Of a stretch of 29,308 nucleotides of DNA, positions 1 to 29,308 are shown one piece after another. Both the position numbers and the translations under genes were made by a program. The stretch spans positions 1-29,308 of IMG/VR virus record IMGVR_UViG_3300008448_000438. The stretch is one strand, 5' to 3'. Under the pieces are notes generated by a model. That model made no database searches. It had not been told where the DNA came from and saw nothing but the letters and a program-made list of their open reading frames with translations. Every line of letters begins with the position of its first letter. The first letter of the stretch is position 1. The stretch comes from a virus.

Positions 1-294
1 CACGGCGCCGCAGCGGCCAAGCCTGAGATGCCTCTGGCTGAAATGGATTGGGCGCTTCCATGGGACAAACTTCAGTGCACCAACGACCATCGGCGTGGCT
101 CTCGTGAACATCGTCCACTCGCCGTCGATTGGCTTGCGGCCAAGGCGAACCCATGCGTACTCGTTCTCAAGCTGGGTCCATTGCCACGCCATGCAGCTTG
201 ATCCGACACACGTCTTGGATGTGTCGCGCCAGCACATCTTCCCACGCGCATGATGCTCGGTCATGCCGGAGGGCTCGATGTTGTGGAGGGTCAT
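1..294 (-). CDS. Small Cys-rich phage protein, 3' end outside window
   Basis: The reading frame from the ATG at 294 stays open to base 1, giving 98 residues with no stop, so the C terminus is missing. An N-terminal stretch has C21, C30 and C35 followed by MAWQW; small phage proteins with a similar Cys-rich core and a CMAW(R/Q) motif are common and are thought to bind a metal, but none has a firm function that I know of. The start overlaps the stop of the upstream gene by ATGA and is preceded by GGAGGCCAAGCC, so translation is probably coupled. Role unknown; confident that it is coding. Confidence 0.6.
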   Translation of the reverse strand, partial: MTLHNIEPSGMTEHHARGKMCWRDTSKTCVGSSCMAWQWTQLENEYAWVRLGRKPIDGEWTMFTRATPMVVGALKFVPWKRPIHFSQRHLRLGRCGAV

Positions 295-542
295 GGCTTG
301 GCCTCCAGCTTGGCGAAGTCACGCTCCAGCCGGTCGATGTCGCCATGCCGGACGAAGGACAGAACCAAGCGCAGCTTCTCTCTGTCGATACCGAGTTTGG
401 CAACCGGATCGTGCTGAGAGAGGAGGTACGAGCAGTTGCGCCGCTCCTGCGCGATTTGGAGGCGGGCGCTGGCGTTCTCGACTTCCGCCATCCAGCGTCG
501 CACCGCTTCCTCATCTCCCATCAGTCGAGCAAAGTCGCTCAT
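291..542 (-). CDS. Unknown 83-aa protein of the left operon
   Basis: 83 residues, largely helical and charged, with no motif I recognise. The start at 542 overlaps the stop of the upstream gene (ATGA), and the stop overlaps the next start in the same way. Its last residues, LEAKP, and the following ribosome binding site are part of a junction sequence repeated five times in the first 1.4 kb. Function not assigned; its position downstream of recombination genes suggests an accessory early protein. Confidence 0.6.
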   Translation of the reverse strand: MSDFARLMGDEEAVRRWMAEVENASARLQIAQERRNCSYLLSQHDPVAKLGIDREKLRLVLSFVRHGDIDRLERDFAKLEAKP

Positions 543-778
543 GGCTTGGTCTCTTCTGCCGTCCTCTCAAGTGCGCGCCGAGCGGCATAACTAATAGTGC
601 TGACGGTTGCATCCAATTCGTCGCAGTATTCTGCTATATCGGTAAGTTCTTTCCTCAGCTCCTTGACGCGGGCGCGGAGTCTGGTGATCTCGTCGGCAAG
701 CTTGCCGTACAGCGGGCCATCGGACAGCCGCTCGTCTTGCTGGGCCGCACGGGCCATCGCCACTATGTCCTCGCTCAT
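539..778 (-). CDS. Unknown 79-aa coiled-coil-like protein
   Basis: I chose the ATG at 778 because GGGGAGGCCAAGCC lies directly before it and it overlaps the upstream stop by ATGA; a longer frame is open upstream but would run through the previous gene. The 79 residues begin MSEDIVAMARAA and contain a heptad-like stretch (about 27-52, LADEITRLRARVKELRKEL) that should form a coiled coil. It ends EETKP, a variant of the AKP ending shared by neighbouring genes. Function unknown. Confidence 0.6.
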   Translation of the reverse strand: MSEDIVAMARAAQQDERLSDGPLYGKLADEITRLRARVKELRKELTDIAEYCDELDATVSTISYAARRALERTAEETKP

Positions 779-984
779 GGCTTGGCCTCCCCATCCTTCA
801 CCAGCTTCCATCCATTCCATTCTGGAGTATCCGCCGCAACGCTGAAGCGTTGCGTTGAACTTCCGGTCACGATATCCCTCTTGTCGATTTCGATCAGGAA
901 GATGTCGCTCGGCAAGTAGTAGTACCATCTGCCGCGAAGAACTTTTTTCCCTTTCCTCCAAGTCGCTTCGGTCATCTCGCTCAT
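775..984 (-). CDS. Unknown 69-aa protein
   Basis: 69 residues from the ATG at 984, which has the best ribosome binding site (AAGGAGG, then CCAAGCC). The protein is short and rich in aromatic residues (WYYYLPSD near residues 20-27), probably a small beta-rich fold. It ends GEAKP and overlaps the next gene by ATGA. An alternative ATG at 1027 in the same frame would add 14 residues and overlap the upstream stop, but has a weaker Shine-Dalgarno sequence. No family recognised. Confidence 0.55.
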   Translation of the reverse strand: MSEMTEATWRKGKKVLRGRWYYYLPSDIFLIEIDKRDIVTGSSTQRFSVAADTPEWNGWKLVKDGEAKP

Positions 985-1022
985 GGCTTGGCCTCCTTGA
1001 GTGCGGCGCGCAGCGCCCTTGA

Positions 1023-1400
1023 TCATGGCGTCACCAGAAGAGCTTGCTCTGCAACTTGCGAAGACCACTTCTCGACGACGTCGCCACCTTGGTCCCTGAT
1101 CTTCCGCAGGGCTTCTTCCATCACCTTGTTCCTGGCCTCCAGCTCCACGAGCTGGCCAGACACGATCTGCTCGGCCTTGTGGTACTTGATGAGACGGCGC
1201 GCAGCTTCCTCGCGAAGCTCGTCGCTCTCCTCCTCGCCAAGATGCTCGACCAGCTCGTCGAGGCCCATCTTCTCCACCCAGCGAGGATCAGAGCCATCGC
1301 CATCGCAGTCCAAGCAATCGACGATCTGTGTCCTGTATGGGAACGAGAAGCCTTCGATCTCGTGCTGGCCCATGCCGTCGCAGGTTTTGCAGATGCTCAT
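1023..1400 (-). CDS. Small zinc-finger-like protein with two CxxCxG motifs
   Basis: 125 residues from the ATG at 1400, chosen for its GAGGAGG binding site and ATGA overlap. Residues 4-11 (CKTCDGMG) and 29-36 (CLDCDGDG) form a pair of CxxCxGxG motifs like half of a DnaJ-type zinc finger, so one zinc ion is probably bound. The rest (about 40-110) is acidic and helical. Proteins with a lone DnaJ-like zinc pair are frequent in phage early regions, with no settled role. The stop is followed in frame by 13 codons and a second stop ending in the same AKP repeat as its neighbours. Confidence 0.6.
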   Translation of the reverse strand: MSICKTCDGMGQHEIEGFSFPYRTQIVDCLDCDGDGSDPRWVEKMGLDELVEHLGEEESDELREEAARRLIKYHKAEQIVSGQLVELEARNKVMEEALRKIRDQGGDVVEKWSSQVAEQALLVTP

Positions 1401-1660
1401 AGCTTGACCTCCTCGTGCAGGCGCTCCAGCCCAACCGGTCGCTTCTCTTCGCGGTCGAACGCGACGACATCTAGCTTCTGCATGGCTTGGCGCACGAAGT
1501 GACACATGTCGGCTGAGCCGTTCATGTGGAACCTCCCGGTTTTCATTGCAGCGCCAAGCGTGCTCAGGAACTCGCGTGCGGCGGTCTTCAGCGCGTCGCG
1601 CTCTGCGCGCAGCCGCTCGATCTCGGCTGCGGCATCTTCGATGGTGTCGTCGATGCTCAT
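1397..1660 (-). CDS. Unknown 87-aa helical protein
   Basis: 87 residues from the ATG at 1660 (GGGAGCGTGCA before it), overlapping both neighbours by ATGA. The N-terminal 35 residues form an obvious coiled coil (DDTIEDAAAEIERLRAERDA). Small coiled-coil proteins of this shape are typical of phage early operons, and no function can be read from the sequence. Confidence 0.6.
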   Translation of the reverse strand: MSIDDTIEDAAAEIERLRAERDALKTAAREFLSTLGAAMKTGRFHMNGSADMCHFVRQAMQKLDVVAFDREEKRPVGLERLHEEVKL

Positions 1661-1908
1661 TGCACGCTCCCTAGCGTCTTGATGGGGAACCGGATGTGCA
1701 TGCTCCATCGCCGCTGCATGTCGGCAATGAGACGGTCTGCTTGCTCGAGGAGCATCAGCCGATGCTCGCGCTGCCAGAGTTCCGATTCCTCCGCGGCTGC
1801 CTTGAGCGTCGGGCGCACCATGACGAGGAAGTCGATGTACTCACTCGGGATGTTCGGGTGAGCGTGCGTCGAGAGAAGCGACGTTCTGCTGGATGATGCG
1901 TTGCGCAA
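1657..1908 (-). CDS. Unknown 83-aa protein, start uncertain
   Basis: The frame ends by ATGA overlap with the next gene. The best start is a TTG at 1908 preceded by GGAAGGCGG, which makes the gene overlap the upstream one by 68 bp. The alternative ATG at 1821 avoids the overlap but has no ribosome binding site and would leave 54 residues. The C-terminal half is helical (LWQREHRLMLLEQADRL). No family recognised. Confidence 0.45.
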   Translation of the reverse strand: MRNASSSRTSLLSTHAHPNIPSEYIDFLVMVRPTLKAAAEESELWQREHRLMLLEQADRLIADMQRRWSMHIRFPIKTLGSVQ

Positions 1909-2074
1909 GATCCGCCTTCCTTTCGTATTCGTTGGCGACCTGCATGTGGTGAAGCCGGTCCCATGAATCCTCTGGATGGAGCATGGCTTCCGTGATGCGC
2001 GCCCTCGCGGCCGCTCGCAACGCGATCGGCGTCAAAAGCGGATCTGGCAGCTTCGGCCAGGCCCTCGGAGGCAT
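1841..2074 (-). CDS. Unknown 77-aa protein
   Basis: 77 residues from an ATG at 2074 that overlaps the upstream stop by one base (TGATG). The upstream GGCGTCTACGAGCTGACGTCC has no strong Shine-Dalgarno sequence, so translation probably depends on coupling. The sequence is Ala/Arg-rich and helical. Function unknown. Confidence 0.5.
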   Translation of the reverse strand: MPPRAWPKLPDPLLTPIALRAAARARITEAMLHPEDSWDRLHHMQVANEYERKADLAQRIIQQNVASLDARSPEHPE

Positions 2075-2364
2075 CAGGACGTCAGCTCGTAGACGCCGAT
2101 GCGACGCGCATTGGCACGCGGCCGCTTCGACAGGGTGAAGTCGACCAGCTTGAACCGATCGTCCCTGAACAAGGCACCCATGACCGATGGGTGCGCGCTG
2201 CGCGGCGGCGGCAGGGTGAGCCAGATGTCATCGCTGGTCACCTTGCCGTTCTCGCGAGCAAGCTGCGCCGCCATGTCCCTGGCGTTGGCGAGCCATGCAT
2301 CCTGCCGCCCCTCGAACAAGTCGAGGGCCTCTTCCTTGCGCTGCTTGCCGGTGAGGAACTCCAT
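2074..2364 (-). CDS. Unknown 96-aa phage protein, likely winged-helix fold
   Basis: 96 residues from the ATG at 2364 (GAGGAGGGTGAC before it). The core, NGKVTSDDIWLTLPPPRSA at about residues 40-58 followed by VMGALFRDDRF, resembles a small phage family in which a helical N terminus leads to 'vT.dDv...lPpP...hP.vmGa.fr...f'; these are annotated as hypothetical and look winged-helix-like. It lies directly downstream of ssb, so a replication or recombination role is plausible but inferred only from position. Confidence 0.6.
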   Translation of the reverse strand: MEFLTGKQRKEEALDLFEGRQDAWLANARDMAAQLARENGKVTSDDIWLTLPPPRSAHPSVMGALFRDDRFKLVDFTLSKRPRANARRIGVYELTS

Positions 2365-2374
2365 GTCACCCTCC

Positions 2375-2776
2375 TCAGAACGGGATTTCGTCGTCGTCGA
2401 TCGACGAGCCGGCGTCCGGCTTGGCGGGCTTGTCGGCGGGCGCATCGACCTGGGCGCTCTTGTTGGCGAAGAGGGCGACGCAGTCGCGAGCATCGACTTC
2501 CGTCGCCGTGCGCTTCTGGCCATCCTTCTCGTACTGGCGCGTCTTGATGGAGCCGACGACCATCATCATCTGGCCCTTCTTCGCGACGTTGGCGAGCGCC
2601 TTGCCGCGTTCTCCCCACATGACGATGTTGTGCCAGGTCGTGGACTCGCCCTTGCTGCCGTCCTTCTTCGTGTAGCGCTCGCTGGTCGCAAGCGAGAAAC
2701 GAAGCAGTCCGCTGCCGACATCCGCCTTGAACTCGGCGTCCTTGCCGACGTTGCCGATGAGATAGACGGTGTTCAT
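2375..2776 (-). CDS. ssb: Single-stranded DNA-binding protein (early SSB)
   Basis: 133 residues with a standard OB-fold SSB core (residues 1-105): MNTVYLIGNVGKD at the N terminus, TTWHNIVMWGERGKAL in the middle and QYEKDGQKRTATEV near the end. A flexible linker is followed by DDDEIPF, the acidic tip that recruits repair and replication partners in bacterial SSBs. It coats single-stranded DNA made by the exonuclease and hands it to the annealing protein encoded upstream in the same operon. The start at 2776 overlaps the upstream stop by ATGA. A second, clearly different SSB is encoded at 10613-11050. Confidence 0.93.
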   Translation of the reverse strand: MNTVYLIGNVGKDAEFKADVGSGLLRFSLATSERYTKKDGSKGESTTWHNIVMWGERGKALANVAKKGQMMMVVGSIKTRQYEKDGQKRTATEVDARDCVALFANKSAQVDAPADKPAKPDAGSSIDDDEIPF

Positions 2777-3078
2777 GCCTTGCCTCCCTCTGAGTGGTAG
2801 TTGGCCGTGACGTCGCGCATCTCCACGTTCTGGAAGACGCGTCGAAGCCCTTGAACGATGTCGTTGATGGCTTCCTCGTCGCTCATGCCGACGGGTCGCT
2901 TGAAGCGCGAGACCCAGGCGATCGACGTGAGCATGGCGTAGATGACGAGCCCCGGGCTGCGGTACTCCTCGAGCATCACCGCTGCAAAACGCACCGACGT
3001 CTCGACGCATTCGCGAGCGAGCTTGGCCTCCTCCCCAAGCTCGTCGCCATCCGCGGGGATGATCTGGACCTCGATCAC
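2773..3078 (-). CDS. Unknown 101-aa protein between annealing protein and ssb
   Basis: 101 residues from a GTG at 3078 (GTGA overlap with the upstream stop; GGAGG 8 bp before). Acidic N terminus and two amphipathic helices; no motif recognised. It sits between the annealing-protein gene and ssb in a run of overlapping genes, so it is made with them and may act in the same pathway. Confidence 0.6.
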   Translation of the reverse strand: MIEVQIIPADGDELGEEAKLARECVETSVRFAAVMLEEYRSPGLVIYAMLTSIAWVSRFKRPVGMSDEEAINDIVQGLRRVFQNVEMRDVTANYHSEGGKA

Positions 3079-3761
3079 GCAGCCTCCTTGCTGGAGAACT
3101 TCTCCTTCATCTCCCGGCCGGTCGATGCGTACTCCTCGAGCAGCTCGGGGTTCCGCTCGCGGATCTCCTTGACCCGTGGCGCATGGACGCGGCCAAGGGA
3201 CATGAGCTCGTCGGCGGACTTGACCCCCTTGAGCGCGGCGATGGCGCCGGTCACGAACGACTCGTCAAGGCGGCGCTGCTTGCTGACGGCCGATGCCTTG
3301 GCCTCGATCTCGAAGTCGGCCTTGGCCTCGGAGACGTACTTGGTGTCGTCGAACTGGCCGAGATGGACGTCGCCGCCGATGCCGATGTAGCTCAGGCACT
3401 TCGTGATGCCGTCGGTGACGGACTTCTTGAAGGACTCGTCGTCGGCGCGGCTTGAGCCGTCCTTGCGCGGCGTGCGGATCTCGGTGCCGCCCCATTGCGC
3501 GCCGGTCTCGTAGCGCATGCCGGCGTTGACGTACCAGACGCGCACAAGGCAGAAGACCATGCCTTCGGCGATCTTGGTGTCGAGGACGTCCCAGCCCCAG
3601 CCGATGCCGCAGGGACCGAACTCCTTGGTGGCGCGCCACACCGCCCACATGGGCTTGATGGCCGTGCCGGAGAAGCCGCCGCCGCGGGTGAAGGACTTGG
3701 TGTGGGCCGGGTCCGTCTTCGACAGGCTGTCCCACAGCAGGAGGTTGGTTTCCTTGCTCAT
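3075..3761 (-). CDS. Probable single-strand annealing protein (Rad52/Erf-like recombinase)
   Basis: 228 residues. The N-terminal half carries blocks typical of a phage annealing-protein group: TDPAHTKSFTRGGGFSG near 16-32, KPMWAVWRATKEFGPCG near 36-52, and DESFKKSVTDGITKCLSYIG then GGDVHLGQFDDTKYV near 108-142. The C-terminal 60 residues are helical and variable. Such proteins coat single strands made by a partner exonuclease and anneal homologous DNA. The exonuclease gene is two genes upstream and an SSB gene two genes downstream, the usual phage recombination set. Family placement is from motif memory, so Erf/Rad52-like rather than a named subfamily. Confidence 0.7.
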   Translation of the reverse strand: MSKETNLLLWDSLSKTDPAHTKSFTRGGGFSGTAIKPMWAVWRATKEFGPCGIGWGWDVLDTKIAEGMVFCLVRVWYVNAGMRYETGAQWGGTEIRTPRKDGSSRADDESFKKSVTDGITKCLSYIGIGGDVHLGQFDDTKYVSEAKADFEIEAKASAVSKQRRLDESFVTGAIAALKGVKSADELMSLGRVHAPRVKEIRERNPELLEEYASTGREMKEKFSSKEAA

Positions 3762-4153
3762 GCGACCTCCTTGGCGAGCGCCGACACGGTGGGGCCGTCG
3801 ATGAAGTCGAGGTTCTTGTCCTCGTACTCCTGAAGCAGTCGGTTGATGGTGTTCTCGCCGATGTGCTTGTTGACCATCACCTCCAGCGCACGGAGGTAGT
3901 CGCTGCGGAACCTGGCGATGATCTTGCCCATCCCCTCGTCCGTGTAGCCCGACCCATGGATGCCGTAGGTGGCGCCAGCCAAGGGCGACGCCTCCTCGAG
4001 GTCGGCAAACAGCGAGATGTAGAAACGCTCCTGGTTGTCCGTCTTCTCGCCGGACCTGATGTTGAAGTTGACCCCCCTGATGAAAGGCAGGCTGTCGCGC
4101 AGCAGCGCCACCATCTCGTGGGCCTGCTTGATGCTGATGTCGATGGACTTCAT
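3758..4153 (-). CDS. Unknown 131-aa protein in the recombination operon
   Basis: 131 residues beginning MKSIDISIKQAHEMVALLRD; ATGA overlaps on both sides. Mixed alpha/beta composition with no motif that I recognise. It lies between the exonuclease and the annealing protein, where some phages encode a small accessory or nuclease-modulating protein, but nothing in the sequence shows that here. Confidence 0.6.
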   Translation of the reverse strand: MKSIDISIKQAHEMVALLRDSLPFIRGVNFNIRSGEKTDNQERFYISLFADLEEASPLAGATYGIHGSGYTDEGMGKIIARFRSDYLRALEVMVNKHIGENTINRLLQEYEDKNLDFIDGPTVSALAKEVA

Positions 4154-5046
4154 GCCGCCTTCTCCTTGAGTTGGCTGATGACGATGCCGCGTTGGGTGCG
4201 GTTCACGCGGACCCCAAATGCCTCGATCTTCACGGCATCCTCGGGCAGCAACCCACGCAGGGCCTTCTTGGCGGCGTCGAGCCGCTTGTCGCTGTCGTAG
4301 TTCGAGACGAACTCGCTTGCGGCCGCGATGAAATCGCTGGCCCAGTTGGCGCTCTCGACGTCCGACGTAGTCAGCTTGCGCGTCGGCACGCCCGGGATCG
4401 GTCGATCGTCTGGAAGGTCCCAGACAATGCCGGGAGGCGTGTCGCTCTCCAGCTCGCGCAGGAACATGAGCTCGGCGCCGAGCAGCGTGGCGATGTCATC
4501 CTCGTTGCGCTGCACGACGAATGGACGCCACTCGTCGTTGCCGTAGAGCACCGAGACGAAGGTCTGCTTGAAGCCGGTGACCATCATCTGGTGGACGAAC
4601 TGCCAGTAGTTGGCCTGGATGACGGAGTAGGGCTCGTTGCCATCGCCGATTGGCCGGGTGTGCTTGGCGTCGATGAGGCCGAGAGGTTGGCGGATGGCTT
4701 CCTTGTCCCAGACAACGCCATCAGGCGTGCAGGTCTGCCAGACGCGGTCGGTGTTGACGTACTCGCAGACGCCGCCAATTCCACCAGCCTTCAGCCGTCG
4801 ATCGGCATCGGGCGTGAAGGCGGGCATCGCGTCGAAGGTCACGTTCGCGGAAACGCCGAACTTCTCGTTGTCGTGGTTGCGCTGCCACCAGGACAGGTTG
4901 AAGGCTTCGGTCACGAGGCCGAGCTGGACGCGCAGCACGCCAGACAAATCCTCTGGCTTTGCGAGTCCCTTCTTCTCCTTCCAGAGATTGATGCCGTCGC
5001 CGCGCATCAGCCGGCGCGCATCGGTTGCGCTGATCGTGAAGCCCAT
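4150..5046 (-). CDS. YqaJ/RecB-type 5'-3' exonuclease (PD-(D/E)XK fold)
   Basis: 298 residues, of which the first about 180 form a YqaJ-like viral recombinase nuclease. Catalytic elements visible in order: QLGLVTE (residues 41-47, glutamate of motif I), TPDG (D109), LIDAKHT (D126-x-K128, metal-binding D-x-K) and YWQFVHQMMVTG (147-158, the conserved Tyr/Gln helix). It should degrade double-stranded DNA ends to give single strands for the annealing protein. It is the first gene of the operon: GGAGGG precedes the ATG at 5046, and an operator-like palindrome lies at 5067-5080 behind a terminator. Confidence 0.85.
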   Translation of the reverse strand: MGFTISATDARRLMRGDGINLWKEKKGLAKPEDLSGVLRVQLGLVTEAFNLSWWQRNHDNEKFGVSANVTFDAMPAFTPDADRRLKAGGIGGVCEYVNTDRVWQTCTPDGVVWDKEAIRQPLGLIDAKHTRPIGDGNEPYSVIQANYWQFVHQMMVTGFKQTFVSVLYGNDEWRPFVVQRNEDDIATLLGAELMFLRELESDTPPGIVWDLPDDRPIPGVPTRKLTTSDVESANWASDFIAAASEFVSNYDSDKRLDAAKKALRGLLPEDAVKIEAFGVRVNRTQRGIVISQLKEKAA

Positions 5047-5066
5047 CAGGTTCCCTCCTATTGAAG

Positions 5067-5080
5067 ATGCAAAATTGCAG
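5067..5080. promoter_or_regulatory. Operator-like palindrome in front of the recombination operon
   Basis: ATGCAAAATTGCAG matches the inverted repeat CTGCAA-nn-TTGCAG at all arm positions but the first. It sits 21 bp upstream of the exonuclease start and just downstream of a terminator, so it can only serve this operon. On the minus strand it reads CTGCAATTTTGCAT, followed by AATAGGAGG. The best sigma-70-like match around it (TTGAGT, 17 bp, TCAATA) would put the transcription start inside the ribosome binding site, so the promoter itself is unresolved. Confidence 0.65.
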
Positions 5081-5090
5081 CACTCAAGGC

Positions 5091-5132
5091 AAAAAAAATC
5101 ACGACGGGGCCTTTTGCGGAGGCTCGTCGTGA
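5091..5132 (-). terminator. Rho-independent terminator ending the cro-like operon
   Basis: On the minus strand a perfect 8-bp stem (TCACGACG ... CGTCGTGA) is followed at once by eight T. The stop codon of the gene ending at 5099 is inside the 3' arm of the stem, so the last codons double as terminator. Confidence 0.85.
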
Positions 5133-5545
5133 AGACGAAGCAGGTCGTAGCCCATGCCGACCAGCCAGTTCTTCAGCTCGTCGCGATCGTCTGGGCCGCC
5201 GTTGATGCGCAAGTATCCGCCGTTGCCTTTGTCGCCAAGGCGGCGAACGTAGACCCAGCGATACTTCTTGGGCTCCTCTTGTTGTGTCGTGCGAAACCAG
5301 AGGAGCCGATAGAACATGCCGTCTTCGTCCTTGTCGACGGCAAGGTAGTTCTTGTCGCGCAGGACGCGCAGAGCATCCACGATGTCTTGCTGGCTTGCGC
5401 CAGTTGCCTCGGAGATCGAACGCTGCGAGATGCGCACCCAGCCGTAGGAACTGGCTTCCAGGGCCAGCAAGGCTGCGACATGGATGTGCAGCGACGTCGA
5501 CGTGCGGTCCCCTACGAGACCCATGGGAATGGCGACAGTCTTCAT
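5099..5545 (-). CDS. Winged-helix DNA-binding protein of the early region
   Basis: 148 residues. Residues about 14-85 look like a winged helix: HIHVAALLALEASS, then RISQRSISEATGASQQDIVDALRVL as the helix-turn-helix, then a beta wing (YLAVDKDEDGMFYRLLW). The C-terminal half (YRWVYVRRLGDKGNGGYL) is beta-rich. It may be a replication-initiation or regulatory protein; similar small winged-helix proteins occur beside phage replication genes, but no specific family is recognised. The start overlaps the stop of the DUF1064 gene by ATGA, and the 3' end is built into a terminator. Confidence 0.6.
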   Translation of the reverse strand: MKTVAIPMGLVGDRTSTSLHIHVAALLALEASSYGWVRISQRSISEATGASQQDIVDALRVLRDKNYLAVDKDEDGMFYRLLWFRTTQQEEPKKYRWVYVRRLGDKGNGGYLRINGGPDDRDELKNWLVGMGYDLLRLHDEPPQKAPS

Positions 5546-5889
5546 CGCTTCTTTCTCCCGGTCGTAATTCTCAGTTCGATTCCAAGCAGGGCCTTCATCA
5601 TCTTCGCCTTGAGCTTGAAGATCGCCGTCTTGATGCCCTTGAAATCCTCGACGATTGTCGTCCCAGCTTCTTCGTAGACGAAGTCAGCGACGTAGGTGCA
5701 AAGCTTGAAGCCGTTGACTGCTAGCGGGTATGCCACTTGGAGCCGGAGGTTCTTGATGTGTCCGGCTTGTTCGAGTCGCTTGAGGTCGAGGTATCGCAGG
5801 GCTTCGCCCTTGCTTGCGAAGGCGATGCCTTCGATCGTCGTGCGCCGCGCCCTGTACTTCGAGTGGAAGCTCGAGCTGGCGGTGATCAC
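5542..5889 (-). CDS. DUF1064 protein, PD-(D/E)XK nuclease-like
   Basis: From the GTG at 5889 the product is 115 residues, the usual DUF1064 length, and begins about ten residues before the conserved SKYRARRT. Motifs: SKGEALRY (E29), CTYVADF (D69) and IVEDFKG (D82-x-K84), the metal-binding set of the PD-(D/E)XK nuclease fold. Roles proposed for the family include recombination endonuclease or junction resolvase; this is not proven. The start lacks a clear ribosome binding site, and an in-frame GTG at 5922 has GGAG about 10 bp ahead. The gene overlaps the upstream HTH frame by more than 200 bp, which is unusual. Confidence 0.65.
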   Translation of the reverse strand: MITASSSFHSKYRARRTTIEGIAFASKGEALRYLDLKRLEQAGHIKNLRLQVAYPLAVNGFKLCTYVADFVYEEAGTTIVEDFKGIKTAIFKLKAKMMKALLGIELRITTGRKKR

Positions 5890-6127
5890 CCGTTGGCGAC
5901 GCCCCGACAACCTCGAGCTCACGGCCAAGGAACTCCAGCCAGATGCAGAGGTTGAATGCCGTGGGTGGACGCAAGGACGTCTCCCACATGGCAAGCGATC
6001 CGCGGTGGAAGCCGCACTTGTCCTCGAGGTCCCATCGTGACCATCCCTGGCGCTTGCGTTCGGCGCTAAGCGCCGCGACGAGCTTGTGCCAGAGCGGCTG
6101 GTTTCTGACGCAGCTGTAGCTTCCCAA
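5684..6127 (-). CDS. HTH (XRE-type) protein overlapping DUF1064
   Basis: From a TTG at 6127 (AAGGAG about 10 bp ahead) the frame gives 147 residues. Residues about 11-75 form a Cro/C1-type helix-turn-helix: LVAALSAERKRQGWSRWDLE, CGFHRGSLAMWE, then FNLCIWLEFLGRELEVV. After about residue 80 the frame runs through the DUF1064 gene in another phase and looks non-coding (Arg/Pro/His-rich), so either the true protein is about 80 residues with a lost stop, or a frameshift joins it to DUF1064. It overlaps the Cro-like gene by 62 bp. Confident for the HTH, not for the C terminus. Confidence 0.55.
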   Translation of the reverse strand: MGSYSCVRNQPLWHKLVAALSAERKRQGWSRWDLEDKCGFHRGSLAMWETSLRPPTAFNLCIWLEFLGRELEVVGASPTGDHRQLELPLEVQGAAHDDRRHRLRKQGRSPAIPRPQATRTSRTHQEPPAPSGIPASSQRLQALHLRR

Positions 6128-6302
6128 GGCGTTGGATCTCCTTGGCGATGCGTTCTGCTGTCCCGTGGCGAGGCGATGTCTGACGCTTCATCCACCTCTG
6201 ATAGGTGGTGCGGGCAACACCTGCTGAGCGCACGGCGCTCTCAAGAGAGACGTTGTGCGCCGTTGCCATGTTGGAGAGCAGATCGAGGGGGTGTGACAAC
6301 AT
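6066..6302 (-). CDS. Cro-like small HTH regulator
   Basis: 78 residues from the ATG at 6302, or 67 from the ATG at 6269. Residues about 12-60 contain a helix-turn-helix: VSLESAVRSAGVARTTYQRWMK, then TAERIAKEIQRLG. Divergent from the repressor across a shared operator, the standard position of Cro, so it probably antagonises the repressor and commits to early leftward expression. No Shine-Dalgarno sequence precedes either ATG. The best promoter (TTGCAA, 17 bp, TTAAGA at 6315-6310) would start transcription almost on the ATG at 6302, suggesting a leaderless mRNA. Confidence 0.7.
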   Translation of the reverse strand: MLSHPLDLLSNMATAHNVSLESAVRSAGVARTTYQRWMKRQTSPRHGTAERIAKEIQRLGKLQLRQKPAALAQARRGA

Positions 6303-6417
6303 GACATTGTCTTAATGCAAAAATGCAGTCTATTGCAAGCTGCACTTTTGCACCAATGTGTGCTATTGCGGTGCACGCGAGTCGCGTTGGTAGCACCATT
6401 TTGACGGGAGCATTTAC
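6303..6417. promoter_or_regulatory. Divergent promoter/operator region of the lysis-lysogeny switch
   Basis: 115 bp between the Cro-like gene and the repressor gene. Two sites of the CTGCAA-nn-TTGCAG family: 6315-6328 (ATGCAAAAATGCAG) and 6340-6353 (CTGCACTTTTGCAC), centres 25 bp apart, plus a more degenerate TTGCAAGCTGCA at 6333-6344. Minus-strand promoter: TTGCAA (6338-6333), 17 bp, TTAAGA (6315-6310). A weaker plus-strand candidate is TTGTCT (6307-6312), 18 bp, TATTGC (6331-6336). The first operator falls in both spacers, so one bound repressor could act on both directions. GGGAG at 6406-6410 is the repressor gene's ribosome binding site. Confidence 0.7.
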
Positions 6418-7014
6418 ATGAGCAACGATCGTGACAGCATTGGCAGGTGGATGCTGGACGTGATGCGGCGCAACAACTGGTCGGCCGAGCATTGGGCAAG
6501 ACTCGCCAATGTCCCCTCGACCAGTATCACGCGCTTCCTCAAGCACAAGGACACATCCTGGCCCTCAACAAGAACAGTCGTGGCCTTGAGCAAGATTGCT
6601 GGTGTAGCCCCAAGCTTTGGCGTTGCCGCAACGCAGGGAGCGCGCATCCCGTCCGTTTCGATGGAGCAGCTGCTGGACATGGATGTCCGGGAGCTAGTCG
6701 CGTCGCGGCGCTGGTCTTCCATCACCGTGAGCGGCGACATCCCAATTGGATGCGTTGCCATGACGATGACGCTTGAAGTGCTCGAGGCGGCCGGCATCTT
6801 CATGGGAGACCAACTGATCGTTGACCCCAGCGCACAGCCTGAGCGTGGATCGCTGGTCATCATCTCAACCGGCGATCGCGTGTCTGCTGGCGCCTACATG
6901 CCCCCAGTCGTGGTCGAGCGGCGCATGGCGCCGGGAGAGCCCAACGCATGGCCGCTCGACTTGATTGAAATCCGCGGCGTCATTCGCCGCGTCGATCGGG
7001 ACTACCCGTTGTAG
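6418..7014 (+). CDS. Phage repressor, HTH plus LexA/S24-like C-terminal domain
   Basis: 198 residues. Residues about 22-45 (WSAEHWARLANVPSTSITRFL) are the helix-turn-helix; residues about 105-198 (GDIPIGCVAMTMTLEVLE, FMGDQLIVDP, GSLVIISTGD, IEIRGVIRRVDRDYPL) follow the beta-rich dimerisation/peptidase fold of LexA-type repressors. The usual catalytic serine motif (GDSM) is not present where expected, nor is a clear catalytic lysine, so self-cleavage may be lost. It is the only plus-strand gene in the left half. It should bind the palindromes at the divergent region and at the two other minus-strand operons. Its last 13 bp overlap the end of the convergent ParB-like gene. Confidence 0.8.
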   Translation: MSNDRDSIGRWMLDVMRRNNWSAEHWARLANVPSTSITRFLKHKDTSWPSTRTVVALSKIAGVAPSFGVAATQGARIPSVSMEQLLDMDVRELVASRRWSSITVSGDIPIGCVAMTMTLEVLEAAGIFMGDQLIVDPSAQPERGSLVIISTGDRVSAGAYMPPVVVERRMAPGEPNAWPLDLIEIRGVIRRVDRDYPL

Positions 7015-8630
7015 GAGATGCCCGGCGGCTGCCATCCGCCGCCACGCTTCTCCAGGGCGAGCTCGATGCGGCGGGCAAGGCCGCCCTTGGGCTCGCCGTT
7101 CTGGGTCTGGACATCGACCTGCTTGCCGATCTCGACCAGCTGCTCCTTGGTGAGCCGCTTGAGGACTGGCAGCGACGCCATGTTCATGTCCATGGGCGAC
7201 GCTTCGCAAGCGTTGAGAACGGAAAGGCAGTTCTTGTCGTCCGGCTTGTAGGCGTGCACCACGTTCTGGGCCATGGCGATGACGAGCTTGCCCAGATCGA
7301 CCTGCGTCATGTCGAGCAGCTTGTCGATGCTGAGCCCCTCGGCTAGGGCGTCCTCCTGGAACTTCTCGACCGTCTCTCGCGCCTTCTTGAGTCCCGGCGT
7401 GTTCATGAAGATGTCCGCCGTCGGCGCCAAGAGGTTGGTGGGACGCTGCCAGACGCGGAAGCTGCTGGACAGGATAACGGCAAGCGCCACGTTGACGTGT
7501 CCGATGAGCGCCTGTCGCGTGTAGTCGGCGAGGTACTGCGCCGCCATGTCGCGAATGCCGGATGAGACGTCTTCGCCGGCCTCACCGGACTCTGCCTTCT
7601 CCTTCTCCTTCGCCTTCTGCTTGGCCGCCTTCTCCTTGGCCTTCTGGTCCTCGATCCTGACGACAGGCGTCCTGATCTCGATGCGCGCATCGGGAGTCAG
7701 AAGCACGACGGCGCCCGCCTTCTTGGGGTCGTTCTTGGCGTTTGGGTCCGAGATGTAGGTCGTGAAGTACGAGCTGGACGCCGAGCTCTCGAAGAATTCG
7801 ACCCACTTGTGCTTCGACTTCAGGGCTTCCGCGATCTCCTGGCCGCGCTTGCGCTGCAGCTCCATGACCAGCGAGTAGGGCTCGAAGCTGACCTCGCCAA
7901 GCAGGTTGCGGACGACGGTGCCGCCGGCCTCGAGGAACTGCTGCTCCGTGAACTCGACGTCGCCGGCATTGACGCGCTCCTTGGCGATGTCGCGTCGGAG
8001 CATCCGGGCATCCGGCCCCTCGTCGTTGTAGCTCGAGTAGTCCTTGAGGCGCCGCAGCACGCCACGCTGCTTGCCGTCGGAGAGCTTCGAGAGCTCGAGC
8101 GCGAACTCCGTCCCGATCTTGCCCTTCTCCAGCTTCGCCAGCGCATCCGGCACGAGCCTGGTCAGCTGCGCGGCGATCTTGGCGTTCTCGTGGGGCTGGC
8201 CAAGGATGATGGCAGCCTCTCCGAGGTCGGTGACGCCGCTGGCGAAGATCGCCAGCAGGCCGCGCACCGTGTCGCCCAGCGACATCGCCGAGCGCGAGGT
8301 GTTCTCGGCAAGGCTGACGGCCGAGAGCGAGCGATCGTCCATGCCGTCAGGCAGGACGACGCACGGGACGCGATCCCACTTGAGCCAGATCAGCGCCTTG
8401 AGGCGCGTGACTCCGGCCACGACGTTCCACTCGTTGTCGATGCGCTTGACCAGCAGCGGATTGAGGAGGCCGACGTTCTTGATGGAGAGCGCCATGGCCG
8501 CGACGTCCATGTCGCTGCGCGAGGACCGAACGTTGCCAGCCCACGGCACCAGCTCGGCGACCTGCAGGTAGGTCAGCTGGTCGTCGGTGGCGATGGGCTT
8601 GGCGACGATGTTGTCGACGGTGTCAGGCAT
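7002..8630 (-). CDS. Large ParB-like (ParB/Srx fold) DNA-binding protein
   Basis: 542 residues from the ATG at 8630 (AAGGAG 8 bp ahead). Residues about 20-120 form a ParB/sulfiredoxin N-domain: GLLNPLLVKR (54-63), NVVAGVTRLKAL (69-80, the box II position) and ENTSRSAMS (109-117, the E-N-x-x-R phosphate-binding motif). A helical region (134-190) follows, as in ParB HTH domains; a Lys/Glu-rich linker lies near 327-355, and an uncharacterised 190-residue C domain ends the protein. No ParA gene is in the window, so it may be a CTPase/nuclease-type early phage protein or a transcription factor rather than a partition protein. First 8 bp overlap the upstream gene. Confidence 0.75.
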   Translation of the reverse strand: MPDTVDNIVAKPIATDDQLTYLQVAELVPWAGNVRSSRSDMDVAAMALSIKNVGLLNPLLVKRIDNEWNVVAGVTRLKALIWLKWDRVPCVVLPDGMDDRSLSAVSLAENTSRSAMSLGDTVRGLLAIFASGVTDLGEAAIILGQPHENAKIAAQLTRLVPDALAKLEKGKIGTEFALELSKLSDGKQRGVLRRLKDYSSYNDEGPDARMLRRDIAKERVNAGDVEFTEQQFLEAGGTVVRNLLGEVSFEPYSLVMELQRKRGQEIAEALKSKHKWVEFFESSASSSYFTTYISDPNAKNDPKKAGAVVLLTPDARIEIRTPVVRIEDQKAKEKAAKQKAKEKEKAESGEAGEDVSSGIRDMAAQYLADYTRQALIGHVNVALAVILSSSFRVWQRPTNLLAPTADIFMNTPGLKKARETVEKFQEDALAEGLSIDKLLDMTQVDLGKLVIAMAQNVVHAYKPDDKNCLSVLNACEASPMDMNMASLPVLKRLTKEQLVEIGKQVDVQTQNGEPKGGLARRIELALEKRGGGWQPPGISYNG

Positions 8631-9480
8631 TGCAGAGCTCCTTCCATGCAGCCTTGTTGGTGAGGGCGAGGACACGGTCCTCGCGTTGGGCGCGCACCTG
8701 GGCGCGGTTGGCTCGAGCGTTGGAGTGCGTGGCCCAGCTGGTGAGGACGTTGTAGAGGTCCCATGCGGTGCCGTTCTCGCCGTGCTTGGTCGCGTAGTCG
8801 GCGAACAGCGTGTCGCGCAGCGAGTCGTTGCCCTGCGGCATCAGGTTAAGCAGCTCGCGGGCGTTGCCGAGCGACAGGCGCACGGTCGACCAGTGCCGCA
8901 TGTTCTCGACGTAGCCGTTGAACGAGTCCGCGGCCTTGACGACGGCCTCGATCAGTCGCGACGAACGCTCGCCGAAGTTCGAGGTGTGCTTGGCGCGGAC
9001 GTCGATCGCCGTGTCGCCGATGACGCAGGTGTTGGCGCAGACGAACCGGAAGAAACCGGCGGTGCCGCGGAACGAGTACGACCCGTCGTAGCTGTCGAAC
9101 ATGATGATGCGCAGCGCGACGGGATCGCCCTGTCCGACATCCTTCGTGTGCGCGGGAAACAGGTACTGGCGGAAGACGCGGCCGCCATTGTGGCTCATGT
9201 CCGTCGCCACGCGCATATCGGTGGTGTCGAGGCCCGAGCGCATGATGGCCTCGTCGAACCGGGAGAAGTTCTCCTGGTACGGGACGAGGTGGTAGTCCGA
9301 GGTGTGCAGGGCGATCGTGTCGCCGCTGTCTTCGCGCCAGATGCGCTGATAGCCGGCGATGGGTGAGCCGTTGGCGTCGAAGACTTCGCCGGCGCTGACG
9401 GGAAACCACTTCGGGGTTTCGTGGTTGATGGGGATGAACCCGTGACGGTCCATCATCGACGAAAAAGCGCCATCAGGCAT
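8623..9480 (-). CDS. DUF932 phage/plasmid-like protein
   Basis: 285 residues. Signature blocks of DUF932: SDYHLVPYQENFSRFDE near 61-77, LRIIMFDSYDGSYSFRGT near 124-141 and FFRFVCANTCVIGD near 144-157 followed by SNFGERSSRLIEA. The family is common in phages and conjugative elements, often next to ParB-like or replication genes; its biochemical role is unknown. ATG at 9480 with AAGGAG 8 bp ahead; its start overlaps the upstream stop and its end overlaps the ParB-like start, so the three are translated as a unit. Confidence 0.8.
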   Translation of the reverse strand: MPDGAFSSMMDRHGFIPINHETPKWFPVSAGEVFDANGSPIAGYQRIWREDSGDTIALHTSDYHLVPYQENFSRFDEAIMRSGLDTTDMRVATDMSHNGGRVFRQYLFPAHTKDVGQGDPVALRIIMFDSYDGSYSFRGTAGFFRFVCANTCVIGDTAIDVRAKHTSNFGERSSRLIEAVVKAADSFNGYVENMRHWSTVRLSLGNARELLNLMPQGNDSLRDTLFADYATKHGENGTAWDLYNVLTSWATHSNARANRAQVRAQREDRVLALTNKAAWKELCNA

Positions 9481-9748
9481 GGAGTTGCTCCTTCTTCTGG
9501 GGTTCGATGAGATAGAGGAAGCTGGCGTTCATCTTCACGATGAGGTCGCGCAGCTCGCGAGCGACGCTGGCCCGCTCCGAGAAATAGAAGGCATCGCCTT
9601 CCTCGCTCTTCTCGAGGCAGATGACTTCGTAGAAACGCGCCTCACCGACGGCGTCGTTGAGGATCTCGGCGAGCAAGCCAAGCTTGTCGACCGGCATCTT
9701 GCGGATGTGGTCGATGAGCGGTTCGGTGTTCAGGATGATCTTGGTCAT
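9473..9748 (-). CDS. Unknown 91-aa protein
   Basis: 91 residues from the ATG at 9748, which overlaps the upstream stop by ATGA. Predicted mostly helical with a central EVICLEKSEEGDAFYFSER stretch that reads like a beta hairpin. No family recognised. It is translationally coupled between a membrane protein and DUF932. Confidence 0.6.
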   Translation of the reverse strand: MTKIILNTEPLIDHIRKMPVDKLGLLAEILNDAVGEARFYEVICLEKSEEGDAFYFSERASVARELRDLIVKMNASFLYLIEPQKKEQLHA

Positions 9749-10056
9749 GTCTGGCCGCCTCCTGACCGGCCACCAGAACCTGGCCGGGCCTTTCCAAAGA
9801 GACAGACGAGAAAAAAGACGATGATCAAAGCGATGGTGATTGGAAAGGCAGCGACGGCGATCGTGAACAGCAGCGCGCTTGCGATCACGAACAGCCAGAG
9901 CAGGAGCCCAGTTCCAAAGAGGAAGATGAGCAATCTGCGAGCCTTGCGCCAGAAGGTGGCAAGGCAGCCAAGCATGGTCCTGGCTATCTGGGACCTGCTT
10001 CGCCACGCAGCGTGAAGCAGCAGCGCAACGCCGATGAAAAAATTTCCGGGTATCAT
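9745..10056 (-). CDS. Small membrane protein, about 2-3 transmembrane helices
   Basis: 103 residues from the ATG at 10056 (GGAGG 10 bp ahead). Residues about 5-17 are hydrophobic, and residues about 41-88 are an almost unbroken hydrophobic block (LLIFLFGTGLLLWLFVIA ... ITIALIIVFFLVCLF) that fits two membrane spans. A basic loop (RSRSQIARTMLGCLATFWRKARR) lies between. The Gly/Arg-rich tail faces the cytoplasm by the positive-inside rule. A superinfection-exclusion or host-modifying role is possible from the early position but unproven. Confidence 0.65.
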   Translation of the reverse strand: MIPGNFFIGVALLLHAAWRSRSQIARTMLGCLATFWRKARRLLIFLFGTGLLLWLFVIASALLFTIAVAAFPITIALIIVFFLVCLFGKARPGSGGRSGGGQT

Positions 10057-10058
10057 TG

Positions 10059-10406
10059 CTAGCTGACCTCCCAGACAGGAAGGCTTGATGCCTTTGCTGC
10101 CTTGATGATGGTTTGAGGATTGGTGGTTGGCATGATCATCACGCCAACCTTGTGTCCAGCCTCGGCTGACTTCGTTGCCCATCGAAGCATTGAGTCGTCA
10201 CGATGCTTGAAAGGCACGACTGCGATCTTGTTTTTCCTGGCCCACTTGGAGACCAATTGGTGCGCAGGGCTTTCCGCTGGATTGTTGCTGGCTTGCCAGA
10301 TGACAATCCGTTTGTGCTTGCGCTTCAGGGCAGAGAACCACTCAGCAACCTGGTGCTTGTCCACGCCCTTGTCGCCGCCGGCGACAACAATGACAAACGG
10401 CTTCAA
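10059..10406 (-). CDS. Degenerate SLOG/DUF2493-like nucleotide-binding protein
   Basis: 115 residues from a TTG at 10406 that overlaps the stop of the upstream small gene (TTGA); AAGGGA lies 8 bp ahead. N-terminal FVIVVAGGDKGVDKHQ looks like the first strand and Gly-rich loop of a Rossmann-like SLOG fold; HQLVSKWARKNKIAVVPF near 49-66 matches VADWARKNRVAIRQF in the DUF2493 fusion protein encoded at 11919-12926. The classical GxxGAD motif is missing. A longer frame to a GTG at 10532 exists but would overlap the whole upstream gene. SLOG proteins bind nucleotide-derived ligands; here function is open. Confidence 0.55.
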   Translation of the reverse strand: MKPFVIVVAGGDKGVDKHQVAEWFSALKRKHKRIVIWQASNNPAESPAHQLVSKWARKNKIAVVPFKHRDDSMLRWATKSAEAGHKVGVMIMPTTNPQTIIKAAKASSLPVWEVS

Positions 10407-10534
10407 GAAGATGGTCCCTTCCTCCGTGAAGAGCGACGCAGGGCTTGAAGAGCTCGAGCCAGTTCCAGGGCTGTCACCAACAGCGTGACCGCTGGTGGCA
10501 GGAATCGAGTCGCCATGTTGATGAAGTGCCACAT
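10403..10534 (-). CDS. 43-aa single-span membrane protein, first gene of its operon
   Basis: A short gene starting at the ATG 10534, with AGGAGG 4 bp ahead, and ending in TGA at 10403 that overlaps the next start. The product begins MWHFINMATRFLPPAVTLL; residues about 10-30 are hydrophobic enough for one membrane span, and the C terminus is strongly basic (RALQALRRSSRRKG). It lies directly behind the operator at 10547-10560. The strong ribosome binding site and the overlap with the next gene are the evidence that it is real. Function unknown; small basic membrane peptides in phages include toxins and exclusion factors. Confidence 0.55.
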   Translation of the reverse strand: MWHFINMATRFLPPAVTLLVTALELARALQALRRSSRRKGPSS

Positions 10535-10546
10535 GGGCCTCCTATC

Positions 10547-10560
10547 CTGCAAAATTGCAG
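10547..10560. promoter_or_regulatory. Perfect-arm operator in front of the third minus-strand operon
   Basis: CTGCAAAATTGCAG is a 6-2-6 inverted repeat with perfect arms, the best example of the family. It lies 13 bp upstream of the start at 10534 and directly after a terminator, the same layout as at 5067-5080. On the minus strand both read CTGCAATTTTGCA followed closely by ATAGGAGG. Confidence 0.7.
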
Positions 10561-10561
10561 A

Positions 10562-10606
10562 ACGAAAGGAAAGCAGGGCCTTCCGAATTGCTCGGAAGAC
10601 CCTGCT
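10562..10606 (-). terminator. Rho-independent terminator after the second ssb
   Basis: Arms AGCAGGG/CCCTGCT and CTTCCGA/TCGGAAG with a 5-nt loop give a 14-bp stem interrupted by one mismatch; the minus strand continues TTTCCTTTCGTT. It separates the second ssb gene from the operon starting at 10534. Confidence 0.8.
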
Positions 10607-10612
10607 CGGTGG

Positions 10613-11050
10613 TCAGAAGGGGACGTCGTCGCCCTTCCACGTCGGCTGCGTGGTCGGCGCCTCGGGCGCCGGCGCATCGGCATCCTCGGCGGGCGCCGTC
10701 GTGGCGTCAGCGCGCTTGGCCGACAGGATGGCGAACTCGCCATTGTTGCCGACAACGACGTCGGTGGCGTAGCGCGTAAGGCCGTCCTTCTCGTACTTGC
10801 TGTGCTGCAGCTTACCGCTCACGCGCACGAGCTGACCCTTGCGGCCGTGGGCCTGGAGGATCTTGACGAGGCCTTGCGACAGGACGGTGATGCGGTGCCA
10901 GTCGGTGCGCTCGACGGGCTGGCCGTTGCTGGTCCAGCGCTCCGTCGTGGCGACGCTGAGCGTCGCGAACGACTTGCCGGACTGGGCGGTGCGGATCTCG
11001 GGGTCGCGTCCGAGATTGCCGATGATCTCGACTCGGTTGACGTTGAACAT
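10613..11050 (-). CDS. ssb: Second single-stranded DNA-binding protein
   Basis: 145 residues from the ATG at 11050 (GAGAGGAGA ahead). OB-fold core: MFNVNRVEIIGNLGRDPEIR, then RTDWHRITVLSQGLVKIL, then LQHSKYEKDGLTRYATDVVV. A Pro/Ala-rich linker leads to WKGDDVPF, a typical SSB acidic tip. It differs widely from the SSB at 2375-2776 (for example NRVEIIGNLG against NTVYLIGNVG), so it is not a recent duplicate. It stands alone between two terminators with a hairpin in its leader, so its expression is probably set separately from the recombination operon, perhaps for replication. Confidence 0.92.
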   Translation of the reverse strand: MFNVNRVEIIGNLGRDPEIRTAQSGKSFATLSVATTERWTSNGQPVERTDWHRITVLSQGLVKILQAHGRKGQLVRVSGKLQHSKYEKDGLTRYATDVVVGNNGEFAILSAKRADATTAPAEDADAPAPEAPTTQPTWKGDDVPF

Positions 11051-11111
11051 CTGCTGTCTCCTCTCTGTGGGGGACCCGGAATGGGTCCAATGAAAAAACG
11101 CCGGGCCTTGG
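11051..11111 (-). promoter_or_regulatory. Leader of the second ssb: hairpin plus conserved block
   Basis: Minus strand, 5' to 3': AAGGCCC-GGCGTT of the terminator, TTCATTG, a 6-bp stem with 5-nt loop (11072-11088, GGACCC/GGGTCC), CACAGAGAGGAGA and the ATG. The same order with a different stem occurs before the DUF2493 fusion gene at 12927-12987. Confidence 0.55.
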
Positions 11112-11137
11112 ATGCGTCCATCCAAAGCGCCGGCGTT
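11093..11137 (-). terminator. Rho-independent terminator upstream of the second ssb
   Basis: Outer arms AACGCCGG/CCGGCGTT and inner arms TTGGATG/CATCCAA with a 4-nt loop; the minus strand continues TTTTTT. Very strong. It must end a transcript that starts between this point and the terminator at 11376-11418, or one that reads through the latter. Confidence 0.8.
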
Positions 11138-11375
11138 CCCAAGGCTTGCCCGCAGGCATAGGCTGCGGGGCTGACCCTGTTCCATCCACAACGGGGAGGC
11201 GTCGTCTGCACGCGCCAGGCAGCTTGGTGCGATCGTCTTGCGTCGATCTGCGGCAAGTCGTCAGCATGCTACATCAACGCCTCCTTGAGATTTGAGATCG
11301 GTTTCGAGAGGGGTTGCAGCAGCGCAGGACGCTGCAACTGGCGTGGCTGAGCCTGCGTATCGCCAATCACCTCGC
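11138..11375 (-). ncRNA. Gene-free stretch between two terminators; candidate small RNA
   Basis: 238 bp with minus-strand terminators at both sides and no convincing coding frame. It holds inverted repeats: CCCGCAG/CTGCGGG around 11150-11169 and TTGCAGC/GCTGCAA (11314-11320, 11331-11337). A strong AAGGAGG near 11283-11289 is followed on the minus strand by TTG-ATG-TAG, so it opens at most a two-codon frame; an ATG at 11267 opens a frame that would run through the terminator into ssb and looks spurious. The assignment as RNA rests only on structure. Confidence 0.25.
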
Positions 11376-11418
11376 AAAAATCCCGCAGGGCCTTGTCAAG
11401 AGACAAGCAGCTCGCGGG
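11376..11418 (-). terminator. Terminator of the small zinc-protein gene
   Basis: Minus strand: CCCGC, internal loop, CTTGTC, 4-nt loop, GACAAG, GCCCT, GCGGG, then ATTTTT. The stop codon of the gene (11396-11398) lies inside the hairpin. Confidence 0.7.
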
Positions 11419-11662
11419 TCTCGCGTGGCTGGCGACGCGGACATCCCTGCCGCTGGATTTCAGCGGGCATGAGGCCGCACTTGGGGCAGGTGAATTCCGA
11501 AGCGAGCATGACCTCGCTTGGCTCCACTTTGCGAACGACGATGTCGTCAGGAGCGGTGACGCGAACGAACCAATCGTTCACGTCGTTGGCTCGGTCGCGG
11601 ACAGCAACCTTGGTCTTGGTAATGGCGTAGCCAATCTTGTACGCCAGTCGCTCGATGATCAT
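11396..11662 (-). CDS. Small protein with a CPxCG zinc motif
   Basis: 88 residues from the ATG at 11662 (AAGGAGATCGAC ahead). The N-terminal 30 residues are basic and helical; residues about 58-75 contain FTCPKCGLM and, later, QGCP, which could give three or four zinc ligands. No family recognised. It forms its own transcription unit: hairpins upstream and a terminator that includes the stop codon. The frame is open far upstream, but the upstream sequence is G-rich hairpin DNA and not protein-like. Confidence 0.6.
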   Translation of the reverse strand: MIIERLAYKIGYAITKTKVAVRDRANDVNDWFVRVTAPDDIVVRKVEPSEVMLASEFTCPKCGLMPAEIQRQGCPRRQPRETRELLVS

Positions 11663-11860
11663 GTCGATCTCCTTGCAGGGCTCAGCCCTGGGGTGGGGGA
11701 GTTTCCGGGGGCGCAGGGGGTGGAGGGGGACCGGGGGCGGGAGCCCCCAGTCCCCCTCCGGCCACCCGCGTAGGTGATGCAGAATTGAGTGCGGATGGGG
11801 CGGAGGGGGATAGGGGAGGCGAGAGCCTCCCCGAGACCCTGTGCCGTTGCTGCGACGTTG
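11663..11860. other. Gene-free G-rich stretch with nested hairpins
   Basis: About 200 bp with no plausible gene. Structures seen: CAGGGCT-c-AGCCCTG (11677-11691) right before the ribosome binding site at 11666-11672; a long hairpin 11722-11758 with 10-bp outer arms (GGAGGGGGAC/GTCCCCCTCC) and inner arms GGGGGC/GCCCCC; and GGGGAGGC-GAGA-GCCTCCCC (11813-11832). GGAGGGGGA is present twice (11722-11730, 11802-11810). The plus strand between 11690 and 11741 has seven runs of three to five G, a G-quadruplex-prone stretch. Confidence 0.6.
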
Positions 11861-11907
11861 GAAGAAAAGAGCTGGCGGCGCCGTCGCGGGACGGCTGCCG
11901 CCAGCTC
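11861..11907 (-). terminator. Terminator of the DUF2493 fusion gene
   Basis: Arms GAGCTGGCGGC/GCCGCCAGCTC (11 bp) continue as GCCGTC/GACGGC with one bulged base; the minus strand then reads TTTTCTTC. One of the strongest hairpins in the window. Confidence 0.85.
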
Positions 11908-11918
11908 GAGGTGTCAGG

Positions 11919-12926
11919 TCAGGGCGCGGTGCTGTCCGCGTCCGGCGACGGTGCCGCCTGGCGCACCGGGCGGAGGTCGTCACCGACCGTCCAGCCCTGC
12001 GGCGGAATCGGCGCGAAGGTCGGGATGCCTTCGCGAATGGCACGGCCGACGAGGTCGCCGACCTGTGCCTTGCCGCCGAACGCCAGCACAGCGTCGGGGT
12101 TCTGCGCGACCATGACCTTGTTGCGGGTGAACCCGGCGTTGTTGCCGTGGCGGTTGAAGTCGAGGCCAAACTGTCGGATGGCAACGCGGTTCTTGCGCGC
12201 CCAATCGGCGACGGTGCCGTCGACGCCCGCGGCGCGGTCGCCGGTGTAGAGCCAGAGCCGGTCTCCGTATTTCGCACGGGCCCGGTCCAGCCACTCGGTG
12301 ACGAGCTGGCGGTCGTGGGCGTCGGGCGAGCCCATCACCACTACGCGGAACCCCTTGGCCTCGGGGACGGCGGGACGCACGTTGCCGAGCGCCACCTCCG
12401 TGGCAAGCGCAAGGGCGGGGTGGTAGACGCGCTGCGTCTGTGAAGCGGGGACCCACGGCTCGCCGACGATCTCCGAGAAGGCGTCGGTCGCCCCGTCAAG
12501 AGCGTGGCGCAGCGCGGCGATGTCGGCCGCGTGCTCCGCTACGGCGTCGGAGATGCGCGACTGCTCGACGCCCTCCAACTCGGGCGGGAGCGCGCCGGGT
12601 TCGGAGGCGCTAGCCGTCTCGCGGGCCATCGCCTGTTCTGTGCGGTTGAGCTGCCGCTGAATGGCAGCACAAACCGCGTCAAGGATGTTGCGCTGCATCC
12701 GCTTGCTCACGCACCCCTCGTCGAGGAGGTGCATGGCGTCGCGGAAGGTGTTGGCGACGCCGACGGCGCCGTCCGCGAGCGCGTCGGGGTCGGTGACCTC
12801 GTTCGCGTACTCGCGGGTGATGAGGCGCTGGCGGTGCTTGTGCGCCTCGCGGGCCGACGCCCACTCGGAGCGCGGGATGTAGTCGCCCTCGGGGCGGTTC
12901 AAATCAACGTGGATCTTCGAAGTCAT
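11919..12926 (-). CDS. DUF2493 (SLOG family) protein with unknown N-terminal domain
   Basis: 335 residues from the ATG at 12926 (AGAGGAGA ahead). Residues about 192-310 form a DUF2493/YspA-type SLOG domain: FRVVVMGSPDAHDRQ (first strand and loop), LYTGDRAAGVDGTVADWARKN (position of the usual GxxGAD...A..WA motif), then AGFTRNKVMVAQNPDAVLAF (conserved RN..M...D motif). Residues 1-190 are helical and unlike anything I know; a linker at 100-120 divides them. SLOG domains bind nucleotide ligands, and some act in nucleotide signalling and anti-phage systems; here the ligand is unknown. Base composition is markedly GC-rich compared with the SLOG-like gene at 10059-10406. Confidence 0.75.
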   Translation of the reverse strand: MTSKIHVDLNRPEGDYIPRSEWASAREAHKHRQRLITREYANEVTDPDALADGAVGVANTFRDAMHLLDEGCVSKRMQRNILDAVCAAIQRQLNRTEQAMARETASASEPGALPPELEGVEQSRISDAVAEHAADIAALRHALDGATDAFSEIVGEPWVPASQTQRVYHPALALATEVALGNVRPAVPEAKGFRVVVMGSPDAHDRQLVTEWLDRARAKYGDRLWLYTGDRAAGVDGTVADWARKNRVAIRQFGLDFNRHGNNAGFTRNKVMVAQNPDAVLAFGGKAQVGDLVGRAIREGIPTFAPIPPQGWTVGDDLRPVRQAAPSPDADSTAP

Positions 12927-12987
12927 GTGCAAATCTCCTCTGTGAAGAGCGGTCAGCAACCGCTCAATGAACCAACGCTGGGCCTTA
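12927..12987 (-). promoter_or_regulatory. Leader of the DUF2493 fusion gene, copy of the second-ssb leader
   Basis: Minus strand: AAGGCCC-AGCGTT, GG, TTCATTG, a 7-bp stem with 5-nt loop (12947-12965, GAGCGGT/ACCGCTC), TTCACAGAGGAGA and the ATG. Blocks flanking the stem match the leader at 11051-11111, while the stems differ in sequence. Confidence 0.55.
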
Positions 12988-13002
12988 CTTGCAGGCCCAG
13001 CG
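12966..13002 (-). terminator. Terminator-like hairpin after the DUF4326 gene
   Basis: A perfect 10-bp stem (CGCTGGGCCT/AGGCCCAGCG) with 7-nt loop at 12976-13002; the minus strand continues TTGGTTCATT, a weak T tract. The TAA stop of the DUF4326 gene lies in the hairpin. Confidence 0.6.
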
Positions 13003-13263
13003 GACAGCGCTACGGATCACCTCTGCGTGGCACCTCTGAGGAGCGCAATGGCAAGCAAGATCGCGACCTTGAAGTTCGCGAAGTCGCTCCTTCGTCACCA
13101 CGTTGCGCAAAATCATGCGCCAGAGCCATTGCCGATAGAGCGCGATCACCTGATCGCGTGTGCCATCGCGGCCGATAACGAACGGGTTGCCCCATGGGCC
13201 GGACCTATCAACGCGCACCGCGTTGGGACCTATGTGGTCAGTCTTCACGTTCAGAATTCGCAT
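12985..13263 (-). CDS. DUF4326 protein
   Basis: 92 residues from the ATG at 13263 (GAAGGAGG ahead), the normal DUF4326 size. Signatures: DRSGPWGNPFVIGRDGTRDQ (19-38), YRQWLWRMI, then LRELQGRDLACHCAPQRCHAEV (61-82) with C71, C73 and C78-H79. The family is widespread in phages and bacteria, and its function is not established; the conserved GNPF, Arg and Cys/His residues suggest a small-molecule or nucleotide site. It is the first minus-strand gene left of the non-coding centre. Confidence 0.85.
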   Translation of the reverse strand: MRILNVKTDHIGPNAVRVDRSGPWGNPFVIGRDGTRDQVIALYRQWLWRMILRNVVTKERLRELQGRDLACHCAPQRCHAEVIRSAVRWACK

Positions 13264-13359
13264 CGTCGCCTCCTTCAAGGTTGAGGTATGTCGCTGGGGG
13301 GTCATCATCCCAACCGCATCGGGGCAACGGGGAGGGGCCCGCGTTGTCAAGGACCCGCA

Positions 13360-13759
13360 GCGAAGCGAGGGCGGTGGCATGCACCGGAGGGCCGCCTCCA
13401 TGCGATCAGCGCGAGGCGAAGCCTTGCGATGAGCGCGTGGAGGTGGTCCCGCTCGGTGCACCCGAAGGGCGAAATGCGAAGCATTTCGTGCCAACCGGGG
13501 GCGCGTCTCGCCGCGGTGACCTGGCGGCTGGACGCAACGCAGCGACCCTCCTTGACGACGTGGGAGGGGACTCCCCCGTTACACTTGCGCGGGTGGGGTG
13601 GTGGTTCCCCAGCAAAATGGGAGGGGCGCCTCTTTCGCGCCCCTCACCTCGGGCGCGTCAGCGCCAACCAAGAAGAGCGATAGGGGATCGAAGCCCGAAG
13701 GGCCGAGACGCCGAAGGCGGCTCGGGGCGAAGCCCGAGAGCCCCGGTCGGCGAAGCCGA
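13360..13759 (+). repeat. Array of hairpins with GAA triloops
   Basis: Plus-strand hairpins, stem-GAA-stem: 13360-13366 (weak), 13411-13427 (7 bp with one G-T pair), 13461-13469 (3 bp), 13470-13488 (8 bp, CGAAATGC-GAA-GCATTTCG), 13693-13703 (4 bp), 13709-13719 (4 bp), 13721-13738 (6 bp plus inner pair) and 13747-13759 (5 bp). Stems differ in sequence while the loop stays GAA and always lies on the same strand. Confidence 0.7.
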
Positions 13760-13788
13760 ATCGCCCCTGCGCGTCGGAGGCATAATGG

Positions 13789-13824
13789 TTGACAGGTCAA
13801 GGATGTGGTCCTGCAATGCCGCAG
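13789..13824 (+). promoter_or_regulatory. Candidate rightward promoter with operator
   Basis: TTGACA (13789-13794), 17 bp, TGCAAT (13812-13817) is a reasonable sigma-70 match. The -35 lies in a palindrome TTGAC-AG-GTCAA (13789-13800). The -10 lies in CTGCAATGCCGCAG (13811-13824), which matches the repressor-site family at 12 of 14 arm and spacer positions. It would drive the packaging and virion genes. Confidence 0.4.
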
Positions 13825-13884
13825 AAGCGCCTGCAAAAACAGGTGGCATTATTGCCACTTGACAGGCGATTTCGCAGGGGCGTA

Positions 13885-13906
13885 GGGGAGGGGGCAGGGG
13901 GAGGGG
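13885..13906 (+). other. G-quadruplex motif upstream of the terminase gene
   Basis: Four G runs of 4, 5, 5 and 4 separated by A, CA and A, on the coding strand, 8 bp before the ribosome binding site CGGAGG of the gene at 13925. Loops this short make stable quadruplexes in DNA and RNA. Confidence 0.6.
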
Positions 13907-13924
13907 CGAGAGCGGAGGCCGCAG

Positions 13925-14377
13925 ATGCCGTCAGATGCCGATGTGATCGACCCAGAACCGATGCCGCAGCCCAAGAAGCGCGTGGTGAGGATCAAGGGGA
14001 AAGCGCAAGGAATGCGCGGCGTGAACGTAGCCGACAGGGCCAACGTCGTGGCCATAGGCGACGCCAATTACAAGGCGCTGGAACTGATAGCGAAACGAGG
14101 ACTGACGCAGAGGGATGCGGCAGCAGAAGCGGGGATCGGGGAAGGGGCGTTGAGTCGTCTGCTCGCCAAGCCTGAGGCGCGTGATCTTCTCGCCGAGATG
14201 CAGGAGACGCAGCTGCGAGTCCTGAGGTCAAAGGCCCTGTGCAGGACGGAGGTGCTGCTGGACGAGGCGCGAAGCGAGCGCGTGCGGCTTGAGGCAGCAC
14301 GGCTGGTGCTGGAGCAGAGCAAGCCGGAGACGGTAGCCGCAGCGGGTAGTGTCGAGTTGGTCATAGACCTCGGCTGA
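13925..14377 (+). CDS. terS: Probable terminase small subunit
   Basis: 150 residues from the ATG at 13925 (CGGAGG 6 bp ahead). After a basic N terminus (PKKRVVRIKGKAQ) there is a helix-turn-helix, LTQRDAAAEAGIGEGALSRLL at about 59-79, followed by a long helix (PEARDLLAEMQETQLRVLRS) suited to oligomerisation. That layout, and its place as first gene before the large terminase, fit a small terminase that recognises the packaging site. Sequence similarity to a named family is not obvious. It is first in the rightward operon, behind a promoter-like element and a G-quadruplex motif. Confidence 0.65.
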   Translation: MPSDADVIDPEPMPQPKKRVVRIKGKAQGMRGVNVADRANVVAIGDANYKALELIAKRGLTQRDAAAEAGIGEGALSRLLAKPEARDLLAEMQETQLRVLRSKALCRTEVLLDEARSERVRLEAARLVLEQSKPETVAAAGSVELVIDLG

Positions 14378-14424
14378 GATGATTGAAGGAGCGCACAGAG
14401 TTTGAGACGCCCACCACGAGCAAA

Positions 14425-14488
14425 GCGAGGGGGGGGGTCGAAAACTCGGGCGCGACTGGCGAGCCCTCCACTCCCCCCGCATTTTTTT
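14425..14488 (+). terminator. Weak terminator-like structure after the small terminase
   Basis: A G run (14425-14437) can pair with CTCCCCCCGC (14471-14480), followed by seven T (14482-14488). The loop is over 30 nt, so it may only attenuate. The 127 bp between the genes hold nothing else recognisable. Confidence 0.35.
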
Positions 14489-14504
14489 CACATAGGGGAC
14501 CCCC

Positions 14505-14726
14505 GTGATCGTCTCTCCCTCCAGCTTCCTTGCGACCCTGTCGTTTCAGGATCTCCAGGTTCTTCGGGAGCATGTCAGGCGCACGCACATGAAGGACTGG
14601 AAGCCTGAGTTCCGCACGGACCAGGAGTGCGACCGAATCATCGACGTGATCGGGCCGCGTGTTGCCGAGCGATCGCTCAAGGAGGCGGTTGATCGCAAGT
14701 GGTCGGATTGGCGGAGGTCTGCATGA
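14505..14726 (+). CDS. Unknown 73-aa protein
   Basis: 73 residues from a GTG at 14505 with a poor ribosome binding site (AGGGGA). Contains FLATLSFQDLQVLREHVRRTHMK, an amphipathic helix pair. The stop overlaps the next start (ATGA), and the three genes between the terminase subunits are tightly packed, which supports it being real. Function unknown. Confidence 0.5.
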   Translation: MIVSPSSFLATLSFQDLQVLREHVRRTHMKDWKPEFRTDQECDRIIDVIGPRVAERSLKEAVDRKWSDWRRSA

Positions 14727-14944
14727 CCGAGCGGCGCCCTTCTGGCGAGGTGTGGAAGAGCATGGACCTTCCCGAGAATGCGTCGCGCAAGGACATCGAC
14801 GCGGCGTTCGGGGACCTGATCTTGCAATGCCGTGGAGATGGTGGCGTGAAGCTCCTTGCCCAGCGCATCCACTACGAGCCTGACGGCACCCATCGCCTGC
14901 TGGTGAAGATGGGCAAATCGAGGAGGGTGCCGGCCGATGGATGA
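14723..14944 (+). CDS. Unknown 73-aa protein
   Basis: 73 residues from the ATG at 14723 (GCGGAGG ahead, ATGA overlap with the upstream stop). N-terminal WKSMDLPENASRKDIDAAFG, then a beta-rich C-terminal half with basic end (LLVKMGKSRRVP). No family recognised. Position between the terminase subunits suggests a packaging accessory or a moron-like gene. Confidence 0.5.
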   Translation: MTERRPSGEVWKSMDLPENASRKDIDAAFGDLILQCRGDGGVKLLAQRIHYEPDGTHRLLVKMGKSRRVPADG

Positions 14945-15275
14945 TGGAGAGATCAGGGAGCTGGCCGACGGGCAGCACCAGATCGACGCTGCGCGGTCCA
15001 AGCGGCGCCAGGTGCGCTACAAGACCCGCGGCTACTGGTCCGAGCTGTCCAACCTCCGTCGTCGCATCGACGAGCTCGAGAAGCGCCTTGTCCTTCTGGA
15101 CAGGCTCAACCGGCGCTTCCAGAGCCAGGTCGAGTGGCTTGAATCCAGCTTCCCCAAGCTCAGGGAGCGCCGCCTCCAGATCGAGTCCGAGGGCGGTTTC
15201 GACTACCTGCTCGAGCATGACGCGCCGCGTCCTGTCGGGCGGCCGCCGCGATCGTTCTTCGAGGGCAAGGTCTGA
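14937..15275 (+). CDS. Coiled-coil protein upstream of large terminase
   Basis: 112 residues from the ATG at 14937 (GAGGAGG ahead), overlapping the upstream gene by 8 bp. Residues about 33-85 form a long coiled coil (LRRRIDELEKRLVLLDRLNRR ...). The C terminus is Pro/Arg-rich (GRPPRSFFEGKV). Its stop overlaps the terminase start by one base (TGATG). Oligomeric, basic and next to the terminase motor, it could be a packaging cofactor or the actual small subunit; the HTH-bearing gene at 13925 fits better. Confidence 0.6.
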   Translation: MDDGEIRELADGQHQIDAARSKRRQVRYKTRGYWSELSNLRRRIDELEKRLVLLDRLNRRFQSQVEWLESSFPKLRERRLQIESEGGFDYLLEHDAPRPVGRPPRSFFEGKV

Positions 15276-16816
15276 TGGCCGAGCCAGTCAGGATCTCCTA
15301 CAAGCCCCCTGGCCCCGTGGGCCGGGACTTCATGAAGGACCTGAGCTTCGTGCGCGGCATCCGCGGCCCGATCGGCAGCGGCAAGTCCGTCACCTGCTGC
15401 ATCGAGATCATGCGCCTTGCGCTTGCCATGCCGCGCAGCGGGCGGTCGAAGAAGCGCCAGTCCCGCTGGTGCGTCATCCGCAACACGCAGGGCGAGCTGC
15501 GCACGACCACGATCAAGACCTGGCTCGACTGGTTTCCCGAGCACGAGTTCGGGAAGTTCAACTGGTCGCCGCCCTTCACGCACAAGATCCGCAAGGGCGA
15601 CGTCGAGATGGAAGTGATCTTCCTGGCCCTGGACCGGGAAGACGACGTCAAGAAGCTGCTGTCTCTTGAGCTGACGGGGGCTTGGATCAACGAGGCCCGG
15701 GAGATCCCCAAGGCCATCCTCGACATGCTGACCGGCCGCGTTGGCCGCTTTCCCAAGCTTGCTGACCTTGACGGCCAGGACTACCGCGCCTGCATCTTCA
15801 TGGACACCAACGCCATGGAGCCTGACCATTGGTGGCCCATCCTGGCCGGCGAGGCGCCGATCCCCGAGGACATGGACCCCGTCGACGCGCTGACGCTGCA
15901 GCGCCCCGAGAACTGGCGGTTCTTCGTCCAGCCCGAGGCCGTCGTCGAGAAGATGGATGGCGACGCGATCGTCGGCTACGAGATCAACCCCGCGGCCGAG
16001 AACCTCCCCAACCTGCGCCCGGACTACTACTCGAACCAGATCGCCGGCAAGACGCGCAGCTGGATCCGGGTCTACCTCCAGAACCGCCTTGGCTACACGC
16101 TGGACGGCGCGCTGGTCTATCCGACCTTCTCCGACGAACGCCATGTGGCGCGCTCCAAGCTGGTGCCGCAGGAGAACCACGTTGTTGGCGTCGGCATCGA
16201 CTTCGGGCTCACGCCCGCGGCCATCATCGGACAGAACGTGATGGGCCGCTTCAGGATCATGCGCGAGATCGTCGCGACGTCCATGGGCGCCGAGCGCTTC
16301 GCCGACCAGCTGCTGGCGGTCCTGTCCCAGCCGCCCTTTGCCGGCATGCAGCTTGCGTTCTGGGGCGACCCGGCCGGCGACAGCCGTGCGCAGACCGACG
16401 AGCGCACGCCCTTCGACATCCTGCGCGCCAAGGGCATCAACGCCCAGCCCGCGCCCACCAACGACTTCGTGGAGCGGCAGCAGGCGGTCGAGCACCTGCT
16501 CAACCAGCGCATCGGCGACCTCGAGGTCTTCCTGCTCGACCCGTCCTGCACGATCCTGCGCGCAGGCTTTGCCCGCGGCTACCACTACCCGATGGTGCAG
16601 GGTGTTGGCGGCAAGCGTCCTGCCGATCGCCCGATGAAGAATCGCTACAGCCATCCCCACGACGCCTTGCAGTACCTGGTCCTTGGCCTTGGCGGCGGCC
16701 GCATGCTCCTCAACCGAACGCCCGTCGCCAAGCCGAGCGTTGCGGTCGTCAACACGCGCACGCACGGCACGGTGATGGATCGCCTGACGCGCAGGCTGCG
16801 AGGTCGTGGTGGCTGA
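15275..16816 (+). CDS. terL: Terminase large subunit (packaging ATPase-nuclease)
   Basis: 513 residues. ATPase: Walker A GPIGSGKS at 31-38, and Walker B region LTGAWINEARE at about 133-143 with the catalytic Glu. Nuclease (RNase H fold): VGIDFGLTP (D309), FWGDPAGD (D366) and SHPHDALQYL (D463), the metal-binding aspartates of phage terminases. It pumps DNA into the prohead through the portal and cuts the concatemer. Unlike T7, where the terminases lie at the end of the virion genes, here they come first, before the portal. The start is a TGATG overlap with the upstream gene. Confidence 0.95.
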   Translation: MAEPVRISYKPPGPVGRDFMKDLSFVRGIRGPIGSGKSVTCCIEIMRLALAMPRSGRSKKRQSRWCVIRNTQGELRTTTIKTWLDWFPEHEFGKFNWSPPFTHKIRKGDVEMEVIFLALDREDDVKKLLSLELTGAWINEAREIPKAILDMLTGRVGRFPKLADLDGQDYRACIFMDTNAMEPDHWWPILAGEAPIPEDMDPVDALTLQRPENWRFFVQPEAVVEKMDGDAIVGYEINPAAENLPNLRPDYYSNQIAGKTRSWIRVYLQNRLGYTLDGALVYPTFSDERHVARSKLVPQENHVVGVGIDFGLTPAAIIGQNVMGRFRIMREIVATSMGAERFADQLLAVLSQPPFAGMQLAFWGDPAGDSRAQTDERTPFDILRAKGINAQPAPTNDFVERQQAVEHLLNQRIGDLEVFLLDPSCTILRAGFARGYHYPMVQGVGGKRPADRPMKNRYSHPHDALQYLVLGLGGGRMLLNRTPVAKPSVAVVNTRTHGTVMDRLTRRLRGRGG

Positions 16817-17231
16817 GCCGTTCCGCGACTGCGACTTCGGGCTCGACATCGTGACCTGGCACGTCGCCTTTGGCGATTTCCATCCCGGCACGCGACGCTG
16901 GTGGCATCTCTTTGCCCGCAAGGGCTGGCGCCATGTGCTGGTGTTTGGGTACTCGCGTGGCGGCTGGATCGTCATCGACCCCTTGATGGGCCACACCGAC
17001 GTGCGCGTGGCGATGGGCGAGGAGATGGATCGCACGATCGCTGTGCTGAAGGCTGGCGGCGGCCGCATCCTCCGTGTCGATCGGATCAAACGCTATAGGT
17101 GGATGCTGCGCGGGCCGGTCTATTGCGTGACCACGGTGAAGCACCTGCTTGGCATGGGCGGCCTGTCGTTCACGCCAGAGCAGCTCTACCACGCACTCAT
17201 TCGCCAGGGCGCGACCGAGGTGTTCCGATGA
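16806..17231 (+). CDS. Unknown protein, possible permuted NlpC/papain-like fold
   Basis: 141 residues from a GTG at 16806 (or GTG 16809), overlapping the terminase end. Residues WRHVLVFGYSRGGWIVIDPL (41-60) put a His (H43) at the start of a beta strand, and GPVYCVTTVKHLLG (103-116) puts a Cys (C107) at the start of a helix. His-then-Cys is the order in circularly permuted NlpC/P60 and LRAT-like enzymes. If so, it may be a hydrolase or a structural relic used in the head or tail. The family is known to me only as hypothetical phage proteins between terminase and portal. Confidence 0.6.
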   Translation: MVAEPFRDCDFGLDIVTWHVAFGDFHPGTRRWWHLFARKGWRHVLVFGYSRGGWIVIDPLMGHTDVRVAMGEEMDRTIAVLKAGGGRILRVDRIKRYRWMLRGPVYCVTTVKHLLGMGGLSFTPEQLYHALIRQGATEVFR

Positions 17232-17428
17232 AAGCTCCCAAGATGCCTGCCCCCGATCCTGCGACCATCGCCGCGCAGCAGGAGGCGAAGCAGCGCGCCG
17301 AGGAAGAGCGCAAGAAGTCCGAGGAAGTCGCGGCCAGCACCGAACGCCTGCGCTCGTCTGGCGCCATGGGCCGCCGCTCGCTCTTCAGCGCCGGCGAGTC
17401 TGGCTACAACTCCATGCTTGGAGGCTGA
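17228..17428 (+). CDS. Small Glu/Lys-rich helical protein
   Basis: 66 residues; ATG at 17228 overlaps the upstream stop (ATGA). Pattern: a proline-rich start (MKAPKMPAPDP), a charged helix (QEAKQRAEEERKKSEEVAAS) and a C terminus RRSLFSAGESGYNSMLGG. Small proteins of this layout, ending in an 'SLLsgg.tG...lLG'-like tail, are frequent directly upstream of podovirus portal genes; their role is not known, perhaps a minor head or packaging component. Confidence 0.6.
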   Translation: MKAPKMPAPDPATIAAQQEAKQRAEEERKKSEEVAASTERLRSSGAMGRRSLFSAGESGYNSMLGG

Positions 17429-17431
17429 TTC

Positions 17432-17683
17432 ATGCCTCTCTTGAAAAGCCTCTTCGAAGCGCTTGGCGACTACAAAAAAGCGTGGGACCACGAAGAAAAT
17501 CGCAAGAGGCTTTCAAGGGAAGATGCCGATCGTGCAAAGCTTGACAAGGAAGACGAAGGCAAGCCGATGCGCGCATTCGATGATGACGGCAACGAGATTC
17601 CCTGGCCTCCGACTGGTAGCGACATGGAGAAGCCTCCGGCTGCCATGATCGGCAAGAGATTCAAGTCGCTGCTTGATCGCTAG
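17432..17683 (+). CDS. Unknown 83-aa charged protein
   Basis: 83 residues from the ATG at 17432; GGAGG in the end of the upstream gene serves as ribosome binding site. The middle is highly charged (NRKRLSREDADRAKLDKEDE), the C terminus ends GKRFKSLLDR. Lower GC and different codon choice from the neighbouring packaging genes suggest later acquisition. No function assigned. Confidence 0.55.
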   Translation: MPLLKSLFEALGDYKKAWDHEENRKRLSREDADRAKLDKEDEGKPMRAFDDDGNEIPWPPTGSDMEKPPAAMIGKRFKSLLDR

Positions 17684-17710
17684 AAGCAATTCAGCTGCGA
17701 GAAGCACCTC

Positions 17711-19243
17711 ATGAACCTCGAAGAGATCATCAAGCGTTCGCAGAAAGCGCACTCGACGCACGACCAATGGAAGACGCTTTGGGACGAGTGCTACGAGTAC
17801 TCGATGCCGCACCGTGCGCGGTTCTTCTCGCACACCAACGGCCAGAAGAACACGCTGAACCTCTACGACAGCACGGCTGTCACCTCCATCCACGAGTTTG
17901 CGTCGCGCCTGCAAGCTGGCCTCACGCCAACCTTCTCGCGCTGGTCGCGCCTGCGGCCTGGCCGCATCATCGACCCCGACAACGCCAACGAGATCCAGGC
18001 CAAGCTTGACGAGATTGGCGAAGAGGTCTTCGCGGTCCTCCATCGCTCGAACTTCGACAGCCAGATCCACGAAGCCTACATGGAGCTTGGGATCGGCACG
18101 GGATCGCTCATCGCCGACTACGATCGCGACGACGTCATCCGTTTCACCGCGGTCCCGCTCACGCAGATGGCGATGGATGCCGGCCCATGGGGAACCGTCG
18201 ATGGGCGATTCCGCAAGCGCAAGATCCAGGTCGGCCTGATCGACAAGGAGTGGCCCGGCGCCAACATCCCGATGGAGCTGATGGATCGCATGGCGAACCG
18301 TCCGCTAGACGAGATCGAGGTCAACGAGGCGACCTTCCGCGACTGGTCCAAGCGCGTCGAGACCCATGTCTACGTCGTGTGGCTCTCGTCGCCCAAGGTC
18401 GAGATCCTGCGCACGACCTACAGCGGGGCCGGCGCCTGCCCGCACATCAACTTCCGCTGGTCCGTTGCTGCTGGCGAGGTCTATGGCCGCGGCCCGCTGC
18501 TCAACGCCATGCCCGACGTGCGCGTCGCCAACGTCATCGTGCAGCTGAATCTGGAGAACGCCGAGCTAGCTGTGTCTGGTCTGTGGCAGGGCGAGGACGA
18601 TGGCGTCCTCAACCCCAACACCATCACGCTGCTGCCCGGGACCATCATCCCCCACGCACGCGGATCGCAGGGCCTTCGCCCCCTCGAGGTGCCAAGCCGC
18701 TTCGACCTGTCGCAGGTGATCCTCAAGGACCTGCAGGCCAGCATCAAGCGCGCCCTTTACGACGAGGCGCTTGGCCCGCCCACCGGCACGCCCATGTCGG
18801 CGACCGAGGTTCAGGCCAGGATGCAGGATCTCTACCGGCGCATGGGATCGGCCTATGGTCGCCTCCAGCGCGAGCTGGTGCAGCCCGTCATCCGGCGCAC
18901 GATCTGGCTGCTCAAGCAGACCGGCCGCATCAGCCTGCCGTCCGTCGATGGCGACCTCGTGGAGATCAAGAGCGAGAGCCCGCTGGCGTCTGCCCAAAAG
19001 GACCAGGACGTCCAGCGCATGATGGAGTTTGCCGGCGCCCTGCAAGGCACGTTTGGCCAGCAGCTTCCGCTGATGATGCTGATGGAGCCCAACAAGGTCG
19101 CCAAGTGGTTGGCCGACCGCAAGGACATCCGCGCCGACCTCTTCTACACCGAGGAGCAGCAGCAGCAGATGCTGCAGCAGATGCAGCAGATGGCACAGCA
19201 GATGGGACCGCAAGCCGAAGGCGGGGGAGGAATGCTTGGATGA
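17711..19243 (+). CDS. Portal (head-to-tail connector) protein
   Basis: 510 residues, matching the T7-type head-to-tail connecting protein family (about 500-560 aa). Recognisable stretches: HDQWKTLWDECYEYSMPHRA near 16-35, LYDSTAVTSIHEFASRLQAG near 50-69, and EALGPPTGTPMSATEVQ near 353-369. It forms the dodecameric ring at one vertex through which DNA enters and leaves. The C terminus is a Gln/Met-rich tail (EEQQQQMLQQMQQMAQQM) followed by glycine, likely the flexible crown. No strong ribosome binding site. Confidence 0.92.
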   Translation: MNLEEIIKRSQKAHSTHDQWKTLWDECYEYSMPHRARFFSHTNGQKNTLNLYDSTAVTSIHEFASRLQAGLTPTFSRWSRLRPGRIIDPDNANEIQAKLDEIGEEVFAVLHRSNFDSQIHEAYMELGIGTGSLIADYDRDDVIRFTAVPLTQMAMDAGPWGTVDGRFRKRKIQVGLIDKEWPGANIPMELMDRMANRPLDEIEVNEATFRDWSKRVETHVYVVWLSSPKVEILRTTYSGAGACPHINFRWSVAAGEVYGRGPLLNAMPDVRVANVIVQLNLENAELAVSGLWQGEDDGVLNPNTITLLPGTIIPHARGSQGLRPLEVPSRFDLSQVILKDLQASIKRALYDEALGPPTGTPMSATEVQARMQDLYRRMGSAYGRLQRELVQPVIRRTIWLLKQTGRISLPSVDGDLVEIKSESPLASAQKDQDVQRMMEFAGALQGTFGQQLPLMMLMEPNKVAKWLADRKDIRADLFYTEEQQQQMLQQMQQMAQQMGPQAEGGGGMLG

Positions 19244-19532
19244 ATCGGAAGTCGTCGCCCGGCTGAGGTCGACCCTCGCAAAGCCCGCCGACAGCGGCGT
19301 CCACCCGCGCAAGGTGGAGCTGGCCGCTCACTCCGCGTTGTCGAAGCCCGACGGCGCGATGCTGCTCGAATACCTCGAGCAACTGACCCTGCGCACCGTG
19401 CATCCGCCGGGATCGCTCAACGAAGTGCTGCAATACCGCGAAGGCATGCGCTTTGCGGTATGGCTGATGCGTCACCTGATGGAAAGAGGAGCCATCGATG
19501 TTCCAGCGAAATCCCTACCCGAGAAGCCCTGA
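19236..19532 (+). CDS. Unknown 98-aa protein between portal and scaffold
   Basis: 98 residues from a TTG at 19236, supported by GGGGGAGG 5 bp ahead and the overlap with the portal stop. Helical, with SLNEVLQYREGMRFAVWLM near residue 65-83. Similar small genes sit between portal and scaffold in many podoviruses without known function. Overlaps the scaffold gene start by 35 bp. Confidence 0.6.
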   Translation: MDESEVVARLRSTLAKPADSGVHPRKVELAAHSALSKPDGAMLLEYLEQLTLRTVHPPGSLNEVLQYREGMRFAVWLMRHLMERGAIDVPAKSLPEKP

Positions 19533-20400
19533 CGACGCGTCTGGCGGCCCCGCGGCCGCGCCTTCCGGTGAGCCGCCGCCGCTGAGCGGCACGAGGTCTG
19601 GCGGCCTGACTGCTGGCGACCAGGCCGCGATCGCCGCGCAGCGCGCTGCCAATCCTGAAGCCCCTCTTCCCGATGGGTGGCTTGCGATGGAGAAACGACC
19701 GGACTGGCTGCCCGAAAAGTTCTACGACGCCCAGCGCAAGGCCGCTCGCCTGTCCGACTTCGGCAAGGCCTACGGCGAGGTCGAGCGCAAGGTCTTCACG
19801 CGCAGCGACGACCTGCGTCGCCAGGTCGAGCGCGACTTCGAGGAAGGCCGCATGAAGGCCCGGCCCGAGAAGCCCGAGGGCTACCAGGTCAAGCTGCCCG
19901 AGGGATACTCGAAGGAAAACTTCGAGCTGAACCTCAACGAAGCCAACCCGATGATGAAGTGGTGGCGATCGACTGCGCACGAGCTTGGCATGAACCAGAA
20001 CCAGTTCGAGGCCGGCATCGCTGCCTACGTCGATGGCATGGCTGCGGACATGCCCGACATCGACGCCGAGGTGAAGAGCCTTGGCGAGAACGGCATCCAG
20101 CGCATCGCCAACCTCCAGAAGGCCCTGACCAAGACGCTCGGCGCCGACTGGGAAGTGCTCAAGCCGCTCGCGACTTCGGCCAAGGCTTTCGAGGCGCTCG
20201 AGAAGCTTGTCGATGCACGCCTCATGGCAGGCAACCAGCCGCAGGGTGCGCCTTCGGCACCGGCCGGCGATGGGCGCACCCGCGAAGACCTGCGCAAAAT
20301 GATGATGGACCCGCGCTACCGCGACCCGTATCGCCGTGACCCGGCTTTCGTGCGCGAAGTTGGCGCTCTTCAGCAGCGTCTCTATGCAACCGGCGCATAA
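19498..20400 (+). CDS. Capsid scaffolding protein
   Basis: 300 residues from the ATG at 19498 (AAGAGGAG ahead). Low-complexity Pro/Gly/Ala N terminus (1-60), the typical scaffold motif RPDWLPEKFYD near 67-77, a charged helical body with YGEVERKVFTRSDDLRRQV, and a basic C-terminal helix (DPRYRDPYRRDPAFVREVGAL near 275-295) of the kind that binds the capsid protein. Acts inside the prohead during assembly and then leaves. Position between portal and capsid gene is as for T7 gene 9. Confidence 0.82.
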   Translation: MFQRNPYPRSPDDASGGPAAAPSGEPPPLSGTRSGGLTAGDQAAIAAQRAANPEAPLPDGWLAMEKRPDWLPEKFYDAQRKAARLSDFGKAYGEVERKVFTRSDDLRRQVERDFEEGRMKARPEKPEGYQVKLPEGYSKENFELNLNEANPMMKWWRSTAHELGMNQNQFEAGIAAYVDGMAADMPDIDAEVKSLGENGIQRIANLQKALTKTLGADWEVLKPLATSAKAFEALEKLVDARLMAGNQPQGAPSAPAGDGRTREDLRKMMMDPRYRDPYRRDPAFVREVGALQQRLYATGA

Positions 20401-20419
20401 GCGATAGGCGCGGAGACAA

Positions 20420-20461
20420 GGGGCGGGGTACGGCGAAGGAGCAATTCGCCTACCCGGCCCC
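20420..20461 (+). terminator. Strong hairpin between scaffold and capsid genes
   Basis: Arms GGGGC/GCCCC, GGGTA/TACCC and GGCGAA/TTCGCC with a 7-nt loop form a 16-bp stem with one mismatch and a bulge, followed by only GTTT. It may be a weak terminator, an attenuator or an RNA-processing stem that raises capsid mRNA. A direct repeat GGACCAACCGGC (20486-20497 and 20510-20521, 24 bp apart) follows before the capsid start. Confidence 0.5.
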
Positions 20462-20558
20462 GTTTCCGGGAGCCCCGGCCCGCAAGGACCAACCGGCGGC
20501 GACGTGAAGGGACCAACCGGCAGCGCGGTTCAACCCAACCTGCTCAAGGAGATTCCTC

Positions 20559-21386
20559 ATGTCGACCTCGATCGACAACAACTTCATCAAGCTCTTCGAC
20601 GACGAGACCTTCGTCGCGTTCCAGCGCGATGGTTCCCAGCTGCGCGGCACGATCCGCGAGAAGATGGGCGCCGGAAAGACGTTCCAGTTCCACAAGTACG
20701 GTTCCGGGACGATGTCGACCAAGGGCAAGCACGGCGACGTGCCGGTCATGAACGTCGACCACACCAACGTGACGCTCACCATCACCGACTACTACGGTGG
20801 CGAGTACATCAACGACCTCGACGAGCTCAAGACCAACATGGACGAGCGGCAGCTTGCCGCTGGCGCGTTGGCCAAGGCTGCTGGTCGCAAGGTCGACGAC
20901 ACGATCACCGCGGCTGCCTATGCGTCGCTGCCTGCCGGCCAGCAGATCGCGGCCGCGGCAACGGGGCTCACCCGTGCCAAGGTCCTGACGCTGATGGAGC
21001 TCATGGGCACCAACGAGATCCCGGACGATGGCGGCCGCGTTTGCCTCATTGCGCCGGAGCAGTGGACCAACCTCCTGACCATCTCCGAGTTCGCGTCCCA
21101 GGACTATGTCGGTCCCGACGCGCTCCCGTGGAAGTCGGGTGTCACGGCGAAGCGCTGGCTGGGCATCATGTGGATGCAGTTCACCGGCCTCACGCTGGCG
21201 TCCACGACCCGTCGATGCCTCGCCTACCACAAGTCCGCGATGGCGCTGGGCATGAACAGCGAGATCCGCACCAACTTCGACTGGGTGCCGCAGAAGGGCG
21301 AGTACTTCGCCCAGGCGCGCATCACGGTCGGCGCGGTGCGCATCGAGGACACCGGCGTGTTCCAGATCGACTGCACCGAGACCTGA
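20559..21386 (+). CDS. Major capsid protein
   Basis: 275 residues from the ATG at 20559 (AAGGAG ahead). Pattern fits an HK97-fold podovirus capsid protein without a long N-terminal extension: KLFDDETFVAFQRDGS, then GTMSTKGKHGDVPV, then TLTITDYYGGEYINDLDE, a spine-helix-like segment (LAKAAGRKVDDTITAAAYAS), and FDWVPQKGEYFAQARITVGA near the C terminus. Codon use is strongly biased to C-ending codons, as expected of the most expressed gene. It builds the icosahedral head with the scaffold encoded upstream. Confidence 0.88.
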   Translation: MSTSIDNNFIKLFDDETFVAFQRDGSQLRGTIREKMGAGKTFQFHKYGSGTMSTKGKHGDVPVMNVDHTNVTLTITDYYGGEYINDLDELKTNMDERQLAAGALAKAAGRKVDDTITAAAYASLPAGQQIAAAATGLTRAKVLTLMELMGTNEIPDDGGRVCLIAPEQWTNLLTISEFASQDYVGPDALPWKSGVTAKRWLGIMWMQFTGLTLASTTRRCLAYHKSAMALGMNSEIRTNFDWVPQKGEYFAQARITVGAVRIEDTGVFQIDCTET

Positions 21387-21402
21387 GGAAGGAGAACCTC
21401 CC

Positions 21403-21705
21403 ATGGCATTCACCGCCAGCCAGCTCTTCCGCGTCGCGTCCTTCGGCGCCAACGGGCTCTACGTTTACATCGACAAGGACAACGACGGCGCCGCGACCGT
21501 CGACACCTCGGGCTACATGAGCGCTGCGTTCGAGCAGCTCAAGGTGGGCGACGTCGTCCTGCGTATCTCGGCCTCGGCGTTCAGCTCGACGCTCAACACG
21601 ATCACCACGGTCGGTACCGCCGGCTGGCATGTCGTGATGACGAACGCATCGGGCGTCGTGAACCTGAGCGACACGCTCGCTCTCACGGTCACCAACACCG
21701 ACTGA
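21403..21705 (+). CDS. Small beta-rich capsid-associated protein
   Basis: 100 residues from the ATG at 21403 (AAGGAGAA ahead), 17 bp after the capsid gene and before a terminator, so made with the capsid protein. It is beta-rich and Thr/Ser/Ala-rich (NGLYVYIDKDNDGAATVDT, HVVMTNASGVVNLSDTLAL). Proteins like it follow capsid genes in many podoviruses, and a decoration or head-fibre role is likely. No exact family name. Confidence 0.65.
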   Translation: MAFTASQLFRVASFGANGLYVYIDKDNDGAATVDTSGYMSAAFEQLKVGDVVLRISASAFSSTLNTITTVGTAGWHVVMTNASGVVNLSDTLALTVTNTD

Positions 21706-21711
21706 GCAACT

Positions 21712-21748
21712 GGCGGGGCCTTGCTTTTGCAGGGCCCCGCCTTCTTCC
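21712..21748 (+). terminator. Rho-independent terminator after the capsid genes
   Basis: A perfect 9-bp stem GGCGGGGCC/GGCCCCGCC with 12-nt loop (TTGCTTTTGCAG) followed by TTCTTCC. As in T7 after the capsid gene, partial termination here would keep capsid mRNA above tail mRNA. Confidence 0.7.
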
Positions 21749-21772
21749 TGACGGCGTGCTTGGGGTCGTGCA

Positions 21773-22354
21773 ATGGCCGACACGAAGATCGACATTTGCT
21801 CTCGTGCTCTCATCGAGCTTGGCGCCAACCAGATCGCGGATTTTTCCGGCACGACCACGGAGAGCGTGATCGCAAGCCAGCTCTACGACGCGACCGTCCG
21901 CAAGGTGCTGTCCCGTCACCCATGGCGCTTCGCCACGATCGGTGCGTCGATCAACAAGATCGAGAGCACGAACGAGACCGCCTTCGACAGCGCCTACCAG
22001 CTGCCCGCCGACTTTGTTGCGCTCTGGAACGTCCGCAGCGTTGGCGACGACGACATGGCTGCCGACGAATGGGTGGTCTACGGCTCGGAGGTCCACATCA
22101 ACCACGGCGACGACACCCTCGAGATCGACTACACGCGGGTCGTCGACGAGAGCTACTTCCCGGCGCACTTCACCGAGGCGCTGGAGGCCGCTCTGATGCA
22201 CCGATTCTGCGGTCCCCTGTCGCACTCTGGCTCCATGCGCGATGCCCTTGGTCGCTCCTACGAGATGCTGCTGTCCAAGGCCTGCCACATCGACAGCCGC
22301 CAGGATGCGCCCAACCGCATCAAGCCTTGGCGGTTGATCTCGGCTCGACGCTGA
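21773..22354 (+). CDS. Tail tubular protein A (T7 gp11-like adaptor)
   Basis: 193 residues. Opening MADTKIDICSRALIELGANQ and then VRKVLSRHPWRFATIG near 42-57 are the standard marks of the T7 gp11/P22 gp4-like adaptor family, as is AYQLPADFVALWNV near 71-84. It forms the ring between portal and tail nozzle. The ATG at 21773 has a weak binding site. The gene ends by TGATG overlap with the next gene. Confidence 0.85.
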   Translation: MADTKIDICSRALIELGANQIADFSGTTTESVIASQLYDATVRKVLSRHPWRFATIGASINKIESTNETAFDSAYQLPADFVALWNVRSVGDDDMAADEWVVYGSEVHINHGDDTLEIDYTRVVDESYFPAHFTEALEAALMHRFCGPLSHSGSMRDALGRSYEMLLSKACHIDSRQDAPNRIKPWRLISARR

Positions 22355-24282
22355 TGTTCCAGCGTCAGACAAGCCTTCAGACCAACCTCGCCTCTGGCGA
22401 GATTGATGCGCTGATGCGCATGCGCTCCGACGTCAAGGGGTGGCGCAACGGCGCCAAGGTCGTGGAGAACTTCCGCGGATTGCTTCAGGGCGGCCAGAGG
22501 TCGCGCCCGCCGCTTCAGAGCGTCGTGGCAAGCTGGGGCACGGTTGACGGCCAGCTGCTCGAGTTCGAGTTCGACGGCACCCAAGGCTACGTCATGAAGC
22601 TTGAGGGCGCCAATCTGCGCATCAGGCGCACCAGCGACGGCGCTGATTGCGGCACGCTGTCGACGCCCTATGCCGCAAGCGAGATCCGGGAGGTGTCTGT
22701 GGCGCAGAGTGGCGACGTCCTGCTGCTCTTCCACAAGAACTACCAGCCGCGGCAGGTCACCCGCACCGGGGCGACAACCTTCACGATCGCGACCTGGGAT
22801 TTTGACACCAGCGGCACGCCGGCGAAGTATCTCGGCCCGTTCTATCGCTACGAGGCCAGCTCGATCACGCTGACGCCGTCCGCGACGACCGGCACGATCA
22901 CCGTGACCGCAAGCACGGCGATCTTCACCGACACGAGCTGGAACGGTCTCTATATCCGCATCGGCGGCAAGCAGGTCCTGCTGGGGACGCGCACCTCCGA
23001 CACGGTGATGGGTGGCTGCACCGTGGTCGAGACGCTTGCCAACACCAGCGCGACGACGGACTGGCAAGAGCAGGTCTACTCCGCGAAGCGTGGGTGGCCA
23101 ATCTGCGCGTGCTTCCATGACGACCGGCTTGTGCTTGGCGGCGGAAAAACGCGCCGACAAGGCCTCTACCTGTCGCAGGTCGGAAGCTACAAGAACTTCG
23201 ACTCCGGCACCGGGCTTGATGCGCAAGCGATCTGGACAGGCATCAGCGTCGACAAGGTGCAAGACATCCGCCGCGTCGTCAGCCACCAGAACCTGCTGGT
23301 CTTCACCGACCAGCTCGTCGCCTATTGCCCGCAGTCCGAGACGAAGCCCCTCACGCCAGCGACGATCTCGATCCGTCCGCAAGCCAACTACGGCATCACG
23401 ACGACCTGCAACGGCAAGGTCTTCGATGGCGCCGTCTCCTATGCGCAAACGGGCGGCAAGGTCATGCGCGAGCTGATCTACAACGACACGATCCAGGCCT
23501 ACAGCGCCGAGCAAACCAGCGTGTTTACGGCGCAGCGCGTGTCCAACCCCCAAGCGATCGCTGCTCTTCCTGCTTCGGCGTCGATTCCGGAGCAGTACCT
23601 GTTCGTTGTCATGGACAACGGCGGCATGGCTGTCCTGCACAGCCTTCGCTCGCAGCAGCTCACCGGATGGACGTTCTGGACCACGCCGAACGGACTCTTC
23701 AAGTCCGTTGCCGTCGTCAACAACGAGGCCTTTGTCCTCATCTTGCGTGGCACGACCTACAGCCTTGAGAAGTTTCGCTTCGACGTGGAAGCGTCGCTCG
23801 ACGGCTTCACCACCCATGCCGCGGCCGCGACGTTTGCATCTGGCGTTCTGGGGCCAGCGCGTGCCGACGGCAAGTACGACGTCGTCTCCGCTGGCAAGCA
23901 CTACGGCACCCTGTCCCTCAGCGGTGGCGTGCTGACGCCTGATGTCGCCCCCACGAGCGAGACCTACATCGGCATCGGTTGGTCTCCGACTCTCGAGACG
24001 CTTCCGCCAGAGATCGAAACGCCCATCGGGTCGCTGCACGTTCGCCCCAAGCGGCTCAGCCAGGTCTCCGTGACGATCGCTGGCTCCGTGAGCGTGCGCG
24101 CCAACGGCCAGGACCTCGATGTCTGGGACGTCGCGCAAGATCCGAACACGCAGGATCGACGCAAGTCGAACACCTATCACTTCCGTCTTCTTGGCTGGAA
24201 GCAAGACCCAACCGTGACGCTTGGCATCCAGGTGCCGCTGCCCGTCACGATCCTCGGATTCGCAACCGTGGTTGGTTACTGA
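22354..24282 (+). CDS. Tail tubular protein B (T7 gp12-like nozzle)
   Basis: 642 residues. N-terminal QTNLASGEIDALMRMRSDVK, then WRNGAKVVENFRGLLQGGQR (the usual G-A-RRPG-type region), then LEFEFDGTQGYVMKLE and SVAQSGDVLLLFHKNYQPRQV, are the ordered blocks of the T7 gp12-like tail nozzle family. Mainly beta with propeller-like repeats. It forms the hexameric tail end that carries fibres or spikes. The frame is open upstream into the tail-tube A gene, but the ATG at 22354 is set by the overlap. Confidence 0.85.
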   Translation: MFQRQTSLQTNLASGEIDALMRMRSDVKGWRNGAKVVENFRGLLQGGQRSRPPLQSVVASWGTVDGQLLEFEFDGTQGYVMKLEGANLRIRRTSDGADCGTLSTPYAASEIREVSVAQSGDVLLLFHKNYQPRQVTRTGATTFTIATWDFDTSGTPAKYLGPFYRYEASSITLTPSATTGTITVTASTAIFTDTSWNGLYIRIGGKQVLLGTRTSDTVMGGCTVVETLANTSATTDWQEQVYSAKRGWPICACFHDDRLVLGGGKTRRQGLYLSQVGSYKNFDSGTGLDAQAIWTGISVDKVQDIRRVVSHQNLLVFTDQLVAYCPQSETKPLTPATISIRPQANYGITTTCNGKVFDGAVSYAQTGGKVMRELIYNDTIQAYSAEQTSVFTAQRVSNPQAIAALPASASIPEQYLFVVMDNGGMAVLHSLRSQQLTGWTFWTTPNGLFKSVAVVNNEAFVLILRGTTYSLEKFRFDVEASLDGFTTHAAAATFASGVLGPARADGKYDVVSAGKHYGTLSLSGGVLTPDVAPTSETYIGIGWSPTLETLPPEIETPIGSLHVRPKRLSQVSVTIAGSVSVRANGQDLDVWDVAQDPNTQDRRKSNTYHFRLLGWKQDPTVTLGIQVPLPVTILGFATVVGY

Positions 24283-24767
24283 TGGCCATCGGAAAAATCG
24301 CCCTTGCTGCCGCTTCCACGGCTGCGTCGCTCTATGGCGCCGCAAGCTCCTACAAGCTTGCTGGTGCTCAATCCAAGGCCGCTGCAGCGCAAGTCGAGTC
24401 TGCGCGACAGGCTGCCGAGGTCGAGGCTGCCATGCAGTCTTCCGAGCGCGTTCGTCGCTTCGAGCAGACTGCGTCGTCCCAGATCACGGCAGCGGCTGCT
24501 CGAGGAGTTGAGCTCGACAGCTTCGATGCGATACGCCGAGATGACTCACGCAAGCTTGATGACGATCTCGTCAACATCAGGGCCAACGTTGGCAATCGCC
24601 TGAGGCAGCTCGACCTCTATGGGTACGATGCCGATCTCAGCGCACGGGCAAAGCAGGGCGCTGCCATCTCTACCGCCGGTCGCTCCCTCTTTGACTTTGC
24701 GGGCACCGCTTACAAAGAGTGGCCTGGGCAACCTGCTCGCGTAACGAATCCCGCTCGTGAAAGGTGA
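24282..24767 (+). CDS. Internal virion protein (T7 gp14-like)
   Basis: 161 residues, beginning MAIGKIALAAASTAASLYGA, a small-residue hydrophobic helix, followed by an Ala/Gln-rich coiled coil (AQSKAAAAQVESARQAAEVE ... FEQTASSQITAAAARGV). This composition and position, between tail nozzle and a giant internal protein, fit the smallest ejection protein, which inserts in the outer membrane during DNA entry. Start by TGATG overlap. Confidence 0.75.
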   Translation: MAIGKIALAAASTAASLYGAASSYKLAGAQSKAAAAQVESARQAAEVEAAMQSSERVRRFEQTASSQITAAAARGVELDSFDAIRRDDSRKLDDDLVNIRANVGNRLRQLDLYGYDADLSARAKQGAAISTAGRSLFDFAGTAYKEWPGQPARVTNPARER

Positions 24768-24770
24768 TTC

Positions 24771-27700
24771 ATGGCTGACCTTCCGCGCTATTCGCAAGTA
24801 GCGAGGGTCGCGCTCCAGGACATCGGAGTTCAGCGGCTTCGTGGCCTTGAGGAAGCGTCAAGCTTTGGCTTGATGTCTTCCCGCATGGGCCAGGAGATGT
24901 CTCGCGAGCTGATGCGTGAGTGGCAGGGTGAGCTTGCTCGCCAAGGCAAGAAGGATGGCTCCATTGTTGTGCGCGATGAAGCCGGAAATCTCGCGCCCAT
25001 GTCGGTTCGCGAGGATCGCACAAGCTATGGCCAGGCGTTCATGGCTGCGCACGCCGAAGCCTTCACGGCCGCGCTCAAGACGGATGCATCCAAGCAGTTT
25101 GGCTTGATGCACCAGCGCGCTTTCTCTCCTGTCGACCCAGATGGCAAGCCGCTGCCGACGCCGGAAGATCCTGTCGCGCTGTTTGACAGGTCTGCGGAAG
25201 CGTACACGGCCAAGAGCTTGGAGTCCGTTCCAGACTATCTTCGTGGTCCGTCTGAGAATGCCATGGCAGAGCTGAATGCCCGGCATCGGATGAAGCTTGT
25301 CGAGGATGTCAGGCGCCGCAACGTGGCCCAGCAGGTCAGCGTTCTCGCCGATGCAGTCAATACGTCGACGGCTGAGGCAAGCGCTGCAGCAAGGTCTGGC
25401 GACGAGTCACTTGCTGCGCGAAAGCGCAACGACGTGCAGAACCATTTCAACGCGATGGGGGTCTTGGACCCTGACAACTGGACACCCGGTCGCATCAGCG
25501 GCGAACTCCGAATGGTTGATGCGAACCTCGACGCCACGCGAATCGAGGTGGCTGTCTTCAAGAAGTTCAGCTCGAGCTACTCGTACAGGTTTTCTGACAG
25601 AGCCCTCTCAGCATCCCTGGAAGAACTTGCAAAGCTAAGGCCGGGCCTTGTCGAAAAGTACGGCGACAAGGTCGCCGACGTCATGATCCGAGATGTTGGC
25701 GAGCGCATTCGCCTCAAGGGTGAGACGGCTCGTTCTGCGGATGCTGCGTTCGAACGCGGTCAGGAAGACACGTTCAATCGCATGCGCACGGACTTTCTGC
25801 GCCTCATCTCCACGGCACCTGAAGGCAGCCTTCCCGGCATGGCAAAGGACTATGTCGAACGGATCAACCAGGTGCTTGGTCCGCGATACGGTTCGAAGGC
25901 TGTCTTGGACACCTTGAACGAAAGGATCGTCAGCAGCCAGCCAGACAACGTCAGTCGTCGAGAGACGGAACAGAAGATGGTGAGCCTTGCTGCCCGCCTC
26001 TCTTCTGATCCAAGCGTCAAAAAGGATGAGGCCCAGAAGGCCCTGCTTGAGACCTTTGCTCCCGAAGGCTTGAGCTCGATCGCCATGGCTCAGGTTCGCG
26101 ATCTCTTCAACAGAGGAATGATCGCCGACAACCAGCGCGCCAACCAAGAGAGAGAGGAGTCTCGCAAGGCGGAATTGGCATCGGCCAAGACCGCCAACGA
26201 AGAGCGCTACCTTCGGATGCTTGCATCGCACGAAGAAGAGTCTGCTCGATCGGATGACGGAAGCGTTGCTACGCTGCGCGACAAGTTCATCGAGCGTGTA
26301 CAGAACGCGCTTGGCCCTCAGTACGCGGCAAAGGCAAGCCGCGAAACGCTGAACGAGCGCGTTGCGAGGAACATGCCCGATAACGTCGATCGGGCAACCA
26401 AGGCGCAGTACTACGTCAACCTTGCGTCGGAGATCGCTTCGACCAAGGACGTCGACAAGGTTGAGTCCGAGAACGCCATCCTCGAAACCGTCGAGAAGCT
26501 TGGCCTCGGTCCCCAGGTCGCTGCCCGGGTCCGGGACGTCTTTGCGAGAGGTCGTGTTTCCGACATCAACCAAGGTGAAGCGGAAGCACAAGCCGCGAGA
26601 ACCCGCGAGATGTCCGAAGCTCGAGCGGTTTTCAACAAGAAGCAGAAGGACGAGCTCGAGGCCCAGGAGCGTAGAAGGCTTGTTGCCCAGATCGGTTACG
26701 CCCGCGGCATGAAGGAGGCCGGCGGGGACTTCGACAAGTGGGCGTTCGAAGATTCCAAGATGTCGCTGCAGAGCGCAAACGATGCGCAAATCATGATGAC
26801 GATTGCCTCAAAAGGTGGCGGCCTCAGCCCTCGCCTCAAAGCAGCCGTTGAGCTTCTTTCGAGTGCGCCAACCTCTTCTGTCGTCCGCAACATGGAAGGA
26901 CTTGTCGGCGTCCTGCAGCTGAACAAGGAATACGTGCGCTTTGCGACACAGGGGCAGTCCGAGGCGAGCATTCATCGACTTGAGTCTGTCCTCAATGCGC
27001 ACGCCGAGTACCAGAGGCGCATGCGCGTCGCTGATGAGACCAAGAACCAAGCCGAAGCGACTGCAGCAACCAATCAGTTCGAAACGGCGCTGAACCGAAT
27101 TGAGAGCAGCGTCAACAGGGCGCCAATCCAAGTCGAGGAGATGCAACGGCATCACGGCGACAAGTTCCAAGCCAAGCTTGATGCGGCCACCGACGAGATC
27201 ATCAACGACACCGGCGGTGGTCTGTCACTCGGGCGCGTGTATCGCTTCAAGGGCGGGAAGTACTTTGCCGGAAGCGCCCTGTTTGGCGACGGGTCAACTG
27301 CGATGCGTTCGTTTGCGTCGTTTGGCGGATCGGAGATGGACAGCCTTCCTGTTGGCCGCTTCTTGAACCAGCTTCCTGGAGCCTTCCTTGGGTCGCTTGC
27401 CGAGGCAAGTGCAGCCATTGCCGGAGGCGATCCCCAGAAGTGGAACCTCTACGTTTCTTCCCTGCCAGGCTTGGCGACGTTTTCCGCGTGGCGTCCAATC
27501 GTGTGGGATGACTACACACGAAACGAGATCAAGCGCTCAATCAAGCTCACCGCGGCCGCAAACGGTGGCCACGACGCAGCGATCTCACTTGCGACCAGGG
27601 AAGTGTCTCGTCGTCTCGAGCAGGAAAACTGGGGGCCTACGCTCTATCATCATCAAGGCGCATCACTCATGGCGAACAACGATCGCTCTGTTGCTGTGAT

Positions 27701-28262
27701 GGTGCGCGAACCGTTTGAAGGAACTCAAGGCGGCAGCGTTGCAGCTCGAGCCTTCCTTGCGCGTCTCTACGATCACGTCACCCAGACAATGAAGGGGCCG
27801 AAGGGCGATTCGATCGAGATCCCTGGCGTTTCGAGCGGGTTCGAAGCCGCCAATCGTCCAGACATCTGGGAGATCCACTATGTGGGTCACAAGCGTCCTT
27901 CCGATGGCGGAAGAGACGTCCCTGCCTACAACATCTACCTTCGCGCAAGCAGCGACAGGGCGCCAATGCTTGTTGGCCAGTTTGCGCGACCGGAAATCCC
28001 AAAGGCTGAGTACGAGAGGCTCCAGCGCGAAGCGGCTTCCGAAGCGCAAGCTTGGATGCGTACCTACTACGGTCGCACTCCAGACATGGATCCTGCTCAG
28101 TCGGCATTTGCATCAGCTCCTCGTCGCAACGATCCCGACACACAGCAGAACATCATGGAAGGCTGGTTCCTCTCAAAGAAGCTTTTCGAGACAACATGGG
28201 ACCGTACGAAGAACTTTCTGAACACGGTGAACCCACTTGACGACAAGGCGGTTGGCCGATGA
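24771..28262 (+). CDS. Large internal virion (ejection) protein, T7 gp15-like position
   Basis: 1163 residues; ATG at 24771 with AAAGGTGA ahead. Almost wholly helical and charged, without a signal peptide, like podovirus ejection proteins that form the periplasmic tunnel. Residues about 361-505 and 506-650 are two copies of one unit: VERINQVLGPRYGSKA against IERVQNALGPQYAAKA, and TLNERIVSSQPDNVSR against TLNERVARNMPDNVDR. The last 340 residues contain a Gly-rich segment (GGLSLGRVYRFKGGKYF) and may be a separate domain. No lytic transglycosylase motif is visible in it. The stop overlaps the next start (ATGA). Confidence 0.78.
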   Translation: MADLPRYSQVARVALQDIGVQRLRGLEEASSFGLMSSRMGQEMSRELMREWQGELARQGKKDGSIVVRDEAGNLAPMSVREDRTSYGQAFMAAHAEAFTAALKTDASKQFGLMHQRAFSPVDPDGKPLPTPEDPVALFDRSAEAYTAKSLESVPDYLRGPSENAMAELNARHRMKLVEDVRRRNVAQQVSVLADAVNTSTAEASAAARSGDESLAARKRNDVQNHFNAMGVLDPDNWTPGRISGELRMVDANLDATRIEVAVFKKFSSSYSYRFSDRALSASLEELAKLRPGLVEKYGDKVADVMIRDVGERIRLKGETARSADAAFERGQEDTFNRMRTDFLRLISTAPEGSLPGMAKDYVERINQVLGPRYGSKAVLDTLNERIVSSQPDNVSRRETEQKMVSLAARLSSDPSVKKDEAQKALLETFAPEGLSSIAMAQVRDLFNRGMIADNQRANQEREESRKAELASAKTANEERYLRMLASHEEESARSDDGSVATLRDKFIERVQNALGPQYAAKASRETLNERVARNMPDNVDRATKAQYYVNLASEIASTKDVDKVESENAILETVEKLGLGPQVAARVRDVFARGRVSDINQGEAEAQAARTREMSEARAVFNKKQKDELEAQERRRLVAQIGYARGMKEAGGDFDKWAFEDSKMSLQSANDAQIMMTIASKGGGLSPRLKAAVELLSSAPTSSVVRNMEGLVGVLQLNKEYVRFATQGQSEASIHRLESVLNAHAEYQRRMRVADETKNQAEATAATNQFETALNRIESSVNRAPIQVEEMQRHHGDKFQAKLDAATDEIINDTGGGLSLGRVYRFKGGKYFAGSALFGDGSTAMRSFASFGGSEMDSLPVGRFLNQLPGAFLGSLAEASAAIAGGDPQKWNLYVSSLPGLATFSAWRPIVWDDYTRNEIKRSIKLTAAANGGHDAAISLATREVSRRLEQENWGPTLYHHQGASLMANNDRSVAVMVREPFEGTQGGSVAARAFLARLYDHVTQTMKGPKGDSIEIPGVSSGFEAANRPDIWEIHYVGHKRPSDGGRDVPAYNIYLRASSDRAPMLVGQFARPEIPKAEYERLQREAASEAQAWMRTYYGRTPDMDPAQSAFASAPRRNDPDTQQNIMEGWFLSKKLFETTWDRTKNFLNTVNPLDDKAVGR

Positions 28263-29308
28263 CTGACTCATTCCAGGTCAGCATTGACGGAGTTCCTGAC
28301 GTCTCTGGATGGCAGTTCGTCACGCCGCAGTATGGCCCCATTGGACAAGCATTCACCAATGTGAAGCCCTACGACGGCCTGCTTGACCCCATTGCATCTG
28401 CATTCTCGAGTAGCTGGATGGGCAGCCTCTACCACTCGTTCAATCGAAGCCCGGTCTTTCACGACCCAGACTTCGATTGGGGCAAGGCCGCAGCTGATGC
28501 GTTCAAGGGGAACGAAAAGCTCAGGAAGCATCAAGACTTCCTGTACGGCGCAATGAACCAACTCGACTTTGACCAGCGCATGGAGTTAATCGAGCGGAAG
28601 ATGCGCAACGAAGAGATCCTTGCCGATGCTGGTGGATTTGGCCTCGTCTCGCAGCTTGCTGTCGGACTAACCGACCCAACCCAGTTGATTGGCATCAGCA
28701 GGTTCTACAAGGCAGCTCACCTCTTCGATGCCCTCAAGGCGGCTCCCGGAGTGGCACTCAAGCAGTCTCTGGTGTCTTCGAGCGTCGACTTCGCAACCAA
28801 TCCGCTTGCTGAGAGGTCGGACTACCTTGCCAACACAGCCCTAACACTCATCTCGAGCCCCGTTATGGGCGCTGGCTTCTACTTCGAGCGAGCCGGCATT
28901 GCGGAAGCTGGTCGGAACATCAGGGAGATGTTCCACACTCTTGCCCCGTCGCTTGTCAATGCGCCTGAAGTCGAGTCGATCTTGAAGGCGCGTGGCCTTG
29001 GCAGCGTTGGTGCGGCTGGATCTGGATACCAGGAGCCAACAGGAGCTGCGCCAACTGGTCTTGGGATCGAGAAGATCCCAACTTCCCCGTTGGTGCGTGC
29101 CATCAACTCCGACAGCGCCGCGGAGTCGAACATCTCCAAGCAGCTCTTTGCTGCTCCATTCGCTGATGCCTCAAATCGAGCCGGCGCCGCTAACCCAACA
29201 AGCGCTGAAGTCGCCTCCTGGCGTTGGCAAGCGCGACTTGTGGATGCCGTCAGGGAGGCGGACACGCTGTTCGTATCCTACAGGACCGGCGGCCAGCAAA
29301 CCGAAAGC
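28259..29308 (+). CDS. Internal virion protein (T7 gp16-like), 5' part
   Basis: The frame starting at the ATG 28259 stays open to the window end, giving 350 residues of a longer protein. N-terminal region MTDSFQVSIDGVPDVSG, then a segment GGFGLVSQLAVGLTDPTQLIG near 130-150 and ATNPLAERSDYLANTALTLIS near 182-202. Hydrophobic helix pairs with 'l..gl.DP..l.' are typical of the huge podovirus ejection proteins that come last in this block. No catalytic domain is seen in the part available. Confidence 0.72.
   Translation, partial: MTDSFQVSIDGVPDVSGWQFVTPQYGPIGQAFTNVKPYDGLLDPIASAFSSSWMGSLYHSFNRSPVFHDPDFDWGKAAADAFKGNEKLRKHQDFLYGAMNQLDFDQRMELIERKMRNEEILADAGGFGLVSQLAVGLTDPTQLIGISRFYKAAHLFDALKAAPGVALKQSLVSSSVDFATNPLAERSDYLANTALTLISSPVMGAGFYFERAGIAEAGRNIREMFHTLAPSLVNAPEVESILKARGLGSVGAAGSGYQEPTGAAPTGLGIEKIPTSPLVRAINSDSAAESNISKQLFAAPFADASNRAGAANPTSAEVASWRWQARLVDAVREADTLFVSYRTGGQQTES

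Follow-up and report, generated by a model that had tools for sequence, protein, structure and literature searches.

The locus and its genes

The window analysed here is the whole of an IMG/VR virus record of 29,308 bp (IMGVR_UViG_3300008448_000438). It comes from a podovirus and encodes terminase subunits, a portal of the T7 type (PF12236), a capsid protein and tail proteins. By terminase, the nearest annotated relatives are Pelagibacter phage Hodr (52%) and Methylophilales phage MEP301 (41%). Since these two genomes are about 34 kb long and the contig of a 59%-identical relative (L014) is 40 kb, the window contig is probably incomplete. Late genes (portal, terminase, capsid and tail) run rightward from 13925, beginning with that for the terminase small subunit (13925–14377, + strand; phrog_2538, E 1.3e-7), and leftward genes occupy positions 1–13266. 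The first of the latter is a DUF4326 gene (13007–13266, − strand; PF14216, E 6.6e-25) with AAGGAGG before its ATG. It is followed on the same strand by a YspA/SLOG-family gene (11919–12926; PF10686, E 4.7e-12), an SSB gene (10613–11050; PF00436, E 9.3e-25), a DUF932 gene belonging to a leading-region family in plasmids (8623–9480; PF06067, E 3.6e-26), a ParB_N-domain gene (7002–8630; PF02195, E 2.6e-8; PHROG ParB-like, 4e-18) and a second SSB gene (2375–3010; PF00436, E 6e-24). This set is of the plasmid-establishment type and resembles the leading region of the F plasmid, which holds ssb, a ParB-like gene, psiB and a DUF932 gene.

Just before the rightward operon, a conserved stretch at 13786–13880 contains TTGACAGGTCAA and GTGGCATTATTGCCAC palindromes and a second TTGACAGG, and is perhaps the operator/promoter for the terminase genes. 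Among the late genes, a stretch of about 250–270 bp (17432–17710) with a small gene (17432–17683) is missing or divergent in the loci L007, L004, L005 and L003.

A one-strand array of C(GNA)G hairpins

The first-pass annotation had described eight GAA-loop hairpins with differing stems on one strand in the divergent centre. All eight are present on the + strand, with loops at 13362, 13418, 13464, 13478, 13697, 13713, 13729 and 13752, and the closing pair is C–G in every case (CGAAG). The stem is at least 4 bp long in six of the eight (one via G–T wobbles), 3 bp in one and 2 bp in one; opposite-strand equivalents (TTC loops, stems of at least 4 bp without wobble) number zero in the region. Shuffled sequence gives far fewer such structures: six GAA hairpins with a stem of at least 4 bp are observed in the 400-bp region, against a mean of 0.2 and a maximum of 3 in 2000 dinucleotide shuffles, of which 0/2000 reach six. 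The hairpin-densest 400-bp windows of the 29 kb all overlap the array, and 30 shuffles of the whole window give a maximum of 3.

In the left half of the array lie a 2-bp mini-hairpin, GC-GAA-GC or d(GCGAAGC), at 13360–13366; the hairpin CGCGAGGC-GAA-GCCTTGCG (13410–13428, one wobble), which forms the tip of a 49-nt imperfect hairpin at 13395–13443; and two adjoining hairpins, CCC-GAA-GGG and CGAAATGC-GAA-GCATTTCG, at 13461–13488. The corresponding left half in L007, a close relative with flanks 94–96% identical, is unrelated sequence that is again rich in C–G-closed hairpins, with the loops GAA, GTA, GCA and GGA. Because this half differs in sequence yet carries these four loops, the loop rule of the array is C(GNA)G and not GAA alone; the fixed GAA loop that had been noted holds in the window but not as a general rule. 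Loops of the C(GNA)G class are exceptionally stable in DNA.

The R1 module

Sequence comparison indicates that the right-hand hairpins (13677–13764, + strand) form one conserved module, termed R1, a branched single-strand DNA element of about 90 nt with a predicted four-way junction within an outer stem. In an alignment of 66 non-redundant copies, the layout consists of the outer stem P0, a junction stem around the hairpins P1, P2 and P3, and then P4. The 5' strand of P0, GCGAT (13677–13681), pairs with ATCGC at 13760–13764, and its column pair 18:117 occurs as TA 27, AT 18 and CG 8. The 5' strand of the junction stem (13683–13689) pairs with 13738–13744 with one internal A·G, and contains two covarying column pairs: 23:87 is GC 38, CG 19, TG 6 and TA 1 among the 66 relatives, and 27:83 is GC 27, TA 18, CG 9 and AT 7. 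Inside the junction stem, P1 is GCCC-GAA-GGGC (13693–13703). P2 is CGAGaC-GCC-GAA-GGC-G-GCTCG (13704–13724), where column pair 50:62 takes five standard pair types and the outer pairs are fixed by the search pattern. P3 is GGGC-GAA-GCCC (13725–13735), with column pair 70:78 as TA 49, GC 10 and CG 7 and a pattern-fixed GNA loop. P4, TCGGC-GAA-GCCGA (13747–13759), varies in length among relatives.

Standard pairs fill 96.1% of cells in the 66 copies, compared with 30–43% for slid controls. Two-sided changes number 167 against a shuffle mean of 53, with 0/500 shuffles reaching 167, and the covariation score is 0.305 versus 0.075. The pattern used to collect copies fixed CGAGAC, GGCTCG and GCGNAGC, and the constancy of these positions reflects that choice; column pairs 18:117, 23:87, 27:83 and 50:62, which covary, were free of this constraint. 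The covariance model recovers the window element at 13665–13782(+) with 78.5 bits (E 3.7e-21, or 2.6e-23 with filters off). Selection for single-strand DNA structure is thus well supported, and the compensatory changes bear out the annotation's claim that structure in a single-stranded molecule is what matters here. The row of hairpins that it described is real, but the true unit is larger, comprising the branched module of about 90 nt and a long hairpin of about 370 nt.

The long hairpin between R1 and the leftward genes

The second part of the unit is a long imperfect hairpin predicted by ssDNA folding at 13290–13660 (+ strand, about 370 nt). It holds the first four GAA hairpins and is a candidate single-strand promoter stem. 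Folding of 13270–13800 gives −165.5 kcal/mol (z −8.1) for the + strand and −144.7 kcal/mol (z −5.5) for the minus strand. Within the fold, a 16-pair stem joins the GTTGTCAAGGA region (5' arm, 13343–13353, + strand) to TCCTTGACGAC (3' arm, about 13549–13559, + strand), and the pairing puts a −35-like TTGACG, contained in the 3' arm, in duplex. The same GTCAAGG...CCTTGAC stem occurs at a similar distance in about 30 of 132 plasmid/ICE elements, mostly with TTGACG-N16-TACAGT; this test shows the stem and not its direction, since the stems are palindromic and the reverse complement scores almost as high. The phage stem has no −10 box at 16–18 nt spacing after TTGACG, and a consensus scan of 12900–14000 found no standard dsDNA sigma-70 promoter.

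Two phages that are 94% identical, the window (13050–13660) and L007 (3190–4010), differ in the whole left half of the unit, which has been swapped. The breakpoint falls on the 5' edge of R1, most of DUF4326 is gone from L007, and the replacement sequence folds even more strongly (z −11.4). DUF4326 is absent from L010 and L012, where the YspA gene directly adjoins the unit, with its start at 457 nt from R1; the unit has thus persisted next to a different gene.

Relationship to the F plasmid and gene arrangement behind R1

The R1 model, built from the 66 relatives with no F sequence included, matches the F plasmid twice: immediately upstream of ssb at 58075–58184(−) (65.1 bits, E 4.6e-17) and at 63463–63572(−) (55 bits, E 5.4e-14). 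The two matches are the ends of a 552-bp repeat whose copies are 89% identical and about 5.4 kb apart. In F, Frpo2 lies upstream of ssb and Frpo1 about 5 kb away; the Frpo ssDNA is predicted to fold into stem-loops that rebuild −10 and −35 boxes, and once Frpo is deleted, the downstream leading genes that were tested lose their early expression (PMC9849209). Homology of R1 to the end module of the Frpo1 and Frpo2 (ssiD) repeats of F is therefore well supported at the level of the covariance model. No sequence similarity was found between the long stem of the window and that of F.

The arrangement of genes is also shared. The hairpin strand in the window (+) is the template strand of the leftward (−) genes, as in F and other plasmids, and the 5' edge of R1 lies 411 nt from the DUF4326 start, compared with about 450 nt in F. 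A curated plasmid/ICE set gave 129 cases with a gene on the 5' side of the hairpin strand; 99 of these genes point away (99:30), and for 37 of the 99 the R1-to-gene spacing is 355–440 nt. These counts are descriptive only, because the gene calls came from a home-made six-frame hexamer caller and the copies are related. The left-hand gene families behind R1 are led by DUF932 (27/91), DUF2958 (7) and RadC (6), and also include SSB, antirestriction and ParA genes. Several R1 copies on one plasmid precede separate operons, as in L026. On an IncN plasmid, copies are interspersed among ccgA, ardA, ccgC, ccgD and ardR and lie on the complementary strand. A survey in Nature in 2024 reported anti-defence genes behind such single-strand promoters in conjugative elements (PMC11541004). 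The leading region of ColIb-P9 (NC_002122, 1–70 kb) gave no R1 match despite its experimentally shown single-strand promoters. R1 is therefore not essential to every Frpo-type promoter, and R1-containing and R1-lacking promoters may be two types.

Distribution of R1

Positions 13640–13800 match DNA in 1,081 plasmid records; where the matches are best, the records have nothing annotated. A search with the R1 consensus hit 1,522 plasmids, of which 1,329 are conjugative; in E. coli genomes it hit 423 places, and 421 of these are plasmid-borne. A degenerate R1 pattern was present in 55 viral contigs and at least 118 genome contigs. The carriers are mostly conjugative plasmids and integrative elements, together with dozens of phage contigs. 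In viral loci, the model gave 118 matches across 53 loci, with up to eight per 12 kb. Large genes in these loci include integrases, S24 repressors, Erf proteins, terminases and portals, and many of the R1-bearing viral contigs are accordingly real phages.

Some IMG/VR phage contigs (L028–L079) carry multiple copies of R1, often as close inverted pairs (− then +) 150–500 nt apart. Close neighbours in phage contigs are inverted, minus then plus, in 22 of 32 cases. The left-gene orientation bias is weaker in phage contigs than in plasmids (58:41) and copies lie on both strands. For these reasons a simple T-strand role fits badly in phages, and the inverted pairs with weak bias leave room for divergent promoters or two-strand priming.

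Neither blastn of the array region against 50,697 phage records nor a search of phages with the plasmid R1 consensus gave a match, and the phage-type consensus gave one weak match (E 5e-3), to an unannotated faecal phage. Hodr and MEP301 contain no R1 match even with filters off. The 59%-identical relative L014 has a degenerate R1-like element (8226–8304; 14.8 bits, E 0.02 in 60 kb) in the equivalent position, upstream of its terminase genes; P2 of this element has GGAG/CTCC as in F. Separately, an in-frame insertion of about 48 bp near the 5' end of the post-portal gene (19498–20400 in the window) occurs in L007 (about 9711–9765) and L008 (about 1797–1850) and is absent from the window, L003 and L009. 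It consists of three GNA hairpins, GGCC-GGA-GGCC, CGCC-GCA-GGCG and GGAGCGCC-GAA-GGCGCTCC, and resembles part of R1; hairpin fragments seem able to move.

Interpretation and alternatives

The reading that we favour, and hold to be probable though far from secure, takes the array as part of an Frpo-like promoter/primer unit of single-strand DNA at the divergent centre of a podovirus genome. It draws directly on the structure, on the homology with Frpo, and on the genes behind the unit: which strand is their template, how far away they start and which families they belong to. From these we infer promoter or primer activity in the phage, folding in vivo, the polymerase used, transcription and its timing. 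The proposed unit would have two parts, R1 (13677–13764) and, to its left, the long hairpin with the paired TTGACG (13290–13660). The + strand would become single-stranded, or be extruded from supercoiled DNA, and the stable C(GNA)G hairpins would fold the exposed strand. The stem would then present a duplex promoter to host RNA polymerase, which would transcribe leftward with the + strand as template through the DUF4326, YspA, SSB, DUF932, ParB_N and second SSB genes; primer RNA would be an alternative output of a polymerase at the unit. In a dsDNA phage, the single-stranded state could come from gyrase-driven extrusion with SSB as in N4, or from a replication intermediate. It counts against a promoter that a dsDNA phage has no obvious single-stranded entry stage.

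Among the alternatives, the folded + strand might be a single-strand priming site or part of an origin, recruiting host RNA polymerase or primase for complementary-strand synthesis, with gene expression secondary. Frpo itself is reported to make primer RNA (Masai and Arai 1997); because Frpo also primes second-strand synthesis, use in priming or as an origin stays among the candidates, and the position in the divergent centre and the inverted, two-strand copies in phage contigs would suit it. The plasmid/ICE copies, however, lie upstream of genes for which the hairpin strand is the template (99:30), and multiple copies on one plasmid precede separate operons, so that we regard priming as the primary role as rather unlikely. 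The unit could instead be an inherited passenger that arrived with a plasmid leading-region gene block and has no present function in the phage. The plasmid-like gene set agrees with this, as does the proneness of the unit to recombination (the swapped left half in L007 and the loss of DUF4326 in L010, L012 and L007). Yet close relatives keep R1 and its folding while neighbouring sequence is replaced, the new left half of L007 is again hairpin-rich, and L014 retains a degenerate R1 at the same place; a passenger is improbable on this evidence.

The first-pass annotation had left three options, an origin, a hairpin-promoter cluster or a structured RNA, and had mentioned the hairpin promoters of the N4 virion RNA polymerase. 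Rightward transcription of the array into a riboswitch, leader or small RNA would account for the strong covariation, which is usual for RNA, and the + strand is sense for the terminase operon. RNA would favour GNRA loops, whereas GNA, GNNA and GNAB are DNA-stable classes known from published tetraloop selections. The P1 loop, which the search pattern left unconstrained, is GNA in 21, GNAB in 21, GNYA in 11, GNRA in 1 and other in about 11 of the 66 relatives (C–G-closed), and GNA in 47, GNAB in 33, GNYA in 28 and GNRA in 7 of a larger set of 141 copies. GNRA is thus avoided and DNA-stable types are used; furthermore, the strand of the right-hand gene is near random (79:53), and R1 in plasmids sits upstream of template-strand genes. 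Rfam gave no match at gathering score over the window, and relaxed searching (E up to 10) only chance microRNA-type matches; HEARO/IscB omega-RNA was tried as a candidate and gave no match. Loop type and position make a structured RNA very unlikely. In N4, supercoiling together with SSB extrudes the promoters as short template-strand hairpins, which have a 3-base loop and a sheared G·A pair (PMC4496689). In general form, a short stem with such a loop on the template strand is found here too (TCGGC-GAA-GCCGA, inside R1). Nevertheless, the module has its homologue in Frpo, a promoter read by host RNA polymerase, and the window proteins searched, including a 1163-aa late protein, gave no RNA polymerase match in the 29 kb of a contig that may lack part of the genome. 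On these grounds, early promoters served by an injected virion polymerase are scarcely credible. Of what the annotation had raised, single-strand structure, compensatory changes and a promoter option stand, whereas the N4 relationship and the separate hairpins as units do not; the promoter type indicated by the covariance match to F is that of Frpo in conjugative plasmids.

Single-strand promoters have been described in conjugative plasmids, and the usual explanation of how they work is that the plasmid arrives as ssDNA. The occurrence of one and the same module in podoviruses and in temperate phages, ahead of similar genes, would imply either early exposure of these strands in dsDNA phages or action of the element through extrusion. 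As a tentative generalization, which we consider possible and more doubtful than the reading of this locus, tailed phages might use Frpo-type DNA-hairpin promoters on R1, shared with plasmids and ICEs, for anti-defence or establishment genes, with supercoil-driven extrusion in dsDNA and often with inverted pairs driving divergent operons. R1 provides a structure-based signature, made up of covariation, loop rules and a calibrated model. With it, such promoters and the anti-defence genes that follow them should be found far beyond the reach of sequence similarity to F.

Comparison with known systems

Several known systems share features with the unit. The mini-hairpins of the d(GCGAAGC)/d(C-GNA-G) kind supply the loop chemistry common to every hairpin of the array; they are a physical motif and not a genetic element, and in the window they are built into a conserved architecture. 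The N4 virion polymerase promoters likewise are GNA-type triloop hairpins on the template strand upstream of early genes, and SSB is involved in N4, but there a single short hairpin without a branched R1 serves a dedicated phage polymerase. We regard them as an analogy in mechanism and not a family match. The R1 copies on the IncN plasmid occupy the leading-region place known for the CUP repeats of IncN plasmids (pKM101/R46). CUPs, however, are defined as upstream repeats bound by ArdK, the likeness here is one of co-location on the IncN plasmid alone, and R1 may be only part of a CUP.

The closest system is Frpo1/Frpo2 of F. Both have the R1 module recognized by the covariance model, the same strand geometry, R1 about 400–460 nt from the first gene, and SSB, ParB-like and DUF932 genes nearby. 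They differ in that Frpo usually sits in the leading region of a conjugative element, whereas the window has terminase, portal and capsid genes and, among its proteins searched in Pfam, no relaxase or transfer family, the contig being probably incomplete. The long stem of the window, a putative promoter in the phage, is unrelated in sequence and has no clear −10. The unit thus departs from known Frpo in its carrier, a tailed phage, and in its unrelated long stem.
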